Shown here in pieces: positions 1-64,000 of a stretch of DNA of 64,000 bases. The notes beneath the pieces were generated by a model. It was not told the DNA's origin, did no database searches, and worked only from the letters and a program-made list of their open reading frames with translations. Made by a program: the position numbers and the translations under genes. The stretch is from Chloroflexota bacterium. Lineage in GTDB: Bacteria; Chloroflexota; Anaerolineae; Anaerolineales; Villigracilaceae. The stretch is from contig JACRLB010000042.1 of NCBI GenBank assembly GCA_016235445.1, positions 1-64,000 of the forward strand, given 5' to 3'. Numbering within the stretch: the first letter of the stretch is position 1; each line of letters starts with the position of its first letter.

Positions 1-78
1 CAATTCTTCCAGACTCGGCGGCAGCAGTTTCATCTGCTCCATGCTATATGGCTTGAAGGTGATTTGTCCATTCTTCAT
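1..78 (-). CDS. IS1182-family transposase, N-terminal fragment (partial at window edge)
   Basis: Reading the minus strand from ATG at 76-78 gives 26 codons without a stop to the window edge. The product contains ITFKPYSMEQ and LLPPSLEEL, the typical N-terminal opening (FKPY...LLPPSLEEL) of DDE transposases of the IS1182 group. The catalytic DDE region lies outside the window. A G-run (AGGGGG) touches the start codon, which is too close for an ideal ribosome site, so initiation is uncertain. The family call rests on this short motif and on the adjacent terminal repeat. Confidence 0.7.
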   Translation of the reverse strand, partial: MKNGQITFKPYSMEQMKLLPPSLEEL

Positions 79-112
79 CCCCCTATTGTATTAAATTCTT
101 TTTAAATTGAAT

Positions 113-140
113 AGGGGCCGTCCCTTTTTAGACAGCCCCT
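113..140. repeat. IS terminal inverted repeat / palindrome
   Basis: AGGGGCCGTC (113-122) pairs with GACAGCCCCT (131-140), nine of ten positions, around a T-rich centre. It forms the outer boundary of the IS end. Confidence 0.65.
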
Positions 141-156
141 TACATACGGCTATAAT
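128..156 (+). promoter_or_regulatory. Probable hybrid promoter made by the IS end
   Basis: TTAGAC at 128-133 lies inside the IS terminus and is 17 bp from a perfect TATAAT at 151-156. The start codon of the deacetylase-family gene follows six bases after the -10 box, so the mRNA would be leaderless. The -35 half belongs to the IS and the -10 half to the resident sequence. Confidence 0.5.
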
Positions 157-162
157 TTGGGG

Positions 163-1173
163 ATGAATACCGTCTTCACCTTTGTGCCTTCGCGAAGCCA
201 TGAATATCCCGATCACCCCGAACGGCCGGGCAGGCTGGAAATCCTCGAGCCGCAGTTGGGTTCATTTGGTGCGGAACGCATCGAACCAGTCCGCGCAGAA
301 GTGGGGGAGGTGGCGCGGGTACATGAACCGGGATTAATTCGGGCGATTGAAGAAGTCTGCAAGCAGGGAGCGGGGGTGATTGATTACGCGCCCACCTTTG
401 TAACGCAAACATCATTTGAGGATGCCATGCTCGCCGCCGGCGGAGTCATCACCTGTGCGCGGGCGGTGATACGCGGAGATGCAAAGAACGCCTTTGCCAT
501 CGTCCGTCCGCCGGGGCATCACGCAGAGCCGCGCCGTGCGATGGGATTCTGTATTTTCAATAACATCGCCATCGCCGCGCAGGATGCTCTGTCAAACGGG
601 ATGGAGCGCGTGATGGTGGTTGATTACGACGCGCATCATGGCAATGGCACGCAAGCCGCGTTCATGGACGATGAGCGGGCTGGCTTTATTTCCACCCATC
701 AATGGGGAATTTACCCCGGCACAGGCTGGATCGATGATGCGCCGCAGGCAAGGAAGCGCATTGTGAATGTCCCGCTGTATGCCCGCGCAGGGGATGAGAC
801 CTTTGCGCGCATCGGCGCTGAAATCTTCAAGCCGATGGTCGAGGCGTTCCGTCCGCAGATGCTGTTGATTTCAGCGGGCTTCGACGCGCATTGGAATGAT
901 CCGATCACTTCGCTGGGGGTATCCACGCAGGGATTTTTCAACATCTCGAATCAGTTGGTTGGGATCGCGGAGGAATATTGCGGCGGAAAAATTGTCTTTG
1001 TGCTCGAAGGCGGCTATGACCCGCGCAACGTCGCTCACGGGGCGGGGGCTGTCTTCGGCGCATTGACCAGCCGTCGGTTTGAGAATGAGGCGGATGATCT
1101 GTCTCCGTACGATGAGCCGGATCACGAGTCGCGCATTGCAGAGATTCGCAAATGGCAGGGGTTCGCATCGTAG
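163..1173 (+). CDS. Histone deacetylase-family (HDAC/AcuC/APAH superfamily) zinc amidohydrolase
   Basis: A 336-residue arginase/deacetylase-fold hydrolase. Family members remove acetyl groups from lysine side chains, polyamines or small molecules using a Zn2+ ion. The active-site series is intact: RPPGHHA near residue 116, GFCIFNN, the metal-binding segment VDYDAHHGNGTQ, SAGFDAHWNDP, and the closing EGGYD loop. The length is typical of bacterial class II-like members. ATG at 163 is preferred to the upstream TTG at 157 because a TATAAT box ends six bases before it, which suggests a leaderless start. The gene sits directly beside an IS end that may drive it. The substrate cannot be told from sequence; histone is only the family name. 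Confidence 0.88.
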   Translation: MNTVFTFVPSRSHEYPDHPERPGRLEILEPQLGSFGAERIEPVRAEVGEVARVHEPGLIRAIEEVCKQGAGVIDYAPTFVTQTSFEDAMLAAGGVITCARAVIRGDAKNAFAIVRPPGHHAEPRRAMGFCIFNNIAIAAQDALSNGMERVMVVDYDAHHGNGTQAAFMDDERAGFISTHQWGIYPGTGWIDDAPQARKRIVNVPLYARAGDETFARIGAEIFKPMVEAFRPQMLLISAGFDAHWNDPITSLGVSTQGFFNISNQLVGIAEEYCGGKIVFVLEGGYDPRNVAHGAGAVFGALTSRRFENEADDLSPYDEPDHESRIAEIRKWQGFAS

Positions 1174-1242
1174 GACAAATTGGGGTGTGTTTAAAAATCG
1201 GCATTCGCGTACACTTTAATCCATTCGATCAAGGAGAGAGAC

Positions 1243-3252
1243 ATGAAAAGACTTTTTGTATTTTTATCGGTATTCGGCTTGGTATCGCTGGCCTGCCAGG
1301 CGTTGGCGCCAACGCCAACCCCTGCCATCCCCCCAACACAGGAACCCATCGAAGCGACACTGCCCAGCATTGCCACCAAGTTGGAGGAATTGGGCGGCGC
1401 GCCCTGTGAAGAGACACCCGACCTTACCTGCGTGAGTATTCAAGTTCCATTAAATCATTTCGATGCGGCGAACAGCGAAACGATAAACGTGGTCTTTGGG
1501 GTGCGGCCTGCTTCCGGTACACGCTATGGCATGTATGTGCAGGCTTTCCCCGGCGGCCCCGGCGGCGAAGGCCTGAGCAGCGCCTACCTGGATTATTTCA
1601 GCGACAGTGTGTTGGAGCATTTCGACATTGTCTTTTTCGACCAGCGCGGCATCGGCCTTTCCAATCCGCTGGAGTGTCCGATTGCTTTTGAAAAGGACTT
1701 CATTCGTTATCTTACCGACGTGGATAATGTTGGGGAAGAAGGCTACGACACTCCCGAAGAACAGCAGGATGCCATCGATGAAGCGCGGACTTACATCGAG
1801 GAGTGCGTTGCCGAGATCGGCATCGAACCTGCCAAGCTGGCGTTCTTCGGCACCGACCAGGTTGCGGAGGATATTGAGTCGTTCCGCGAGATCATCGGCG
1901 ACGAAAAAATCTGGTTGTACGGCGTAAGCTATGGAACCGCTGTTTCCCAGACCTATGCGTACGCGCACGCAGACCGTCTGGCGGGGTTGATCCTCGATGG
2001 CACGATCAACATGACTCAGACTGGTGAAGAGAGCGCCCTTTCACAGGAAAAGGCTTTCGATAAAGTTTTGCTCGCCGTGCTGAACGCCTGCAATGAAGAT
2101 GAAGCCTGTTCCAAAGATATGGGCGGCGAGGATGCCGTTGCCGTCTATGACAAACTGGCGGCGAAGGCCGCCGATACGCCGATTGCATACGAGTTCCCAT
2201 TGCCGGGCGGCGAAAAGGTGAAAGGCACATTTACCTTCAACCAGTTGGAATACACCACCGCCTATCAAATGTACACACTCACCAGCCGCATGATCTTTTT
2301 GAAAGCGCTGGCCGCCGCCAACAAAGGCGACCTCATTCCGATGATGCGTTTGATGTACATCAACACTGTCATCGACCCCGAAACCTTTGATTATCTCGGC
2401 GACCCGACATTTTCCGATACGATGTTCCTCGGCGTGCTATGCACAGACGATACCTTCTTCAGCGGGACTCAGGAAGAGCGCATCGCTCAGACCATCGAAG
2501 CTGGTCAGGCTTCGAATGGCACGGTGCCACGCGTTGACGGAAGCGTCTACACCGGCCTGCCCTGCGCTTTCTGGCCTGCCTCACCCAAAGAGACCGTGCG
2601 GCGCGAACCGCTTGTCTTGGAAGGTGTGCCCACCTTTGTGTTGAACGCCACCCTCGACCCCGCCACCCCGTTCGAAGAAGGCGAGGCCGTCTACAAAAAC
2701 CTGGCGGATGGATATCACATTTACGTGGAAGGCGGCATCCACTCCATTTACGGCTGGGGATATGATTGCCCGGACAACACCATCACCGATTTTCTGGTGG
2801 AAGGAAAACTCCCCGCCCAGCGAGAAACCCTCTGCACAGATTGGGAAGCGGAGCCGTATTCCTTTTATTCCCCCAATCTACCGGCTAAAATCAACGACTT
2901 TGCCGACCCATTGGAAATGATGACCCTGTTGGACGACAACTTCTATTACCTGCCTGAGGTCTATTATGGAGATTGGGAGGAAGATGAAACCGTCGGCTGT
3001 ACGTTTGGCGGCACGTATACATTTGGTCCCACCGATGATGGCGCCGCATACACCTATGACCAGTGCTCCATGATGCCGGGTCTCGCGGTGACGGGAACAG
3101 GCACATATAACTCAGGTCTCGGCATCTTCACCTCCAGCCTCGAGGTTAGCGGAGAACAAAAGGGCGCGCTCATCTACAACTATAATTACCAGACCAGCAC
3201 CGCCACCCTCACCGGCCAACTCGATGGAGAAACCGTCAACCTGACGCGCTAA
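1243..3252 (+). CDS. TAP-like alpha/beta-hydrolase lipoprotein (secreted tripeptidyl-aminopeptidase type)
   Basis: A 669-residue secreted hydrolase. It starts with a lipoprotein signal peptide whose lipobox (LVSLAC) places the modified cysteine at residue 18, followed by a Pro/Thr-rich linker. The alpha/beta-hydrolase core has the oxyanion-region PGGPGGEG near residue 104, DQRGIGLS, and the nucleophile elbow YGVSYGT with Ser near 229. The acid and histidine are expected in the C-terminal TAP-like half (LDPATPFEEG; EGGIHS). Relatives cleave N-terminal peptides outside the cell. About 110 extra residues after the hydrolase form an uncharacterised Tyr/Thr-rich beta-type domain. An AAGGAGAG ribosome site lies upstream of the ATG. 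It probably feeds peptides to uptake systems elsewhere; specificity is unknown. Confidence 0.85.
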   Translation: MKRLFVFLSVFGLVSLACQALAPTPTPAIPPTQEPIEATLPSIATKLEELGGAPCEETPDLTCVSIQVPLNHFDAANSETINVVFGVRPASGTRYGMYVQAFPGGPGGEGLSSAYLDYFSDSVLEHFDIVFFDQRGIGLSNPLECPIAFEKDFIRYLTDVDNVGEEGYDTPEEQQDAIDEARTYIEECVAEIGIEPAKLAFFGTDQVAEDIESFREIIGDEKIWLYGVSYGTAVSQTYAYAHADRLAGLILDGTINMTQTGEESALSQEKAFDKVLLAVLNACNEDEACSKDMGGEDAVAVYDKLAAKAADTPIAYEFPLPGGEKVKGTFTFNQLEYTTAYQMYTLTSRMIFLKALAAANKGDLIPMMRLMYINTVIDPETFDYLGDPTFSDTMFLGVLCTDDTFFSGTQEERIAQTIEAGQASNGTVPRVDGSVYTGLPCAFWPASPKETVRREPLVLEGVPTFVLNATLDPATPFEEGEAVYKNLADGYHIYVEGGIHSIYGWGYDCPDNTITDFLVEGKLPAQRETLCTDWEAEPYSFYSPNLPAKINDFADPLEMMTLLDDNFYYLPEVYYGDWEEDETVGCTFGGTYTFGPTDDGAAYTYDQCSMMPGLAVTGTGTYNSGLGIFTSSLEVSGEQKGALIYNYNYQTSTATLTGQLDGETVNLTR

Positions 3253-3567
3253 ATTAACCGCAACAAATCAAATCGTTGTACACTAAAGCAAGACGTACAC
3301 AGTTCAAAATCTTTTAGCCGCGAATTTTCGCGAATTTCTTAATAACTGATGCTACGCAGTCTATAATCCCGAAGGGATGGCAGGATTATAGAAAATAGCG
3401 CGAAATCACCAAATCCCGAAGGGATGACATTGATTTTACGAGCGATGACATCCCTTCGGGGTCATAAGGACTTTTGCATAACATCAGTTAATAATTCGTG
3501 CGAATTCGCGGCAGTTCTTATAGTCTTGCGTAAGTTATATAAAGAAGAGAAATCACAGGAGTAAAAG
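3253..3567. repeat. Gene-free gap filled by a nested inverted-repeat element
   Basis: Two imperfect arms of about 40 bp face each other: the left arm runs from about 3317 (GCCGCGAATTTTCGCG...AACTGATG) and the right arm ends near 3514 (CATCAGTTAATAATTCG...CGCGGC). Between them are three copies of a short palindrome built on ATCCCGAAGGGATG, at 3366-3379, 3412-3425 and, inverted, 3448-3462. The whole can fold into one long cruciform with inner hairpins. The last 40 bases hold the leader and ribosome site (CAGGAG) of the next gene. Confidence 0.75.
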
Positions 3568-4623
3568 ATGGCAAGAAAAGAAAGCAAAGGTTTCGTACAG
3601 CTTGAATGGGTCTGCCCAAACTGCGATGGGCGCAACCCAGGCTCGATCAAAACCTGCCAGAACTGTGGCGCGCCCCAGCCGGAGAATATCAAGTTTCAGC
3701 GCGCCGCAAATGAAAAGGTTGTGACCGATGAAAAACTCGTGCAAGCCGCCAAGGCAGGCGCGGATATCCACTGCGGATTCTGCGGCACACGCAACCCCGC
3801 CACTGCAAGCGCCTGCTCACAATGCGGCGGCGATTTGAAGGAAGGCAAAGCCCGTGAAGCGGGACAAATTCTGCAAGCGCCTCCGACTCTGCTGAAAGCT
3901 GTCACCTGCGCGAATTGCAACGCTGAAAACCCGGGCAGTGCAAACACCTGCGTCCAATGCGGCGCGCCGTTGCCAAAGACTACAAAACCACAACCCGCTC
4001 CGATGCAGGGGCAGTCGGTTGCGGCACAAAAGGCCCAGCCAGCCAAAAAAACGAACTGGTTCGTTGTAGGCGGAATCGCCACGTTCTTCATGCTTTGTTG
4101 TGTGGCGGCCATCTTAATGTTTGTCATTCCCTCCAAATCAGTGCAAGGGACAGTGACCGACGTAAGCTGGCAGACCTCCGTCCCTGTGCAGGAGGTGCAG
4201 GCAGTCAATTATTCCAACCAGGCCGGAAGCGCTCCCTCGGACGCCTACAATGTCTCCTGCCAGACGGAAAGCCAGGAAGTCTGCGAAGAAAAGACAATTG
4301 ACAAAGGCAACGGCTTCGCAGAAGTGGTGGAGGAATGCCACACCGAGACCCAGGAATATTGCAGTTACACCGTGGACGAATGGACGACCATCCAAACCTA
4401 TCCACTCGAAGGCAATGATCTCAACCCCGTGTACGAAGACCCCAGCATCACCAGCGACCAACGCCTGGGCACATCCACGCAAACTCTCACCGTTACCTTC
4501 AGCACACCCGATGGAGAGGAAACCTACACCCCGTCCACGCTCAGCGAATTTCAGCAATTTCAGATCGGCAGTGTGTGGACGCTCAAACTCAATGCGCTCG
4601 GCGGGGTGCTGAGCGTGGAGTGA
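3568..4623 (+). CDS. Triple zinc-ribbon membrane protein of unknown function
   Basis: A 351-residue protein with three four-cysteine zinc ribbons in its N-terminal half: CPNC...CQNC around residues 16-34, CGFC...CSQC around 71-89, and CANC...CVQC around 114-132. A Pro/Gln-rich linker follows, then one transmembrane helix near residues 165-188 and an extracytoplasmic domain of about 160 residues rich in Thr, Glu and Cys. The plan of cytoplasmic ribbons, one helix and an outside domain suggests a membrane-anchored adaptor or sensor. The outer domain's cysteines (YNVSCQTESQEVCEE, CHTETQEYC) could form disulfides. I do not recognise a characterised family. The start is supported by CAGGAG eight bases upstream. 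Confidence 0.75.
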   Translation: MARKESKGFVQLEWVCPNCDGRNPGSIKTCQNCGAPQPENIKFQRAANEKVVTDEKLVQAAKAGADIHCGFCGTRNPATASACSQCGGDLKEGKAREAGQILQAPPTLLKAVTCANCNAENPGSANTCVQCGAPLPKTTKPQPAPMQGQSVAAQKAQPAKKTNWFVVGGIATFFMLCCVAAILMFVIPSKSVQGTVTDVSWQTSVPVQEVQAVNYSNQAGSAPSDAYNVSCQTESQEVCEEKTIDKGNGFAEVVEECHTETQEYCSYTVDEWTTIQTYPLEGNDLNPVYEDPSITSDQRLGTSTQTLTVTFSTPDGEETYTPSTLSEFQQFQIGSVWTLKLNALGGVLSVE

Positions 4624-4632
4624 TACTGGTGA

Positions 4633-5622
4633 CTACTCGTTGAACATCTCTCCCACCGAACGCCCCTCATGGGCGCGTTTGATGACTTCACCGAGCAACC
4701 CCGCAACAGACAGCACAGTGATGCGCCCTTCGAGATGTTTCATTTTTTCAGGGGAGAGCGGCGCAGAATCCGTTGTGATGATCTGCTTGATGGGCAGGGA
4801 GGCGAGGCGTTTCGCGCCATCCTGCGAAAGGATGGGATGAACGAATGCCAGGTATATATCCCGCGCGCCGTTCTTCTTCACCACATCCACCGCCTGGGCA
4901 ATGGAGCCGCCCGTATCCACTTCATCATCCACGATGATCACGTCGCGGTCTTTCACATCACCGATCAATGTCAATGCTTCGGCTTTTGCGTTATTGCCGT
5001 GGCGGCGTTTTTCGATGAAAGCGATGGGGGTATCCATATCGGCCGCGTAGTTGCGGCCTTTCTTGGCAAAGCCGAGGTCCACCGAAACAACCACAGGCTC
5101 GTGCATGTCTGCGCGCATGTTTTCATTGATGTGGCTGACGAGCAAATGGGAGGCGGTCAGCACATCACCGGGGATCGAGAAGAATCCCTGCACCTGCCCG
5201 GCGTGCGGGTCGAGGGTCATGTAACGGTCTGCGCCCGCCACTTCGAGCATGTCGGCCACCAAACGCGCCGTGATCGGCACACGCGGCTGGTCTTTTTTAT
5301 CGGAACGTCCATAGCACAAATACGGCACAACCGCAGTGATGCGCGCCGCCGAATCCAAACGCAGGGTCTGGATCATGATCAACAACTCCATCAGGTTGCG
5401 GTGAACGGGGGAGGATGTGGTCTGGATCACGTACACATCCTGCCCGCGCACACTGCCGTTCAACTTCACAAAAATATTCTCGTTCGGAAACTCGATCACT
5501 TCACGCCCGCTTAAAGGCTGGCCGAGATAATCCGAAATTTTTTGGGCCAGTTCTGGCGCGCCACTGCCTGCAAAAAGTTTAATCCCCCCATACACTTTCA
5601 AATCGCGATTTACATGATGCAT
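4633..5622 (-). CDS. prs: Ribose-phosphate pyrophosphokinase
   Basis: Makes PRPP from ribose 5-phosphate and ATP for nucleotide, His and Trp synthesis. The 329-residue product has the N-terminal KLFAGSGAPELA opening, the flexible-loop and catalytic region, DPHAGQVQGFF, and the PRPP-binding loop VIIVDDEVDTGGS. The start at 5622 (MHHVNRD) is chosen over an upstream in-frame codon because AAGGAGA stands nine bases before it; the longer reading would overlap the neighbouring acetyltransferase. The gene follows that gene by four bases and so probably shares its transcript. Its 3' end faces the zinc-ribbon gene with only nine bases between the stops. Confidence 0.95.
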   Translation of the reverse strand: MHHVNRDLKVYGGIKLFAGSGAPELAQKISDYLGQPLSGREVIEFPNENIFVKLNGSVRGQDVYVIQTTSSPVHRNLMELLIMIQTLRLDSAARITAVVPYLCYGRSDKKDQPRVPITARLVADMLEVAGADRYMTLDPHAGQVQGFFSIPGDVLTASHLLVSHINENMRADMHEPVVVSVDLGFAKKGRNYAADMDTPIAFIEKRRHGNNAKAEALTLIGDVKDRDVIIVDDEVDTGGSIAQAVDVVKKNGARDIYLAFVHPILSQDGAKRLASLPIKQIITTDSAPLSPEKMKHLEGRITVLSVAGLLGEVIKRAHEGRSVGEMFNE

Positions 5623-5626
5623 AAAA

Positions 5627-6181
5627 CTATTTCTCCTTGGTTTGAGTATCCCACTCCGAGCGCAGTACACTCATGATCAGGACATCACCGTGTTTTCCAA
5701 ATTTATAAACCGCTTCGCGCAGACGTCCCTCCAGCACAAAGCCCGCTTTTTCATACGAACGCACCGCGCGGATGTTTTCCGTGTATACCCGCAGGGATAC
5801 GCGGTTGAGGTTCAAGGTTTCAAAACAGTGGCGCAGGAGCAGGGTCATCGTTTCAGCGCCGTAGCCCTTGTTCCATTCCGATTTATCGCCGATCATAATT
5901 CCCAGCTCGGCAGAGCGGTTCACGGAATTTAAATCAAACGCGCCGCAATTGCCGATCAACTTCCAGCCTTTGCCCTTGTGAATTTCAATTGCAAGCGGCC
6001 GTACTTTTTGATCGCGGCTTGCAAGCGAATGGAACCAGTTCTCTTCATCCGCCATAGACATGGGCAGATACATCGCCAGCCCGCGAGTCACTTCTGGGTC
6101 GTTGACCCACTCGTGGAAATTCGCCACATCCTCGCGCTCCACGGCGCGCAAACGAATCCGCCTGCCATACAAGATGCTCAT
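5627..6181 (-). CDS. GNAT-family N-acetyltransferase (RimJ/RimL type)
   Basis: A 184-residue acetyl-CoA-dependent acyltransferase. The opening ILYGRRIRLRAVEREDV and the segments GNCGAFDLN, LGIMIGDKSEWNKGYGAET (the acetyl-CoA pyrophosphate loop with its GYGAE turn) and the closing YEKAGFVLEGRLRE match the RimJ/RimL branch, which modifies N-terminal amines of proteins or small amines. MSILYG at 6181 fits the two-base spacing from the meaB stop better than the upstream in-frame start. It sits between meaB and prs in a tight minus-strand operon. The substrate is unknown. Confidence 0.85.
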   Translation of the reverse strand: MSILYGRRIRLRAVEREDVANFHEWVNDPEVTRGLAMYLPMSMADEENWFHSLASRDQKVRPLAIEIHKGKGWKLIGNCGAFDLNSVNRSAELGIMIGDKSEWNKGYGAETMTLLLRHCFETLNLNRVSLRVYTENIRAVRSYEKAGFVLEGRLREAVYKFGKHGDVLIMSVLRSEWDTQTKEK

Positions 6182-6183
6182 GT

Positions 6184-7185
6184 TTACCTGCCTTTCAATA
6201 ACCTCTTCACCGCTTCCCACGGTGAAATATTTCTTTGGATGACTTTCTCAATAACATCATCATACTTTTCTTGCGGGACTTCCTCACGGAAGCGATTCAA
6301 CAACGCCTCGCGAATCAACGCCTCCAACTCGACCTCGATCCTGGTGCGCTCTCGAACGGCCCAATCCCCACCCTGACGGAGGTGATTCACATGCCGTCCA
6401 ATGGACTCGGCCAGTTCCACAATACCTTTGCTTTCTATCGAAACTGTCTTTTGGATCGGAGGAATCCACATCAGCGTGGCGGATGAATCTTGCGCAGGAG
6501 CAACTGTCCGCATGGCTGAGCCGTGATGTTGAAAGACTCGCTCGGTCGGGTGCGCCAAATCCAGCATCGACTTTAATGCCTTCTCGGTATTTTCCACGCC
6601 GGGCCGATCCGCCTTGTTGATAACGAGAATATCGGCAATTTCCAAAATGCCCGCTTTGATGGCCTGGATATCATCGCCGAGGCCGGGCGCTTCCACAACC
6701 AAAGTGGTGTGCGCGAGGCGGGCAACGTCCACTTCGCTTTGGCCCGCGCCGACCGTTTCGATGATGATGATCTCGAACCCGGCCGCGTCGAAGACCTGCG
6801 CCATATTTGCCGTGGCCTGCGCCAGCCCGCCCAACGAACCGCGCGTCGCCATCGAGCGGATGAACACGTTTGGGTCGCCGGAAAGATCGCGCATCCGCAC
6901 GCGGTCACCGAGCACCGCGCCGCCCGTGAACGGGCTGGATGGGTCGACAGCCACAATCGCCACGCGCTTGTTTTCCACTTTGCGATAATATAAAGCAAGC
7001 TGATTAACGAGAGATGATTTGCCCGTGCCCGGCGCGCCAGTCACACCGATGAGATGCGCCCTGCCCGTGTGCGGGAATAATTCGATTAATGCAGTGCGTC
7101 CGGCGGGCGTGTTGTTTTCCACCTGCGTGAGCAGGCGCGCCAATGCAAGACGATCACCGTTGAGAACTGCCTGGGAATAGATCAT
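6184..7185 (-). CDS. meaB: Methylmalonyl-CoA mutase-associated G3E GTPase (MeaB/ArgK type)
   Basis: A 333-residue chaperone GTPase that protects B12-dependent mutases and gates cofactor loading. The Walker A GVTGAPGTGKSSL lies near residues 47-59. VDPSSPFTGGAVLGDRVRM, VETVGAGQSEVDVA (switch II) and the base-recognition NKAD are all present, followed by the C-terminal helical dimerisation region. The start MIYSQAVLNGD is preferred because residues upstream are encoded by a REP-like repeat. The B12-binding mutase subunit is the next gene upstream (7370-7768), which supports the role. The large mutase subunit is not in this window. Confidence 0.92.
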   Translation of the reverse strand: MIYSQAVLNGDRLALARLLTQVENNTPAGRTALIELFPHTGRAHLIGVTGAPGTGKSSLVNQLALYYRKVENKRVAIVAVDPSSPFTGGAVLGDRVRMRDLSGDPNVFIRSMATRGSLGGLAQATANMAQVFDAAGFEIIIIETVGAGQSEVDVARLAHTTLVVEAPGLGDDIQAIKAGILEIADILVINKADRPGVENTEKALKSMLDLAHPTERVFQHHGSAMRTVAPAQDSSATLMWIPPIQKTVSIESKGIVELAESIGRHVNHLRQGGDWAVRERTRIEVELEALIREALLNRFREEVPQEKYDDVIEKVIQRNISPWEAVKRLLKGR

Positions 7186-7193
7186 AAATAGTT

Positions 7194-7246
7194 TCTTCGT
7201 CCTGAGCGGAGTGACGAGTGTTCTTCGAGGAACGTAGTCGAAGGAC
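7194..7246. repeat. REP-type palindrome (GTCCTGAGCGGAGTGACGAG family)
   Basis: CTTCGTCCTGAGCGGAGTGACGAG is followed by TTCGAGGAACG and AGTCGAAGGAC. The same unit recurs at 25427-25476, and a rearranged inverted form occurs at 19420-19490. It fills the gap before meaB together with a smaller hairpin near 7285-7318. Confidence 0.75.
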
Positions 7247-7369
7247 AATGATTTAGAAAATTATAAAATACTGTGCAACCTGCGCTTCGACTTTGCTATG
7301 CTCGCGCTCAGCGAGGTGATATGCCTTAACAACAAAACACAGAGCCTGTGCTCTGTGTGGATGAAGCGG

Positions 7370-7768
7370 CTATCCTGCCACTGCGGTTTGAACGTCACGA
7401 ATAATGTCTTCGGTGGAAGCGCCAGGCCCGAAGACGCCCGCCACTCCCATTTCTTTTAAACTCTGCAAGTCTTCATCGGGAATGATGCCTCCGATGAAAA
7501 CCTTGACGTGAGTCTGGCCGTTGGCTTTGAGCAGTTCCATCACCCGCGGAGTTAACGCCATGTGCGCCCCGGAGAGAATGGATAAGCCAACCACATCAAC
7601 ATCTTCCTGAAGAGCGGCTTCGGCGATCATTTCGGGAGTCTGGCGCAGGCCGGTGTAGATCACTTCCATGCCGGCGTCACGCAAGGCGCGCGCCACAACC
7701 TTCGCGCCGCGGTCATGCCCATCCAAACCGGGCTTGGCAACCAATACTCGAATCTTATTATCGGTCAT
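7370..7768 (-). CDS. Cobalamin-binding (C-terminal) subunit of a methylmalonyl-CoA mutase-type enzyme
   Basis: A 132-residue stand-alone B12-binding domain. It carries the lower-ligand motif LDGHDRG near residues 14-20, whose His replaces dimethylbenzimidazole, then [10 protein letters not shown] and [10 protein letters not shown], the usual dimethylbenzimidazole-pocket and nucleotide-loop segments. In many anaerobes and Chloroflexi the mutase is split into a catalytic alpha subunit and this small subunit, for succinyl/methylmalonyl-CoA, isobutyryl-CoA or ethylmalonyl-CoA isomerisation. meaB lies downstream on the same strand. Which acyl-CoA it serves cannot be decided here. A CTGGAGAAA ribosome site precedes the ATG. 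Confidence 0.9.
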
Positions 7769-7864
7769 AGTTTCTCCAGGGGAAGTATGACGAGATTATA
7801 CTATGTATCACAATCTCATTATTTGATAAAAGGGGAAGAAATTTTATTCTCATAAACACCCAGT

Positions 7865-8800
7865 TCATCCATTTGATTGACCAGACCATCTCGCATAAAC
7901 CGCCTGTGAAAGCAGGCGGTTTGCGCTTTTTTCGCGCGTTACCAGTTCGCCGCTGTCGGTCTCGCCTTTGTATTTTTTCATCATCTCATCCACGGCTTGG
8001 GCGATGTGGATGGCGGATGCGCGCACGGCATAAACTGTCACGATCACGAAGAGGGGATTGTTGCTCAAACACGCGCGGCATATATCCAATAAGCCAGGCA
8101 GGGATTTGTACACTTCCCAAATCTCGCCTTTGGGTCCGCGCCCGAATTTCGGCGGGTCGAGAATGATGCCATCATATTTCACGCCGCGCTTTTCTTCACG
8201 TTGGACGTATTTGATCGCGTCTTCCACGACCCAGCGAATGGGTTTTTCTTTTAATCCAGATAGCTCTTGATTCTCACGTGCCCAACTTACAGATTTCTTG
8301 GATGCGTCCACGTGGGTCACTTGCGCGCCTGCCGCCGCAGCAGCGAGAGACGCCAACCCCGTATAACCAAATAGGTTGAGAATGTTCGGTTGTTGACCTG
8401 CCTTTCGGACGGAATCAGCCATAAAGTCCCAGTGAGAGGCGACTTCAGGAAACACGCCGAGGTGGCGCCCAGGCGTCGTCATCGCCCAGAATTTCAATAG
8501 CCCCTCTCCCTTTTTTGGGAGAGGGGTTGGGGTGAGGGGGTAACTCATTTCCCATTTCTCGTCGACTCGTTTCTTGAAATCCCAATGACCGCCGCTCTCT
8601 TCACCCGAGGGTTGAAACACGGCATGGGCATTGTTCCACTCTGAGGCGGGGAGCGCACGGCTCCACATGGCTTGGGATTCAGGACGCGAAAAAATGTATT
8701 TGCCAAAGCGTTCGAGCTTTTGGCCTTCGCCTGAATCAAGTAATTCGTAATCACGCCAGTTACTGGCTTCGAGCAGGGTGAAGGTGGGGGAGGTTTTCAT
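7865..8800 (-). CDS. RlmI/RlmK-like class I SAM-dependent RNA methyltransferase with a repeat-encoded insert
   Basis: A 311-residue methyltransferase. The SAM site NLFGYTGLASLAAAAAGAQVTHVDASK, then ILDPPKFGRGPKGEIWE and the C-terminal NRLLSQAVYARW, match the family that includes the 23S rRNA cytosine methyltransferases, but it lacks their N-terminal PUA domain. Residues 87-100 (PLTPTPLPKKGEG) are encoded by an in-frame REP palindrome at 8501-8540 and are not part of the family fold. It is transcribed away from mraZ with 149 bp between the starts. The RNA target is unknown. Confidence 0.8.
   Translation of the reverse strand: MKTSPTFTLLEASNWRDYELLDSGEGQKLERFGKYIFSRPESQAMWSRALPASEWNNAHAVFQPSGEESGGHWDFKKRVDEKWEMSYPLTPTPLPKKGEGLLKFWAMTTPGRHLGVFPEVASHWDFMADSVRKAGQQPNILNLFGYTGLASLAAAAAGAQVTHVDASKKSVSWARENQELSGLKEKPIRWVVEDAIKYVQREEKRGVKYDGIILDPPKFGRGPKGEIWEVYKSLPGLLDICRACLSNNPLFVIVTVYAVRASAIHIAQAVDEMMKKYKGETDSGELVTREKSANRLLSQAVYARWSGQSNG
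8501..8540. repeat. REP palindrome inserted in frame in a methyltransferase gene
   Basis: CCCCTCTCCC-TTTTTT-GGGAGAGGGG is followed by TTGGGGTGAGGGGG. It is the same TCACCC...GGGTGA family as the intergenic copies near 39.8, 44.1, 57.0 and 57.9 kb, here read through as codons for PLTPTPLPKKGEG. Confidence 0.85.
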
Positions 8801-8844
8801 GAGTCAGCAATGCCTTTGATATGAGAAAAAAAGTACTAGTCCAC

Positions 8845-8872
8845 TTGATTTTTCCCTCGAAAAGCGTATAAT
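8845..8872 (+). promoter_or_regulatory. Sigma-70-type promoter of the dcw cluster
   Basis: TTGATT (8845-8850), a 16-bp spacer and a perfect TATAAT (8867-8872). The expected transcription start near 8879 falls inside the MraZ repeat operator, the classical position for autorepression. Confidence 0.8.
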
Positions 8873-8897
8873 GTGGGAAGAAGTGGTAGAAAGTGGT
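8873..8897 (+). promoter_or_regulatory. MraZ operator: three direct GTGGN repeats at 10-bp period
   Basis: GTGGG at 8873, GTGGT at 8883 and GTGGT at 8893 are separated by exactly five bases each. MraZ is known to bind tandem (G)TGGGN repeats with five-base spacers upstream of its own gene. The array directly overlaps the promoter start site, so binding should repress the whole cluster. Confidence 0.85.
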
Positions 8898-8901
8898 AAG
8901 G

Positions 8902-8920
8902 ACGCCGGGATGCCCGGCGT
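8902..8920 (+). other. GC-rich stem-loop in the mraZ leader
   Basis: ACGCCGGG and CCCGGCGT form a perfect 8-bp stem with a three-base loop, between the operator and the ribosome site (AAAAGGAT). There is no T-run, so it is not a simple terminator. It may stabilise the leader. Confidence 0.5.
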
Positions 8921-8949
8921 TCGTCGCATTAAAAGGATAACTAGCACAT

Positions 8950-9396
8950 ATGTTCTTAGGCCAGTTCCAACACAATCTCGATGACAAAGGGCGCTTGATG
9001 ATTCCAGCGCGCTTTCGTGAATTGTTGGAAGGCGGGTCTTTCATTACACAAGGCTTTGATAAATGCCTCATGGTGTTGACCGAGGCATACTTCAAACAGG
9101 TTTATGAGCGCATCGAAGCCATGAACCTGGCCGACCCCACCGCCCGTTTACTGCGCCGCTTGATCCTTTCCAACGCCTATCCCATCGAAGTGGATAAGGT
9201 TGGGCGCATCCTCGTTCCGCAAAACCTGCGCGCCTTTCTTGGTATCGAGAACGGTGAGCTAATCGTGGCAGGGCAGGGCGAGTATTTTGAAGTGTGGATG
9301 CCTGCAACCTGGAGCGAGCAAATGACTCAACTGCAAGACACCGAAGCAAACAACGCCCGCTTCTCTACTCTGGACCTTTCCAAACACGATAACTAG
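8950..9396 (+). CDS. mraZ: Transcriptional regulator MraZ
   Basis: First gene of the division/cell-wall cluster. The 148-residue protein has two SpoVT-AbrB-like halves, each with the DxxGR signature: FQHNLDDKGRLMIPARFRE near residues 6-24 and EVDKVGRILVPQNLR near 80-94. MraZ forms a multimeric ring that binds tandem GTGGN repeats and controls the dcw operon; matching repeats lie 50-75 bp upstream. rsmH, the usual partner that can counteract MraZ, follows after 29 bases. Confidence 0.96.
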   Translation: MFLGQFQHNLDDKGRLMIPARFRELLEGGSFITQGFDKCLMVLTEAYFKQVYERIEAMNLADPTARLLRRLILSNAYPIEVDKVGRILVPQNLRAFLGIENGELIVAGQGEYFEVWMPATWSEQMTQLQDTEANNARFSTLDLSKHDN

Positions 9397-9425
9397 AGAC
9401 TGGAAACTAATCTCTAATCTCTATC
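9394..9425. repeat. Heptamer repeat between mraZ and rsmH
   Basis: TAGAGACTGG is followed by CTAATCT, CTAATCT and CTATC: two full seven-base units and a partial one. It starts on the mraZ stop codon and ends at the rsmH start codon. Confidence 0.6.
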
Positions 9426-10358
9426 ATGCACAAACCTGTACTTTACCAAGAGATTATACACGCTCTGCAACCCCGCAATGGCGGGCGGTATGTGGATGGC
9501 ACTCTGGGCGCGGGCGGTCACGCTCGCGGGATACTGGAGGCTTGCACGCCAGATGGGCTTTTGCTCGGTCTCGATGTAGACCCGCAGGCTTTGGCGCTCG
9601 CTCGTGAGACCTTGGCTCCTTACGAAAAGCGCATTCATCTCGTGCAAGCCTCCCACATCACTCTTGCCGAACAACTCGCTTCATTGAAATGGGATGCGAT
9701 TGACGGCATCGTCCTCGACCTCGGCGCATCGTCCATGCAGTTCGATAACGCCGAACGCGGTTTCTCCTTCATGCAGGACGGCCCGCTCGATATGCGTTTT
9801 GGCATCAACGCCACCATGAGCGCGGAAGACATCATCAACAAGTTTGATGAACGGGAACTCGCCGACATCATCTTCCGCTACGGTGAGGATCGCGACTCGC
9901 GCAAGATTGCCAAAGCGATTGTGGCGAACAGACCGCTTCGCACTACCCGTGAGCTGGTGGCTGTCATCGAAAAAGCATCCCCCCGACCCTTCGACAGGCT
10001 CAGGGCGGCGCGCGGCTCCATCCACCCTGCCACGCGAACCTTTCAAGCCCTGCGCATCGCTGTCAATGACGAATTAGCCGCAGTGGAGAAAACACTTCCG
10101 CAGGCAGTCACCAGCCTCAAAGTCGGAGGAAGATGCGCGATCATCTCTTTTCATTCGCTCGAAGACCGCATCGTCAAGGAATATTTTCGAGAGCAGAGCA
10201 GGGAACTCGTCAACCCGCCTTACGAAAGAATTTATGAAGTGGAACGCAAGGCTGTTGTGCAGTTGATCAACAAGAAACCGATTTTGCCGACGGATGAAGA
10301 GATAAAAGATAACCCAAGAGCACGCAGCGCCAAACTTAGAGTTGTAGAAAAACTATGA
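9426..10358 (+). CDS. rsmH: 16S rRNA (cytosine1402-N4)-methyltransferase
   Basis: A 310-residue SAM enzyme methylating C1402 in the ribosomal P site. It has the N-terminal HKPVLYQEI, the SAM loop YVDGTLGAGGHARGIL, GIVLDLGASSMQFD, and HPATRTFQALRIAVNDEL followed by the closing ISFHSLEDRIVK block. Just before HPATR, residues about 188-195 (RPFDRLRAA) come from a CCCTTCGACAGGCTCAGGG repeat (9987-10008) in a region that is variable in the family. The gene ends in ATGA, overlapping the ftsL start, which indicates translational coupling. Confidence 0.95.
   Translation: MHKPVLYQEIIHALQPRNGGRYVDGTLGAGGHARGILEACTPDGLLLGLDVDPQALALARETLAPYEKRIHLVQASHITLAEQLASLKWDAIDGIVLDLGASSMQFDNAERGFSFMQDGPLDMRFGINATMSAEDIINKFDERELADIIFRYGEDRDSRKIAKAIVANRPLRTTRELVAVIEKASPRPFDRLRAARGSIHPATRTFQALRIAVNDELAAVEKTLPQAVTSLKVGGRCAIISFHSLEDRIVKEYFREQSRELVNPPYERIYEVERKAVVQLINKKPILPTDEEIKDNPRARSAKLRVVEKL
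9987..10008. repeat. In-frame REP-like repeat inside rsmH
   Basis: CCCTTCGACAGGCTCAGGG, a palindrome-type unit (CCCT...AGGG), is read in frame as part of rsmH. It resembles the GTCCTGAGC...TTCGAAGGAC intergenic repeats of this genome. Confidence 0.6.
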
Positions 10359-10822
10359 ACATACCAAACGTAACCCACTATATTCATGCTTACAAAGTCG
10401 CTCCGTGGCGCATTCAACGCCAGTGGATCGGCTCTGCCTTGCTGGCGGTGGTTACGCTTGCCATGGTTGCGGCTCTTTACCTGATTGTGACATCCCATGC
10501 CGCCATTGCGGGACGTGAGATTCAAGACCTGACCTATTCGATCACCCTCAGCCAGCAGGTGAGCGGTGACTTGCAGACCCAGCTTGCGTCATTGACATCC
10601 GCCAGCGCCATGGAAAGCCGCGCGCTCGAGCTTGGCTTCCGCCCGATGGAATCGGATGAAGTGGAATATCTGGTGGTGCCTGGCTACTCTGAACCCGATC
10701 CGTTCATCTTGAGCGCCTCGCAGGGCTTGCAATTGAGCGCGCTCACCATTGCCCCGCAATACAACCAATCGCTGTTGGATTGGATGGATGAAAAGATTTC
10801 CTCCTCGCAGGGAATGCAATGA
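10355..10822 (+). CDS. ftsL: FtsL-like septum protein
   Basis: A 155-residue bitopic protein: a 28-residue cytoplasmic tail, one transmembrane helix (GSALLAVVTLAMVAALYLIV, about 26-46), then a helical extracytoplasmic segment with heptad-like spacing (IAGREIQDLTYSITLSQQV) that fits an FtsL/DivIC-type coiled coil. Sequence similarity to named FtsL is weak, as is usual. The call rests on topology and on its place between rsmH and the septal PBP, with ATGA overlaps at both ends. FtsL normally works with FtsQ to activate FtsWI. Confidence 0.75.
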   Translation: MNIPNVTHYIHAYKVAPWRIQRQWIGSALLAVVTLAMVAALYLIVTSHAAIAGREIQDLTYSITLSQQVSGDLQTQLASLTSASAMESRALELGFRPMESDEVEYLVVPGYSEPDPFILSASQGLQLSALTIAPQYNQSLLDWMDEKISSSQGMQ

Positions 10823-12567
10823 GGCAACAATATGCGCGCCGCACCCAGGCGTTGACCAGCGTGCTGGGTTTCATTGCGCTTGCCATCATCGTGCAGATGA
10901 CCCGCATTCAAAACAGCGCCGAGGCTGTCATTTTCAGCCAGCAGGCGCAAAACTACGCCTACGAATTGAAAACCTTCTACCCCGACCGCGGCGAAATCTA
11001 CGACCGCAACGGACGTTTACTGGCTGGCAATAAAACCGTCTACGAGATCGGCGTGGATTTGAACACCGTGCGCGACCCACACGCCGTTGCCTTCGCCGTC
11101 AGCGCGGAACTGAACATGGATTACAACCAGATTCTGGATGGAATCAACAATCCGCCGCAGGGACTTTCCTACATCGTCATTGCAGATTTTATCGAAGCAC
11201 AGCAGGCCTTCAACCTTCAGGAATTGAAAAGGGCTTTGCAGGAACAGGCCGCCGAAGGCACATTGGGCGGGTTGACCGGCCTGCAATTCAAAGCGCATCC
11301 CCAACGCAGTTACCCCGAAGATGCGCTGGCCTCGAACGTCATCGGCTTTGTCACCCGCGAAGGACGCGGCTATTTTGGCATCGAAGGGAAATATGACACA
11401 CTGCTTTCGGGCAATGCCGTGCAGGTACTCGTCCCCACAGACCCCAACAAAGCCTTCGAGATTCCCCGCGTACAAAATGGCACCACCCTCATCCTCACCA
11501 TCAACCGTGATTTGCAATCTGCGGCGGAAGAAATATTGGATAGCGCCCTGCTGACCTACGGAGCACAGGGCGGCGCCATTGCCGTGATGGACCCGCGCAA
11601 CGGCGAAATGCTCGCCATGGCCGCCTCCCGCCGCATGGATTTGAATCAGTTCTGGAATTACAACGTCATCTTCGACAAGTCCAGCGAATTCGACACTGCC
11701 ATTTCAAAACCGTACGAACCCGGCTCGGTGATGAAAATCCTCACCATGGCCGCCGCGCTCGACAGCGGCACAGTCACCCCCGATACAAGCTACCTCGATA
11801 CCGGCTCCATCCTCATTGGCGGAGTCACCATCCAGAATTGGGATCAACAACCCTGGGGCGTGCAGAACATGGTTGGCTGTTTACAGCACTCGCTCAATGT
11901 CTGCATGGTCACCATCACCTCGCAAATGGGCGCGGGAATATTTTACGATTACATGAACGCCTTTGGGTTTGGTCATCTCACAGGCGTGGATATGGAAGGG
12001 GAAGTCAGCGGCAGGCTCAAAGTCCCGGGCGATGCGGATTGGTATCCCGTTGATCTCGGCACAAATTCCTTCGGTCAGGGCGTCACCGCCACACCGATGC
12101 AAATGATGATGGCAGTCTCATCCATCGCAAACAACGGACGCATGGTCATGCCTCATACGCTCTACGCCATGGTGCGCGATGGCCGCCAATACAACGTGCC
12201 CGCGCAATTTGCAGGCTCGCCCGTTTCCGAAGCCACCGCAGATACGCTTTCTGAAATGCTGGCCGTCTCGCTTGAGTCCGAAGCCTCGCTTGCGCTTGTG
12301 CCCGGCTACCGCATTGCCGGCAAAACAGGCACCGCGCAAATCCCGGTAAATGGTTTTTACGACAGCGCCCAAACCAACACCTCCTTCGTTGGCTGGGGCC
12401 CCGTGGACGACCCGCAGTTCATGATCTACGTCTGGCTCGAACGCCCGTCCGAATCCATTTGGGGTTCAGAAACCGCCGCGCCCGTCTTTGCTGAAATGGC
12501 CGAGAAAACCGTCATCCTTTTGGATATTCCCCCGGACTATATTCGCCAGCAACTCGTAGCCAAATAA
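10819..12567 (+). CDS. ftsI: Septal class B penicillin-binding protein (FtsI/PBP3 type)
   Basis: Peptidoglycan transpeptidase of the divisome, 582 residues. A single N-terminal membrane helix (about 13-30) leads to the PBP dimerisation domain (PDRGEIYDRNGRLLA). The transpeptidase has all three active-site motifs: SVMK (catalytic Ser303, Lys306), SLN (358-360) and KTGTAQ (502-507). No PASTA domains follow. It sits between ftsL and murF; a murE gene, usually the next gene, is missing. Cross-linking activity implies that this lineage makes at least some peptidoglycan. Confidence 0.93.
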   Translation: MRQQYARRTQALTSVLGFIALAIIVQMTRIQNSAEAVIFSQQAQNYAYELKTFYPDRGEIYDRNGRLLAGNKTVYEIGVDLNTVRDPHAVAFAVSAELNMDYNQILDGINNPPQGLSYIVIADFIEAQQAFNLQELKRALQEQAAEGTLGGLTGLQFKAHPQRSYPEDALASNVIGFVTREGRGYFGIEGKYDTLLSGNAVQVLVPTDPNKAFEIPRVQNGTTLILTINRDLQSAAEEILDSALLTYGAQGGAIAVMDPRNGEMLAMAASRRMDLNQFWNYNVIFDKSSEFDTAISKPYEPGSVMKILTMAAALDSGTVTPDTSYLDTGSILIGGVTIQNWDQQPWGVQNMVGCLQHSLNVCMVTITSQMGAGIFYDYMNAFGFGHLTGVDMEGEVSGRLKVPGDADWYPVDLGTNSFGQGVTATPMQMMMAVSSIANNGRMVMPHTLYAMVRDGRQYNVPAQFAGSPVSEATADTLSEMLAVSLESEASLALVPGYRIAGKTGTAQIPVNGFYDSAQTNTSFVGWGPVDDPQFMIYVWLERPSESIWGSETAAPVFAEMAEKTVILLDIPPDYIRQQLVAK

Positions 12568-12568
12568 C

Positions 12569-13984
12569 ATGCTCACACTTGCCGAAGCCCTCGAAGCCCT
12601 CACATCGGTTCGCGTTCCAAACGCCGCCGCGGTCATCACCGAAGCCGCCATCGATTCGCGCCAGGTGATTCCCGGCTCGCTCTTTGTGGCGATCCCCGGT
12701 GAAAAAGTGGACGGGCATGATTTTATTGCCGATGCATTCAAGAGGGGGGCATCTTTTGCTTTAATCCAAAAGGATGCTCCCGCCTCCTTCCCGACCCTCG
12801 ACCTGCGCGCCGGCCTATCGGCTGATTCTCCGCTGAAACTTGACTCTGCCCTCTGCCTGCGCGTGGACAACACCGTCTCAGCCCTGCAACAGATCGCCCG
12901 CTTCTGGCGCCGCAAATTGGACTTGCGAGTCATCGGCATTACCGGCAGTGTCGGAAAATCCACCACCAAAGAAATGGTCGCCGAAGTGCTTGGAGTGCGC
13001 TACCGCACTCTGAAAAACCTCGGCAATTTGAACAACGAAATCGGCCTGCCGCTCACCATCCTAAAACTTGGCAGTGGCTATGAACGCGCCGTGCTCGAAA
13101 TGGGGTTTTACATCCCCGGCGAAATTCAATTCCTCTGCGATATTGCCCAGCCCCAAATTGGGGTGGTCACGAATGTCGGCACCGTCCACGCCGAGCGGGC
13201 AGGTTCGCAGGAAGCCATTGCAAAAGGAAAAAGCGAATTGATTCAGGCTCTGCCATCAGACGGGGTTGCCATCCTTAACTTCGACGATCCCTGGGTTCGC
13301 AGAATGGAAGAGAAATCCAAAGCGCGGGTCTTCTTCTACGGCCTGTCTCCCGAAGCCGACCTGTGGGCTGACCAGATCGAAGGACTCGGCCTCGATGGCA
13401 TTCGCTTCCGCCTGCACTACAAAGGCGAGACCCTGCACACACACATTCCCATGATCGGACGGCACTCGGTTCACACCGCTCTGCGCGCCGCCTCTGTTGC
13501 GTTGAACGACGGCTTGCACTGGCAGGAAATTTTCGAAGGCCTCTCGCATGGACATGCTCAACTGCGTCTCGTGGCAGTGCGCAGTGGCAACGGCGCGTTG
13601 ATTCTCGACGACACCTACAACGCCTCCCCCGAATCCATGCTGGCCGCCTTGAACCTGCTCGATGAAATGGACGGACGCAAGATCGCCGTGCTGGGCGACA
13701 TGCTCGAACTCGGTCCCTACGAAAAGCAGGGACACGAAATGGTAGGCATGCGCGCCGCCCAGGTCTCAAAGACTTTGCTCACCCTGGGCGCTCGCGCCCA
13801 CATGATCGCAGATGCCGCCCGCCGTGCTGGCATGAGATCGAACCATATTTTTGAATTTGAAACTCCCGATCTAATCGTGGACTGGTTGAATAAAAACCTC
13901 ACCTCGAACGATGCCGTGCTTATCAAAGGCTCTCACGGCTTGCGCATGGACCGCATCACCGCCGCCCTGGAGGTCAAGTCATGA
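12569..13984 (+). CDS. murF: UDP-MurNAc-tripeptide:D-Ala-D-Ala ligase
   Basis: Adds D-Ala-D-Ala to the UDP-MurNAc-tripeptide, the last cytoplasmic step of stem-peptide assembly. The 471 residues have the MurF N-terminal domain (DSRQVIPGSLFVAIPGEKVDGHDFI, the uridine-binding Ser-Arg type), the ATP loop GITGSVGKSTTKEM near residue 125, NLNNEIGLPL, and the closing LDDTYNASPESMLAAL and LGDMLELG motifs. It starts one base after the ftsI stop and overlaps mraY by ATGA. Confidence 0.94.
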   Translation: MLTLAEALEALTSVRVPNAAAVITEAAIDSRQVIPGSLFVAIPGEKVDGHDFIADAFKRGASFALIQKDAPASFPTLDLRAGLSADSPLKLDSALCLRVDNTVSALQQIARFWRRKLDLRVIGITGSVGKSTTKEMVAEVLGVRYRTLKNLGNLNNEIGLPLTILKLGSGYERAVLEMGFYIPGEIQFLCDIAQPQIGVVTNVGTVHAERAGSQEAIAKGKSELIQALPSDGVAILNFDDPWVRRMEEKSKARVFFYGLSPEADLWADQIEGLGLDGIRFRLHYKGETLHTHIPMIGRHSVHTALRAASVALNDGLHWQEIFEGLSHGHAQLRLVAVRSGNGALILDDTYNASPESMLAALNLLDEMDGRKIAVLGDMLELGPYEKQGHEMVGMRAAQVSKTLLTLGARAHMIADAARRAGMRSNHIFEFETPDLIVDWLNKNLTSNDAVLIKGSHGLRMDRITAALEVKS

Positions 13985-14979
13985 GACAGATCGCGCTTTC
14001 CCTCAGCCTGGCCGGGCTGGCCTTCGTTATGACCGCCATTTGGGGCGGGCCGCTCCTGCGCATTTTACGTCACTTCAAAGTAGGCAAGATCATCCGCGTG
14101 GAAGAACCTGATTTTCACCGCATAAAGATGGGCACGCCCACCATGGGCGGCGTCATGTTCATTTTGCCGGTGCTTCTGCTGACTGGTTTATTGAACGCCG
14201 TCGCGTTGATTGGCGTCTCCACAGGCGGGGTGGGGCGTTCCATCCTTTTGCCGATGGCTGTCATGTTTTGTTTTGCCATCCTCGGCGCGGTGGACGATTG
14301 GGAGGGCATCCACGGCAAGCGCAAAGGTGATGGAATGCGCGCCCGCACCAAGTTCATGGTTCAGGTTGTGCTGGCAATTGCCACAGCCTATGCTTTGAAA
14401 TATGTGTTCAAAGTGGCGGATGTATACATCCCCGGCCTGTTCTTTGAAGTTGAGCTTGGCTGGCTGTATGTGCCGATTGCCGCCTTCATCATTGTTGCCG
14501 AATCGAATGCCGTCAACTTTACCGATGGCCTCGACGGACTGGCAGGTCTGATCGCCGCCACAGCCATTGCATCATTTGGCGGCATTGCATTGATTCAGGA
14601 ACAGGTCTACCTTGCGCGTTTCTGTTTTATTCTGGTCGGCGCGCTCTTCGGCTTTTTGTGGTTCAACGTCCATCCCGCGGAACTCATCATGGGTGACACG
14701 GGTTCGATGGCTCTGGGTTCTGTGCTGGCGGTCATCGCGTTGATGACCGGGCAATGGCCCATGCTGTTGGTGATCGGCATCATCCCGCTCGCAGAGATGC
14801 TCAGCGTGGTCATTCAGATCGGCTACTTCCGCTGGACAGGCGGCAAACGCTTCTTCAAAATGGCGCCCATCCATTTGCATTTTGAATTGCTCGGCTGGAG
14901 CGAAACCCAGGTTGTCCAACGCTTCTGGCTCATCGGCCTGATGGCCGCGTTGATCGGAATTGGATTGTCGCAGGTTTAA
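13981..14979 (+). CDS. mraY: Phospho-MurNAc-pentapeptide transferase
   Basis: Integral membrane enzyme that makes lipid I on undecaprenyl phosphate. The 332 residues contain about ten hydrophobic helices. The diagnostic Asp-rich and glycine segments are present: KMGTPTMGGVMFI, GAVDDWEGI, NAVNFTDGLDGLAGL, and MGDTGSMALG with the later PIHLHFELLGWSE (HHH-type motif). It overlaps murF by four bases. Downstream, an array of heptamer repeats separates it from murD. Confidence 0.95.
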   Translation: MRQIALSLSLAGLAFVMTAIWGGPLLRILRHFKVGKIIRVEEPDFHRIKMGTPTMGGVMFILPVLLLTGLLNAVALIGVSTGGVGRSILLPMAVMFCFAILGAVDDWEGIHGKRKGDGMRARTKFMVQVVLAIATAYALKYVFKVADVYIPGLFFEVELGWLYVPIAAFIIVAESNAVNFTDGLDGLAGLIAATAIASFGGIALIQEQVYLARFCFILVGALFGFLWFNVHPAELIMGDTGSMALGSVLAVIALMTGQWPMLLVIGIIPLAEMLSVVIQIGYFRWTGGKRFFKMAPIHLHFELLGWSETQVVQRFWLIGLMAALIGIGLSQV

Positions 14980-14984
14980 AGAAC

Positions 14985-15043
14985 GGTAATTGGTAATTGG
15001 TGAACAGTAATTACCAATTACCAATTACCAATTACCAATTACC
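14985..15043. repeat. Heptamer inverted-arm element (GGTAATT)2...(AATTACC)5
   Basis: Two GGTAATT units (14985-14998) face five perfect AATTACC units (15009-15043), so the arms can pair. It fills the mraY-murD gap up to the murD start. The same unit and hairpin layout recur inside ligA at 47251-47320. Confidence 0.9.
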
Positions 15044-15047
15044 AACT

Positions 15048-16502
15048 ATGACCAACTGGAACAACACCCACACCCTCATTCTTGGAGCCGCCCGCCAGGG
15101 CCTTGCCCTTGCCCGCTGGCTCTCCCGCCACGGCTCACACGTGACCTTGAGTGACCTGCGCCATGCGGACGAATTATCCGCCGCCCGCGTATCCCTCGCG
15201 GATACGGATGTGACCTGGGCAGTGGGCGGTCATCCGCTGGAATTGCTCGACAAGACCGATGTGCTCTGTCTCTCCGGCGGCGTCCCGTTGACATTGCCCA
15301 TCGTGCAGGAAGCCGTCAAACGCGGCATTCCGCTTTCCAATGATTCGCAAATTTTCATGGAAGTCGCCCCCTGCAAAACCATCGGCATCACTGGCTCGGC
15401 TGGCAAGACCACGACAACGACGCTGGTGGGTGAGATGGCAAAAAAGGCAAAGGATGAAGGCGGAAGGGTGAAGGATGAAGAGAGCGAAAATTTATCCGCT
15501 GTAGAAAACATTCATCCTTCATCCTTCATAATTCATCCTTCGGTCTTCGTCGGCGGCAACATCGGCGACCCGCTCATCAACTACGTGGATGACATGACAG
15601 CCGATGATCTTGCAATTTTGGAGATTTCATCCTTTCAATTGGAACAGATGACGATCTCGCCAAATATCGCCGTCATTTTGAATATCACGCCCAATCACCT
15701 GGATCGTCACGGCACGATGGAAGCGTACACCCATGCCAAGGCGCGTATTTTGGAATTCCAAACTAAAAACGATACCGCCATCCTCGGCAGGGACGATAAA
15801 GGCGCGTGGAATTTGCGAAATAAAGTAAAAGGCAATTTGCTCACCTTCAGCCTGGATGATCTCGAAGAAGGATTGAACGGCGCATATTTGCATGATGGAC
15901 TGTTGAACCTGCGCGATGGAAACGCCTACCTGCCTTTGCTGGTGCGCGAGAAAATCAAATTGCCCGGCGACCATAACGTGGCGAATGTGCTTGCCGCATT
16001 TACCATCGGACATGCCGCGGGATTTAAACTGGATGACATGCTCGAAGCGGTGGAGGAATTTCGCGGTGTGCCGCACAGGCTGGAGCTTGTCCGTGAGTTG
16101 AATGGTGTGCGCTGGTACAACGGCTCGATTGCGACTGCGCCAGAACGAAGCATGGCAGATATCCATGCGTTTGATGAGCCGATTGTTTTAATGCTCGGCG
16201 GACGGGACAAGAATCTGCCGTGGGGTGACATTGCAAAATTGATTTGTGAACGCGTGGATCATTTGGTGGTTTTTGGCGAAGCGGCGGATATGATTCAGAA
16301 AACCGTATCAGCCGTCGGCGGGGAACGAGGCGTGGACATTCATCGCGCAGAGACTCTTAAGCAGGCTGTCATCCTTGCCGCGGAAGTTGCCAGCGCAGGA
16401 GACATCGTCCTGTTTTCGCCGGGCGGCACGAGTTATGACGAGTTCAAGGATTTTGAAGAGAGAGGAGAATTTTTTAGAAAATGGGTACTCGAACTTTCGT
16501 AA
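15048..16502 (+). CDS. murD: UDP-MurNAc-L-Ala:D-Glu ligase with repeat-encoded insert
   Basis: Adds D-Glu to UDP-MurNAc-L-Ala. The 484-residue protein has an N-terminal Rossmann-like domain (LILGAARQGLALARW), the ATP loop GITGSAGKTTTTTLVGEM, VGGNIGDPL, EISSFQLEQ, NITPNHLDRH, the carbamylated-Lys region and the C-terminal FSPGGTSYDEF. Residues about 135-165 (after EMAKK, ending IHPSSFIIHP) are encoded by facing heptamer arrays and have no counterpart in ordinary MurD, which passes directly from the Walker helix to the VGGNIG strand. The ATG at 15048 is chosen because upstream in-frame codons are repeat sequence. Confidence 0.94.
   Translation: MTNWNNTHTLILGAARQGLALARWLSRHGSHVTLSDLRHADELSAARVSLADTDVTWAVGGHPLELLDKTDVLCLSGGVPLTLPIVQEAVKRGIPLSNDSQIFMEVAPCKTIGITGSAGKTTTTTLVGEMAKKAKDEGGRVKDEESENLSAVENIHPSSFIIHPSVFVGGNIGDPLINYVDDMTADDLAILEISSFQLEQMTISPNIAVILNITPNHLDRHGTMEAYTHAKARILEFQTKNDTAILGRDDKGAWNLRNKVKGNLLTFSLDDLEEGLNGAYLHDGLLNLRDGNAYLPLLVREKIKLPGDHNVANVLAAFTIGHAAGFKLDDMLEAVEEFRGVPHRLELVRELNGVRWYNGSIATAPERSMADIHAFDEPIVLMLGGRDKNLPWGDIAKLICERVDHLVVFGEAADMIQKTVSAVGGERGVDIHRAETLKQAVILAAEVASAGDIVLFSPGGTSYDEFKDFEERGEFFRKWVLELS
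15450..15543. repeat. Heptamer inverted-arm element inside murD
   Basis: The left arm is built of GAAGGAT-type units (15450-15482). The right arm carries TTCATCC units (15511-15543). The arms are reverse complements separated by about 28 bp, and the element is read in frame. Confidence 0.85.
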
Positions 16503-17740
16503 AAGAGCAACACTCGTATTCTGCGCACAGCCCCGCGGGATTTTTGCGCGGCTTTGACATGCCCCTGCTGGTTGCAGTGGTGGCGCTGGTGGTCTTTGGG
16601 TTGTTGATGTTGTACTCGGCTTCGTGGGATTTTTCTCTCGGCGCGTACAACGACCCGATGTTGATGTTCACCCGCCAGTTGACGTGGCTTGGGCTGGGGC
16701 TGGTCGTTGCGATTTTCCTTGCCTTCTTTGATTATCATTACTGGCGCAAACTGGTTGTGCCTGCCCTGGCATTGACGATTGTTTTGTTGATGGGCGTGCT
16801 GTTGATGAACGAGATTCGCTTCGGCGCAAAACGTTCTTTCATTGCGGGTTCGGTTCAGCCTTCTGAATTGGCGAAGTTGATTTCGATTTTATATCTCGCG
16901 GTTTGGTTGTATGCCAAACGCCAGCAATTGCACGATATTTCTTTCGGCTTGATTCCGCTCGGCGTGATCCTCGGTGTGGTGGGTGGGTTGATCTACCAAC
17001 AGCCCGATTTGAGCGCCGCCGCGACCGTGCTCGTTTTGGGCGGCTTGCTCTTCTTTTTGGCAGGCGGTGATTTGAAACAGATCGGCGGCCTGCTGATCGT
17101 TGCATTCATTGCCGCGTGGCTGGTGGCATCCATCAGCCTGACAGGCCAACAGCGCGTGGGCGATTTTCTTGCCGGACTCAAAGACCCGTTGCAGGCTTCG
17201 TATCATGTGCGCCGTTCGTTCGAGGCCATCGTCAACGGCGGATGGTTCGGCGTGGGGCTTGGACAATCGCAATCCAAATTAACGGGTTTGCCCGTGCCGC
17301 CGACGGATAGTATTTTTGCAGTTGTCGTTGAAGAGCTTGGCTGGTTCGGTTCTGTTGGATTGATCGCTTTATATGGCTTTCTCGTCTGGCGCGGATTGGT
17401 GATTGCCCGCCGCGCGCCAGATATGCTCGGCACCCTGCTTGCTTCAGGTTTGGTAATTTGGATCGGCATGGAAGCGCTGATCAACATGGCCGTGATGGTC
17501 GGCCTCATGCCGTTTGCAGGCAACGCGTTGCCCTTCGTTAGCGCGGGCGGCTCGAACCTCGTCACCACGCTTGCGGCCTTGGGCATTCTATTTAATATCT
17601 CGCGCCAGGCTGGCGATGGCACAACAACAGATGAAGAATGGAGGTCGTACAGTGCGGTTGCTAATTTGCGCTGGTGGAACGGGCGGCGGAGTGTACCCCG
17701 CTCTCGCCGTTCTCGAAGCGTTGAAAAAGTTGCAAGTTGA
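16481..17740 (+). CDS. ftsW: SEDS-family septal peptidoglycan polymerase FtsW
   Basis: Glycosyltransferase that polymerises lipid II at the septum together with FtsI. The 419 residues have about ten membrane helices. SEDS hallmarks are visible: MLYSASWD, KRSFIAGSVQPSELAKL (the conserved SxQPSE), YQQPDLSAAATVLVL, IVNGGWFGVGLGQSQSKL, PPTDSIFAVVVEELGWFG and the C-terminal PFVSAGGSNLV. It overlaps murD by 22 bp and murG by 89 bp. Its stop codon (17738-17740) lies inside the heptamer repeat that was inserted into murG, so the Arg/Ser-rich C-terminal end is repeat-derived. Confidence 0.94.
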   Translation: MGTRTFVKEQHSYSAHSPAGFLRGFDMPLLVAVVALVVFGLLMLYSASWDFSLGAYNDPMLMFTRQLTWLGLGLVVAIFLAFFDYHYWRKLVVPALALTIVLLMGVLLMNEIRFGAKRSFIAGSVQPSELAKLISILYLAVWLYAKRQQLHDISFGLIPLGVILGVVGGLIYQQPDLSAAATVLVLGGLLFFLAGGDLKQIGGLLIVAFIAAWLVASISLTGQQRVGDFLAGLKDPLQASYHVRRSFEAIVNGGWFGVGLGQSQSKLTGLPVPPTDSIFAVVVEELGWFGSVGLIALYGFLVWRGLVIARRAPDMLGTLLASGLVIWIGMEALINMAVMVGLMPFAGNALPFVSAGGSNLVTTLAALGILFNISRQAGDGTTTDEEWRSYSAVANLRWWNGRRSVPRSRRSRSVEKVAS

Positions 17741-18806
17741 AGGTTCGCAGGTTGATAACCTTTCACCTGCTCAACCTTCAACCTTCAACCTTCATCCTTC
17801 ATCCTTTCTCTGGGTCGGCGGTGAAGGCGGCATGGAAGAGGAACTCGTGAAGCGCGAAGGCATTGCGTTTCGTTCCATCCCTGCCGCGGGCGTGCATGGC
17901 GTTGGCCTGCGTGCCCTGCCCGGCAACCTTGCCAAACTCGCGCGCGGAGTTGTTGAATCCCGCCGTATCTTGCGCGAGTTCAAACCCGATGTGCTTTTCT
18001 TCACCGGCGGTTTCGTGGCCGCGCCCATGGCGCTGGCTGGCCGAAACATTCCAACCGTATTGTACGTGCCTGATATCGAGCCAGGCCTTGCGCTCAAGTT
18101 CCTTTCCAATTTTGCGGATGTCGTCACTGTGACCGCTCCCAGCTCGAAGAAATATTTTTCACGCCCCGAAAGACTCACCGTCTCAGGCTATCCGCTTCGC
18201 GCCGACCTTTCAAACTGGTCCCGCGAACAAGCGACTCAACACTTTGGGCTGGATGCCGCGAAACCCACCCTGCTGGTCACAGGTGGAAGCAAAGGCGCGC
18301 GCTCCATCAACATGGCCGTCTTGAATCATCTCGAAGAAATTCTGGCTCTTGCGCAGGTCATTCACCTCACAGGTTCGTTGGATTGGCCTGTTGTCGAAAA
18401 AGCCGCGCAGGCATTGCCCGCGCAGTTGCAGTCTCAATATCATGCCATGCCCTACTCGCATGAAATGGGCGCCGCCCTCGCCGCCGCAGATTTGGTCCTC
18501 TCACGCGCAGGCGCATCGTCTCTGGGCGAGTATCCCTTCTTTGGACTGCCCGCCGTGCTTGTGCCATATCCGTATGCCTGGCGTTATCAAAAAGTAAATG
18601 CAGATTATCTCGCCGAAAAGAATGCCGCAGTCATCTTGCAGGATGAAGTATTGGAAGATAAACTCCTGCCAGTGTTGAAAGACCTGTTGATGAATGAAAA
18701 CAAACGTGAAGCCATGCGCGCCGCGCTGAAAAAATTATCCAACCCCAATGCGGCGAAAGTGATCGCCAGCCAGTTGGTTGAACTGGCAGGAGAACAACCC
18801 CTATGA
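17652..18806 (+). CDS. murG: Lipid II synthase (GlcNAc transferase) with repeat-encoded insert
   Basis: Transfers GlcNAc to lipid I on the inner face of the membrane. The GTG at 17652 is chosen because GGAGGT stands six bases upstream and the product then begins at the family's LLICAGGTGGGVYPALA loop. The 384 residues also show FTGGFVAAPMALA, VTGGSKGARSIN, and the sugar-nucleotide site HEMGAALAAADLVLSRAGASSLGEYPFFGLPAVLVPYP. Residues about 26-52, between helix 1 and strand 2, are encoded by a heptamer-repeat element and make this MurG longer than usual at that loop. It overlaps the next gene by ATGA. Confidence 0.94.
   Translation: MRLLICAGGTGGGVYPALAVLEALKKLQVEGSQVDNLSPAQPSTFNLHPSSFLWVGGEGGMEEELVKREGIAFRSIPAAGVHGVGLRALPGNLAKLARGVVESRRILREFKPDVLFFTGGFVAAPMALAGRNIPTVLYVPDIEPGLALKFLSNFADVVTVTAPSSKKYFSRPERLTVSGYPLRADLSNWSREQATQHFGLDAAKPTLLVTGGSKGARSINMAVLNHLEEILALAQVIHLTGSLDWPVVEKAAQALPAQLQSQYHAMPYSHEMGAALAAADLVLSRAGASSLGEYPFFGLPAVLVPYPYAWRYQKVNADYLAEKNAAVILQDEVLEDKLLPVLKDLLMNENKREAMRAALKKLSNPNAAKVIASQLVELAGEQPL
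17729..17807. repeat. Heptamer inverted-arm element across the ftsW end and murG start
   Basis: GTTGAAA/AGTTGCA/AGTTGAA-type units on the left face three TCAACCT and two TCATCCT units on the right (17770-17807). It is in frame in murG and supplies the ftsW stop codon in the other frame. Confidence 0.85.
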
Positions 18807-19330
18807 TGAGCATCGTTTATATCTTCTGGATGTACGTCCTGCTGTTTGCAGTGATCGGCGCCATGCGCGGCTGGGCAAAGGAATTGCTCGTCGCCTTCAG
18901 CGTCATCACCGCACTGGCTGTCAATTTGCTTTTGGAAAAATACATTCCCCTCGTCCGCGACCTGGATAAAACCACCAGCTCCGTGTTTTGGATCCGCACC
19001 CTCATTCTGACCGCGCTGGTGTATTTCGGATATCAAACCGTTTCGCTTCCGCGGCTTGCATCCAAGGCGGCGCGTGAGCGTTTGCAGGATGCGCTCTTCG
19101 GCGCGGTGCTGGGCGGGCTGAATGGCTATTTCATTGCAGGTACGGTTCTTTACAACAACCATGTGGCAAACTATCCCTACAGCAAAATCGTCAGCCGCGC
19201 CACAGACCCAGCCATCGTCGAGACCATCGAACGGATGATGAATTACATGCCCCCGCGCTTTTTAGGCGAGCCGGGCATTTACTTTGCCGTCATCATCATC
19301 CTTATTTTTATTATTGTGGTTTATATCTAA
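18803..19330 (+). CDS. CvpA-like small polytopic membrane protein
   Basis: A 175-residue membrane protein with predicted helices near residues 5-25, 30-45, 65-82, 100-118 and 152-173. The layout, with a Gly-rich opening helix (IGAMRGWAKELLVAFSVI) and a second glycine-rich helix (GAVLGGLNGYFIAGTVLY), resembles the CvpA/colicin V production family, but I would not assert orthology. It is coupled to murG by an ATGA overlap and inserted between murG and murC, which are normally neighbours. A role in envelope assembly is therefore suggested by context only. Confidence 0.65.
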   Translation: MMSIVYIFWMYVLLFAVIGAMRGWAKELLVAFSVITALAVNLLLEKYIPLVRDLDKTTSSVFWIRTLILTALVYFGYQTVSLPRLASKAARERLQDALFGAVLGGLNGYFIAGTVLYNNHVANYPYSKIVSRATDPAIVETIERMMNYMPPRFLGEPGIYFAVIIILIFIIVVYI

Positions 19331-19509
19331 AAGCTATCCTCGCTGAGCGGAGTGAGGACAGCTCTCCCGAAGGGGTCCGAATGCAGTCGAAGCGCGCGTT
19401 GAATGGAACTTAAACTTTACGTGAAGATTGTCCTTCGACTACGGGCTTCGCGACGAACAAAAGCGCTCAGCCCTCCGCTCAGGACGAATGAAATAGAAAG
19501 AATTGACTT
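19331..19509. repeat. REP-rich gap before murC
   Basis: Contains a hairpin TCCTCGCTGAGCGGAGTGAGGA near 19338-19359 and a rearranged copy of the TCCTTCGACTACG...GCTCAGGACGA repeat near 19429-19488. Otherwise nothing is seen except the murC leader. Confidence 0.65.
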
Positions 19510-20895
19510 ATGAAACGAATTCACTTCATTGGCATTGGCGGGTCAGGGCTTTCTGCCATCGCGCGCCTGCTCAAAGAGAGCGGCTATGAAGTGACAGGTT
19601 CAGACCGCGCCCTCTCCCAATTCGCCGTGGATTTGCAAAATGACGGCGTTGCCATCTACATCGGGCATCATCCGCGCAACGTGGGCGGCGCGGACCTGGT
19701 GATCCGCTCCTCCGCAGTCGGGGATGACAACCCCGAGGTTGTAGCGGCAAAGCACGCTGGCATCCCCGTCTACAAACGCTCGGATTTTCTCGGCCAGTTG
19801 ATGTCTGAGAAAACGGGCATTGCCGTCGCTGGAACGCACGGCAAGACCACCACCACCGCCATGATCGCCTGGGTCTTGTATGCCATGAAGCGCGACCCCT
19901 CCTTCATCGTGGGCGGCACGCTGAACAACTTGAAGGTCAATGCCCATGCTGGCAAAGGCGATCTCTTCGTGATCGAAGCGGACGAATACGACCGCATGTT
20001 CCTCGGCCTCAAACCGCAAATCGAAGTGGTCACCAACCTCGAACACGACCACCCCGACATCTTCCCGAAATTCGATGACATGTATTCGGCATTTCAAAGT
20101 TTTGTAGATTTGCTTCCCCCCGACGGCTCGTTGATCGTCTGCGCGGAGGATGAAGGCGCGGTGACTTTGCTGTCTCATGCGCGCCGCAAGGGATTGAATG
20201 TCGTCTCCTACAGCTTGCAGGGTGAAATGACCATCAACAGCCCGCAATGGATGCAGGCGCGCGCGGTCAAACCCAATGACCGCGGCGGCTTTGATTTTTT
20301 TGCAATGACCAATATCGGCACATCGTCTGCCTCTTCCATCCAGGTTTCCTTGCAGGTGCCGGGCGAGCATAATGTCCGCAATGCGCTGGCTGTGCTCTCG
20401 GTTGCGGCAACAATCGGGCTTCCCTTGCAGGAAGTTGCCGATGCGTTGGGTGAATTTACGGGAACAGGCCGCCGCTTTGAAGTGCGCGGCGAACGCAATG
20501 GCGTGGTTGTCATCGATGATTACGCCCATCATCCCACGGAAATTCGCGCCACTTTGGCCGGCGCAAAAGCGCGTTATCCAAACCGCCGCATTTGGGCCGT
20601 CTGGCAGCCGCATACCTACTCCCGCACGCAGACCTTGTTCTTTGAATTCTCGCGCGCGTTTGCCGATGCCAGCGAAGTGCTCGTCACCGAAATTTACGCC
20701 TCGCGTGAAGCCCCGCAGGGTTTCTCTTCCGCCGAGGTGGTCAGCGCCATGCCGCATCCATCCGCGCGCTATTTAGGTTCGTTGGATGAAACGAAAAAAT
20801 ATTTATTGAATCATACCCGCTCAGGCGACGTTGTTATTGTCCTTTCCGCAGGCGATGCAGACCGAATCAGTTCCGAGCTTTTGAAGGAATTGTGA
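19510..20895 (+). CDS. murC: UDP-MurNAc:L-alanine ligase
   Basis: First amino-acid ligase of the peptidoglycan pathway. The 461 residues include IHFIGIGGSGLSAIARLL at the N-terminus, the ATP loop VAGTHGKTTTTAM near residue 113, EADEYDRMFLGLKP, TNLEHDHPDIF, VPGEHNVRNALAVL and the C-terminal VIDDYAHHPTEIRATL and VWQPHTYSRTQ. All expected Mur-ligase residues appear intact. It restarts the cluster after a REP-filled gap and is followed seven bases later by a small conserved-looking ORF. Confidence 0.96.
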   Translation: MKRIHFIGIGGSGLSAIARLLKESGYEVTGSDRALSQFAVDLQNDGVAIYIGHHPRNVGGADLVIRSSAVGDDNPEVVAAKHAGIPVYKRSDFLGQLMSEKTGIAVAGTHGKTTTTAMIAWVLYAMKRDPSFIVGGTLNNLKVNAHAGKGDLFVIEADEYDRMFLGLKPQIEVVTNLEHDHPDIFPKFDDMYSAFQSFVDLLPPDGSLIVCAEDEGAVTLLSHARRKGLNVVSYSLQGEMTINSPQWMQARAVKPNDRGGFDFFAMTNIGTSSASSIQVSLQVPGEHNVRNALAVLSVAATIGLPLQEVADALGEFTGTGRRFEVRGERNGVVVIDDYAHHPTEIRATLAGAKARYPNRRIWAVWQPHTYSRTQTLFFEFSRAFADASEVLVTEIYASREAPQGFSSAEVVSAMPHPSARYLGSLDETKKYLLNHTRSGDVVIVLSAGDADRISSELLKEL

Positions 20896-20902
20896 AACGG
20901 GC

Positions 20903-21103
20903 ATGGCTGATGAAAAACACCCGCCTCGAGAGCGGACCGAGGTGATTGCCCTGCCTCCGTTGAAGATGATCCTCGTCCACGCAAAGGACGAACGCGAGCG
21001 CGCGCTGGCGGCGGTGATCCAATCTGCCGAGCCGCAGGAGCGCGTGCAGACAGATGCGTTGAAGAAGATTATCGAACATTTAGAAAAGAAAGATGGATTG
21101 TGA
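20903..21103 (+). CDS. Small hypothetical protein between murC and murB
   Basis: Encodes 66 mostly charged residues (EKHPPRERTEVIALPPLK opening, helical C-terminal half ending HLEKKDGL). There are no membrane segments and no known motif. It is probably real: it begins seven bases after the murC stop, its TGA overlaps the murB start codon region, and it has the same codon style as its neighbours. I do not recognise the family. It may be a lineage-specific accessory of the dcw cluster. Confidence 0.6.
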   Translation: MADEKHPPRERTEVIALPPLKMILVHAKDERERALAAVIQSAEPQERVQTDALKKIIEHLEKKDGL

Positions 21104-22026
21104 TGGTGATGACCAGTTCCGTTCATGCAGTGGACATGTTTCGCCAGAGTTTTGGCGACGCCGTGCAGGAGAATATCTCCCTTGCGCCGTACACGTCTGC
21201 GCGTATCGGCGGCCCTGCGGATGTTCTGGTCACTGTCAAATCGGCGGATGAATTTGCGGCGGCCATGCAACTTGTCTGGGAACATGATCTCCCGCATTAT
21301 GTGTTGGGCGGCGGCTCGAACGTTCTCGTCAGCGACAAAGGCGTGCGCGGGGTGGTGGTCTTGAACAAGGCGAAGGAAACGCTTTTCGAAACGGGTGACA
21401 ACCCCACAGTTAAGTGCGAAGCGGGTGTCGTCTTTAGCAATCTCGCGAATCGCTGTGCATCCAAAGGATTGGCAGGTCTGGAGTGGGCGGCCACAGTCCC
21501 CGGCACGGTGGGCGGCGCAGTGTACGGAAATGCTGGCGCGTTCGGCGGTGACGTGTCTGCTAATTTAATGTATGCCGAGTTGTTGACGAAGAATGGCCGC
21601 GAAAAATTTTCTGTGGAACAAATGGGGTATGGCTATCGCACCAGCGTGATGAAGCGCGGTGAAATAAAGGCAATAGTACTTTCGGCTTTGTTGAGGTTAA
21701 AAAATTCAACGAAAGAGGAAGTGTCGGTTAAAATCGAACAATTCAGCGAACGCCGAAAAGCCACGCAGCCGCCCGGTGCGAGCATGGGTTCCATGTTCAA
21801 AAACCCGGAGGGCGACCATGCGGGGCGCTTGATCGAAGCCGCAGGCCTGAAAGGCACGCGCATCGGCAACGCTGAAATCAGCACGATGCACGGAAACTTT
21901 TTTATAAACCACGGCAAGACTCGCGCAAGCGATGTTCGTGAGTTGATCGATTTAACCCATGCCACAGTGAAGCAGGAATTTGGCGTTGAGTTGGAATTGG
22001 AAATCGAACTTGTTGGAGACTGGTAA
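21103..22026 (+). CDS. murB: UDP-N-acetylenolpyruvoylglucosamine reductase
   Basis: FAD/NADPH enzyme completing UDP-MurNAc synthesis. The 307-residue product has the FAD-binding YTSARIGGPADVLV and HYVLGGGSNVLVSDKGVRG, the core GLEWAATVPGTVGGAVYGNAGAFGG, the YGYR segment typical of type II MurB, GSMFKNPEGDHAGRLIEAAGLKG and NFFINHGKTRASDV. Several in-frame starts (GTG 21100, ATG 21103, ATG 21109) are clustered on the stop of the preceding small gene. I take 21103; the exact start is not decided by the sequence. Confidence 0.94.
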   Translation: MVMTSSVHAVDMFRQSFGDAVQENISLAPYTSARIGGPADVLVTVKSADEFAAAMQLVWEHDLPHYVLGGGSNVLVSDKGVRGVVVLNKAKETLFETGDNPTVKCEAGVVFSNLANRCASKGLAGLEWAATVPGTVGGAVYGNAGAFGGDVSANLMYAELLTKNGREKFSVEQMGYGYRTSVMKRGEIKAIVLSALLRLKNSTKEEVSVKIEQFSERRKATQPPGASMGSMFKNPEGDHAGRLIEAAGLKGTRIGNAEISTMHGNFFINHGKTRASDVRELIDLTHATVKQEFGVELELEIELVGDW

Positions 22027-22046
22027 CTGGTAATTAGAGATTGAGT
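22012..22046. repeat. Short heptamer repeat between murB and ddl
   Basis: ACTGGTA, ACTGGTA and ATTAGAG are consecutive seven-base steps across the murB stop. It resembles, in reverse, the repeat between mraZ and rsmH. Confidence 0.5.
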
Positions 22047-22049
22047 TGT

Positions 22050-23168
22050 ATGACAGAAAAGAAACTTCGCGTTGCAGTATTATTTGGCGGTCGTTCAGGT
22101 GAGCATGATGTCTCGCTTATGTCTGCGCGCTCGGTGCTGGCGGCGCTCGACCCTGAAAAATATGAAGTGACTCAAGTTGGCATTACCCTCGACGGCGAAT
22201 GGCTGAACGGCGCAAATACACTGGAAGCCTTTAATAGTGGAAAATTCAATGAATTGAATCGCGTAATTCTCCCCGGTGATCCCTCGCATTCCACCATTTA
22301 CCAATTACAAATTACAAATCACGGTGAGACCATTACCAAACTCGCCGACATCGATGTCTTCTTCCCCGTTCTGCACGGTCCCTTTGGCGAGGATGGCACC
22401 CTGCAAGGCCTGCTCGAAATGGCGGACGTGGCCTACGTGGGCGCGGGTGTCGCGGGTTCATCCGTTGGCATGGACAAGGGCATCTTCAAGGATGTCATGC
22501 GCGCCAACAATATTCCCATCGTGGAATCGGTTCTCGTTTTGCGCGGCGACATCGAGAACGATATGAGCGGCGTGATCGAACAAGTCGAAAAAATGGGCGC
22601 GTATCCCTTTTTCGCAAAACCTGCCAACCTTGGCTCTTCGGTGGGAATCAGCAAATGCAACTCGCGCTCCGATCTCTCCGAAGGACTGATGGAAGCGGCA
22701 CGTTTCGACCGCCGCATTGTCATTGAAAAAGGCGTGGGCAACGTCCGCGAGGTGGAAGTGAGCGTGCTTGGAAACGAAGACCCGCAAACCTCCGTCTGTG
22801 GAGAAGTTCTGCCCAGCCGCGAATTCTATTCCTACGAATCAAAATACATCGACGGCACCTCCGGGCTTATCATCCCTTCGCAGTTGCCGAACGAAGTCAC
22901 CGAAAAAATCCGCGAATATGCCGTCCGCGCTTACAAAGCCATCGATTGCGCAGGCATGGCGCGCGCAGACTTTTTCGTCGAGAGCGACACGCACAAAATT
23001 TACTTGAACGAATTGAACACGTTACCTGGATTCACATCCATCAGCATGTATCCTAAACTCTGGCAGGCCAGCGGAGTGAGCTACCCCCAGCTTGTGGATC
23101 GCCTGATCGAACTCGCATTACAACGCAAAGCCCAGCGTGACCGCACCGAACATCGGAGAACGGCATGA
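22050..23168 (+). CDS. ddl: D-alanine-D-alanine ligase
   Basis: ATP-grasp enzyme making the D-Ala-D-Ala used by MurF. The 372 residues show VAVLFGGRSGEHDVSLMSA, FPVLHGPFGEDGTLQGLLE, AGSSVGMDKGIFK, FFAKPANLGSSVGISKC, YIDGTSGLIIPSQLP, and the metal/D-Ala end YLNELNTLPGFTSISMYPKLW. About ten residues near 83-92 (IYQLQITNHGE) are encoded by ATTACAA heptamers (22294-22322). The ATG at 22050 is preferred to an upstream TTG. It overlaps ftsQ by ATGA. Confidence 0.95.
   Translation: MTEKKLRVAVLFGGRSGEHDVSLMSARSVLAALDPEKYEVTQVGITLDGEWLNGANTLEAFNSGKFNELNRVILPGDPSHSTIYQLQITNHGETITKLADIDVFFPVLHGPFGEDGTLQGLLEMADVAYVGAGVAGSSVGMDKGIFKDVMRANNIPIVESVLVLRGDIENDMSGVIEQVEKMGAYPFFAKPANLGSSVGISKCNSRSDLSEGLMEAARFDRRIVIEKGVGNVREVEVSVLGNEDPQTSVCGEVLPSREFYSYESKYIDGTSGLIIPSQLPNEVTEKIREYAVRAYKAIDCAGMARADFFVESDTHKIYLNELNTLPGFTSISMYPKLWQASGVSYPQLVDRLIELALQRKAQRDRTEHRRTA
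22294..22322. repeat. In-frame heptamer repeat inside ddl
   Basis: TTACCAA, TTACAAA, TTACAAA and TCACGG steps of seven bases, related to the AATTACC family and read as part of ddl. Confidence 0.7.
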
Positions 23169-24169
23169 GCGACAGACGCGAACTTTCCCGCGCTGAGGTT
23201 GCCCGCCGCCGCCGCGCCCAGCGCACTGCCAAAGAGATGGAGCAAACCACAAAGCGCGCCGTCAAACCGATGGTGGCAGTCACTTCGCGCGCGCCGATAT
23301 CATCCAGGCCGCGGCTGGTGGCGAAACCCCGCAAATTCAACATTGCGCTGGGCCTGCCGGAGTTTCATTTTCACAAACCGAAAATTTCCATGCCGCGCCT
23401 TCATGCAAATTGGCGGCTGGCATCCATTCTGTTTTCACTTTTGCTTGGCGCTGTCATTTATCTGGCGTTCACGCTCCCGTACTTTTTTGTTCCCAGCGCA
23501 ACCGTGCTTGGCAACGTCCGCTTGAACAGGGACGAGATCACCAACGTCATGGGCGTTGTCGGCCAATCTATTTTTACCGTCCAGCCTGATGAACTTGAAA
23601 CCCGCCTGCGTATGAATTATCCCGAACTGCTCTCAGCGGAGGTAAAAGTCTATTTGCCGAATCATGTCTACGTTACGGTCAGCGAGCGCGTGCCCGTCAT
23701 CCTTTGGCAAAAAGGCGAAGGCTACACATGGATCGACGCAACGGGCGTGGCCTTCCGTCCGCGTGGATTGGAAGCGGGGCTGGTGCCAGTCGTCGCTGTG
23801 GATGAACCGCCCGCAGGGCATCCCGATTTGACCGACCCGCTCAGCCCGCCGCCGTACATGCAAAAGGAATTGGTGGATGCGGTTCTCGCTCTTTCCCCGC
23901 TCCTGCCTGCTGGCTCTACGATGACATTCGACTCAGCCCACGGCCTCGGCTGGACAGACCCGCGCGGATGGAAAGCCGCCTTCGGCACAAGCGCGCACGA
24001 CATGCCTTTGAAAATTCGCGTGTATCAATCGCTGGTTGATTCGTTGATGGCGCGCAGTTTGTACCCCGAAATAATCAGCGTGGTGTATGCCGATGCGCCG
24101 TTCTATCGAATGGCTTTCATCGAGACCGAAGAATCAACCGAAGAAGAAATAGTGGATGGCGAACAATAA
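23165..24169 (+). CDS. ftsQ: Cell division protein FtsQ/DivIB
   Basis: Bitopic divisome scaffold, 334 residues. A long basic cytoplasmic tail of about 85 residues (AEVARRRRAQRTAKEMEQ) precedes one membrane helix near 88-110. A POTRA-type domain follows (ATVLGNVRLNRDEITNVMGV...FTVQPDELETRLRMNYPELLSAEVKVYLPNHVYVTVSERVP in overlapping segments), then the FtsQ beta domain (WIDATGVAFRPRG). The tail is longer than in E. coli FtsQ and may bind nucleic acid or membrane. It overlaps ddl by four bases and ftsA by 14. Confidence 0.9.
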   Translation: MSDRRELSRAEVARRRRAQRTAKEMEQTTKRAVKPMVAVTSRAPISSRPRLVAKPRKFNIALGLPEFHFHKPKISMPRLHANWRLASILFSLLLGAVIYLAFTLPYFFVPSATVLGNVRLNRDEITNVMGVVGQSIFTVQPDELETRLRMNYPELLSAEVKVYLPNHVYVTVSERVPVILWQKGEGYTWIDATGVAFRPRGLEAGLVPVVAVDEPPAGHPDLTDPLSPPPYMQKELVDAVLALSPLLPAGSTMTFDSAHGLGWTDPRGWKAAFGTSAHDMPLKIRVYQSLVDSLMARSLYPEIISVVYADAPFYRMAFIETEESTEEEIVDGEQ

Positions 24170-25421
24170 GATGGAAGAGATCGTAGTTGGCATCGATGTT
24201 GGAACGACCAAGGTGTGTACCCTTGTGGGGCGCGTGGAGGATGCAAGCGCCGCGTCCATTCGCATTCTTGGCGTGGGCATCGAGCCTTCGGATGGAATCC
24301 GCAAAGGTATCATCGTGGACCTGGCCGCCGCATCGGCGGCCATCAAACGTTCCGTGGAAAAAGCGGAGCGCACTTCTGGTTTGGAGATCACCACCGCGCT
24401 GGTCAGCCTGGCGGGCGCGCATGTGTCATCGGTCAACAGCCGCGGCGCGACGGGCGTCCCCGGCGGAATTATCGACGCGTTGAACATTGCCCATGCGCTC
24501 GAACAGGCGCAGGCGGTTGCCATCCCGCATGACCGCGAGATCGTGCATGTCATCCAGCGCGGCATCACCGTGGATGGACAGGAAGGCGTGAAGACGCCCA
24601 TCGGGATGCACGGCTACAAGCTGGAAGTGGAAACGCACATCATCACCGCCGCCGCCGCAACAGTGGATAACCTCCGTCAGTGCGTAAGTGCGGCAGGCGT
24701 GGATATTCAACAGTTCGTTTTGAACCCGCTCGCTTCGGCAGAAGTGGTGTTGACCGAGCAGGAACGTCAGATGGGCGTGGCTGTCTGCGATATTGGCGGC
24801 GGCACAACTGACCTGGCAATTTACGTGGATGGCGATGTCTGGCATACGATGGTGCTGGCGGTTGGCGGCAATCACGTGACGCAGGATATTGCGCATGGCT
24901 TGCGCCTGCCCATGTCTCAGGCGGAGGAAGTGAAAAAGCAACAGGGACATGCCATTCGGTCCCAGATTGGAAGCGAGGAGTTTTTCTCCATCCGCCCGTT
25001 TGGGGAGGATCATGACGTGCGAATCAACCGGCAGGATTTGGCTCACATCATCGAAGCCCGCATCGAAGAGACCTTCGGCCTGATTCTGCAAGAGATCAAA
25101 CGCTCTGGTTATGACGGCCTCCTTCCCGCTGGCATGGTGTTGACGGGCGGCACATCCGCATTGCCCGGCATCAAACATGTTGCCAGTGAAGTATTGGGAA
25201 TGCCCGTGCGAACCGCACAACCCGAACGCCTGACCGGGCTGGTGGATAAATTGGATTCACCCGCATATTCCACCAGCGTGGGCTTGTTGCGCTGGGCCAC
25301 CACCATGCGCGGACATGACGTTGCGCATTCAAGCGGCGATAAAAAACGCCGCAGATCGCGAGGAGAGAGCAATATGAATTTTGACGCAATCAAGAATTGG
25401 ATGAAACGGTTGTTGCCGTAA
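24156..25421 (+). CDS. ftsA: Cell division protein FtsA
   Basis: Actin-fold membrane anchor of the FtsZ ring, 421 residues. It has the phosphate-1 loop VGIDVGTTKVCTLVG, the SHS2 1C subdomain, the phosphate-2 loop VCDIGGGTTDLAIY, the adenosine loop MVLTGGTSALPGI, and a C-terminal amphipathic tail (FDAIKNWMKRLLP) for membrane binding. ATG at 24156 overlaps ftsQ by 14 bp; an alternative ATG at 24171 begins two bases after the ftsQ stop and is equally plausible. Confidence 0.95.
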   Translation: MANNKMEEIVVGIDVGTTKVCTLVGRVEDASAASIRILGVGIEPSDGIRKGIIVDLAAASAAIKRSVEKAERTSGLEITTALVSLAGAHVSSVNSRGATGVPGGIIDALNIAHALEQAQAVAIPHDREIVHVIQRGITVDGQEGVKTPIGMHGYKLEVETHIITAAAATVDNLRQCVSAAGVDIQQFVLNPLASAEVVLTEQERQMGVAVCDIGGGTTDLAIYVDGDVWHTMVLAVGGNHVTQDIAHGLRLPMSQAEEVKKQQGHAIRSQIGSEEFFSIRPFGEDHDVRINRQDLAHIIEARIEETFGLILQEIKRSGYDGLLPAGMVLTGGTSALPGIKHVASEVLGMPVRTAQPERLTGLVDKLDSPAYSTSVGLLRWATTMRGHDVAHSSGDKKRRRSRGESNMNFDAIKNWMKRLLP

Positions 25422-25426
25422 TATCT

Positions 25427-25476
25427 TCGTCCTGAGCGGAGTGACGAGTGTACTTCGAGGAACGAAGTCGAAGGAC
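25427..25476. repeat. REP-type palindrome before ftsZ
   Basis: Second copy of CTTCGTCCTGAGCGGAGTGACGAG...TTCGAGGAACGAAGTCGAAGGAC. Together with the remnant CTTCGACTACGG...CCTCCGCTC that follows, it occupies most of the 224-bp ftsA-ftsZ gap. Confidence 0.75.
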
Positions 25477-25645
25477 ATGTCTCACCTGTGCTTCGACTAC
25501 GGCGCGAAAAGAAAGAGCGCGCCTCCGCTCACATCGTCCCGATATCCTTCGGGAGCACGAATTACCAAAACGAATCTCTTATTTAACCTTTTAAAATTCC
25601 GCATTCTCGTTTAAGATATGGCATATTCCTTGCCAGGAGGAACAC

Positions 25646-26809
25646 ATGGACTCGAACAAAAGAAATCTGCAATCCGAAGCCTTCGCCCGCATCAAAGTGA
25701 TTGGCGTGGGCGGCGCCGGTCAGAACGCCGTCAACCGCATGATGGAAGAAGGCATTCAAGGCGTTGAATTCATCGCCGCCAATACAGATGCGCAGGCGTT
25801 GACTCTTTCACGCGCGCCTATTCGTGTGCGCCTCGGCGACAAGATCACCCGCGGCCTCGGCGCAGGCGGCGACCCTGAAATTGGCCGCAAAGCCGCAGAA
25901 GAATCATCCGACGAACTGTACAACGTGCTCAAAGGCGCAGACATGGTCTTCGTCACTGCGGGCATGGGCGGCGGCACAGGCACAGGCGCGGCTCCTGTTA
26001 TTTCTCAGGTTGCCAAGGAATGCGGCGCGCTCACCATCGGCGTCGTCACCCGTCCATTTACATTCGAAGGCGGCAAGCGCACACAGTCTGCCGAAGCAGG
26101 CGTGCAAAAGATGAAGGAGCACGCGCACACCCTCATCTCCATTCCGAACGACCGCCTTCTGCAACTCGCCGATAAAAAATCATCCCTGCAAGATGCCTTC
26201 CGCATGGCCGATGAAGTTCTGCATCAGGGCATTCAAGGCATCTCCGAGTTGATCACCATCCCTGGTTTGATCAACCTCGACTTCGCCGATGTCCGCACCA
26301 TCATGTCCGAGGGCGGCGCGGCATTGATGGCCGTTGGCCGCGGCACAGGCGATGACCGCGCAAAGACCGCCGCCGAGCAAGCCATCTCCAGCCAGTTACT
26401 CGACATCACCATCGACGGCGCGCGCGGCGTGCTCTTCAACGTGACCGGCGGCTCGAACATGACTCTCTTCGAGGTCAATCAGGCCGCGGCCATCATCCGC
26501 GAGACCGCCCACCCCGATGTCAACATGATCTTCGGCGCGGTTATTGATCCTGAAATGGGCGACGAGATTCGCTGTACGGTCATCGCCACTGGATTTGAAC
26601 GCAGTGGAGTCCCGCGCCGCGCATTGGAACGCCTCCCTCGTAACGAGAAGCCTGTCTCTGTTGCCAACACACCTTTCTCACGCCCAAGCGAATCCGTCAG
26701 TGTCGGCGCGGAAACCAGGTCATCGGTGGATGCAAAATCTGCGTCCCAACCCCCCAGCATCAACGCGGACGATTTGGACGTCCCGACATTTTTGAGAAAT
26801 AGACGATAA
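25646..26809 (+). CDS. ftsZ: Cell division GTPase FtsZ
   Basis: Tubulin-like GTPase that forms the Z ring, 387 residues. The GTPase domain shows [14 protein letters not shown], the tubulin signature [20 protein letters not shown], the T7 region [11 protein letters not shown], and [15 protein letters not shown] variable linker of about 50 residues ends in the conserved C-terminal peptide [13 protein letters not shown], used to bind FtsA. The start has a strong GGAGG site seven bases upstream. A terminator follows immediately, closing the cluster. Confidence 0.97.
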
Positions 26810-26822
26810 CCATAATAGATGC

Positions 26823-26861
26823 AGACCCTAAAGGTTTCAAAAACCTTTAGGGTCTTTTTTT
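26823..26861 (+). terminator. Rho-independent terminator of the dcw cluster
   Basis: AGACCCTAAAGGTTT (26823-26837) and AAACCTTTAGGGTCT (26841-26855) form a perfect 15-bp stem with a three-base loop, followed by a T-run. A related sequence pair recurs at 56069-56130. Confidence 0.9.
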
Positions 26862-26909
26862 ATCAGTCACCTTCGGGAGTGGCTAATCTCGTGGGCTTGC
26901 CAAAAGATT

Positions 26910-26992
26910 TAACTACAGAGCACACGGAGATCACGGAGAAAATCTCTTAAAAATCTCTGTGTACTCTGTGATCTCCGTGGTGAGAGGTCTTT
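26910..26992. repeat. Long imperfect palindrome of CACGGAGAT-type units
   Basis: AACTACAGAGCACACGGAGAT...ends in ATCTCCGTGGTGAGAG as facing arms of about 35 bp. Within the left arm CACGGAGAT/CACGGAGAA repeat at nine-base spacing. A related element lies at 52140-52216. Confidence 0.75.
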
Positions 26993-27033
26993 CAGCCCAC
27001 CTTCAAGGTGACTGTCACTTTTTTGATTCATGC

Positions 27034-27039
27034 TAAAAT
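27034..27039 (+). promoter_or_regulatory. -10 box placed for a leaderless start
   Basis: TAAAAT ends seven bases before the ATG at 27047, leaving no room for a ribosome site in the mRNA. Confidence 0.5.
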
Positions 27040-27046
27040 ACAACCA

Positions 27047-27472
27047 ATGAAAGCCAAACTCCCCCAGCCCGAACATTACTCCTATCAACTGCACCGCAAA
27101 CAGCGTAACACGCAAATCATTTTGCCCATGATTCTGAGCGCCCTGTTCTTCGTCGGCATGATTGTGTTGATCAGCCTCGCCACCTTCAATCAGGGTGGGG
27201 ACGTGGGCCGTTGGGCGGCGATTTCCACGATCTGGATCGTCATCCCCATTCTGCTTGCGGGGTTGATATTGCTCGCCGTTCTGATCGGGCTGATTTATTT
27301 GATGGCGCGCGCTTTGCAGGGTTTGCCGTATTACACTGGCATCGCGCAGGATTACGTCTACAAGGCGCGCGGGTACATCGTCCGCGCGGCGGATATGGCG
27401 GCCAAACCCATCCTTGCGTTGGATGGCTGGCTGGAAAGCATCAAAGCATTTTTCGGAAGGATGACATCATGA
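27047..27472 (+). CDS. Hypothetical two-TM membrane protein
   Basis: 141 residues with a short polar N-terminus (YSYQLHRKQRNTQIILP) and two strongly hydrophobic helices, about 26-50 and 62-90. An amphipathic C-terminal tail runs from there to FFGRMTS. No known motif is seen. The start MKAKLPQ is taken from ATG 27047 beside a -10 box. It is coupled by an ATGA overlap to another small membrane protein, so the two probably work together at the membrane. Confidence 0.65.
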   Translation: MKAKLPQPEHYSYQLHRKQRNTQIILPMILSALFFVGMIVLISLATFNQGGDVGRWAAISTIWIVIPILLAGLILLAVLIGLIYLMARALQGLPYYTGIAQDYVYKARGYIVRAADMAAKPILALDGWLESIKAFFGRMTS

Positions 27473-27660
27473 ACAAAAGCAGAATCATACTCGGCGGCAC
27501 ACTGGTCGGCGCGTTGACCGGTCTCATCGCCGCGATGCTCCTCGCCCGCCGCGCCGAACGGAATGAACGCGAAACGGCCATCACCACCGGCGAAGGCTTG
27601 AAATTGGGCGTACTGGTCTTCGGTCTCTTGAGGGCGATTGCTTCGCTGAACGATGATTAA
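27469..27660 (+). CDS. Small membrane protein, YtxH-like opening
   Basis: 63 residues: one glycine-rich membrane helix (IILGGTLVGALTGLIAAMLLA) directly followed by a basic stretch (RRAERNERE), then a second weakly hydrophobic region. The opening resembles YtxH-type membrane proteins, but the protein is too short for a firm family call. Its ATG overlaps the stop of the upstream gene, and a terminator follows at 27673. Confidence 0.6.
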   Translation: MNKSRIILGGTLVGALTGLIAAMLLARRAERNERETAITTGEGLKLGVLVFGLLRAIASLNDD

Positions 27661-27672
27661 TTCGGTTTCTCG

Positions 27673-27706
27673 AAAAACCGATGATTGATTGGGTTGTCGG
27701 TTTTTT
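27673..27706 (+). terminator. Probable rho-independent terminator
   Basis: AAAAACCGA (27673-27681) pairs with TCGGTTTTT (27697-27705) and runs into Ts. An alternative smaller hairpin CGGTTT/AAACCG overlaps its left arm. Confidence 0.6.
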
Positions 27707-27747
27707 GTCCGTTTTTTGGTAGTGGATAAAAAGTAAGTGATAGTTCT

Positions 27748-27826
27748 TAACGCGAATTTCGCTAATGGGCCAATGACGCGAATTTTCAGAAACTATTGGC
27801 GAAATTCGCCAAATTCGCGTTAAAAA
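27748..27826. repeat. Imperfect palindrome with CGCGAATTT arms
   Basis: TTAACGCGAATTTCGC...faces GCGAAATTCGCCAAATTCGCGTTAA. It has the same arm vocabulary (GCGAATTT) as the element at 3317-3514. The rest of the 27707-27943 gap holds only the leader of the next gene (GGAGA site). Confidence 0.7.
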
Positions 27827-27943
27827 ACGCTTCTGTTGCAGACTTGAAAATTGTCATCACTTACAATATGACCACTACCCGTTTTTTACGGTTGACAGGA
27901 TGGAGGAGATAAAGGAAAGTAGTAGTGTCAGTAGGAGAATCTA

Positions 27944-30781
27944 ATGTCCGATGGAGAACCCGCAGAGAAGGATGATACGTTTCTTGATGTTTTCAGGAAA
28001 CATGATGCGGTCATGCTTCTGATCGAACCAGAGACAGGGCGGATTTTGAATGCAAACCCGGCGGCAGAAAAATTCTACGGATATACCCTCGCCGAATTGC
28101 GGGGAATGGATGGGGCGAAGATCAATGCCCTTTTGCCCGGGCAACTTTCGGCGGGGGGAGAGCGGAAGCATCCTGTTTTCCAGCATAAACTGGCGAATGG
28201 GAAAATCCGCATGATCGAGGCGCATGTTTCCCAAATCCACATAAATGGAAAGGTTGTCAATTTTTCCGTCGTTCACGATGTCAGCGGGCGCGAGCAGATG
28301 GATGCCGCCCTGCGCGAGTCGGAGGAGCGTTACCGCTCGCTGTTCGAAAATATGATCGATGGGATTTATCGCAGTACGCACGAAGGCAGGTTCATCGACG
28401 TTAACCCTGCGATGGTGAAGATGTTCGGGTATTCAAGCAGGGAGGAAATGCTGGAAATCGATATCAAGAAGGAACTTTATTTTTTGCCCGAAGAGCGGGG
28501 CAGTCATATTTTGGATACGGGCCAGCAGGAGATCGAGGCGTATCGGATGCGCCGCAAGGATGGCTCCGAGATTTGGGTGGAAGACCACGGCTATTATGTG
28601 CATGATGAGCGCGGGAATATTATCTACCACGAAGGGATGCTGCGCGATATTACCGAGCGCAAGCGGGCTGAAGAAGTTCTTCGCCAGCGGTTGCTGGAAT
28701 TGGAAGCTTTGTACAACGTCTCTGCTTCCCTGCGGACTGTGCAGACCTTTGATGAAGCCCTGCCCGTTTTGCTCGATCAAACCCTCGCCGCCGTGGGGAC
28801 GGATACAGGCACGATCCTGCTCTATAACCCGGAGACCGACGATTTGCGGGATACCCATCCGCGCGGCTGGTTTACGACAATCGAGGATATTAATATCAAG
28901 GCGGGCGAAGGCATTGCTGGGACAGTTTTTGTAACAGGCCAGCCCCGTCTTTCTGTCGAATTTGTGGAAGACCCTCTGACTCATCCCGTTTCTCGCAGTA
29001 AAATCCCGTCAGGGTGGGGCGGGGCCTGCCTGCCGATACGGACAGGTTCTGAAATTGTGGGGGTGTTTTTTGTCTCTGTGCAACTGCCGCGCCAGATCAG
29101 CGCCGAGCAAATGAAACTGTTGAATTCACTGGCTGAAATTGCAGGGGTTACATTGCACCGCACGAGGCTGTTCGATGAAACCTCGCGGCGCGCCAGAGAA
29201 TTTGCCTCCCTGTACGAAACAAGCAATGCCCTCTCTGCCGAGACGGAATTGGATACGATGATGCAGGTTATTACGGGAACCGCCAAAAAACTGCTTAACT
29301 CAACATCCAGCGGAATGTATTTATTCATTCCCGCCGCGAACGAACTTGAATTGAAGATTGATACTGAATCCTATATCCCTGCCGGTATCCGCCTGCAAGT
29401 TGGGGAAGGGGTGGCAGGGCGGGTGGCGCAAACCCGCAAGCCCCTGCGCGTTAACGACTATTCAGCCTGGGAAGGCCGTTCGTCAAAATATGAGGAGTTC
29501 CCCATCCGCGCTGTGCTGGAAGTGCCCATGCTGTACGGCGGCGAATTGATCGGCGTGCTAACAGTGGATGAGATGGGAGACTCCGAACGCCAATTCACCG
29601 AAGCGGACGAACGCCTGCTTTCGTTGTTTGCATCGCAGGCGGCGGGGGCCATCCACTCGGCGCGCCTGCGCGATGAAGCCCTTCACCGCCTTCAGCATTT
29701 GCAGACCCTGCGCACGATTGACAAGGCCATCACCTCCAGCCTTGACTTGAACATTACTTTGAACATCCTGCTTCATCACGTGGTCTCCCAATTGGATGTG
29801 GATGCCGCCGACGTGCTGATGCTTCGCAAGGATGAACAAGCCCTGCGCTACTCTGCCGGGCGCGGATTCCGCACGCGCATGATCGAAGGCGCCGATGTTC
29901 ACCTGAACGATAAATATGCCGGGCGCTGTGTCATGGAGCGCCGCATCATTAAAATCCTCGACTCTGCTCAAATTACCGACAACCTGCCTTTTGCCCGTTT
30001 ATGGGCGGAAGAGGAATTCAAGAGTTGTTATTGCGTCCCGCTGATTGCCAAAGGAGAGGTAAAAGGGGTGATGGAGGTTTATCATCGCTCGAAGTTTACG
30101 CCCAGCGATGAATGGCTGGATTTTCTCGAAACCCTCGCGGGGCAGGCCGCCATCACTATTGACAACACCCAAATGTTCGACAACGTCCAGCGCGTGAATA
30201 TGGAACTCGCCATTGCCTACGAAGCCACCATCGAAGGCTGGTCGCGCGCGCTCGACCTGCGCGACAAGGAAACCGAAGGCCACACGCGGCGCGTCACCGA
30301 ATTGACCATGACGCTCGCAAAGGTGGTCGGGATACCAGATATCGAGCTTCAGCATATCCGCCGCGGCGCGCTTTTGCACGACATCGGCAAGATGGGCGTC
30401 TCCGATAAAATCCTGCTCAAAAAAGGCGCATTGACCGAAAAGGAATGGATCGCCATGCGCCTGCATCCCACGCTGGCTCTTCAAATGCTGCAACCCATCG
30501 CGTATCTGCGCCAGGCATTGGACATTCCCTATTGCCATCACGAAAAATGGGACGGCACAGGCTACCCGCGTGGGTTGAAAGGCGGACAGATTCCGCTCGT
30601 GGCGCGCATCTTTGCCGTTGTGGATGTTTGGGACGCGCTCACGAGTTCGCGTCCCTACCGCAAGGCATGGACGAAAAAGAAAGCGCTGGCATATATCAAA
30701 CAGCAAAGCGGCAAACATTTCGACCCGCACATTGTGGAATTATTTTTAAAGACGATCAAGGAATTTGACATTCAACCATGA
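27944..30781 (+). CDS. PAS-PAS-GAF-GAF-GAF-HD-GYP c-di-GMP phosphodiesterase
   Basis: A 945-residue soluble signalling enzyme that should hydrolyse cyclic di-GMP. Approximate order: PAS 12-125, PAS 128-245, three GAF domains (265-405, 420-565, 580-740) and HD-GYP 755-935. The HD-GYP site is complete: the HD pair in LLHDIGKMG near residue 810, HHEKWDGTGYPRGLKG near 864 (HHExxDGxGYP with the GYP triad), and the DVWDALTSSRPYR segment. No transmembrane helix is present, so it senses cytoplasmic ligands or redox state. It is first in an overlapping operon with a DNA glycosylase and a peptidase. A TAGGAGA site supports the start. Confidence 0.92.
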   Translation: MSDGEPAEKDDTFLDVFRKHDAVMLLIEPETGRILNANPAAEKFYGYTLAELRGMDGAKINALLPGQLSAGGERKHPVFQHKLANGKIRMIEAHVSQIHINGKVVNFSVVHDVSGREQMDAALRESEERYRSLFENMIDGIYRSTHEGRFIDVNPAMVKMFGYSSREEMLEIDIKKELYFLPEERGSHILDTGQQEIEAYRMRRKDGSEIWVEDHGYYVHDERGNIIYHEGMLRDITERKRAEEVLRQRLLELEALYNVSASLRTVQTFDEALPVLLDQTLAAVGTDTGTILLYNPETDDLRDTHPRGWFTTIEDINIKAGEGIAGTVFVTGQPRLSVEFVEDPLTHPVSRSKIPSGWGGACLPIRTGSEIVGVFFVSVQLPRQISAEQMKLLNSLAEIAGVTLHRTRLFDETSRRAREFASLYETSNALSAETELDTMMQVITGTAKKLLNSTSSGMYLFIPAANELELKIDTESYIPAGIRLQVGEGVAGRVAQTRKPLRVNDYSAWEGRSSKYEEFPIRAVLEVPMLYGGELIGVLTVDEMGDSERQFTEADERLLSLFASQAAGAIHSARLRDEALHRLQHLQTLRTIDKAITSSLDLNITLNILLHHVVSQLDVDAADVLMLRKDEQALRYSAGRGFRTRMIEGADVHLNDKYAGRCVMERRIIKILDSAQITDNLPFARLWAEEEFKSCYCVPLIAKGEVKGVMEVYHRSKFTPSDEWLDFLETLAGQAAITIDNTQMFDNVQRVNMELAIAYEATIEGWSRALDLRDKETEGHTRRVTELTMTLAKVVGIPDIELQHIRRGALLHDIGKMGVSDKILLKKGALTEKEWIAMRLHPTLALQMLQPIAYLRQALDIPYCHHEKWDGTGYPRGLKGGQIPLVARIFAVVDVWDALTSSRPYRKAWTKKKALAYIKQQSGKHFDPHIVELFLKTIKEFDIQP

Positions 30782-32037
30782 CAATCGACTCGATCTCAAA
30801 ACAGACGTATCGCCGCTTCCTGCTCGCCTCACAAGCCCTTTGGCCTGGGCGCCGTTTCGAAGGGCCGCTCGGCGCCGAATCCGCTTTGAAACAGATGCAG
30901 GCTCTGCAACTCGACCCGCTCACCATGGTCGCTCGCAGTCAGGACATTGCCATGTATGGCCGCGTGCTGAATTACAAGCCCGAACATCTCTATCAAATGG
31001 CGTACAAAGAGCGCAAAGCCTTCGACTACGGCGGCTGGCTGATGATGTACCCCATGAGCGATTTCCCCTACTGGCGATTGCACATGAAACACCGCAAACA
31101 AAATGGCTTGAATTACGAATCCTTCAAACACCCCCCAAAGGATTTGTTGAAATTCATCCTCGCTGAATTGCGCGAGCGCGGCCCGCTGGGCAACCGTGAT
31201 TTCGAAGGCACAAAAGTAAAAGCCTGGAGCTATCGCGGGCGCAAGGAAACTTCCGTTGCCCTCTTCTACCTCTGGTTGACGGGCGAAGTGATGATCTCCA
31301 CCCGCAAAGGCTTCGACCGCATCTACGACCTGCGCGAACGCGTTCTGCCGTCAGAGTTTGATTATGCGGTCACGGAAAAGGAAACAATCGAATTCATGAG
31401 CAGGAAGATCATCTCCTTTCTGGGGATGATGCGTGAAAGCCGCCTGGGAACAGAACTCTCGTATTACCTTCATAAGGATGTGCCGCGGGAGGATGCAAAA
31501 AAAATAATCCATCAACTCGTTGAGCAGGGCATTGTCTCGCGGGTGGGGGTGGAAAGCTCAAAGGATGGATTCCTCATCTTGAACAGCGACCAGCCCCACC
31601 TGTCTGAACTGGAGGCGGGGCGTGTTCCAAAAATATGGAAGCCCAAAGGCGTCACAACCGATGAAGAGGTCACCTTCCTCGCGCCGTTGGAAATTGTCAG
31701 CGCAAGAGGGCGCGCAAAAAAAGTTTTCGATTTCGAATATTTGTGGGAAGTCTACAAGCCCGCGCATCAACGCCGCTGGGGATATTACACCCTGCCCATT
31801 TTATACGGCGACGATCTCGTTGCCCGCCTCGACCCCAAGCTCGACCGCGCCACGAACACCCTGCACATCCTCGGCTTCTGGCTCGAAGACGATGCCCCGA
31901 AAGATGAAGCCTTCGCGAATGCCTTCGCCAATGGCTTGAAACGATTTGCCGATATGATCGGCGCAAAAAAAATTGACCTGGGCGGAATCACGCAAACAAA
32001 ATTACGTTCGTATTTGAAGAAGAAGTTGAAATCATGA
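30778..32037 (+). CDS. YcaQ/AlkZ-like winged-helix DNA glycosylase
   Basis: 419 residues of the HTH_42 family, whose studied members (E. coli YcaQ, Streptomyces AlkZ) unhook DNA interstrand crosslinks and bulky N-alkyl adducts. Three winged-helix units are expected. The catalytic loop reads MQALQLDPLT, a Q-hydrophobic-D motif as in YcaQ rather than the QxQ of AlkZ. The nearby MVARSQDIAMYGRV is also characteristic. The ATGA overlap with the HD-GYP gene upstream and with the peptidase gene downstream shows one operon. The link between c-di-GMP turnover and base repair is not obvious. Family confidence is good; substrate is by analogy. Confidence 0.85.
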   Translation: MTIDSISKQTYRRFLLASQALWPGRRFEGPLGAESALKQMQALQLDPLTMVARSQDIAMYGRVLNYKPEHLYQMAYKERKAFDYGGWLMMYPMSDFPYWRLHMKHRKQNGLNYESFKHPPKDLLKFILAELRERGPLGNRDFEGTKVKAWSYRGRKETSVALFYLWLTGEVMISTRKGFDRIYDLRERVLPSEFDYAVTEKETIEFMSRKIISFLGMMRESRLGTELSYYLHKDVPREDAKKIIHQLVEQGIVSRVGVESSKDGFLILNSDQPHLSELEAGRVPKIWKPKGVTTDEEVTFLAPLEIVSARGRAKKVFDFEYLWEVYKPAHQRRWGYYTLPILYGDDLVARLDPKLDRATNTLHILGFWLEDDAPKDEAFANAFANGLKRFADMIGAKKIDLGGITQTKLRSYLKKKLKS

Positions 32038-33035
32038 AACGAAAAAATTCCATCACCGATGTGCGCGGCATCGAAGTTGGGCACGCGCAGAATGAAGAGG
32101 CGCTGACTGGCTGTACGGTCATCCTCTGCCGCAAAGGCGCGGTGGCTGGCGTGGATGTGCGCGGCGGCGCGCCCGGCACCCGCGAGACCGATCTGCTCAA
32201 CCCCATCAACCTCGTTCAGAAAATTCACGCCATCGTTTTGGCTGGCGGCTCTGCATTTGGTTTGGATGCGGCCAGCGGCGTCATGCGCTATCTCGAAGAA
32301 AATAAAATTGGATTCAACACCGGCGCCGCAAGAGTGCCGATTGTGCCTTCCGCGATTCTTTATGATTTGAACCTCGGTCGCGCGGACGTTCGGCCTGATT
32401 CTGCCATGGGAGCATTCGCCGCCGCCTCGGCAGTGTCCGCCCCGCCTGCCGAGGGAAATGTCGGCGCGGGCACAGGCGCATCTGTTGGCAAGATGTTCGG
32501 CATGAAACTGGCGATGAAGTCCGGGCTGGGAACCGCCAGCATGGACATCGGCGGGGGCGTGATCGTCGGCGCCATCGTTGCGGTCAATGCCTTTGGCGAT
32601 GTAGTTGATTCAGGAACAGGTGAGATCATCGCAGGTCTTCGCTCTGGCAAAGTTGGTCCACTACGGGTTGGCAAAAAGACTCAATTTGCGGATACGCTCG
32701 CGATGATGAAATCCCCAATCGGGCGCGGGATTCTCGGTTTTGCAGGCCGCGGCAACACAGTCATTGGCGCCGTGGCGACAAATGCAAAGCTGACCAAAGC
32801 TCAGGCCACCAAAGTTGCCCAGATGGCACAAGACGGCATCGCTCGGACCATCCGCCCCGCTCACACCATGCTGGATGGCGACGTGATCTTCGCCCTGTCC
32901 ACTGGCGCGAAAAAAGCCGATGTCTCCACTGTCGGCGCATTCGCCGCGGAGGTGATGGCTGAGGCAATCTTACGAGCCGTGAAAATGGCAAAGTCCGCTG
33001 GCGGGGTGCCGGGGATGGGGGAGGGGAAGAAGTAG
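32034..33035 (+). CDS. P1/S58-family peptidase (DmpA-like, Ntn-hydrolase)
   Basis: 333 residues of the L-aminopeptidase/D-esterase family, self-cleaving N-terminal-nucleophile hydrolases. Recognisable blocks are ITDVRGIEVGHAQNEE at the N-terminus, GVDVRGGAPGTRETDLL, IVLAGGSAFGLDAASGVMRYLEE, GNVGAGTGASVGKM, and GNTVIGAVATNAKLTKAQA. The last contains the expected autoprocessing/catalytic Thr just after GN. Substrates in the family are D- or beta-peptides, but physiological roles are uncertain. It is the last gene of the HD-GYP operon. Confidence 0.88.
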   Translation: MKRKNSITDVRGIEVGHAQNEEALTGCTVILCRKGAVAGVDVRGGAPGTRETDLLNPINLVQKIHAIVLAGGSAFGLDAASGVMRYLEENKIGFNTGAARVPIVPSAILYDLNLGRADVRPDSAMGAFAAASAVSAPPAEGNVGAGTGASVGKMFGMKLAMKSGLGTASMDIGGGVIVGAIVAVNAFGDVVDSGTGEIIAGLRSGKVGPLRVGKKTQFADTLAMMKSPIGRGILGFAGRGNTVIGAVATNAKLTKAQATKVAQMAQDGIARTIRPAHTMLDGDVIFALSTGAKKADVSTVGAFAAEVMAEAILRAVKMAKSAGGVPGMGEGKK

Positions 33036-33109
33036 AACTGCCTGGTCCATCTATCCAAATTAAAAAAATGGAATAGTTTAGAGCGTCAATTCTCCTTCCT
33101 TGATTAGTG

Positions 33110-33115
33110 TAAAAT
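33110..33115 (+). promoter_or_regulatory. -10 box of the restriction-modification operon (leaderless)
   Basis: TAAAAT followed by six bases and the ATG at 33122. Confidence 0.5.
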
Positions 33116-33121
33116 AACCTT

Positions 33122-34114
33122 ATGAGCCTGCCATTATTCCAATCCCCTAAACCAATTCAAGAGCGCTTTAAAAGTGATGCCGATATTGTCTTATTTAATG
33201 GAAATGTTCAAGATTTGCTTGCTGAAATTCCGCATAAGACAATTCAATTAATAATCACATCTCCTCCTTACAACCTTGGGAAAGACTATGAACACCGGAT
33301 TGATATCGAAAAATATCTTGAACAGCAAACTGAAATTATCGCTGAACTATATCGTGTTTTGAAAGACGGCGGTAGTTTATGCTGGCAGGTGGGCAACTTT
33401 GTTGAAGGCGGTGAAGTTTATCCTTTGGACATTTTGTATTATGGAATATTCAAAAAACTTGGTTTGAATTTACGAAATCGAATCATTTGGCGTTTCGGGC
33501 ATGGGCTTCATGCGTCAAAACGATTTTCGGGAAGATATGAAACCATTTTGTGGTTCACAAAAGGCGATAAATATTTATTCAATCTTGACAGCGTTCGTGT
33601 TCCATCTAAATATCCTGGAAAACGCCATTTCAAAGGCGGGAAAAAAGGACAACTATCTGGAAACCCACTGGGTAAAAATCCTTCTGATGTTTGGGAAGTT
33701 GTTTTACAGGATTGGGAAAAAGAAATTTGGGATATTCCAAATGTTAAAGCCAATCATCCTGAAAAAACGGACCATCCTTGTCAGTATCCCATTGAATTGG
33801 TTGAACGATGTGTGCTTGCGTTGACGAATGAAAGCGATTGGGTTTTAGATCCTTTTGCTGGCGTTGGCTCATCCCTGCTTGCGGCAATTAAGAATAATAG
33901 GCGCGCAGTAGGGAGTGACAAGGAAAAAGAATATTGCCAATTAGCCCATGATCGAATTCTTGCCTATTTCAATGGAACGCTTGGATATCGTCAACTTGGC
34001 ACACCCGTTTATCAGCCTACAGGCAAGGATAGCGTGTCACAAATACCCGATGAGTGGAAATCTGCTTATCTGCAAAATCAACTTTTGGATGAAAAGGGAG
34101 AGTATAAAAAATGA
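33122..34114 (+). CDS. Type II DNA methyltransferase, beta-class (N4-cytosine or N6-adenine)
   Basis: A 330-residue modification enzyme. The catalytic motif IV (IITSPPYNLG, near residue 46) comes before the SAM motif I (VLDPFAGVGSSLLAAI, near 243), the order of the beta class; TSPPY favours N4-cytosine but does not prove it. SVRVPSKYPG and HPCQYPIELVERCV are typical target/SAM-support segments. Visibly AT-richer than its neighbours, with many AAA/AAT codons, so probably acquired horizontally. It overlaps the candidate endonuclease gene by ATGA. Confidence 0.9.
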   Translation: MSLPLFQSPKPIQERFKSDADIVLFNGNVQDLLAEIPHKTIQLIITSPPYNLGKDYEHRIDIEKYLEQQTEIIAELYRVLKDGGSLCWQVGNFVEGGEVYPLDILYYGIFKKLGLNLRNRIIWRFGHGLHASKRFSGRYETILWFTKGDKYLFNLDSVRVPSKYPGKRHFKGGKKGQLSGNPLGKNPSDVWEVVLQDWEKEIWDIPNVKANHPEKTDHPCQYPIELVERCVLALTNESDWVLDPFAGVGSSLLAAIKNNRRAVGSDKEKEYCQLAHDRILAYFNGTLGYRQLGTPVYQPTGKDSVSQIPDEWKSAYLQNQLLDEKGEYKK

Positions 34115-34680
34115 AAATTGCGGGAATTTATTCTTTCAATGGCGGCGCAGAGGCTGTAAACAGGAAATACTCAAAAGAATTGGATGAAGTGCGTCAAATT
34201 CTTGCTGGTATTAATACGAAGAAATACAAGACCAAACGTAGTGAAGAAAAAATCATGCCTGGCAAGGTTTTGTACAGCCCTCGTGGATTGAATAAAGCCA
34301 TGAGCGATCATTTTCTAAAACTGGAATGGCGTAAACAAAAAGTTCATTGCGACTATCCAACACAATACTACAGTGAAGGATACGAACCGCCCAAAGTTGC
34401 AAAAAACGCTTTTAGGGAAATGGACTTCATCAAAAATAAACTTGGTGTTGAAGTGCAATTTGGCAAGTATTCTTTCATGGTCTATAACGTTTGCGCCAAA
34501 ATGACAATTTTCCACAACATGGGATTTATTGATGTTGGTATCGAAATTGTTCCAGTGAAAGAATTAGCGGAAGATATGTCCTCGGGCGTTTCTTACTTTG
34601 AACAATTCGTTTGGGATTTGGAGCAACGCGGGGTTTCAGATATTGACATACCAGTTTTAATTTTGGGTGTTGCGCCCTAA
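34111..34680 (+). CDS. Candidate type II restriction endonuclease (BglII/BstYI-like)
   Basis: 189 residues, AT-rich, directly coupled to the methyltransferase. FREMDFIKNKLGVEVQFGKYSFM contains an Asp followed by E-V-Q on the next strand. That D...ExQ arrangement is the catalytic form of the BglII/BstYI family, in which Gln replaces the usual Lys of PD-(D/E)XK sites. If the relation holds, the target should be a GATC-centred sequence, protected by the partner enzyme. The family assignment rests on this motif, the length and the neighbour, not on a search. Confidence 0.75.
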   Translation: MKIAGIYSFNGGAEAVNRKYSKELDEVRQILAGINTKKYKTKRSEEKIMPGKVLYSPRGLNKAMSDHFLKLEWRKQKVHCDYPTQYYSEGYEPPKVAKNAFREMDFIKNKLGVEVQFGKYSFMVYNVCAKMTIFHNMGFIDVGIEIVPVKELAEDMSSGVSYFEQFVWDLEQRGVSDIDIPVLILGVAP

Positions 34681-34703
34681 TACTAAAATCTTAAGGCCAA
34701 CCC

Positions 34704-35885
34704 TCACCCCTTCACACAAACCAATCCCTTCAAATACGCACCTTCGGGGAAATGCAAGCTGACAGGGTGATCGCCTCCCTGTGATAAATGCTCGATGATC
34801 GTCGCTTCTGTGCCTGCATCCAATGCGGCGGAGGCGACGATTTTTTGGAAGAGGGACGCATCTACGCCGCCGGAGCAGGAGAAGGTGGCAAGGATGCCGC
34901 CATGACGCAACAACTTGAACGCCAGCAGGTTGATATCTTTGTAGGCGCGTGAGGCTTTTTCGGCGTGGGCGGCGGTGGGAGCGAATTTGGGCGGGTCGAG
35001 AATGATCATGTCAAAGGAGCGGTTCTCGTCGCGGAATTTTCTCAGCAGTTGAAAGACATCGCCTTCGAGCGTGGTGTGGCGGTCGGCAGGGACGCGGTTG
35101 AGGGCGATATTTTCTTCGAGCAAGGCAAGCGCGTCGGCGGAGGAATCCACAGACAGCACAGACTTGGCTCCATTCGCCAGGGCATGGATGGAGAATCCGC
35201 CTGTGTAGCAGAAGCAATTGAGTACATCACGGTCTTTGGCGAGTTCCCCTACGCGGTGACGGTTTTCGCGCTGGTCGAGGTAGAAACCTGTTTTGTGGCC
35301 GTGCTGAATATCGATGTTGAATTTGAGATTGTGTTCGGTGATAGGAAAGAGGAAAGAAGAAAGAGTGCCGCGTAAGTTTCCGATGATGGGCTTCAATCCT
35401 TCCAATTCCCTCACATCCACATCAGAACGTTCGTAGATGTTTTGAATGCCCGTCTCTTCAACGAGAATATCGGCGATGGTTTCCTTCCAGAATTCGGAGC
35501 CAGCGGTTGTGGATTGCAAAACGAGGACTTCATCGTAGCGGTCAACAACGAACCCTGGGAGGCCATCGGATTCGCTATGAATCAAACGATACGAATCGCT
35601 TTGACCTTCAACCTTCAACCTGCGACGCACTTCAATCGCAGTTTTGATTCTTTTACGGAAGAATTCCTTATCAACAGACTCGTCGGTAAACGTCCACACA
35701 CGGGCGCGGATTTGCGAGGTGGGGGAGTAGGATGCGCGGGCGAGGAAACTGCCGTTTGGCGCAAGCAGGTCAACGGTCGAGCCTGAGGCGATGGGTGAGT
35801 CAAACGGCTGAATCGCGCTGGCAAAGACCCAGGGATGGCGTCTTAATAAACTTTTTTCACGCCCGGGTTTGATGGTGATTTTCAT
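34704..35885 (-). CDS. rlmI: 23S rRNA (cytosine1962-C5)-methyltransferase RlmI-like
   Basis: 393 residues with the full RlmI layout: N-terminal PUA domain (ITIKPGREKSLLRRHPWVFASAI), an EEHEE-type middle domain (GLPGFVVDRYDEVLVLQ), and a C-terminal SAM domain (GFYLDQRENR, VLNCFCYTGGFSIHALANGAKSV, ILDPPKFAPT, FSCSGGVD). Residues 88-94 (RLKVEGQ) are encoded by AACCTTC heptamers at 35603-35622. A TACACT box six bases before the ATG predicts a leaderless mRNA. It is convergent with the restriction gene. Confidence 0.92.
   Translation of the reverse strand: MKITIKPGREKSLLRRHPWVFASAIQPFDSPIASGSTVDLLAPNGSFLARASYSPTSQIRARVWTFTDESVDKEFFRKRIKTAIEVRRRLKVEGQSDSYRLIHSESDGLPGFVVDRYDEVLVLQSTTAGSEFWKETIADILVEETGIQNIYERSDVDVRELEGLKPIIGNLRGTLSSFLFPITEHNLKFNIDIQHGHKTGFYLDQRENRHRVGELAKDRDVLNCFCYTGGFSIHALANGAKSVLSVDSSADALALLEENIALNRVPADRHTTLEGDVFQLLRKFRDENRSFDMIILDPPKFAPTAAHAEKASRAYKDINLLAFKLLRHGGILATFSCSGGVDASLFQKIVASAALDAGTEATIIEHLSQGGDHPVSLHFPEGAYLKGLVCVKG
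35603..35622. repeat. In-frame heptamer repeat inside rlmI
   Basis: GACCTTC, AACCTTC and AACCTGC: three seven-base steps of the TTCAACC family also found in murG. Confidence 0.65.
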
Positions 35886-35891
35886 AAATCG

Positions 35892-35897
35892 AGTGTA
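35892..35897 (-). promoter_or_regulatory. -10 box for leaderless rlmI
   Basis: On the minus strand TACACT is six bases before the start codon. Confidence 0.45.
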
Positions 35898-35938
35898 TCA
35901 CAGCATATATGCTGTGCATGGTATCATCATTAAAGTTA

Positions 35939-36043
35939 TGTCATTGCGAGGGCGCTCTTGCTCTTTGCCCGAAGCAATCTCCGTCACTGTGTAAGAGATT
36001 GCTCACCGCACTTGCACAGCACGCAAGTGCGGTGTGACGGATT
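35939..36043. repeat. GCAATCTC-type REP cluster
   Basis: GTCATTGCGAGGGCG, GAAGCAATCTC and GAGATTGCTCACC, then a hairpin CCGCACTTGC/GCAAGTGCGG, ending GTGTGACGG. A composite of short inverted segments upstream of the YczE-like gene; no ORF in it looks real. Confidence 0.65.
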
Positions 36044-36056
36044 TCTGAGGAGAATA

Positions 36057-36713
36057 ATGTTAAAACCAATTCGCTGGAATACGTTTGTGCGGGACTTCAT
36101 TCGCATCGAGATCGGGTTCTTTTTATTTGGGCTGGCAATTACGCTGATGATTCGCGGCAGTATTGGGACGAGCGCGTGGGCGGTGTTGGAAGTTGCGCTC
36201 GCGCAACGAATCGGAATCACGATTGGGACGATGACGGTGTTGATGGGGTTTCTGGTGCTTTCGGGCGCGTTGATCATGCGCGAAAAAATCGGCTGGGGCA
36301 CGCTGGGGAATATTTTGTCGATTGGGCCGTGGGAGGATTTTTGGCTTTCGATCATTCCCACGGTGAAGGAGAACCTGCCTTTGCAAATAGGCATGTTGCT
36401 GTTGGCGATCTTTTTGATGGGACTCGCCAGCGCGATCTACATTGGTGTGGATGCGGGCGCGGGTCCGCGGGACAGTATGATGCTGGCGATCAAACGCACC
36501 ACGGGCATCAGTATCCGCGCGGCGCGCGCAATCATCGAAGTGACCGTGGTGACCATTGGCTGGCTGTTGGGCGGGCCGGTGGGTTTTGGCACGCTGGCGT
36601 ATGCCATTTTGGTGGGGCCTTCGGTGCAGTGGGGGTTTAAAATATTCAATGTCCAGCCGCATAAGCCGATGGAAGAGGAAGTTGTGGCAGGCGTTGAAGG
36701 CGGCGCGGAATAA
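36057..36713 (+). CDS. YczE/YitT-type integral membrane protein
   Basis: 218 residues with about five to six membrane helices. The opening FVRDFIRIEIGFFLFGLAITLMIRG, then GTSAWAVLEVALAQRIGITIGTM and YIGVDAGAGPRDSMMLAI, match the YczE branch of the YitT superfamily, which has no firmly known function. A GAGGAG site before ATG 36057 selects this start over an upstream one lying in repeat sequence. It stands alone between repeat clusters. Confidence 0.8.
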   Translation: MLKPIRWNTFVRDFIRIEIGFFLFGLAITLMIRGSIGTSAWAVLEVALAQRIGITIGTMTVLMGFLVLSGALIMREKIGWGTLGNILSIGPWEDFWLSIIPTVKENLPLQIGMLLLAIFLMGLASAIYIGVDAGAGPRDSMMLAIKRTTGISIRAARAIIEVTVVTIGWLLGGPVGFGTLAYAILVGPSVQWGFKIFNVQPHKPMEEEVVAGVEGGAE

Positions 36714-36735
36714 AATTAGGCAAGTATTAAGAACT

Positions 36736-36932
36736 TTTACCACGAAGTACACGAAGATTACAAAGGTAGGCAAAACCCAGGGTTGGTTTTCCTTCGTGTA
36801 ACCTGGTGTCCTTTGTAGTGAAAAATTTTAGTAAGGCAGGATTTAGGCAAAACCTTGAAAGAGTCCACTAATCTCCACGAATGTACGCTAATCCTTTTAA
36901 AAATTCGCGTGGATTGGCGTAGATTAGTGGAC
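36736..36932. repeat. Two adjacent imperfect palindromes (36736-36823 and 36862-36932)
   Basis: The first has left-arm units ACCACGAAG, TACACGAAG and ATTACAAAGG, facing CCTTCGTGTAACC...CCTTTGTAGTG. The second has GTCCACTAATCTCC facing GATTAGTGGAC at the outer arms and GTACGCTAATCC facing GGATTGGCGTA inside. They fill the 257-bp gap before the subtilase; its leader (AAGGAGAGAACA) occupies the last bases. Confidence 0.75.
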
Positions 36933-36970
36933 AAAAAAACGTTCTGTGTAAGTCCTATAAGGAGAGAACA

Positions 36971-39301
36971 ATGATCGAGTCAATTGACAACACTCCAATC
37001 GCTGAACCGAAAAACAGAAGCACAGCCGCGCTGGTGATTTTTCTGCTCTTTGCGTTGCCCATGCCGTTGTGTTTGTTCATCTATCACTTTATATTGTGGT
37101 CAACGGAACAGAGCGCGATCATTTCATTGAGTTCAAAAAACCTCGCGTGGGCTGGGCCGATTGGGTTGGCGGCGCAAGGCATCGTGATGTCCGTCGTTAC
37201 TGGCTTATTGTGGCGTTTTACAAATGATGAACGCTTCAAGCCTGTGTATGCAGGTTTGTTCGGCGCGGCGTTGATGACCTTCCCCACCCTGCTGTTGCGC
37301 ACGCTTGGCCCGAACAACGATCAACTCGGCTCGATCATTCAAATTGGAATCGCGCTGGTTGCGGTCTTCATCGTGATTCGCCTTCGCAGGAATCAAATCA
37401 TTTGGGATCGCGGCGCGATTCCGTTCGGGTTGGTGGTGGCGGGCATTGGCATTGCGCCATTGGCAATTTATGGTTCCTTCGGTTCGCTCGGCGATGCGCT
37501 CTTAAGTCTGCTGGCGGGGTTGGCGTTTGGTTTTCTCGCGGCGGTGTTGATTTTCGACTCGACTGAAAATATTTTATTGGATGGCATCGGCGTGGGCGCG
37601 GCGTTGGCTCTGCTCGCATCTGTTTTTGGCTACGACGGCTCACAACTTTTATTGCTCGTGCTTGTGCCTGCGTTCGCGTGCGCAATCACGGCTGTCCTGC
37701 CATCCCGCATTGCGGCGGGCGTGGCGACGGGCATCCTTGCATTTGCGGCGCTCGCATTTTTTGACCCCACTGAACTCACCATTGTCCTCGGCGATATTGC
37801 GGGGCTGGCAGTCAAAGCGGTTGGCATTGCCCTGCTCATCGGGTGGGGGACAAGTGTCACAGCGTTGATTCTGCGTCAGGTAACAGGAGCAGGCTCAAAG
37901 TCCAGCGTGAAGCGAGCGGTGGGTTGGGCGGGGGCTGGCGTCATGTGGCTCTCGGTCATCGCCATTTTCTTTATATTTGGCAACCCAGGGAATTATGGCG
38001 ACAGGCTCTTCGTCATCTTGAAAGATCAGGCGGAACTTTCTGCTGTGGCCGAGATCGAAGACCGCGATACAAGGCTGGCTCTGGCCTACGAGCAATTGAC
38101 CGAACATGCAAACACAACCCAGGCTGAAATGCGAAAATTTTTTGACGCGGTTGGAATTGAGTACACGCCGTATTATTTGGAGAACGCGATGGAAGTGCGC
38201 GGCGGGACGCTGGTGCGGCTCTACCTGCTGACCCGCCCCGAAGTGGAGCGCGTCATTCCAAGCCCGCGCCTGCGTGCCGCTCCCGAAGATTCTCCTTCGC
38301 CTGGGTTTGAGTCTACGGTGGATGGCAGTGTGCAGTGGAACATTTCCATGATCGGCGCGGACAGAGTGTGGGATGAATTCAATGTGCAGGGCAAAGGCAT
38401 TGTCGTTGGGCAGTCCGATTCGGGCGTGGATGGGAATCATCCCGCGATTGCAAAACAATATCGCGGAGTCAATTCAGGCGATGATTACAACTGGTTCGAT
38501 CCGTGGGATGCGACCACATCCCCGAACGATGAAGGCGGGCACGGCACGCACACGATGGGCACGATTTTAGGCAGTGGCGGCATCGGCGTCGCTCCCGAAG
38601 CGCAATGGATCGGTTGTGTGAACCTCGATAGAAATCTTGCCAACCCCGCTTTGTATTTGGATTGTATGCAATTCATGCTTGCGCCGTTTCCACTGGGTGG
38701 CGATCCGCTGTTTGATGGCGACCCATCCAAAGCCGCGCACGTGATGAATAATTCATGGGGCTGTCCATCCATTGAAGGCTGTGACCCGAACGCCCTGTTG
38801 TACGCGGTGGATAATTTGCGCGATGCGGGTATTTTCGTGGTCGTATCCACTGGCAACGATGGGCCATCCTGCGAAACGGTTGAGTCACCTTTATCTTTGT
38901 ACGACTCTGTTTTTTCCGTTGGCGCAATTGACCAATCTGGCAACATGGCCCCGTTCAGCAGTCGCGGCCCTGTCACCGCCGATGGCTCAGGTCGCAACAA
39001 GCCAGACATCGTCGCCCCTGGTGTGGATATTCTCTCCGCGCTTCCTGAAAATACATACGGCTCGAACAGCGGCACTTCGATGGCGGGTCCGCATTTGGTG
39101 GGTGTGGTGGCGTTGATCTGGTCTGCCCAGCCTGATTTGATCGGCGACATCGACGCAACCGAACAACTCATCATCGACACCGCCCAGCCCTACACAGGCG
39201 ATACATCCATTGGATGTTTTACGGGCGCTTCTCCCAGCCATGCCTACGGCTATGGCGTTGTGGATGTGTACGAAGCTGTGAAGCAGGCGTTGGAGAAATA
39301 A
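36971..39301 (+). CDS. Subtilisin-like (S8) serine protease fused to a polytopic membrane domain
   Basis: 776 residues. The first 345 carry about ten hydrophobic helices (from LVIFLLFALPMPLCLFIYHF onward). A linker with an inhibitor-like stretch follows (EVRGGTLVRLYLLTRPEV), then a complete subtilase domain: catalytic Asp in GQSDSGVDGNHP near residue 482, His in GGHGTHTMGT near 523, and Ser in NSGTSMAGPHLVG near 702. There is no cleavable signal peptide; the membrane domain would both insert and anchor the protease, with the catalytic domain probably outside the cell. The N-terminal half resembles no transporter I recognise. Confidence 0.88.
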   Translation: MIESIDNTPIAEPKNRSTAALVIFLLFALPMPLCLFIYHFILWSTEQSAIISLSSKNLAWAGPIGLAAQGIVMSVVTGLLWRFTNDERFKPVYAGLFGAALMTFPTLLLRTLGPNNDQLGSIIQIGIALVAVFIVIRLRRNQIIWDRGAIPFGLVVAGIGIAPLAIYGSFGSLGDALLSLLAGLAFGFLAAVLIFDSTENILLDGIGVGAALALLASVFGYDGSQLLLLVLVPAFACAITAVLPSRIAAGVATGILAFAALAFFDPTELTIVLGDIAGLAVKAVGIALLIGWGTSVTALILRQVTGAGSKSSVKRAVGWAGAGVMWLSVIAIFFIFGNPGNYGDRLFVILKDQAELSAVAEIEDRDTRLALAYEQLTEHANTTQAEMRKFFDAVGIEYTPYYLENAMEVRGGTLVRLYLLTRPEVERVIPSPRLRAAPEDSPSPGFESTVDGSVQWNISMIGADRVWDEFNVQGKGIVVGQSDSGVDGNHPAIAKQYRGVNSGDDYNWFDPWDATTSPNDEGGHGTHTMGTILGSGGIGVAPEAQWIGCVNLDRNLANPALYLDCMQFMLAPFPLGGDPLFDGDPSKAAHVMNNSWGCPSIEGCDPNALLYAVDNLRDAGIFVVVSTGNDGPSCETVESPLSLYDSVFSVGAIDQSGNMAPFSSRGPVTADGSGRNKPDIVAPGVDILSALPENTYGSNSGTSMAGPHLVGVVALIWSAQPDLIGDIDATEQLIIDTAQPYTGDTSIGCFTGASPSHAYGYGVVDVYEAVKQALEK

Positions 39302-39302
39302 A

Positions 39303-39791
39303 ATGCCAACGATCTCACGCCCCAAACTTCCCACAGGCTATGTGGATCACCCCATCGCCGAAGTGCCGTGGGAATATGTCGAAAAGCGATTGGCCGAATC
39401 GATTAACTATTGGCTGTGCTCGGTCTATCCCGATGGCCGCCCGCATGTCATCCCACGCTGGGGCGCATTTTTGGACGGCAAATTTTATTACGACGGCAGT
39501 CCTGAAACACGTCACGCCAAAAATCTGGAAAAGAATCCAAACATGACGTTGCACCTCGAAAGCGGAAATGACGTGGTCATCATGGATGGGACTACACACC
39601 CCGCCTCCAAACCTGACTTTGAGCTGGCCCAACGACTATCGGCAGTTTACTGCGCGAAATACGAATCGGACGGCTATGCCCCCAAGCCATCTCAGTGGGA
39701 CGAAGGCGGCTTGTACGTTTTCACCCCCCGTCAATGCCTGGCGTGGACGAAGTTCTTCGAGAACCCGACAAAGTTTGTTTTTGATGATTAA
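39303..39791 (+). CDS. Pyridoxamine 5'-phosphate oxidase-fold (PPOX class) flavin/F420-binding protein
   Basis: 162 residues with the split-barrel flavin-binding pattern: SINYWLCSVYPDGRPHVIPRWGAFLDGKFYYDGSPETRHAKNL is the typical first half (read as overlapping segments), followed by HLESGNDVVIMDG and RQCLAWTKFF near the C-terminus. Family members bind FMN, F420 or haem and oxidise or reduce small substrates. It begins one base after the subtilase stop. The cofactor cannot be chosen from the sequence. Confidence 0.85.
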   Translation: MPTISRPKLPTGYVDHPIAEVPWEYVEKRLAESINYWLCSVYPDGRPHVIPRWGAFLDGKFYYDGSPETRHAKNLEKNPNMTLHLESGNDVVIMDGTTHPASKPDFELAQRLSAVYCAKYESDGYAPKPSQWDEGGLYVFTPRQCLAWTKFFENPTKFVFDD

Positions 39792-39795
39792 TAAC

Positions 39796-39923
39796 TCACC
39801 TTACGCACCCTCATACCCTAACGGGCACTTTCCCCAACCCTTCCCCTCCGCTTTGCGGGGGAAGGGAGTCCCCTCTCCCTTCGGGAGAGGGGTAGGGTGA
39901 GGGAGAGAAACTGTGTAAGGTGA
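39796..39923. mobile_element. MITE-like palindromic element, copy 1
   Basis: Outer ends TCACCTTACGCA (39796-39807) and TGTGTAAGGTGA (39912-39923) are near-perfect inverted repeats. The interior holds two GC hairpins, CCTTCCCCTCC...GGGGGAAGG and CCCTCTCCCTTCGGGAGAGGG. A second copy with the same interior lies at 44037-44162. There is no coding capacity. Confidence 0.75.
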
Positions 39924-39935
39924 CATAAAAAAATT

Positions 39936-40544
39936 ATGTGGATCTATCTCCTGCAAGGCATTGGATACGGTTTCGCCGCCGCCTCCCAACCGGGGCCATT
40001 TCAAACCTACCTGATTTCCCAATCATTGACCCGCGGCTGGAAGCGCGCTCTTCCCGCCGCCCTCGCCCCGCTGGTCAGCGATGGCCCCATCATTCTCCTG
40101 TGTGTTTTGGTGTTGAGTCAGGTTCCCGATGGACTGCAAAGAATCCTTAACGTTGCAGGGGGAGTTTTTATTCTGTACCTTTCGTACGGCGCATTTAAAG
40201 CATGGCGCAATTTTGATGAAAATCAAACCCTGCCTGAAATATCAAACCATCAAAACATCCTTAAAGCCGCCATGACGAATGTGCTCAGCCCCGGCGCATA
40301 TATTTTTTGGACATTGGTGACAGGCCCCATTTTGGTGAGAGGTTGGCGCGAATCCCCTGTCAATGGGCTGGGTTTTCTCGCGGGGTTTTATGCCGCCATG
40401 ATTTCCAGCCTTGCCGCCATCATCATCGTGTTTGGAATTGCGGGGAAAATTGGTAATAAATTTAATCGCGCCCTGCTGGGCATATCGTCCATTGCATTGT
40501 TTGGGTTTGGTGTGTATCAATTGTGGAAGGGAATTACAGGCTAA
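39936..40544 (+). CDS. LysE-family translocator
   Basis: 202 residues with about six membrane helices. It has the LysE/RhtB-type opening with a conserved glycine/proline loop (GFAAASQPGPFQTYLISQSL), then VLSQVPDGLQRILNVAGGVFILYLSYGAFKAW, and NVLSPGAYIFWTLVTGPILVRG, which carries the second NxLxP loop. The family exports amino acids or related solutes. The gene stands alone after the palindromic element and is convergent with the toxin-antitoxin pair. Confidence 0.85.
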   Translation: MWIYLLQGIGYGFAAASQPGPFQTYLISQSLTRGWKRALPAALAPLVSDGPIILLCVLVLSQVPDGLQRILNVAGGVFILYLSYGAFKAWRNFDENQTLPEISNHQNILKAAMTNVLSPGAYIFWTLVTGPILVRGWRESPVNGLGFLAGFYAAMISSLAAIIIVFGIAGKIGNKFNRALLGISSIALFGFGVYQLWKGITG

Positions 40545-40550
40545 AAACAA

Positions 40551-40579
40551 AGAACCCGCCTCACACGAAACAGGTTCTT
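40551..40579. terminator. Weak hairpin between convergent genes
   Basis: AAGAACC and GGTTCTT pair across a 15-base loop just after the LysE stop. There is no clear T-run. Confidence 0.35.
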
Positions 40580-40632
40580 CACTGATAACTGATCACCTCT
40601 TCCACCACTCCCCCAACTCCATCACCGTCACG

Positions 40633-40881
40633 CTAAAACGCATATACAGGCACAACAACCTTGCGAGCGGCGGCTCTTCGCCCACGAATGTTTTCCGCGA
40701 CGGTTTTCAGCACGTTTGCGGCAAAATAGCGCGTGCCGCATTCCATACACACCCCCGCAGGGACGTTTTCGATTAAAACGTATTCGCCTTTGACTTTGCG
40801 ATACAAGGTCACGCGCTTTTCAACGATTCGACCTTCGCAATATTCGCAAGTTTCGTCTTGCCAAAAGTTTGTAGTTTCCAT
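40633..40881 (-). CDS. YgiT-type zinc-finger antitoxin
   Basis: 82-residue protein starting METTNFWQDE with two CxxC pairs: CEYC near residue 12 and CMEC near 48. This is the MqsA/YgiT-type N-terminal zinc finger, followed by a short basic tail (RGRRAAARKVVVPVYAF). It lacks the C-terminal HTH domain of E. coli MqsA. It lies just downstream of a DUF4258 gene, the common order in which toxin precedes antitoxin. An upstream ATG at 40908 would overlap the toxin gene and cannot be excluded. Confidence 0.75.
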   Translation of the reverse strand: METTNFWQDETCEYCEGRIVEKRVTLYRKVKGEYVLIENVPAGVCMECGTRYFAANVLKTVAENIRGRRAAARKVVVPVYAF

Positions 40882-40888
40882 AGGATTT

Positions 40889-41161
40889 TTATTTCGATTG
40901 ATCTTCATACACAGTGATGACGCGAATCTTGCCGCCATTCGTAAAGCGACAGACAGCTCCAATTGCGCGTCCATCCAAAGATTTGCCGATGATTTCAAAT
41001 TTTTGTTCTTTGGGCCAGGTCTTTCTGATCTTGCCTGTCAAAATGCCGCTTTCGACATCATAGATATCAAATCCATCCTGCATGGCTTCATCGTCTGCGT
41101 GCTCGGTCAAATAATAAAGGCCGTTTTGAACCAAAGCGCGGATTTCAGAGATTCTGCTCAC
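40889..41161 (-). CDS. DUF4258 protein, probable toxin of a type II TA pair
   Basis: 90 residues with the DUF4258 pattern: LTEHADDEAMQDGF (the His-Asp segment), IYDVESGILTGKI, and GRAIGAVCRFTNGGKIRVITVYE. These proteins share a small RelE/BrnT-like fold and are often paired with YgiT-type antitoxins. The GTG start at 41161 has AAGGAA upstream, and a TATAAT box 30 bases further gives a conventional leader. Toxin activity is inferred from the pairing. Confidence 0.75.
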   Translation of the reverse strand: MSRISEIRALVQNGLYYLTEHADDEAMQDGFDIYDVESGILTGKIRKTWPKEQKFEIIGKSLDGRAIGAVCRFTNGGKIRVITVYEDQSK

Positions 41162-41190
41162 AGAGGATTCCTTGTTTCCGAAGTTTGCTC

Positions 41191-41196
41191 ATTATA
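41191..41196 (-). promoter_or_regulatory. -10 box of the DUF4258/YgiT operon
   Basis: TATAAT on the minus strand, about 30 bases before the GTG start. Unlike many genes here, this one has room for a ribosome site. Confidence 0.5.
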
Positions 41197-41254
41197 AACC
41201 CATTTCTGCAATGATATGCTTGAAAAATACAGCATATTTTTTGCTTTGTTTTTT

Positions 41255-43993
41255 TCACTTTTTCAATTTTTTCCCCAACTCCATCACCCCAAACACAACC
41301 ACACCCGCCCCCGCCGCAATGGACAGGTCGCATCCGCTCAATGGAATCACCTCAAAGAAATTTGCCAGCACCGGGATATATAAAACAGCCAGTTGCAAAG
41401 CAACCACCAGCAAAGCCATGCCCGCCATCACTGGATTGCTCAATAGACCCATCTTGAATAATGACTCCTTTGCAGAGCGCGAAGCCAAAGCCTGAAAGAC
41501 CTGCATGAATGCCAGCGAGGTGAAGATCATCGTCTGCCATTCGGAGCGGGCGGTGAAAAAATACCAGGAGCCGAGTCCCAAAGCGAGAGCGCCGATCAGC
41601 GCGCCAACCCAAATCGTTTGTACACCCGCGCCGCGCGAGAAGACTCCTTCGGTGGGCGAGTGTGGCTTGCGCTTCATCGTATCAGGTTCGGGATTCTCCA
41701 CACCCATGCCGAGGCCGAGCAGGCCGTCGGTGAGGAGATTCAGCCACAGCAATTGCAAGGGAAGCAGTGGCAAAGGCTTTCCTAAAAATGGAGCGATCAA
41801 CATCACCAACACTTTGCCGATATTGCCCGCCACACTAAACCGCACGAACTTGCGGATGTTGTCATAAATGGTGCGGCCTTCCTGCACGGCGGCAACGATG
41901 GTCGCAAAATTGTCGTCGAGCAAAACCATATCCGAGGCTTCCTTGGAAACATCCGTGCCAGCGATGCCCATCGCCACACCGATGTCCGCTTTGCGGAGGG
42001 CGGGCGCGTCGTTCACACCGTCGCCCGTCATCGAAACAATGTGACCCTTCGCTTGCAAAGCCTGCACGATCTTCAATTTATGCTCTGGCGCAACCCGCGC
42101 AAAAATATTTACTTCGTCCACCACATTTTTCAATTCGTCGAAAGATAAACTTTCGAGTTCAACACCCGTCAATGCTTTTATGCTTGAAGCGGCATCCTCG
42201 CCGCCGGAGATGGCGGCTGGAGCAGAAACAATGCCCAATTGACGCGCGATCTCGATTGCCGTCAACGGATGGTCGCCCGTAATCATCACAGGCCGAATGC
42301 CAGCGGCGCGGCAAGCCGCCACGGCATCCTTCACTTCGTTGCGCGGCGGGTCGATCATGCCGAACAAGCCAACAATCGTCAGGTTCTGTTCAAGGTCAGT
42401 TTGGATGATTTCAGGGATGGAGTTCATCAGACGAAATGCCACGCCGAGGACTCGCATCCCCTTTTTGGCAAGGCGATCATTCGCCGCTTCGATTCTTAAC
42501 CTCCATTCTGCATCCAGTTTCAGGGACTTTCCCTCCATCCAAACATGGCTCGCCGCGTCGAGCAACCCATCCACACTGCCTTTCGTGAAGGCAATGTATC
42601 GTTTGTCTCCGATCTCCAGGCCAGATAACACGGTCGGGTCGTATTGACCCAAATGATGGACGGTGGTCATGCGTTTGCGTTCTGAGTCAAAGGGAAGTTC
42701 TGCCGCGCGCGGGAAGGATGAATCGAGAGTCCCTTTCCAATAGCCCATTTTTGCGCCAGCCACCACCAACGCGCCTTCGGTCGGGTCGCCCAGGGTGTGG
42801 AAGCGGTCGTCACCGGTGTCGATCAACTTCGCGTCATTGCAGAGCGCGCCGCCGATCACTGCCAGCGAAAGGGATGATTGGACTGGCGCACCCAGCCCAC
42901 GGGTAGTGCGAAGCGAGCCGGAGCGTTCCATCGTTTCTGTTAAATCTATCGCATGTTCGGCCACATCCAGCACAACGACCGTCATCCTGTTTTCGGTGAG
43001 CGTGCCTGTTTTGTCGGAACAAATGACCGTGACCGAGCCGAGCGTTTCGACGGCTGGCAATTTGCGGATGAGCGCTTCATGTTGCAACATGCGTTGCGCG
43101 CCGAGCGCGAGGGTGATGGTGACGACAGCGGGCAGGCCTTCGGGGACGATGGCGACGGCCACGCTGACCGCCGTGAGCAGAATGTGACGGATTTCGTCGC
43201 CGCGCAGGATGCCCAAAATAAAAATTAATGCGGCGATGACTATGCCGATCAGCGCAAGGTTTTTGCCGAGCGCACCCAGCCTGCGTTGCAGTGGAGTCTG
43301 TTCATGTTTTATTTGTTGAATGAGGTCTGCGATCTTGCCGAGTTCGGTGTTCATGCCGGTGGCAACCGCCAGCGCGAGTCCGCGCCCCTGGGTGACGATG
43401 CTTCCCATGTAGGCCATGTTGCGGCGGTCGCCGAGAGGCAGTTCTTCATTGGAGAGAGCGGCGGTATGTTTTTCGATGGATTCCGATTCGCCCGTGAGCG
43501 CGGCTTCCTGAATTCGCAAGTTGACGGCTTCGAGCAAGCGCAAGTCGGCTGGGATGACGTTGCCTGTTTCGAGTTGAATGATGTCGCCGGGCACAAGTTC
43601 GTTTGCAGAGATTTCCTGCAAGTCGCCGTTGCGCCACACCCGCACATTCGGCACGGACATTTTTTTCAACGCGGCAATTGCTTTCTCGGCGCGGTATTCC
43701 TGCGAAAAACCAAGCAGGGCATACAGCCCAACGATGGCGAGAATTGCGATTGTGTTTTTTGTGTCGCCGAGCAGGCCTGCCACAAGCGCCGCGCCGATGA
43801 GAATTAAAACCATCGTGGCGGTCACTTGCTCCCACAAAATTTGGAAGGCCGTCCGCCCGCCGCGTTCGGTGAGTTCATTGTGACCGTATTGCGCGAGCCG
43901 CTCGGCGGCTTGCGTGGAGGTTAATCCATTTTCGGAAGAGGAGTCGAGTTCCGCCAAAATTTGGGAAATATCGGTAATGTGCCAGTTTGTCAT
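41255..43993 (-). CDS. P-type cation-transporting ATPase, Ca2+ (type IIA) class
   Basis: 912 residues with the full P-type plan: N-terminal cation-ATPase domain (GLTSTQAAERLAQYGHNEL), actuator TGES in ALTGESESI, helix 4 PEGLPAVVTITLALG, phosphorylation site CSDKTGTLTENRM, and hinge TGDGVNDAPALRKADIGVAMG. PEGLP and the helix-6 NLLTDGLLGLGMG fit the SERCA/PMR1-type Ca2+ (or Mn2+) pumps. About ten membrane helices are expected. The mRNA is probably leaderless (TAAAAT six bases before ATG). It is flanked upstream by the second MITE-like copy. Confidence 0.92.
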   Translation of the reverse strand: MTNWHITDISQILAELDSSSENGLTSTQAAERLAQYGHNELTERGGRTAFQILWEQVTATMVLILIGAALVAGLLGDTKNTIAILAIVGLYALLGFSQEYRAEKAIAALKKMSVPNVRVWRNGDLQEISANELVPGDIIQLETGNVIPADLRLLEAVNLRIQEAALTGESESIEKHTAALSNEELPLGDRRNMAYMGSIVTQGRGLALAVATGMNTELGKIADLIQQIKHEQTPLQRRLGALGKNLALIGIVIAALIFILGILRGDEIRHILLTAVSVAVAIVPEGLPAVVTITLALGAQRMLQHEALIRKLPAVETLGSVTVICSDKTGTLTENRMTVVVLDVAEHAIDLTETMERSGSLRTTRGLGAPVQSSLSLAVIGGALCNDAKLIDTGDDRFHTLGDPTEGALVVAGAKMGYWKGTLDSSFPRAAELPFDSERKRMTTVHHLGQYDPTVLSGLEIGDKRYIAFTKGSVDGLLDAASHVWMEGKSLKLDAEWRLRIEAANDRLAKKGMRVLGVAFRLMNSIPEIIQTDLEQNLTIVGLFGMIDPPRNEVKDAVAACRAAGIRPVMITGDHPLTAIEIARQLGIVSAPAAISGGEDAASSIKALTGVELESLSFDELKNVVDEVNIFARVAPEHKLKIVQALQAKGHIVSMTGDGVNDAPALRKADIGVAMGIAGTDVSKEASDMVLLDDNFATIVAAVQEGRTIYDNIRKFVRFSVAGNIGKVLVMLIAPFLGKPLPLLPLQLLWLNLLTDGLLGLGMGVENPEPDTMKRKPHSPTEGVFSRGAGVQTIWVGALIGALALGLGSWYFFTARSEWQTMIFTSLAFMQVFQALASRSAKESLFKMGLLSNPVMAGMALLVVALQLAVLYIPVLANFFEVIPLSGCDLSIAAGAGVVVFGVMELGKKLKK

Positions 43994-43999
43994 AGGGGG

Positions 44000-44005
44000 A
44001 TTTTA
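44000..44005 (-). promoter_or_regulatory. -10 box for leaderless P-type ATPase gene
   Basis: TAAAAT on the minus strand ends six bases before the ATG. Confidence 0.5.
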
Positions 44006-44036
44006 CAAGAAAAACATGAGCGGGGGGTTATTAATA

Positions 44037-44162
44037 CACCTTACGCGCCCTCATCCCCAGCCCTTCCCCTCCGCTTTGCGGGGGAAGGGAGTCCCCTCTC
44101 CCTTCGGGAGAGGGTTAGGGTGAGGGAAAACACGCGCATTTTCCTAAAACTGCGCAAGGTGA
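44037..44162. mobile_element. MITE-like palindromic element, copy 2
   Basis: Starts CACCTTACGCG and ends TGCGCAAGGTGA. The interior CCTTCCCCTCCGCTTTGCGG and CCTCTCCCTTCGGGAGAGG blocks are the same as in 39796-39923. Bases outside the ends are AT-rich (TTATTAATA left, ATTATTAAA right). Confidence 0.75.
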
Positions 44163-44171
44163 ATTATTAAA

Positions 44172-44204
44172 AAACCTCCGAGTTCTTCAAGAACTTGGAG
44201 GTTT
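44172..44204. terminator. Terminator of the oxoamine synthase gene
   Basis: AAACCTCC...AGTTC and GAACT...GGAGGTTT form a near-perfect stem of about 14 bp. An A-run on its left reads as Ts on the minus strand. Confidence 0.75.
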
Positions 44205-44255
44205 GGTTTGTACGCGATAGTTTCGATTGGTCAATCGTCAGGCTGTAAGCGTGAC

Positions 44256-45467
44256 CTACTTGATGACGCCCAGCTTTTTGCCCGCTTCACCGATGATGTC
44301 CATTGCGCGTTCGATCTCGCTTGGGTCATGCGCGGCGGTGACGGTGGCACGCAAACGCGCCAATCCCTCCTGCACGGCGGGGGAGACAACGGGGAGAACG
44401 AAGACATCCTGATGCTGAGCTTCGCGAGTCATTTCGAAAGCCACATCATCCTGCCCGCATAGCACGGGGACGATGGCGGTCTCGGTCAACAGGGTGTCGA
44501 AGCCCATGCTCTTCAAACCGCCGATGAATTGTTTTGTGTTTTCGTTCAAACGTTCGATGCGCCACGGTTCATCCAAAATGACTTTGAAGGCTTCGTTCGC
44601 GGCGGCGGCCTGGGCAGGCGGCAGGGCCGCAGAGAAGATGTACGCGCGGCTGGCATGGCGCAGGTAGGTGATGATGTCTTCCTTCGCGGCCACATACCCG
44701 CCCACAGAGGGGATGGTCTTGCTGAGTGTGCCCATCTTAATGTCAATGGCGCCGTACATGTTGTAATATTCTTCGATGCCTGTGCCTTTTTCACCGAGCA
44801 CACCCAGGGAATGGGCCTCGTCGATCATCAGCCAGGCGCTGTATTTTTTGCACAACTCCACCATTTTGGGCAGGTCAATGATGTCGCCGTCCATGCTGAA
44901 GACCGAGTCCGCGACCACCATTTTGGCAACATCCGCGGGAGCGTTTTTGAGCAGGCCTTCGAGGTGCTCCATGTCATTATGGCGGAAGCGGCGGAACTCT
45001 GCGCCAGACATCAAACAGCCATCTACAATGGAAGCGTGGTTGATCTTGTCTGAGAAAACGTAGTCGCCGCGTCCCATCATAGTGGAGATGACGGTCAGGT
45101 TGGTGGCATAGCCTGAAGTGTAGGTGATGGCGGCTTCTTCGTGCTTGAAGTTTGCAATCGTTTCTTCGAGTTCGTTGTGAATGGTCAGTGTGCCAGCCAG
45201 CGTGCGCACGCCGTTTGTGCCAGTGCCGAATTTGTCCACGGCTTTTTTGGCGGCTTCGTTAATGCGTGGGTGGCCGACCAGCCCCAGGTAGCTGTAGGAA
45301 GCGTACATGCCCATTTCGCGTCCGCGCACGCGCACTTTCGCTCCGCCCATCATCTCTTCTATGGGCTGATTGTAGAAATACAGATCATTTGTCTTAAGAT
45401 AATGAATGCGGTCAGTCATCGCCTTGATGCGGCGTGTCACGGCATCATTCGTGTTGTGGAAATCCAT
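44256..45467 (-). CDS. Alpha-oxoamine synthase (KBL/BioF/SPT family)
   Basis: 403-residue PLP enzyme condensing an amino acid with an acyl-CoA. Features are SYSYLGLVGHPRI, GTGTNGVRTLAGTLTIHNELE, the cofactor region DKINHASIVDG, VADSVFSMDGDIIDLP, LMIDEAHSLGVLGEKGTG, and the Schiff-base lysine in TLSKTIPSVGGY. Members are glycine C-acetyltransferase, 8-amino-7-oxononanoate synthase and serine palmitoyltransferase. An N-terminal extension of about 30 residues and the absence of biotin genes nearby make BioF less likely; I cannot decide between the others. A GGAGG site supports the start. Confidence 0.85.
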   Translation of the reverse strand: MDFHNTNDAVTRRIKAMTDRIHYLKTNDLYFYNQPIEEMMGGAKVRVRGREMGMYASYSYLGLVGHPRINEAAKKAVDKFGTGTNGVRTLAGTLTIHNELEETIANFKHEEAAITYTSGYATNLTVISTMMGRGDYVFSDKINHASIVDGCLMSGAEFRRFRHNDMEHLEGLLKNAPADVAKMVVADSVFSMDGDIIDLPKMVELCKKYSAWLMIDEAHSLGVLGEKGTGIEEYYNMYGAIDIKMGTLSKTIPSVGGYVAAKEDIITYLRHASRAYIFSAALPPAQAAAANEAFKVILDEPWRIERLNENTKQFIGGLKSMGFDTLLTETAIVPVLCGQDDVAFEMTREAQHQDVFVLPVVSPAVQEGLARLRATVTAAHDPSEIERAMDIIGEAGKKLGVIK

Positions 45468-45535
45468 GTAAAAGCCTCCGAAGCAGAATGGCGTAAGTTT
45501 GTAACTGCTCAGGCAAGCACCTGTGTGTTCCGTGC

Positions 45536-45665
45536 CCGCCTGGACGTAAACGTCCAGGCTATCTTTACAAAGTCCGCTAAAGCGGACTCATCGTCCCCGT
45601 ATGGGGAAGTCGCCTTTAGGCGACTTTGTAAAATAGCCGTGGGCTTTAGCCTACGGCGGAGCAAG
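45536..45665. repeat. Cluster of short GC hairpins
   Basis: Consecutive perfect or near-perfect palindromes: GCCTGGACGTAAACGTCCAGGC, AGTCCGCTAAAGCGGACT, TCCCCGTATGGGGA, AAGTCGCCTTTAGGCGACTT, and CCGTGGGCTTTAGCCTACGG. Each has a stem of 6-9 bp and a small loop, and three share the TTTA/TAAA loop. It occupies the 271-bp gap between ligA and the synthase gene. No reading frame in it looks coding. Confidence 0.8.
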
Positions 45666-45738
45666 GCGCCCGAGTAGTTACGTAAGTTTAGCCGAGGGGA
45701 TGCTTTCTGTCTAGCGGATGGCTGAAAGCTGTCCGCTT

Positions 45739-47853
<2,115 letters not shown>

Positions 47854-48186
47854 TCAATCTATTTTTTTCAAAATATCGGAAGGCGGGCGCGAGAGCGGAC
47901 GGGTCATTGCCGAGAGGCGGGATTCGTAAAAGGTTTCGTCTGCGTTCGAAAATCTCGAGGGTGTAAATAATTTTCGTTCCACGAGGATGTCTGCGATTCT
48001 TTTGGCCTGGTCTCGTGTGAATTCAAGTTTTTCCGCGAACTCCGTCAGGCTGAAACGGCCCAGGCGGATGACGGCATTCAACGCCGAACGAAGCGGCTCG
48101 GAAAACAGGACAACATCCGAGGGACGAATATCCTCTTCCCGCGCTTCAAGTTCTTTAAGGGCTGTCTGAAAAAGTGATTCGCTCAT
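47854..48186 (-). CDS. Small probable winged-helix partner of a MinD-like ATPase
   Basis: 110 residues. The middle (RSALNAVIRLGRFSLTEFAEKLEFTRDQAKRIADILVERKLF) has the helix spacing of a winged-helix unit, with a charged N-terminus and a basic C-terminal tail. It lies 25 bases downstream of a MinD/ParA-like gene on the same strand and has an AAGGAG site. A similar arrangement occurs beside the second MinD-like gene (53272-53646). Family not recognised; an adaptor or DNA-binding role is a guess from context. Confidence 0.65.
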   Translation of the reverse strand: MSESLFQTALKELEAREEDIRPSDVVLFSEPLRSALNAVIRLGRFSLTEFAEKLEFTRDQAKRIADILVERKLFTPSRFSNADETFYESRLSAMTRPLSRPPSDILKKID

Positions 48187-48211
48187 GGCTTACTCCTTGC
48201 CAGAGACTGCC

Positions 48212-48967
48212 TCAGTCTTTGAGTTGATCCACAAGACTGCGCAAGCCCTTCGTCACCGGGTGATCGGGGAATCGGATCGAGAAAATACCTGAACTCGCAA
48301 GGGACATCATTTCATCAGAGTGGGGGAGCACCGCGCCCACTTTGGCTCCGTAGGTTTGTTCCACACGGGCGCGCACATCTTCAGGGTCGAGGGTGTTGGG
48401 AACTTTGTTCACCAGCATCAGCATCTTCGGCACGTCCAATTTTTTGGCAACATCCACGGTTACGGCTGTGCCCTGATAATCCTGTGAATCCGGGCGCAGG
48501 ATGATGACCAGCGCATTGGAGATGGCAATGGAAAGCAGGGTTTCTTCATTTAGACCAGGGTGGGTATCGATCAAAAGATAATCGAGTTTCAGTTTTTCCA
48601 CCACATCGCGGAAGCCGTCGTTGAGCAGTCCCACGTCATAGCCTTCGCGCAGGATGCGGGCAATTTCGCCTGCCTTGATGCTGGATGGAATCAGGAAGAC
48701 CTGTCCCTTAATCTCGCCGCCAATGTGGCCTGTCACATCATGGGCGGCGTCTTCGATGCCGCATTTGCCCCACAAATAATCATTCAGCGAATGAACCATT
48801 TCCGATTCATCGAGATTGAAAAGCACATGAATTCCAGGGGAATTAATATCCGTATCCACCACGCATACGCGTGAACCATCCACAGCCAGAAGCGCGGCAA
48901 TGTTTGCTGTGGTGTTTGATTTTCCCGTACCGCCGCGAAAAGAGTGAATCGAAATGATTTTGGACAT
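48212..48967 (-). CDS. MinD/ParA-like ATPase, copy 1
   Basis: 251-residue deviant-Walker ATPase. The P-loop SFRGGTGKSNTTAN carries Arg where the signature lysine of KGGxGK[ST] normally stands. VVDTDINSPGIHVLF (A' motif), LIDTHPGLNEETLLS (Walker B region) and LRPDSQDYQGTAVTVDVA follow. No C-terminal amphipathic MinD helix is seen. The product is closely related to the protein at 52249-53034. Start 48967 has GGAGAG upstream. It probably switches or positions a partner by ATP-dependent dimerisation; the cargo is unknown. Confidence 0.88.
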   Translation of the reverse strand: MSKIISIHSFRGGTGKSNTTANIAALLAVDGSRVCVVDTDINSPGIHVLFNLDESEMVHSLNDYLWGKCGIEDAAHDVTGHIGGEIKGQVFLIPSSIKAGEIARILREGYDVGLLNDGFRDVVEKLKLDYLLIDTHPGLNEETLLSIAISNALVIILRPDSQDYQGTAVTVDVAKKLDVPKMLMLVNKVPNTLDPEDVRARVEQTYGAKVGAVLPHSDEMMSLASSGIFSIRFPDHPVTKGLRSLVDQLKD

Positions 48968-49186
48968 CTTCTCTCCAGAGTTTTTTAATTTCGTAACGAT
49001 GGCTGACTCCACTGCAAAAAGGTCTTGCGTTTTTGAACTTCCTTCGTGGTTAAAAAAGGTTTTGCAGTGGCATCATAGCTTTTCCAGGATTATAGCCCAT
49101 CTAATTTGAAAGTCAATCACCCCTGATGTATGTTATATTCGATTGAAATTATCAACCCTTTTTCGTCATTATCAACCACAAACTAT
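48968..49186. promoter_or_regulatory. Divergent control region between MinD-like gene and ECF sigma gene
   Basis: An 11-bp perfect inverted repeat, CCACTGCAAAA (49009-49019) and TTTTGCAGTGG (49060-49070), lies near the MinD-like side. AT-rich sequence with TTATATT near 49133-49139 lies on the sigma side. No convincing -35/-10 pair is seen, which would fit control of the sigma gene by a non-housekeeping sigma. Confidence 0.4.
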
Positions 49187-49741
49187 ATGGAAAACACATT
49201 CAATCCAACCCTTCCAGACTCCACCGACGAACTCCTGATCCAGAATTTCAAAGATGGCCGCAAAGACGCATTCGACCTGCTCTACTACCGCCATCTTCCA
49301 AAAGTATACAAAAGGGTTCGTTACGTTATCCCTGAAAACGATGTGGAAGATGTGACCCAGGAAATCTTTATCGCGGCATTGAACTCCCTTTCGTCTTTTC
49401 GAGGCGACTCCAAATTCAGCACCTGGCTGCGCACTTTAACGAACTACAAAGTAGCCGAGTTTTACAGAAAGCGCAGCCGCAAACAGGAGCCGCCGCTTTC
49501 CCCGCTTTCGGACGCCGCCGCTTACACAACTGACAGCGCCGCCAAAACCATGGAGGAAAGAGTCTACCTTCAACGCGCGCTCCAAAACCTGCCCGAAAAT
49601 TACAAAGAAATCATCCTGCTTCGTTTTGCAGAAGACCTTCAATTCAATGAGATCGCCGAACTGACCAGCCAGAATCTTGAAGCCACAAAATCCCTTTTTC
49701 GCAGAGCCATTGCCGCGCTACGCACTCACCTGGAAAAATAA
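49187..49741 (+). CDS. ECF-type RNA polymerase sigma factor
   Basis: 184 residues with sigma region 2 (AFDLLYYRHLPKVYKRVRYVIP, then DVEDVTQEIFIAALNSLSSFRGDSKFSTWLRTL in overlapping segments) and region 4 (LPENYKEIILLRFAEDLQFNEIAELTS...ATKSLFRRAIAAL), joined by a short linker and without region 3, as in group 4 sigmas. The next gene, one base downstream, is a membrane protein of anti-sigma shape, followed by a PrsW-family protease. The start is taken at MENTFNP; an upstream in-frame ATG at 49130 is possible. Confidence 0.9.
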   Translation: MENTFNPTLPDSTDELLIQNFKDGRKDAFDLLYYRHLPKVYKRVRYVIPENDVEDVTQEIFIAALNSLSSFRGDSKFSTWLRTLTNYKVAEFYRKRSRKQEPPLSPLSDAAAYTTDSAAKTMEERVYLQRALQNLPENYKEIILLRFAEDLQFNEIAELTSQNLEATKSLFRRAIAALRTHLEK

Positions 49742-49742
49742 A

Positions 49743-50210
49743 ATGGATCAAACAAACACACCTCTCCATTCACAACAAGATGACCAACTGGCCGACTTTG
49801 CCGACCAGGTATTAAAAGGAAAGATGAAGTACCCCGCCTCTCCCCCGACCGATACCCTGCCCGGCCTCGAAGAAACGATTCTACGCCTGAGCAGTTCCTT
49901 CCCCCCCAACCCATTGGACGATGCCGCCGTCAAACAAATGCACGTGCGGCTCAAAGCCCGCATCCGCCGTGAAGAGCAGAGCGCCAAACCCTCCTTCTGG
50001 AAGAAGTGGTTTGGCAGAGATGTTTCTCCCCAGCTTGGGCTGGCGTTTGCCGTTCTTGCCATATTGGTTGTGGTGGTTATCAGCGCCCCGTCATTGACAA
50101 CCTCCGGCTCATCCACCGCTGGAACCGCATCTGCGCCGGTGAATATTTTTATCGCAGGTGGTTTGCTGTTGATGGTAGCCATCGCATTTTGGGTATCGCG
50201 CAGGAAATAA
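49743..50210 (+). CDS. Two-TM membrane protein, candidate anti-sigma factor
   Basis: 155 residues. The cytoplasmic N-terminal part of about 95 residues (DDQLADFADQVLKGKM, helical LDDAAVKQMHVRLKARIRRE) resembles the sigma-binding region of transmembrane anti-sigma factors. It is followed by a helix near 98-118, a short Ser/Thr/Ala loop outside, and a second helix near 133-151 ending in RRK. It lacks the HxxxCxxC zinc motif of ZAS factors. Position, one base after the sigma gene and before prsW, is the main support. Confidence 0.7.
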   Translation: MDQTNTPLHSQQDDQLADFADQVLKGKMKYPASPPTDTLPGLEETILRLSSSFPPNPLDDAAVKQMHVRLKARIRREEQSAKPSFWKKWFGRDVSPQLGLAFAVLAILVVVVISAPSLTTSGSSTAGTASAPVNIFIAGGLLLMVAIAFWVSRRK

Positions 50211-50280
50211 CCCCTGTTCTTCGATAAACCCCTCGCGGCGTCACCGTTTTTGTTTCCTTGCAGGGCCTATCCAGTTACGG

Positions 50281-50286
50281 TATTAT
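50281..50286 (+). promoter_or_regulatory. -10 box for a leaderless PrsW-like gene
   Basis: TATTAT ends six bases before the ATG at 50293. It suggests the protease and cNMP genes have their own start besides read-through from the sigma operon. Confidence 0.45.
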
Positions 50287-50292
50287 TCCTGC

Positions 50293-51396
50293 ATGGTAGT
50301 CTTGATTGCGCTCGCCATTGCTTTTTTCGTCCCCGTTTTATTCCTGTACTATTTAAATAAATTTGACTTGTACAAAACAGGCCAGTTGAAGGGGAACATT
50401 GCCACCCTCGGTTGGGGACTAATTGCGTACATGCTTGCGGCACAGATCAACCCAGCCATGGTCAACACAGGCTGGGTCACATGGGACCAGGTCACCCGCA
50501 TCACCGCCCCGATTATCGAAGAAACCCTCAAAGCCCTTATCCTCATTTACCTCGTCCAGCGCGCAGACTTTAACTACGTGGTGGATGGCGCGCTGTATGG
50601 CTTCGGCGCGGGGATCGGTTTTGCAATCATCGAGAATATCGAATATGTGACTGGCAACCCCGAAATTGCGTTGACGGTTGCAATTGCGCGCGTGTTTTCC
50701 ACCAACCTCGTCCACGCTACGGCAAGCGGGTTGATTGGCACAGCGCTGGCGTATCGCCGGGGCGATTCCACTTGGCGGGGCTGGCTGGCCATAGCGTTTG
50801 GGTATGTCTTTTCCATGTCGATTCACATGATCTTTAATACCATGGTGAGCGCCGGGGCTTTTCTTATTGTCGCGGTCATTTTTGGGTTGACGGGCATGGC
50901 GTCGATCTGGGTTGTGATCAAACGCGGCTTGAATATTCAAAAGGAATGGGTGGGGGAAAAGCTGGGCATGGAAGACCGTGTCACAAAGGAAGAGACGAAG
51001 GCTGTTAAAAAAATCGAGACTTTGGATGAGTTGTTAAAGCCGGTTGCAAAACAATTCGGTGAAGCAAAGGTCCCTGTAGTGAGGGAGATGATCCTCAAGC
51101 AGGCGGAGATTGGGATCAAGCGAAAATTGATCGAGTCGACGCCGAGCGACAGCAAGCGCAGGGAAATCGAATCGATCATCCAACAGCTTGCAAAAGATAT
51201 GGAACTCCTGCGAAAGCAAGCGGGCTTTTATTGTATGATGTTTGTGCGGGCTGTCTATCTCGACCAGGATGGAAAGGTTTGGGGGGCGATCCATGCACGG
51301 GTGACAGAATCAAGCACAGGTCAAAAGGGAGGCGGGTTGTGGGAGCGAGTCAATGAACGGGTGAAGCAATCCCCGTCACAGGATGATACGTCATGA
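50293..51396 (+). CDS. PrsW-family intramembrane protease with C-terminal helical domain
   Basis: 367 residues. Residues 1-215 hold about eight membrane helices with the PrsW motifs: the EE pair in APIIEETLKALIL, FGAGIGFAIIENIEY, and the histidines in VHATASG and SIHMIFN that would bind metal. In Bacillus, PrsW cuts the anti-sigma factor RsiW, and here the gene follows an ECF sigma/anti-sigma pair. A cytoplasmic C-terminal region of about 150 residues, mostly charged helix, is not part of normal PrsW and may receive a signal. It overlaps the cNMP-binding gene by ATGA. Confidence 0.85.
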   Translation: MVVLIALAIAFFVPVLFLYYLNKFDLYKTGQLKGNIATLGWGLIAYMLAAQINPAMVNTGWVTWDQVTRITAPIIEETLKALILIYLVQRADFNYVVDGALYGFGAGIGFAIIENIEYVTGNPEIALTVAIARVFSTNLVHATASGLIGTALAYRRGDSTWRGWLAIAFGYVFSMSIHMIFNTMVSAGAFLIVAVIFGLTGMASIWVVIKRGLNIQKEWVGEKLGMEDRVTKEETKAVKKIETLDELLKPVAKQFGEAKVPVVREMILKQAEIGIKRKLIESTPSDSKRREIESIIQQLAKDMELLRKQAGFYCMMFVRAVYLDQDGKVWGAIHARVTESSTGQKGGGLWERVNERVKQSPSQDDTS

Positions 51397-52127
51397 AGAG
51401 CGATATTCTTAATCAATTACAGAAGACAAGCATGTTCATGAATCTTTCAGAGGAGGCGCTGGCGGATCTTGCGGTTAAGGCTTCCACCCGTACATTGGAA
51501 AAGGATGAGGTTCTGATGCGCAAAGGGGAGCGGGGCGATTCGCTCTTTCTGATTCATGATGGCTGGGTGAAGATCGTGACGGAAGATTCAAAAGGCGATG
51601 AGTTGATCATCAATAAATGTGGGCCGGGCGAAACCATCGGTGAAATGTCTTTGTTGGATGGCAGTCCGCGCTCGGCGACGGTTATCGCATTAACCGCTTC
51701 TGAAGTATTTGAATTGAAGCAGGATGTGTTCGAGGAAATTCTCGACCAGCGTACGGATGTTTCGCTGGCGATTATTCGCAGTTATTCGGAGCGGCTTCGT
51801 TTTGCCACAACGTATATCGAGAAGGCCATTGACTGGTCGCAAAAGACTGCCGAAGGCGATTACTCATTTGTGGAGCAGACTCAGCCGTTGATGAATGACT
51901 CGGCTTCAAACGATGATAAAGCCGCGCAGTTGCTCTCCACTTTTTTTACAATGGTTCGCAGGGTGAAGGAACGCGAAGATGGTTTGAAACAGCAGTTGGA
52001 AAAATTGACGATTGAGATCGACCAGGCGCGCCGCAAGCAGGAGTTCGAAGAGATCACGGGCACGGAATTTTATGCAAACCTGAAAGAGCAGGCCAAAACT
52101 CTGCGCCAGAAACGCGCGCAGGGATGA
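51393..52127 (+). CDS. Cyclic-nucleotide-binding protein with coiled-coil tail, no DNA-binding domain
   Basis: 244 residues. The Crp-type beta-roll spans about 15-130 (LMRKGERGDSLFLIHDGWVKI and the phosphate-binding cassette GETIGEMSLLDGSPRSATV, with the Glu and Arg that bind the cyclic phosphate). Instead of an HTH domain there is a long coiled coil (KEREDGLKQQLEKLTIEIDQARR) ending in EITGTEFYANLKEQA. This tail is shared with the GAF protein at 61168-62067. It therefore signals by protein contact, not by binding promoters. It is coupled to the PrsW-like gene; an adenylyl cyclase lies 1.5 kb downstream. Confidence 0.88.
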   Translation: MKSDILNQLQKTSMFMNLSEEALADLAVKASTRTLEKDEVLMRKGERGDSLFLIHDGWVKIVTEDSKGDELIINKCGPGETIGEMSLLDGSPRSATVIALTASEVFELKQDVFEEILDQRTDVSLAIIRSYSERLRFATTYIEKAIDWSQKTAEGDYSFVEQTQPLMNDSASNDDKAAQLLSTFFTMVRRVKEREDGLKQQLEKLTIEIDQARRKQEFEEITGTEFYANLKEQAKTLRQKRAQG

Positions 52128-52139
52128 ACTCATAAAAGA

Positions 52140-52216
52140 TTTCACCACTGAGCACACAGAGGTCACAGAGAAGACCTTTAAAAACCTCAGTGAACTCCGT
52201 GATCTCTGTGGTAAAA
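52140..52216. repeat. Imperfect palindrome of CACAGAGGT-type units
   Basis: TTCACCACTGAGCACACAGAG...faces CTCCGTGATCTCTGTGGTAAAAG. Left-arm units CACAGAGGT and CACAGAGAA are nine bases apart, as in the related element at 26910-26992. Confidence 0.75.
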
Positions 52217-52248
52217 GAATCTGTCGAATTTAAAAATTTGGAGGCATG

Positions 52249-53034
52249 ATGAATAAAGGCAAAATCGTTTCCATCCATTCGTTTCGCGGCGGGACGGGCA
52301 AATCGAACACGACCGCCAACCTGGCGGCGCAGGTTGCCCTGGCGGGCAAACGCGTGGGCGTGGTGGATACGGATATTCAATCCCCTGGCATTCACGTTCT
52401 GTTTGGCCTCGATGAAAATAAAATGGGCAAGACCATGAATGATTTTCTGCATGGCAAAGCCACCATCCGCGAGATTGGTTTTTCAGTGGGCGAAAACGCT
52501 GTCGGCGGGGAGGGACGCGCAAAACTGGCGGGGCAGAATCTCTGGCTTTTTCCATCCAGCATTCGCGGGCGTGAGATCAGCCAAATCTTGAAGGAAGGAA
52601 TTGACTTTAATCTCCTGAATGAAGGCCTGCAAAAAACGATCACAGAGTTTGACCTGGATTATCTTTTTATAGATACGCACCCCGGCTTGAATGAAGAGAC
52701 TTTGCTTTCGATTGCCACCTCGGATATTTTGATCATCATCCTGCGCCCGGATAACCAGGATTTGCAAGGCACGTCGGTGACGGTGGATATTGCCCGCAGT
52801 TTGGATGTGCCGAATCTTTTGTTGATGGTGAACAAAGCCCTGCCCAAATATGATTTTGTGGAACTCAAAAAAGAGATCGAAGATAAATTCAACGCTCCCG
52901 TTACCGGTGTTCTTCCGCTCTCTTTCGACCTGGCGGATAATGCCAGCAACGATCTTTTCTCACTCCGCTATCCAGACCATGAATGGTCGAAGGCCTTGCG
53001 CGGCGTGGCGGATGCCGTTCTTGCGACAGGTTAG
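52249..53034 (+). CDS. MinD/ParA-like ATPase, copy 2
   Basis: 261 residues, clearly paralogous to the protein at 48212-48967 across its whole length: IVSIHSFRGGTGKSNTTANLA (the same Arg in the deviant Walker A), VVDTDIQSPGIHVLFGLDE, SSIRGREISQILKEG, FIDTHPGLNEETLLS and LRPDNQDLQGTSVTVDIARSLDVP. ATG 52249 is preferred to 52246 because GGAGG then has normal spacing. It is followed by a cysteine-rich small gene and a 124-residue gene on the same strand. ATP-dependent switching of a partner is likely; the cargo is not known. Confidence 0.88.
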   Translation: MNKGKIVSIHSFRGGTGKSNTTANLAAQVALAGKRVGVVDTDIQSPGIHVLFGLDENKMGKTMNDFLHGKATIREIGFSVGENAVGGEGRAKLAGQNLWLFPSSIRGREISQILKEGIDFNLLNEGLQKTITEFDLDYLFIDTHPGLNEETLLSIATSDILIIILRPDNQDLQGTSVTVDIARSLDVPNLLLMVNKALPKYDFVELKKEIEDKFNAPVTGVLPLSFDLADNASNDLFSLRYPDHEWSKALRGVADAVLATG

Positions 53035-53043
53035 GAGGATGCG

Positions 53044-53256
53044 ATGAAATGCTGGCATTGTGAAGAAGCCGCGCGCGCATCGTGCGCTTTCTGCGGGCGT
53101 TTTGTGTGCAAGGATCATGCCGCAACCATGTCCACTTTTATTACGATGTTTGTGGGCGCGAACAACACGCCCAAGGGGCTTGCGGTTGCAAACGTCATCT
53201 GGTGCGGCGAATGTGAACCCCAGCCGGAACCGATCAGTATGCCCGAACTTTATTGA
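53044..53256 (+). CDS. Small zinc-binding (B-box-like) protein
   Basis: 70 residues opening CWHCEEAARASCAFCGRFVCKDHA, a Cys/His series spaced like a B-box or double zinc knuckle, with a final CGEC pair near residue 57. It starts nine bases after the MinD-like stop with AGGAGG upstream, so it is in the same operon. Probably an adaptor that binds protein; the family name is not certain. Confidence 0.7.
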   Translation: MKCWHCEEAARASCAFCGRFVCKDHAATMSTFITMFVGANNTPKGLAVANVIWCGECEPQPEPISMPELY

Positions 53257-53271
53257 GATGGAGAGGTCGCC

Positions 53272-53646
53272 ATGCCTGGAGTCTTCGATCGGTTAAATAA
53301 AGAGATAAAAGATAAACAGCAGGAGGGCGGTATTACGCCACTCGATCTTGCTGACCTGCCGCCTGCCTTGCGAAAGATCATGCGCTTGATGCTGCGCGAA
53401 TTGCAGATGACCTATCCGCGCTTGTGTGAGGCTGTTGATGAAATGCCCGAACAAGACCGCCTCACCCCTGACGGGTTGGATGATTCTCTTTCAATGTTGA
53501 CTCAACAATTCTGGCTGATTCGAATCGGCGAAGGGGAGAAGGCCATTTACAAAGTGAACCTGCGCCGCAAAGAGGGCAGTAAACTTTCGGCTGGCATCTG
53601 GTCTGCGCTGGATGCGAAATTGAAAGACAGACCCAAAGATAAATGA
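53272..53646 (+). CDS. Small helical protein downstream of the MinD-like ATPase
   Basis: 124 residues. ALRKIMRLMLRELQMTYPRLCEAVDE and DGLDDSLSMLTQQFWLIRIGEG have the spacing of a winged-helix unit (helix, helix, recognition helix, two-strand wing) with a basic tail. The sequence is not alignable by eye with the 110-residue gene beside the first MinD-like ATPase, but size, fold guess and position are alike. It is the last gene of this operon, ending at a perfect terminator. Confidence 0.65.
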   Translation: MPGVFDRLNKEIKDKQQEGGITPLDLADLPPALRKIMRLMLRELQMTYPRLCEAVDEMPEQDRLTPDGLDDSLSMLTQQFWLIRIGEGEKAIYKVNLRRKEGSKLSAGIWSALDAKLKDRPKDK

Positions 53647-53648
53647 AA

Positions 53649-53680
53649 AAACAACGACGGGCGAAAGCCCGTCGTTGTTT
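53649..53680. terminator. Bidirectional terminator
   Basis: AAACAACGACGGGC-GAAA-GCCCGTCGTTGTTT: a perfect 14-bp stem with a GAAA tetraloop, with A-run and T-run on the two sides. It serves both the MinD-like operon and the cyclase gene that converges on it. Confidence 0.92.
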
Positions 53681-55229
53681 AGCTGTCCTTCTTTTGTTCC
53701 ATTAGTTCAAATAACTGCATCGGCTGGCTTTTCCCCTTAAGAGGAACTTCGCCAAGCGGCTTGCATTCATATTTTTCCTGGATCGCCCCCTGCACCCGCT
53801 CTGAAACGATGATCTGGTTCTTTTCAGCGCGGTTCATCAAACGCGCCGCCGTGTTGACCGTATCCCCCAGCACGTTGTACTCCCGCCGCCCACGCGGTTC
53901 GCCGATCTCAGCCACGAAGGCCGGGCCGGAATTAATCCCGATCTGGCAGTAAATATCTGGTTGCACATTCCCAATGGTGGGAGCTTTTTGGTTGATGGTT
54001 TTTATCACTTCGCGAATGGCAAGCGCCGCAGAGGCCGCCCGCAGTTCGTCATTGGTGTGGGCGTTTGGCACACCGAAATAGATGACAATATCGGAACCAG
54101 CCAGATGATAGGTGACCTTTTTCAACACGCCGCCCCGCGATTCCACTGCGGCATTGATGAGCGAAAACGCGCGCGAAAAGTGAAGCGCAAGTTTGGTTTC
54201 TTCACCGGGCAGGGCGCGGTCCGCAGATTCGGGCAGGCCGATGAAGTTGACGAACATGATGGTGGGTTGTGGGAAATCAGGCGGAATTTTCCTATCCGCT
54301 GCGCTTTCCACCAGCAGGGACAGAACAGGTGAGGGAATGTAGCTTGCCATCGGCTCGATGGTGTTGAGTAAGTCCATGATGTTGAGCAGTACTTCGTTCT
54401 TGTCGCGTGTGAGTAAAACATTGGACGCCATGCGCCGTCCCACGGGGGTGATTTCGTACTCTCCGAGTTTGTCGTCGGAAAGATCGTCGATCACCAGGAA
54501 GTATCCCGGGGTACCGTCTTCAAAACGAAAATCAGCCGCGATCCGTTCATACGCTTTTTGAGATAAATTCACGCGTTCATTGCGGCCGTTGCTTTCGGTC
54601 AATTTGGCTTGCTGTACATCTTTGCCCAGTAGAACGTGCTCCATGCGTCTGGGCGTGCCAATATCCGCGGTGAGGAATCTGCCGCTGTGAATCCCGATGC
54701 GCATTTTCAAATTGACAATGCCCGCCGGGGTTTCGATCTCTGCAAATTGTTTCATGGCTCTTTGCATTCGCAGTCCGGCTCGTATGGCGCGGGAGATGTC
54801 GTTGTGCTTTTCAGTCTTTCGGAAGACAACGAGCATGGCGTCGCCGGTGAATTCAACCAGTTCCCCGCCGGACTTGCTGATCACGCCGATCATTTCCGAA
54901 AAATATTTTGTCAGTTGTTTTAGCAGGTTTTCCGCGCCATCGCGCCCCTTGGATGCGTTCGCTTCCATCAGTTTTGTAAAGCCAGCCAGGTCTGTGAACA
55001 TCATCGTCCCATACTGCCATTCGGTTCTCACATCGCCCGGCTTTAGTTTGTTGATCGAAATCTGCCGCGAGGTGTAATCGAGCAATATGCGCTGTAACGT
55101 CCGCAAGTGTTTGTGGACATCGATCATGATTTCCACAGAGGGGTTGCCCCACATGGAGGCATACATCTCTGCAGGGAGCAAATACCGCAAGCGGCTTTCA
55201 ATCGAAGTAAGCGGCGACTCGGGAAGCAT
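53679..55229 (-). CDS. Tandem-domain class III adenylyl/guanylyl cyclase (soluble, sAC-like)
   Basis: 516 residues with two cyclase domains in one chain, about 70-245 and 320-500, and no membrane helix. Domain 1 has both metal-binding Asp residues (MFTDLAGFT; VEFTGDAMLVVF) but lacks the catalytic Asn/Arg pair (LLGKDVQQAKL). Domain 2 lacks the first Asp (MFVNFIGL) but has the Asn and Arg (VLGDTVNTAARLMN). The halves should form one composite active site, as in mammalian C1/C2 cyclases. The expected product is cAMP; the adenine-selecting pair is not fully standard (KKVTYHL; YNVLGD). A -10 box seven bases before ATG suggests a leaderless mRNA. Confidence 0.88.
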   Translation of the reverse strand: MLPESPLTSIESRLRYLLPAEMYASMWGNPSVEIMIDVHKHLRTLQRILLDYTSRQISINKLKPGDVRTEWQYGTMMFTDLAGFTKLMEANASKGRDGAENLLKQLTKYFSEMIGVISKSGGELVEFTGDAMLVVFRKTEKHNDISRAIRAGLRMQRAMKQFAEIETPAGIVNLKMRIGIHSGRFLTADIGTPRRMEHVLLGKDVQQAKLTESNGRNERVNLSQKAYERIAADFRFEDGTPGYFLVIDDLSDDKLGEYEITPVGRRMASNVLLTRDKNEVLLNIMDLLNTIEPMASYIPSPVLSLLVESAADRKIPPDFPQPTIMFVNFIGLPESADRALPGEETKLALHFSRAFSLINAAVESRGGVLKKVTYHLAGSDIVIYFGVPNAHTNDELRAASAALAIREVIKTINQKAPTIGNVQPDIYCQIGINSGPAFVAEIGEPRGRREYNVLGDTVNTAARLMNRAEKNQIIVSERVQGAIQEKYECKPLGEVPLKGKSQPMQLFELMEQKKDS

Positions 55230-55236
55230 GGATAAA

Positions 55237-55242
55237 ATTATA
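55237..55242 (-). promoter_or_regulatory. -10 box for leaderless cyclase gene
   Basis: TATAAT on the minus strand, seven bases before the ATG at 55229. Confidence 0.5.
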
Positions 55243-55313
55243 CTTGAATAACTTCCCTTGAAAATTCAATTTGATAGGTAGTGTGTGCGCAAACCTTGCC
55301 AGGTAATCTGCTC

Positions 55314-55335
55314 CCTGCGCCGTCCTCGGCGCAGG
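55314..55335. other. GC-rich hairpin between cyclase and cupin genes
   Basis: CCTGCGCC and GGCGCAGG form a perfect 8-bp stem with a six-base loop. There is no T-run. The surrounding CTCGCTCCGCTTCGGGGACGGCG is typical REP sequence. Confidence 0.5.
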
Positions 55336-55396
55336 ATTTCCTCGCACACCTGCCCTCCCACTCGCTCCGCTTCGGGGACGGCGCTTTGAGCTTGGT

Positions 55397-55978
55397 TTAT
55401 TCGCCCACATACTGCGGATGGATTGCCTTATACCCCAGCATTTCACCGAGCAAGCCCAGCGTAGCGCCGAGTACTTTTTGCATCGTCATGGATGGACTCG
55501 CCACATAATTCCCGTGTTTGATGGCTGTTCGGATGGTTGCAGATTGAAACAATAATTTTGCAAATCCCTTGTAACGGACGCCGTCACGGGCCATGCCTGT
55601 GCGTGTTGCAAAAATCCCCAGAATATCCTGCACCGCGGCGGGATTCGCTTTCTCAAAGTGATTCCGCTGACGATAGACAAGTTCATCGTCATTGGCATTC
55701 CACGGGTGGACGTGGAAGTGATTCGGTTCCACCACAAAGGACTCGCCTGCCTTCGCGGTTTTTTCAACCCCATCGAGTTTGTATTTGGCGGTGCCTTTGA
55801 TGATCTCAAAAGTTTCCGTCCATGTTTGGTGGAGATGTTCCCCAAGATCGGAACCGACTTTGGAATAGCGGGTGACCTCCAACAGCCAGCCCATGCCGTT
55901 TGTCTCTGCGTCACTTTCTAAAACCACTGTTTTGGTCCTGGTGGCGGGATGTTCAAAAGTAAACCCTGCTCGTATCAT
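55397..55978 (-). CDS. Cupin-domain protein
   Basis: 193 residues. The beta-barrel core shows the two cupin motifs: GEHLHQTWTETFEIIKGTAKYKLDG (with His-x-His and the later Glu) and the second with HFHVHPWNAND. The C-terminal third (ATLGLLGEMLGYKAIHPQYV) is helical. A metal site is likely, function unknown; many relatives are small oxygenases, isomerases or sensors. A CCAAGGAG site precedes the start. It stands alone. Confidence 0.8.
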   Translation of the reverse strand: MIRAGFTFEHPATRTKTVVLESDAETNGMGWLLEVTRYSKVGSDLGEHLHQTWTETFEIIKGTAKYKLDGVEKTAKAGESFVVEPNHFHVHPWNANDDELVYRQRNHFEKANPAAVQDILGIFATRTGMARDGVRYKGFAKLLFQSATIRTAIKHGNYVASPSMTMQKVLGATLGLLGEMLGYKAIHPQYVGE

Positions 55979-56056
55979 GTTGAATGCTCCTTGGTTGGTA
56001 AATTTTTGCAGGAATTATACTTTCACACGTTCATTGGGGTGTAATAATCTTTTCTC

Positions 56057-56154
56057 TATCGTACACGCAAACCCTAAAGGTCTCCTTTTCCTCGCAGATT
56101 CCTGATACACCGAAAAGACCTTTAGGGTTTCTTTGCGAGGAAAATGTACGGTAG
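56057..56154. repeat. Nested palindrome with AAACCCTAAAGGTCT arms
   Basis: Outer arms CTATCGTACA and TGTACGGTAG; inner arms AAACCCTAAAGGTCT (56069-56083) and AGACCTTTAGGGTTT (56116-56130). The inner arms match the ftsZ terminator stem. Confidence 0.75.
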
Positions 56155-56174
56155 CGAAATAATCTTTAGAATCA

Positions 56175-56208
56175 AAAACGGGACTGTGTTTGTTCACAGT
56201 CCCGTTTT
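56175..56208 (-). terminator. Terminator of the HEPN/MNT operon
   Basis: AAAACGGGACTGTG and CACAGTCCCGTTTT form a perfect 14-bp stem with a six-base loop, located after the HEPN-like stop. Confidence 0.85.
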
Positions 56209-56233
56209 GTGTTTAGTTTTTACATCAGCGCAA

Positions 56234-56632
56234 TCAACTCGCCAGTTTTTTCTCTATAGCGTTTAACCAAATCTCGAAAACACCGACGTAATCTTCGATT
56301 TGATGATAAATTGTCATCGCAATCTTTTCGTTATACGTATGGACTGTCATATTGCGAGCGTCGCACATTTGCAATGCAAGTTTTGAAGTAGCTTCATCAA
56401 ACAAACCAGCCTGCCAGCTTGCGCGCACAACGCCTTTTGGTGAATTAACCGACACTCCTTCAACTTCAGCCAGATAGAGTTGCGCGGTTTTCCATGTCGC
56501 TTCAAAGGTGTATTCGAATCTTTGAATTGTTGCATCCCGTTCAATGAGCGAAAGTTCGGGTTTGTTGGTCAACTCTTGCAAAGTGGACAATGCTTTTCGG
56601 GCAACTTGTGCGCGTTCTTTTATTCTTTCCAT
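56234..56632 (-). CDS. HEPN-like nucleotidyltransferase substrate-binding protein (HI0074 type)
   Basis: 132 residues, all-helical. RFEYTFEATWKTAQLYLAEVEGV and the later NMTVHTYNEKIAMTIYHQI match the HI0074/KNTase C-terminal-like family; the R/NxxxxH-type motif of HEPN toxins appears as RNMTVH. It overlaps the upstream MNT gene by 13 bp. Such pairs act as toxin-antitoxin modules in which the nucleotidyltransferase adenylylates the HEPN partner. Toxin activity here is by analogy. Confidence 0.85.
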   Translation of the reverse strand: MERIKERAQVARKALSTLQELTNKPELSLIERDATIQRFEYTFEATWKTAQLYLAEVEGVSVNSPKGVVRASWQAGLFDEATSKLALQMCDARNMTVHTYNEKIAMTIYHQIEDYVGVFEIWLNAIEKKLAS

Positions 56633-56925
56633 AGAATGCCTTCCCTTTCCACGCGTTGGAGAAAAACATCGTCTGACATGGACAAATCCACCATATCCAC
56701 TTCGCGGAGAATGTTACTTTCATCCAGCTTTTCTTGAATTTCAGAAATGATATGAATTGGCAGAGGTTCGAGCGGCAAAATGGCAACGTCAATATCTGAG
56801 TACAACCGCGCTTTGCCAGTTGCCTGTGAGCCAAATAAATAGACTTTTGCTCGAAAGGCTTTTAATTGTTCAAGCACGATTTCTTTCGTGGCTTCAAGGT
56901 CATGGGTTAAGACAGGAGTAACCAT
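56620..56925 (-). CDS. MNT-type minimal nucleotidyltransferase (antitoxin)
   Basis: 101 residues with the minimal nucleotidyltransferase core: VYLFGSQATGKARLYSDIDVAI (GSx9-11DxD) and the third carboxylate in EVDMVDLS. It is the usual partner of HI0074/HEPN proteins. The overlap with the next gene indicates coupled translation. A TATAAT box seven bases before the ATG implies a leaderless transcript. Confidence 0.88.
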   Translation of the reverse strand: MVTPVLTHDLEATKEIVLEQLKAFRAKVYLFGSQATGKARLYSDIDVAILPLEPLPIHIISEIQEKLDESNILREVDMVDLSMSDDVFLQRVEREGILWKE

Positions 56926-56932
56926 TGGATAT

Positions 56933-56938
56933 ATTATA
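56933..56938 (-). promoter_or_regulatory. -10 box for leaderless MNT gene
   Basis: TATAAT on the minus strand ends seven bases before the ATG at 56925. Confidence 0.5.
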
Positions 56939-56948
56939 CCGAATTAAC

Positions 56949-57022
56949 ACCCTCACCCTGCCCTCTTCCAGCGGGAGAGGGGGAGTCGTCCCGACGAAAA
57001 GCCGTCACAATCGGGGTGAGGT
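56949..57022. repeat. CCTCACCCT...GGGGTGAGG palindrome, subfamily copy 1
   Basis: CCCTCACCCTGCCCT...CAGCGGGAGAGG...AGTCGTCC...AAAAGCCG...AATCGGGGTGAGG. About 74 bp; a sister copy is at 57848-57919, one on each side of the DUF3800 unit. Confidence 0.75.
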
Positions 57023-57049
57023 CGCCCTTCACCCACACTCCCGTTTTTG
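57023..57049. repeat. 27-bp direct repeat, left copy
   Basis: CGCCCTTCACCCACACTCC followed by CGTTTTTG. It is identical to 58042-58068; the two copies bracket the DUF3800 gene and its RNA. Confidence 0.8.
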
Positions 57050-57089
57050 ATTTGGACATATACCTGCAACAGATGTTATAATGCACTTA

Positions 57090-57189
57090 TCAATAAAACG
57101 GTTCGACCGTTTTACCCGCCCCCGACGACAAGGTAGCCACATGAGGCTGTCTTCTCAAGCAAGACTTGAGATAGTCGGGGGTGTTTTAT
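57090..57189 (-). ncRNA. Candidate structured RNA downstream of the DUF3800 gene
   Basis: Begins at the DUF3800 stop codon on the minus strand. The outer stem CCCCCGAC (minus strand of 57174-57181) pairs with GTCGGGGG (57119-57126). Inside are two hairpins: TCTCAAG/CTTGAGA (7 bp) and AGCC/GGCT. Together they give a three-way junction. A terminator hairpin (57095-57113) follows. Structured RNAs associated with DUF3800 genes have been described from comparative work. I infer this is one of that kind or a new one; no covariance test was possible. Confidence 0.55.
57095..57113. terminator. Symmetric terminator hairpin
   Basis: AAAACGGT-TCG-ACCGTTTT: a perfect 8-bp stem with a three-base loop and Ts on either strand. 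On the minus strand it ends the DUF3800-RNA transcript. Confidence 0.75.
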
Positions 57190-57801
57190 TTAGGGCAAAT
57201 TCCACAGGTCAACAAGGCGCGGGGATATGATGTCGAAATGATTGCTTGCTATTCCCATTACATGCAATCGTATTGCGCCAGCAATCATATCTGCCAATTG
57301 CAAGCCATCCTCACGTTTAGAATCTCCGCCAATGATATTTTTGAACGGACGAATACGCTCCCCCCTTTTACTCCGCTCAGAAAACTGAATTCGCAGATGG
57401 CGGCAGAAGGAGGGCGTTGCGCCATCAATGATTAAGACTTCATTTGCAAGATCCAGTTCACTGGCATGCATGGTTAGCCCAATGATCAATTCAACTGTCA
57501 GCGCTTGGGGGTTCAAGGTATTGAAATTCGGTCCGAGTCGCGCTTTATCCGCAGTTACAGCACGGATGCGGAAATCAACAGCCAGCACTTCCTTGAAAAA
57601 GCGATCCTTTTGCAGGGGCTTGGATTGATGATATTTGAATTCAAAATTTGGGGGAACATAGAGCGCTTTTCTAAGTTCCACAAGCGGTTTGAGAGGCGCA
57701 CGTTCGGGCAACTGTACCATTGCAACCACAAAGTGACTGGATGAACTTGCCTGCCCTTCCAACCCCGCATCGCCTGATTCGTCAACAAAGAAGTATTGCA
57801 T
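57190..57801 (-). CDS. DUF3800-domain protein
   Basis: 203 residues. The DUF3800 hallmark FVDESGDAGLEG at the N-terminus, GLTMHASELDLANEVLIIDGATP in the middle and the C-terminal DGLQLADMIAGAI give the spaced acidic residues of an RNase H-like fold. Function is unproven; the family is frequent in defence and mobile-element neighbourhoods. This copy is bracketed by 27-bp direct repeats and paired REP elements and is followed by a structured 3' RNA. A -10 box eight bases before ATG suggests a leaderless mRNA. Confidence 0.88.
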   Translation of the reverse strand: MQYFFVDESGDAGLEGQASSSSHFVVAMVQLPERAPLKPLVELRKALYVPPNFEFKYHQSKPLQKDRFFKEVLAVDFRIRAVTADKARLGPNFNTLNPQALTVELIIGLTMHASELDLANEVLIIDGATPSFCRHLRIQFSERSKRGERIRPFKNIIGGDSKREDGLQLADMIAGAIRLHVMGIASNHFDIISPRLVDLWNLP

Positions 57802-57809
57802 AAGGCGTG

Positions 57810-57815
57810 ATTATA
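57810..57815 (-). promoter_or_regulatory. -10 box for leaderless DUF3800 gene
   Basis: TATAAT on the minus strand, eight bases before the ATG. Confidence 0.45.
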
Positions 57816-57847
57816 CAGCGAAGACTCATTGCTGGAGCCATTCACCC

Positions 57848-57919
57848 TCACCCTGCCCTTTCCCAGCGGGAGAGCGGGAAGTCGTCCTGCCAAAAGCCGA
57901 CTGAATCGGGGTGAGGGAA
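57848..57919. repeat. CCTCACCCT...GGGGTGAGG palindrome, subfamily copy 2
   Basis: Sister of 56949-57022 with the same internal blocks (CAGCGGGAGAG, AGTCGTCC, AAAAGCCG). The stretch 57920-58041 after it contains CGAGCGGAGCGAGTGGTAG and CCGAAGGACAG REP-like bits and no gene. Confidence 0.75.
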
Positions 57920-58041
57920 TTTCTCCCCCAAATCCGACGAGTTGACTGTTGAATCCGCATCCCAAATTTTCGTTTTCGTATTTGGGGGACGCGTACCCGA
58001 GCGGAGCGAGTGGTAGATGTCCGAAGGACAGAAGGGGTCAC

Positions 58042-58068
58042 CGCCCTTCACCCACACTCCCGTTTTTG
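58042..58068. repeat. 27-bp direct repeat, right copy
   Basis: Identical to 57023-57049, 1,019 bp away and in the same orientation. It ends just before the vsr remnant. Confidence 0.8.
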
Positions 58069-58070
58069 TA

Positions 58071-58310
58071 TTATTTTTTGAATTGTCTTTTCAACTTCAC
58101 AACAACTTTTGCTGGATACTTTAACTCGTGCTCCCACACTCGTACAACTTTCCGCCCTTCTTTTTTCAATTCACGAGAGACATATCTATCTCGGTCTTTG
58201 TTTTGCTTTAATTTATTTGCCCAAAACTCCTGGTTATTCTTCGGCATGTTTGAATGTTTGGGGCATCCATGCCAGAAGCGCCCATCGACAAACAAAGCAA
58301 TTTTATGCTT
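58071..58310 (-). pseudogene. 5'-truncated very-short-patch-repair endonuclease (vsr remnant)
   Basis: About 80 codons (KHKIALFVDGRFWHGCPKH onward, then NQEFWANKLKQNKDRDRY and GRKVVRVWEHEL) are the C-terminal half of Vsr, the T:G mismatch nuclease that accompanies cytosine-5 methylases. The FWHGCP histidine block is present, but the N-terminal half with the catalytic Asp is missing, and an in-frame stop lies upstream at 58335-58337. The remnant begins at the end of the HNH gene, so a rearrangement joined them. A short product could start at TTG 58295, but it would lack a key residue. Confidence 0.85.
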
Positions 58311-59070
58311 TGAAGATATTTTTGTTGTGATATTTTAGGAATTTAACTTCTGGCAAAAATCTTGTTGGTGTTTTAACTTCAGCGCCGTCGTACCGAAATA
58401 GAAAATCTTGTAAGGCTGTATCTACTTCATTGCGTTTGATTGATTTTGAGATTTTTATCTTGAAATCAGGCGTAATTGTGAGTAATCCTCTGTCAAATGC
58501 CCTGTCATGAATTGCGTTGAGGCAAAGTCCGTTGCGTGGGTTTACACGATTTGCTTCATCTTTTGACCAAGGAATAATATGGCTTGCGTTTAATAATTCA
58601 GGAACTCCAAGTCCAGTAATGCAGCATTTGAAATCATAAGCCGCAAGCACGGCTTTTCTAAAGAAGCTTTGATTGACGCGAACTTTGACAATCGTTTCAC
58701 GTTCTTTGCCTGATTTGGGTAAATCAAAGATTTCAATATCTGTGACTTCTTCAACTGGCTTGCCCGTCTTTTCAGCTAATAGTCTCTCGCTTTCAAAACT
58801 CAACAAGTCCCAATTATTATTGAATTCCCCCCATACTTCCGCATCCAACTTTGCTCCGTGCGAAGCTCCAGCAATATTTCTTTTTTTCAAAGTTGGGTCA
58901 AGGCTTGCAAGGTTTGCCAATTTCCACGACACGGCAGAAGGTGAGCGCCCCAAAATCTTTGCTAGTAAAATAATTTGAGGGTTGCGGATATGAATTGTGC
59001 CAAAAGGGATTTTGCAATATAGATTGAATGCAAGTATCAATTCTTCACGAGTCCATTTATTTGACGGCAT
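58303..59070 (-). CDS. HNH endonuclease
   Basis: 255 residues. The N-terminal helical domain (WTREELILAFNLYCKIPFG, LGRSPSAVSWKLANLASLDP) resembles a DNA-recognition helix bundle. The C-terminal HNH nuclease has CCITGLGVPELLNASHIIPWS with the histidines in ASHI, then NPRNGLCLNAIHDRAFDRGLL. The HNH_2-type layout is common in stand-alone defence or restriction proteins. AT-richer than flanking housekeeping genes. The start MPSNKWTREE lies ten bases after the VapC stop. The last residues (KFLKYHNKNIFKA) lie at the junction with the vsr remnant, so the C-terminus may be chimeric. Confidence 0.85.
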   Translation of the reverse strand: MPSNKWTREELILAFNLYCKIPFGTIHIRNPQIILLAKILGRSPSAVSWKLANLASLDPTLKKRNIAGASHGAKLDAEVWGEFNNNWDLLSFESERLLAEKTGKPVEEVTDIEIFDLPKSGKERETIVKVRVNQSFFRKAVLAAYDFKCCITGLGVPELLNASHIIPWSKDEANRVNPRNGLCLNAIHDRAFDRGLLTITPDFKIKISKSIKRNEVDTALQDFLFRYDGAEVKTPTRFLPEVKFLKYHNKNIFKA

Positions 59071-59080
59071 GTTTCCCACT

Positions 59081-59491
59081 TTACACCCACGAAATCTTGA
59101 TTTCACCATCCAGCGGCTTGAACTCATTATCCCCTGTGACCAAATCCGCTTTCTTGATTTTTGCCAGCGCGGCGGCAAAAGCATCAGCATAGGACATCTT
59201 GTGCTGTGATTTGAAACGCGCCGCTTCCTGGGTTAATTCCCAATCGGCATTTTCAAATTGAATCCGTAAATCGCGCAGGGATTTCACGCTGGCGTTGGCT
59301 TCCTCTTCCGAGATTTCCCGCGCCAGCGTATACCAAACTTCGCCCACATTGACCACGCTCATGTAAATGGGAATTTGTTCTTCATGCGCTGTGGCAATCA
59401 ACTCTTCCACCTGTTCCCCGGAAGGCTCGTCTTCAAGGTAGGCAATCACCGCCCATGTATCCAACACGTATGCTTTTGCCTTCTTTGCCAT
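59081..59491 (-). CDS. PIN-domain ribonuclease toxin (VapC type)
   Basis: 136 residues with the four PIN acidic positions: YVLDTWAVIAYL (first Asp), NVGEVWYTLA (Glu), MSYADAFAAALA (Asp) and LVTGDNEFKPL (Asp). VapC toxins cleave tRNA or rRNA. The gene starts one base after the antitoxin stop. It is probably autoregulated by the AbrB-type partner. Confidence 0.9.
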   Translation of the reverse strand: MAKKAKAYVLDTWAVIAYLEDEPSGEQVEELIATAHEEQIPIYMSVVNVGEVWYTLAREISEEEANASVKSLRDLRIQFENADWELTQEAARFKSQHKMSYADAFAAALAKIKKADLVTGDNEFKPLDGEIKISWV

Positions 59492-59492
59492 A

Positions 59493-59723
59493 TTACAACT
59501 CCCTTTCGCGTTTCTTGTCCACCATCAAAGCCTTCATCAAGCCCCTGCCTTTGTACTTTCCGCGCAGACTGCGAACATACTCACGAGTTACAGGGGTGAG
59601 GATGATCTGCCGTGTGATCGTATCTACGTCAATTTGAAGATAGGTACCATCCTTGATTCCCAATTGCTTGCGGATCTTGGACGGAATGACAACCTGCCCC
59701 TTTGAAGTGGCAACAGTTTCCAT
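59493..59723 (-). CDS. AbrB/MazE-family antitoxin (VapB type)
   Basis: 76 residues. The swapped-hairpin AbrB domain is clear: VATSKGQVVIPSKIRKQLGIKDGTYLQIDVD. A C-terminal basic tail (YVRSLRGKYKGRGLMKALM) would wrap the toxin. It precedes the PIN gene in the operon and should bind the AT-rich region upstream (59745-59810). Confidence 0.9.
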   Translation of the reverse strand: METVATSKGQVVIPSKIRKQLGIKDGTYLQIDVDTITRQIILTPVTREYVRSLRGKYKGRGLMKALMVDKKREREL

Positions 59724-59904
59724 TGCTTTCTCTCCTTTCAGAAGTTCAAAAAAATTCTACCACATTATAAAAAGTAAGTCGAAATATATATTATCTTACT
59801 TTTCTATTTTATCGGCATTCCGTGCGGGCTAACAGAGTGGCAACCTGCCCCTCGAAACCGAACCAACCCTCCCCTGAGTCCGAAGCGATGCGGGTTAAAT
59901 AAAA
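59724..59904. promoter_or_regulatory. AT-rich control region of VapBC; otherwise empty
   Basis: TACCACATTATAAAAAGTAAG and ATATATATTATC lie just upstream of the antitoxin start and include a TATAAT-like box on the minus strand (near 59763-59770). The rest holds nothing recognisable. Confidence 0.4.
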
Positions 59905-59934
59905 ACTGCGGAGCTAGAAAAATGCCTCCGCAGT
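59905..59934 (-). terminator. Terminator of the FAD oxidoreductase operon
   Basis: On the minus strand ACTGCGGAG pairs with CTCCGCAGT around a 12-base loop, followed by TTTTATTT. Confidence 0.85.
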
Positions 59935-59941
59935 CTTTCCT

Positions 59942-61168
59942 CTACTTCCAAATATTACCATACCCGTATTCACCTTCAAGCAACTTCCCTTCAGCGAAGC
60001 GACTGAATCGAAAGGGCGTGATGTCCACGGTTTTGGGCGAGCCATCGTCCTGACGGTTCGTCTGTCGCTCACCGTGACGAAGGATCAACTCCACCAAACT
60101 TGCGCCCGCGGCGGGGGAGGTCTTGAAGCCCGTGCCGCTCAAGCCGCAGGCGAGATAGAAACCGTCGGGGCCTGCCGCGCTGTAGATGGCGCGCTGGTCG
60201 GGGGTGATGCCGTCGCGCCCCACGTGGATGGAGTGCAAGCCGCTTTGCTCGATTTTTGGAATACGCTGAACAAGCGCGTCAATTAATTTTTCAACGAAGG
60301 TGGGCGTGGGCGTTTGGTCTTCGGCATCGGGCGCTTCGCCGCGCAGGCTTTCATCTTCGCCCGCCGCAAGGATCAGCGCGCTGCCCTCGGGGCGGAAGTA
60401 GCAGTTGATGGTATCGTCGATCACCGCGGGGATCTTGCCAAGCGACGGCGGGCGATGTAGGAACGCCACATCGTGAGTCCACGTGACGAGCGGGACTTCG
60501 ACATCGGCGAGTTTTGCGACATGCTTCGCCCACGCTCCTGCCGCGCTGACAATTATGGGCGCCGCAAATTCACCTTGAGTGGTGCTGACGCCTTTTACCG
60601 CACCGCCCGATGTGTGGATGGCGGTCACTTCGCAATTCTGAATCAACGTTGCGCCGTTTCGTTTTGCCGCTTCGATGAACGAGTTGGTGGTGAGGGTCGC
60701 ATCGGCGTAGCCCGAATCAGGTTCGTACGCGGCGAAGTCGAACTGGTCGGTGAGAAAATCAGGGACGAGTTTCTTCACATCGTCCGCCGAGATGACAGAC
60801 GTGTTTATGCCAATGCGCTGTTGGTTGGCGACATTGCCGCGCAGTTTATCTTCATGCTCACGTTTTGCGATTTGCATAAAACCCGTTTGCATGAATCCAC
60901 AACTTGCGCTGAGCGGAGACGAAGTGCCGCCGCCAACTCTTTCCTTCCAATTACTAAAATAATTTTTATAACTGGCGAAGGTCAATTCAGATTCGGCGGC
61001 AAGGTCGTAATGCATACGGACGAGTCCGCTCGAGTGACCTGTCGCGCCTGAAGCTGTAACCTTGCGTTCAAGAATGGCAACTTTCAGTCCGCGCTCGGCG
61101 AGGTGAAAGGCAATGCTTGCGCCCATCACCCCCGCGCCGATGACAATGGCATCAAAAGTTTGCGGCAT
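59942..61168 (-). CDS. FAD-dependent amino-acid/sarcosine oxidase-type oxidoreductase (DAO family)
   Basis: 408 residues. The N-terminal dinucleotide fold AIVIGAGVMGASIAFHLAERGLKVAILER, then ATGHSSGLVRMHYD (FAD contact), VSAAGAWAKHVAKLADV, and the C-terminal YLACGLSGTGFKTSPAAGASLVELIL, which closes over the flavin, place it in the DAO superfamily (sarcosine, D-amino acid, glycine oxidases or dehydrogenases). The substrate is not evident. Its start codon overlaps the stop of the GAF gene by one base (TAATG), so the two are co-translated. Confidence 0.87.
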   Translation of the reverse strand: MPQTFDAIVIGAGVMGASIAFHLAERGLKVAILERKVTASGATGHSSGLVRMHYDLAAESELTFASYKNYFSNWKERVGGGTSSPLSASCGFMQTGFMQIAKREHEDKLRGNVANQQRIGINTSVISADDVKKLVPDFLTDQFDFAAYEPDSGYADATLTTNSFIEAAKRNGATLIQNCEVTAIHTSGGAVKGVSTTQGEFAAPIIVSAAGAWAKHVAKLADVEVPLVTWTHDVAFLHRPPSLGKIPAVIDDTINCYFRPEGSALILAAGEDESLRGEAPDAEDQTPTPTFVEKLIDALVQRIPKIEQSGLHSIHVGRDGITPDQRAIYSAAGPDGFYLACGLSGTGFKTSPAAGASLVELILRHGERQTNRQDDGSPKTVDITPFRFSRFAEGKLLEGEYGYGNIWK

Positions 61169-62067
61169 TATTTTTTCTCATCCCTTGAACGCATTTGATT
61201 TGCTTTATCTTTCAACTCTTTGAAATAGCTTGTCTCTGTAATTTCCGCCACCTGATGGGCGCGGCGGGATTCGTCAATTTCGATTTTTAGTTTGGCAATT
61301 TCCTGCCTCAATGACGCTTCGAGAATGTACCCATCCAATGCGGCGGTGGCAAGCAGAACCAAAGCTTCCAGCGCATCATCATCTGCAAATGGAATGATCT
61401 CCCCCGTCTCAGCATTCTTGGCGTTGATCAGTTGAAGCACGCCGATCACCCGTCCCTCGCTATTTTGAAGCGGAATGGTGAGAAAGGATTTGGAGCGGTA
61501 TTTTGTGCGCGCGTCGAAATTTTTAGTGCCCGAAAAATCAAAGCCATCGGCCTGGTATGCATCGGCAATGTTGATGCGTTTGTGAGTCAAAGCAACCTGT
61601 GAAGCCACATTGGCGCGATTCTCGCTTCCATTGGCATTGTGCAATCGTACCGGGTAAAAAGGAATCTCATTTCCGCTGGTTCCGCCCATGGCCAGATCAA
61701 GCGATGTATTCCGCAGGATCACAAATTTAAGTTCATCGTTTTCAGCGAGGTAAAGCGTGCCCGCATCCGCGTTGGTCACCGCTTGCGCTTCGATCACCAG
61801 GCTTTCGAGCAGGCGGTTGAAATCCTTTTCCGCAGAGAGCGAAACGCCAATGGGAATCACCTTTCGCAAAAGGCGCAACTGATTATCACGAAAAGTAACA
61901 CTGCGGGCCATCGCATCCAGCATTCGAGCCATCTGCCCGAGGTCTCCCGAATCTTTGGCAATGTCGCTCAATAGCTCGGTGGTGTACTCGCCATTTTCCA
62001 CTGCGTTGATGGCATGAATGATTCGTTTAAGCGGAGAGGATGAACTGATAACAGTAAGATTTGGCAT
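61168..62067 (-). CDS. GAF-domain sensor with the shared EIT-type C-terminal tail
   Basis: 299 residues. A helical N-terminal part with HAMP-like character (NAVENGEYTTELLSDIAKDSGDLGQM) precedes a GAF domain at about 85-250 (LVIEAQAVTNADAGTLYLAEND, SFLTIPLQNSEGRVIGVLQLIN). It ends in a coiled coil (IAKLKIEIDESRR) and AEITETSYFKELKDKAN, the same tail as in the cyclic-nucleotide-binding protein at 51393-52127. There is no membrane helix or output domain, so signalling is presumably by protein contact through the tail. Coupled to an FAD oxidoreductase gene. An AGGAAA site precedes the start. Confidence 0.85.
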   Translation of the reverse strand: MPNLTVISSSSPLKRIIHAINAVENGEYTTELLSDIAKDSGDLGQMARMLDAMARSVTFRDNQLRLLRKVIPIGVSLSAEKDFNRLLESLVIEAQAVTNADAGTLYLAENDELKFVILRNTSLDLAMGGTSGNEIPFYPVRLHNANGSENRANVASQVALTHKRINIADAYQADGFDFSGTKNFDARTKYRSKSFLTIPLQNSEGRVIGVLQLINAKNAETGEIIPFADDDALEALVLLATAALDGYILEASLRQEIAKLKIEIDESRRAHQVAEITETSYFKELKDKANQMRSRDEKK

Positions 62068-62149
62068 ATTAATTTCCTGTGTTTGGTGAGTATACCACCT
62101 CGAAATTTATTCAGCTTGTAAAACTCTACCCCCTGACAGTTTTAAAAAT

Positions 62150-62246
62150 GGGACGCAGATAAACTCAGATGAACGCGGATTTCTCGAAAAACATAAGCAA
62201 AAACGGTTTAAATCAGATCAGCGTTTTCAGCGTTCATCTGCGTCCA
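62150..62246. repeat. Long imperfect palindrome (GGGACGCAGAT...)
   Basis: GGGACGCAGAT...GATGAACGCGGAT faces GATCAGCGTTTTCAGCGTTCATC...GCGTCC. It fills most of the 231-bp gap between the divergent GAF and nadD genes. Confidence 0.75.
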
Positions 62247-62285
62247 AAAAAACAAAGTATCGGGCGGTTAGGTAAAACTTTGAGA

Positions 62286-62291
62286 TATACT
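62286..62291 (+). promoter_or_regulatory. -10 box for leaderless nadD
   Basis: TATACT ends seven bases before the ATG at 62299. Confidence 0.45.
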
Positions 62292-62298
62292 TCCACGC

Positions 62299-62910
62299 AT
62301 GTCACGAGAAAAAATCGGCTATTTTGGCGGCACATTCGACCCTCCACATATTGGGCATCTTATCCTCGCCAGCGAAGCCGCATATCAATTCAAACTCTCC
62401 CGCCTGTATTGGGCGCTCACGCCACAGCCTCCGCACAAACAAAAGCAGGCCATCACCCCGCTCGAACATCGTCTCGCCATGCTGAAAAGCATGATCGCAA
62501 ACAACTCCATCTTTGAATTCTCACGCCTTGAAATCGACCGCCCCGGCCCGCACTACGCCATAGACACAGTCAGATTGCTTGCCCAACACGAACCTTCAGC
62601 CGACATCATTCTTTTGATCGGAGGCGACTCGTTACGAGACCTGCCCACCTGGCGCCTCAGCCCCGACCTGCTAACTGCTGTTTCCAAAATCGGCGTGATG
62701 CGCCGCCCGGAAGACTCCCTCAACCTGCCCGCGCTCGAGGAAAAACTCCCCGGCCTTACCGAAAAACTCACCTTCATCCACGCGCTTTTACAGCCCGTCT
62801 CCTCCCGCGAATTACGCCGCCGAATCGCCGCAGGAGAAATGTACCGTTATTACGTGCCCCCATCCGTGTACGACTATATCGAAGAAAACAAACTCTATCG
62901 CGGAAAATAA
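62299..62910 (+). CDS. nadD: Nicotinate-nucleotide adenylyltransferase
   Basis: 203-residue NAD synthesis enzyme that adenylylates nicotinate mononucleotide. It has the nucleotidyltransferase opening IGYFGGTFDPPHIGHLILA (HxGH), the NMN-contact region LTPQPPHKQ, LEIDRPGPHYAIDTVRLL, LLIGGDSLRDLPTW, and the C-terminal ISSxx-type motif as VSSRELRRRIAAG. Length is typical. Leaderless start likely. degV follows after 33 bases. Confidence 0.95.
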   Translation: MSREKIGYFGGTFDPPHIGHLILASEAAYQFKLSRLYWALTPQPPHKQKQAITPLEHRLAMLKSMIANNSIFEFSRLEIDRPGPHYAIDTVRLLAQHEPSADIILLIGGDSLRDLPTWRLSPDLLTAVSKIGVMRRPEDSLNLPALEEKLPGLTEKLTFIHALLQPVSSRELRRRIAAGEMYRYYVPPSVYDYIEENKLYRGK

Positions 62911-62943
62911 AAACGTTACGAATTATTAGGTCAAACTCCCCCC

Positions 62944-63798
62944 ATGAAAATCAGAATCGTCACAGACTCAACCGCCGACCTGCCCGCCTATCTTATCGAG
63001 CAACACGATATTCACGTTGTGCCCACCCTGCTTGTTTTGGATGGAAAAGAATATGCGGACGGGAGCGGCATCACCCGCGAAGAATTTTATAACCGCCTGC
63101 CCTCGCTCCAGACTCCGCCGACAACTGCCGCCCCTTCCATTGGAGATTTTGCCACCCCGTATGAGACTCTGCTCTCGAACGGCTGTGACCATATCCTTTC
63201 CATTCACGCCGCCTCGCAATTGACAACCATCGTCAACGTGGCGCGCCAGGCCGCAAAAGAATTCCCCGATAAAGTCACCTGCGTAGACAGCGGCTCGCTT
63301 TCCCTTGGACTCGGATTCCAAGTGTTGGCCGCTGCTGAGGAATCTGACGAAGCCCTCGTAGGGGGATCAGGCTTACGGTCCGCGTTGGAGGCGGTTGAAT
63401 CCACGAGAAAGAGATTACAAGTCATCGCCGCGCTGGATACGATGGAATATCTCAAACGCAGTGGACGAGTCCCCGGTGCGGTGGCGGCCTTGGGCGGTCT
63501 GCTGTCCATCAAACCGATGATCGAATTGAAAGATGGGGAAGTGAAAGCCATTGGCGCAGTCCGCACCACGAAGCAGGCCGATGAACGCATGTTGAAATTT
63601 CTGCTTGAAATTGGCGACATGGAACGCCTCGCTGTTTTACACACCAACGCCGAGCCGCGCGCCAAACAATTGTTGGATGAGCTAATGAACCGCGCCCGAA
63701 AATCCATCCCCCGCGATATTTTGTTCGTGAACGTCACCGCTGTCATCGGCACACACCTCGGCCCGAACGGCCTCGGTTTCGCGGCAGTAAGGAAATAA
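62944..63798 (+). CDS. DegV-family fatty-acid-binding protein
   Basis: 284 residues. The DegV opening VTDSTADLP, the lipid-site segments TPPTTAAPSIGDF (TSQPS-type loop) and HAASQLTTIVNVARQAA (SGTYQ-type loop), VDSGSLSLGLGFQV, and LKRSGRVPGAVAALGGLLSIKPMIELKDG are all present. In Firmicutes, FakB proteins of this family present fatty acids to the FakA kinase for phosphorylation. No fakA is in the window, so the partner must be elsewhere. Confidence 0.9.
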   Translation: MKIRIVTDSTADLPAYLIEQHDIHVVPTLLVLDGKEYADGSGITREEFYNRLPSLQTPPTTAAPSIGDFATPYETLLSNGCDHILSIHAASQLTTIVNVARQAAKEFPDKVTCVDSGSLSLGLGFQVLAAAEESDEALVGGSGLRSALEAVESTRKRLQVIAALDTMEYLKRSGRVPGAVAALGGLLSIKPMIELKDGEVKAIGAVRTTKQADERMLKFLLEIGDMERLAVLHTNAEPRAKQLLDELMNRARKSIPRDILFVNVTAVIGTHLGPNGLGFAAVRK

Positions 63799-63822
63799 GG
63801 TAAGATTAAGGTCGAGTTAGAA

Positions 63823-64000
63823 ATGCCAACAAAGGTTAGAAAAATCCTAAATGAATTCAAACAGAAACTTAAGCGGTTGTATGGCAACCGCCTTAAGGGC
63901 GTATATTTGTTCGGCTCCTATGCCCGCGATGATTATGAAGACGGTTCGGATTTGGATGTGCTGGTGATACTGGATACTTTCAGGTTCCATAATACTGAAA
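63823..64000 (+). CDS. Nucleotidyltransferase-domain protein (partial, cut by window edge)
   Basis: 59 codons from ATG 63823 to the right edge without a stop. LKGVYLFGSYARDDYEDGSDLDVLVIL carries the GSx(10)DxD nucleotidyltransferase motif of the MNT/KNTase family, as in the MNT protein at 56620-56925. A HEPN partner may follow outside the window. It starts 24 bases after degV. Confidence 0.8.
   Translation, partial: MPTKVRKILNEFKQKLKRLYGNRLKGVYLFGSYARDDYEDGSDLDVLVILDTFRFHNTE

Follow-up and report, generated by a model that had tools for sequence, protein, structure and literature searches.

The window, i.e., the whole 64,000-nt stretch of DNA analyzed here, holds ten open reading frames between positions 47854 and 55229, all confirmed by an ORF check (Table 1). 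The first-pass annotation had placed a soluble adenylyl cyclase, a cAMP-type receptor, two MinD-like ATPases each with a small partner, a zinc-knuckle protein, and an ECF sigma/anti-sigma/PrsW set within these 7.4 kb. Pfam supports the cyclase, the cNMP receptor, both ATPases, the ECF sigma factor and PrsW; for the anti-sigma candidate, the zinc-knuckle protein and the small partners (sA and sB), the reading frames are present but no Pfam or NCBIfam family was matched above cut-off. Outside this interval lies a second protein with the C-terminal tail of the cNMP receptor, to which a putative GAF domain is assigned by eye, from its likeness to a scanned GAF-tail protein (L049).

Table 1. Features of the locus, with positions in the window
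Feature	Position	Strand	Basis
sA, 110-aa predicted winged-helix partner of MinA	47854..48186	-	MarR_2 E=0.18; homologs
MinA, MinD-like ATPase, RGGTGKSN P-loop	48212..48967	-	Pfam, NCBIfam, alignment
Sigma70-like promoter for MinA, TTGACT-N16-TATAAT	49089..49116	-	kept in most upstream-alignment rows, read by eye
ECF-like promoter, CAACCC-N17-CCACAAA, ATG 34 nt after first base	49153..49182	+	conserved element
ECF sigma factor	49187..49741 (longest ORF from 49130)	+	Sigma70_r2, r4_2
Candidate anti-sigma factor, N-terminal part and two-TM hairpin	49743..50210	+	TM segments; position after sigma
PrsW-family intramembrane protease, cytosolic-looking C-terminal extension	50293..51396	+	PF13367; motifs; hydropathy
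cNMP receptor, CRP-like domain, C-terminal tail 51951-52112	51393..52127	+	PF00027; tail profile
MinB, second MinD-like ATPase	52246..53034	+	Pfam, NCBIfam, alignment
Zinc-knuckle-like protein, 70 aa, CxxC..CxxC..CxxH..CxxC	53044..53256	+	alignment of 22; profile
sB, 124-aa predicted winged-helix protein	53272..53646	+	neighborhood; fold of natural fusion with relative
Tandem class III nucleotide cyclase without TM segment	53679..55229	-	PF00211; active-site motifs; hydropathy
GAF-tail protein, tail 61183-61335, second tail protein nearby	61168..62067	-	tail profile; GAF by eye

MinA and MinB were assigned by Pfam to the ParA/MinD-type ATPases, and both fall below the NCBIfam cut-offs for septum-site MinD, MinA reaching 52.1 bits versus 212.9 for minD_bact and 84.3 versus 201.75 for minD_arch, and MinB 50.7 and 75.6 bits, respectively. 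The Walker Lys is invariant in 18/18 aligned rows, and in the same rows an Arg is nearly invariant at the position of the MinD/ParA signature Lys, so that the signature residue of the septum-site ATPase is missing; we take the replaced P-loop position to be the signature Lys of the deviant Walker A motif in MinD/ParA. The alignment also places the start of MinA near 48967, compared to 49012 in the earlier annotation. A MinD/ParA fold is predicted from the model of a natural fusion (L105), which matched MinD (1hyq) in Foldseek with E=2.9e-18, MinA and MinB of the window having entered as alignment rows. For the AF2 alignment (A7), rows were picked so that MAFFT set the cNMP rows on the cNMP part; an earlier alignment (A3), which set them on MinD, was left unused.

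Homologs of sA adjoin MinA in L035-L038, and sA alone gave a Pfam match to MarR_2 (E=0.18). A natural fusion of MinD with a relative of sA and sB has a predicted fold whose last elements are helices and then a wing of two strands. Both small partners thus resemble winged-helix proteins.

The cyclase matched its Pfam family at 135.5 bits as a tandem class III enzyme. The active site of such cyclases consists of two metal-binding Asp residues and a transition-state Asn and Arg, and the window protein carries one composite site, with FTD and TGD in the first domain and VNTAAR in the second. Adenylyl cyclases have Lys and Asp or Thr at the base-recognition positions. At the residues that we take to be these positions, the window cyclase has Glu and Asn, with LLKFAGD and YTVMG in distant clusters. 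Thus, the earlier description as a soluble adenylyl cyclase holds for a class III cyclase lacking a TM segment, but the canonical adenylyl pair is absent, and because Glu rather than Lys occupies the first position, the label "adenylyl" is not established. The cNMP receptor matched cNMP_binding at 90.7 bits, and neither Pfam nor NCBIfam detected an HTH family in it, which sets it apart from CRP/FNR regulators and agrees with its description as a receptor without a DNA-binding domain.

A Pycsar system comprises a cyclase and a cNMP-gated killing effector, and the cluster could be read as a defense system of this kind, with a protease as the effector switched on by the cyclase. In PADLOC, PycC models do match the cyclase, scoring up to 96.4 bits, and PycTIR models match the cNMP domain (58.4 bits), but they align with no more than the generic domain of each protein, the best PycTIR match spanning residues 19-142, i.e., the cNMP part only. 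Moreover, neither Pfam nor PADLOC revealed a TIR domain in any of the ten proteins, the order of the genes is kept within the window's family according to locus maps, and the cluster includes an ECF sigma factor. As no effector was found, we consider a defense role highly improbable.

The PrsW-family protein scored 85.4 bits against PF13367 (cut-off 23.5), and the motifs EExxK, FxxxE, H and HxxxN, which correspond to the list EExxK, FxxxE, H, HxxxD/N in PMC12943098, are invariant in 20 aligned rows. It reached only 38.7 bits versus a cut-off of 225 for the NCBIfam PrsW equivalog NF033739. The cNMP receptor gene overlaps the PrsW gene by 4 nt in the window. PrsW-family genes are present in 125/150 Anaerolineae genomes, compared to 21/150 for MinD, and PrsW was dropped as a profile marker for being too common. 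In L035, L036 and L038 a secreted propeller protein (scanned in L035) lies between the anti-sigma and PrsW genes.

The sigma factor contains sigma70 regions 2 and 4_2, as expected for the ECF type (Sigma70_r2, 49 bits in Pfam; TIGR02937, 75.6 versus 42.9 bits in NCBIfam). It probably starts at ATG 49187, since a conserved promoter-like element occupies 49153-49182. Of 22 loci, the window among them, 19 have this element close to the sigma gene, against 0.2-0.8 expected from shuffles; the count covers sigma genes of at least 150 bits, and the pattern was derived from an alignment to which most of these loci had contributed (L041, L073 and L088 lay outside it). The ATG is located at 32-34 nt in 13 of the 19, while the element is absent from L039, L077 and L086. 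A strict form of the pattern gave 36 matches in 21 genomes of the window's family, versus 7 for a reversed control, and 2 versus 1 in the window's own genome, where the second match (G000:C8:6142, L179) precedes no gene start; G089 and G148 carry the cluster but no strict match. Among 30 promoter-match loci, three run straight into this ECF sigma gene (L180, L186, L191), a fourth (L190) is on the 5' side of a further copy, and most others opened no long reading frame. The promoter was rejected as a route to the regulon, and no regulon can be named.

The anti-sigma candidate begins at ATG 49743, directly past the sigma stop codon. Two TM segments are present in the window protein and in 17 of 18 distinct relatives scoring above 40 bits, the exception, L066, being cut short. 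RsiW-type (ZAS) anti-sigma factors possess a zinc anti-sigma domain and one TM segment; the candidate has two such segments, and no zinc anti-sigma domain was recognized in it by Pfam or NCBIfam above cut-off.

To determine how widely these genes keep together, 57 Chloroflexota MinD loci were mapped, after removal of the duplicates L060, L068 and L070. PrsW and the zinc protein occur together in 39/57, a set in which close relatives are over-represented because loci came from scans ranked by MinB likeness, one of them taking the best 80 of 534, and in which some pairs are two loci from one genome (e.g., L042/L043, L050/L056, L040/L055). Within these 39 loci, with the same ranking behind them, a simple script to call open reading frames and score thresholds of our choosing to decide whether a gene is present, a winged-helix gene was found in all 39, a cNMP or tail protein in 36 (none above threshold in 3), a cyclase in 25 (none in 14) and the ECF sigma factor in 21 (none in 18); contig ends may account for some of the missing genes. 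The remaining loci include six with the zinc protein but not PrsW, one with PrsW but not the zinc protein, and three with MinD alone. Locus maps show the cluster recurring across several families of Anaerolineae, and this conservation rules out a chance neighborhood. The gene-neighborhood analysis proposed in the first-pass annotation therefore returns a conserved cluster, and the genes were not found scattered among relatives in the Anaerolineae. The cNMP receptor is also joined to its neighbors in natural fusions: to PrsW at four loci (L037, L045, L062, L073), to the cyclase at one (L065), and, through the tail, to MinD at one (L099, from a MAG, with a ribosome-site-like stretch preceding the MinD part). 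Winged helix-MinD fusions occur at L105 and L120. The fusions back the suggested steps from cyclase to cNMP protein to PrsW.

The tail of the cNMP receptor spans 54 positions, and searches of Pfam and NCBIfam gave no match to it above cut-off. Conserved within it are I25-D26, E36-I37, a pair of aromatic residues and a terminal Arg (numbering of alignment A1). The same tail terminates CHASE2, Cache/HAMP, GAF, HisKA-REC and NB-ARC proteins, carriers that differ in nearly everything except the tail; in several the tail directly follows HAMP or GAF, and a scan of eight carriers detected no output domain of the cyclase, HATPase or MCP-signal type. With a tail profile cut-off of E<=1e-6, at which the weak tails of G257, G346 and G500 scored positive, and MinD cut-offs that varied between searches (E 1e-20 or 1e-45), tail and MinD were found together in 19/150 Anaerolineae genomes (MinD 21, tail 21; Fisher p 8e-20), 41/350 Chloroflexota genomes (MinD 42, tail 43; p 7e-50) and 45/116 cyanobacterial genomes (MinD 46, tail 48; p 2e-27), all p values being uncorrected for phylogeny. 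The zinc protein (cut-off E 1e-6) tracks MinD less tightly, with both in 13/150 Anaerolineae genomes (MinD 21, zinc 20). Linkage does not explain the association of tail and MinD, because, by our own count over the 14 cyanobacterial genomes whose contig C1 carries MinD, 25/31 C1 tails are separated from every MinD by more than 75 kb and 6 are close to one. A generic coiled coil or HAMP extension was likewise rejected as a full account of the tail, which is confined to 21/150 genomes of the class, occurs with and without HAMP, and follows MinD. The earlier suggestion was that PrsW or MinD is contacted by the cNMP tail. In both phyla, these comparisons link the tail with the MinD-like ATPase; PrsW, in contrast, is joined to the whole cNMP protein. 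A direct contact between tail and MinD is, from the sequence comparisons, a likely explanation.

It is also conceivable that the ATPases position the sensor and the protease in the cell, at a pole or a membrane patch, with the tail acting as a cargo tag and not as a signal output. The MinD/FlhG/ParA fold would suit such a role, and members of the ParA/MinD family organize many cargos (PMC10241942). A pure cargo tag would, however, leave without an output those carriers in which HAMP or GAF is followed by nothing but the tail, and the winged-helix fusions suggest a regulatory role; we do not rate either argument as strong, and hold positioning to be a doubtful account of the system.

In 43 cyanobacterial MinD loci that were read, PrsW, the zinc protein and a sigma factor of this type were absent from all, and 14/43 had neither tail nor winged helix above threshold in the stretch read. 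The sigma/PrsW branch therefore resembles an output that one lineage has added to a more widespread system. The same absence would also fit two systems sharing one address: a sigma/anti-sigma/PrsW system for an envelope signal, for which the secreted propeller protein could be the sensor, and a cNMP-tail-MinD system that acts on something else, so that PrsW is not gated by the cNMP protein. The frequency of PrsW relative to MinD in the class fits this arrangement as well, but the cNMP-PrsW fusions, the 4-nt overlap and the cNMP-cyclase fusion speak against it, and we regard it as unlikely.

The model that we favor, one signaling unit built on a wider tail-MinD system, draws on what sequence comparison shows: the genes cluster in a conserved way and are fused in places, tail and MinD co-occur, the catalytic motifs are intact, and a promoter-like element is conserved. 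Many kinds of sensor would end in a shared tail of coiled coil and docking helix, which would engage an RGGTGKSN-type MinD-like ATPase working with a winged-helix partner, and the ATPase would serve as their common receiver. In the Chloroflexota version, the sensor would be the CRP-like cNMP receptor, fed by the adjoining cyclase and sitting on, or fused to, the cytosolic face of PrsW, so that nucleotide and MinD state together would set PrsW activity. PrsW would then cut the two-TM anti-sigma protein within the membrane, and the freed ECF sigma factor would activate its own CAACCC-N17-CVAC promoter. Cleavage of this anti-sigma protein by PrsW appears likely, and the evidence leans toward cNMP gating of PrsW; the roles of the zinc and winged-helix proteins and the direction of the effect are what we infer from context. 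We give the model as a whole an even chance of being correct. Equally balanced is the broader proposition of a so far undescribed class of signal transduction common to Chloroflexota and cyanobacteria: many different sensors would address one MinD-like ATPase, their joint receiver, through the same C-terminal docking tail, and the Chloroflexota branch would connect a cNMP sensor to intramembrane proteolysis of an anti-sigma factor. If true, bacteria would have a further signal route, with a MinD-type ATPase as shared receiver in place of a kinase, cyanobacterial and Chloroflexota sensors without a recognized output domain would gain one, and a PrsW protease and an ECF sigma factor would offer a concrete example of control by a second messenger.

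Neither the cluster nor its P-loop motif or tail motif was found described in the literature searched, which excluded most subscription papers; within that scope, this agrees with the earlier statement that no such pathway had been described, and the locus looks like an undescribed signaling cluster. A close precedent is Sigma-W/RsiW/PrsW of Bacillus subtilis, which shares the ECF sigma factor, the membrane anti-sigma candidate and a PrsW-family protease with EExxK, FxxxE, H and HxxxN. Here, however, the anti-sigma candidate has two TM segments and no recognized zinc domain, PrsW carries an extension that looks cytosolic and has a cNMP receptor joined to it, and the cluster includes MinD-like ATPase, zinc and winged-helix genes. 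FlhG/FleN regulators are MinD-like ATPases that act on transcription control, as in the FleQ-FleN complex, and, behind archaeal and Aquifex MinD, they rank with the closest solved structures; unlike them, the ATPases here have Arg in place of the signature Lys, no FleQ-like protein was found among the ten genes with Pfam, and the proposed partner is a tail common to many sensors. Pycsar (PADLOC PycC) likewise combines a class III cyclase with a cNMP domain, but no TIR or other recognized effector was found here, and the output would be sigma/PrsW. PrsW-cNMP fusions were already noted in 2012, when Zhang et al. (PMC3482391) described PrsW fused to cNMP, PilZ, FHA or Zn-ribbon domains; together with the Leptospira PrsW-PilZ protein LIC_20173 (PMC12943098), these place a second-messenger domain on PrsW and were proposed as signaling versions, whereas a MinD-like ATPase, tail and cyclase in one conserved cluster go unmentioned in the accessible parts of both papers. 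Finally, Kaur et al. 2020 (PMC7159879) place cyclase, peptidase, MinD/ParA and winged-helix domains in one network of VMAP/MoxR ternary conflict systems. In contrast with those systems, none of the ten proteins here matched vWA or MoxR families in Pfam, and, while the MinD/ParA domains there are predicted to be inactive effector domains, the ATPases described here retain the Walker Lys throughout the aligned rows.

The arrangement of the genes under study, together with neighboring features of the window, is set out in the table. Pfam and NCBIfam back the named families of the cluster proteins, and neither database returned a match above cut-off for the anti-sigma candidate, sA, sB, the zinc protein (a 70-aa zinc-knuckle-like protein), or the C-terminal ~54 residues of the cyclic-nucleotide-binding (cNMP) protein, hereafter the tail. 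The genome carrying the window amounts to 4.13 Mb in 55 contigs, and Anaerolineales-labelled MAGs are its closest named relatives among the matches listed (the best 80 of 534).

Features of the window in positional order
Feature	Position	Strand	Remarks
Cluster	47854-55229		ten genes
sA (small predicted winged-helix protein)		minus	
MinA (MinD-like ATPase)		minus	
Sigma factor		plus	
Anti-sigma candidate	ATG at 49743	plus	start directly after sigma stop codon
PrsW (intramembrane protease family)		plus	4-nt overlap with cNMP gene
cNMP protein		plus	
Gap 5' of MinB	52128-52245		imperfect inverted CACAGAGGTCACAGAG-like repeat (by eye); gap far shorter in L035
MinB (MinD-like ATPase)		plus	
Zinc protein		plus	
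sB (small predicted winged-helix protein)		plus	
Cyclase		minus	
Island between cyclase and GAF-tail gene	56234-59723		resembles HEPN/nucleotidyltransferase and PIN/AbrB toxin-antitoxin pairs, also HNH and Vsr-like endonucleases (by eye)
GAF-tail gene (second tail protein gene)	61168-62067	minus	

Relatives of MinB were detected in 21 of 150 class genomes (E<=1e-20), and genes were mapped with profiles built in this analysis on 23 fetched stretches and 80 named loci (the best 80 of 534). The window's set was found again in all five other same-family genomes with a match (L035-L039); the cNMP gene is fused to PrsW in L037, and sA was not recognised by profile mapping in L039. Three of these relatives (L035, L036, L038) carry a gene for a secreted propeller protein, with PD40 repeats in L035, between the anti-sigma and PrsW genes, where the window has none. 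Elsewhere in the class, loci outside this family (L041, L043-L045, L052, L053) again have most of the set adjacent, with MinD, zinc protein, sB, PrsW, and sigma genes adjoining, along with the cNMP gene in most, but gene order differs, which argues that the genes are held together by function and not simply by inherited adjacency. Among 57 Chloroflexota loci, after removal of three duplicates, the winged helix was present at 49, the tail at 47, the zinc protein at 45, PrsW at 40, cNMP at 31, the cyclase at 30, and sigma and anti-sigma at 21 each, fractions that are biased upward because these are the best-scoring loci and downward by contig ends. PrsW and the zinc protein occurred together at 39 of the 57, all with a winged helix, 36 with cNMP or tail, 25 with the cyclase, and 21 with sigma.

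The tail recurs at the C-terminus of otherwise unlike proteins at MinD loci of other genomes, with the majority consensus MxxxVxxRExxLxxEVxxLRIEIDExKRxxQVxEITxTxYFxxLxxxAxxLRxR. Ten proteins, including eight tail carriers, were scanned with Pfam; the scan identified CHASE2, dCache+HAMP, Tll0287+HAMP, 4HB+HAMP+GAF, HAMP+GAF, HisKA+REC, NB-ARC+TPR, and GAF alone, and reported no match for the tail itself in those eight. PAS proteins and a cNMP-tail protein were among the further carriers recognised by eye in the cyanobacterial sample. Nitric oxide sensor-like behaviour has been reported for Tll0287 domains fused to signalling modules (PMC12889525). A CHASE2-like tail protein (L092, 7223-9541) ends in several repeats of a short DYxQQLQQKAxxL-like motif that looks like a linear docking motif.

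Across genomes, the presence of the tail closely tracked that of MinD. In the class sample (n=150), each occurred in 21 genomes, 19 of them shared; MinD lacked a tail in G097 (40% identity) and G104 (87% complete), and the tail lacked MinD in G076 (84% complete) and G147 (72%). The phylum sample (n=350) contained MinD in 42 genomes, the tail in 43, and both in 41, leaving G320 with MinD only and G257 (weak) and G423 with the tail only, while the cyanobacterial class sample (n=116) gave 46, 48, and 45, respectively, leaving G533 with MinD only and G500 (weak), G559, and G572 with the tail only. Fisher p values were 8e-20 (class), 7e-50 (phylum), and 2e-27 (cyanobacteria), values that assume independent genomes and that come, for class and phylum, from overlapping samples. 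Six listed genomes of the family to which the window belongs (G130, G214, G229, G253, G350, G460) had neither tail nor MinD, and all 14 cyanobacterial genomes reached via MinD loci had the tail. By contrast, the zinc protein was found in 20 of 150 class genomes, 13 of these with MinD, and PrsW in 125.

Physical linkage does not explain this match, since tails are frequently distant from MinD: two of the four in G027, a single-contig genome, are separated from it by ~1 Mb and ≥1.7 Mb. Contig C1 carries MinD in 14 cyanobacterial genomes, and of the 31 C1 tails in these, 25 lie >75 kb from every MinD and the remaining six (G489, G515, G606) are nearby (counted by hand). On contig 41 of the window's own genome (L154), a HAMP-tail gene sits in a trio with MFS-like and GNAT-like genes, and no MinD was seen near it in the 16 kb read; such a trio adjoins MinD in L143, and MinD is flanked by an MFS-like and a tail gene in L047 (names by eye).

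Several components are also joined in single reading frames. A single ORF encodes both PrsW and the cNMP protein in L037 (612 aa; identical in sequence to L068), L062 (609 aa), L073 (651 aa), and L045 (604 aa), the last without a tail and with a separate additional cNMP gene at the locus, and the cyclase is joined to a cNMP domain in L065 (780 aa). In L099, a cNMP-tail protein continues in frame into MinD (506 aa); given a ribosome-site-like stretch ahead of the MinD part, this ORF may be two genes lacking a stop between them. Its predicted model (mean pLDDT 85) comprises a CRP-like domain and MinD, with helices 166-213 and 216-242 spanning the tail between them. Cyanobacterial L105 and L120 have a winged helix fused behind MinD, and P-loops are degenerate in L095 and L096. 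The predicted L105 model (mean pLDDT 85) matches MinD, FlhG, and FleN, and its C-terminal end runs from helices (291-340) into strands (344-357), a winged-helix-like order. Proteins of ~600 aa with a winged helix and a cNMP domain were found by profile in L083, L123, and L129 (cNMP domain confirmed by Pfam in L129) and by eye in L040; L040, L123, and L129 also appear, by eye only, to contain a degenerate MinD-like part.

Key motifs are intact. The MinD family P-loop aligns as HSFRGGTGKSN, with an invariant Walker Lys and a nearly invariant Arg at the position of the signature Lys in MinD/ParA. By motif reading, the cyclase has a single composite site, to which its first domain contributes metal Asp residues and its second Asn/Arg; at the base-recognition position, the window and close relatives carry Glu and several distant clusters carry Lys. 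A pair of TM segments joined by a short loop marks the anti-sigma candidate of the window; 17 of 18 distinct relatives >40 bits share it, the sole exception, L066, being cut short. PrsW residues E76, E77, K80, F110, E114, H141, H178, and N182 are invariant (20 rows), in agreement with the B. subtilis PrsW motifs listed in PMC12943098. Separately, divergent zinc-knuckle proteins (L138, L139, L141, L142; genomes G006, G103, G071, G148) are encoded near 746-1177-aa cNMP-domain proteins, with no MinD in the surrounding stretches; three of the latter (L138, L139, L141) have an HExxH-like stretch and by eye resemble site-2 proteases, perhaps representing another cNMP-gated protease family.

A CRRCMC-N17-CNAC block lies near the sigma start in 19 of 22 distinct loci (the window and 18 relatives, including the distant L041, L043, L045, L073, and L088; missing in L039, L077, and L086), compared to 0.2 (N17) to 0.8 (N15-18) expected from shuffles. 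This promoter-like block at the sigma gene is consistent with autoregulation by the ECF sigma factor. Counted from the first base of the block, an in-frame start codon follows after 32-34 nt at 13 of the 19 loci and after 45-51 nt at the remaining six, the short distance suggesting a leaderless transcript for those 13. A strict search with the pattern yielded no clear regulon. A second match in the window's own genome (L179, G000:C8:6142) has no gene start downstream and is possibly a small RNA, a decayed gene, or chance.

We favour the following mechanism, each step of which is inferred; the analysis itself shows conservation, fusion, co-occurrence, and intact motifs. The cyclase would set a cyclic nucleotide level sensed by the cNMP protein, fused or bound to PrsW, and the tail of the cNMP protein would present or mask a docking helix for MinB. 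The ATP state of MinB would be read out jointly with the zinc protein and the winged-helix partner. Cleavage of the two-TM anti-sigma protein by PrsW would follow, after which the sigma factor would switch on its own operon.

Zhang et al. (2012, PMC3482391) considered PrsW fused to cNMP-binding, PilZ, FHA, and Zn-ribbon domains a likely signalling version, and Kaur et al. (2020, PMC7159879) covered conflict systems with cyclases and MinD/ParA domains predicted to be inactive. The available text of neither describes the tail, this MinD-like ATPase as receiver, or this cluster, and our literature search found no description. Taken alone, the sigma/PrsW branch would be a previously undescribed form of regulated intramembrane proteolysis, and the route from sensor through tail to MinD would be a new kind of signalling provided that tail and MinD make direct contact.
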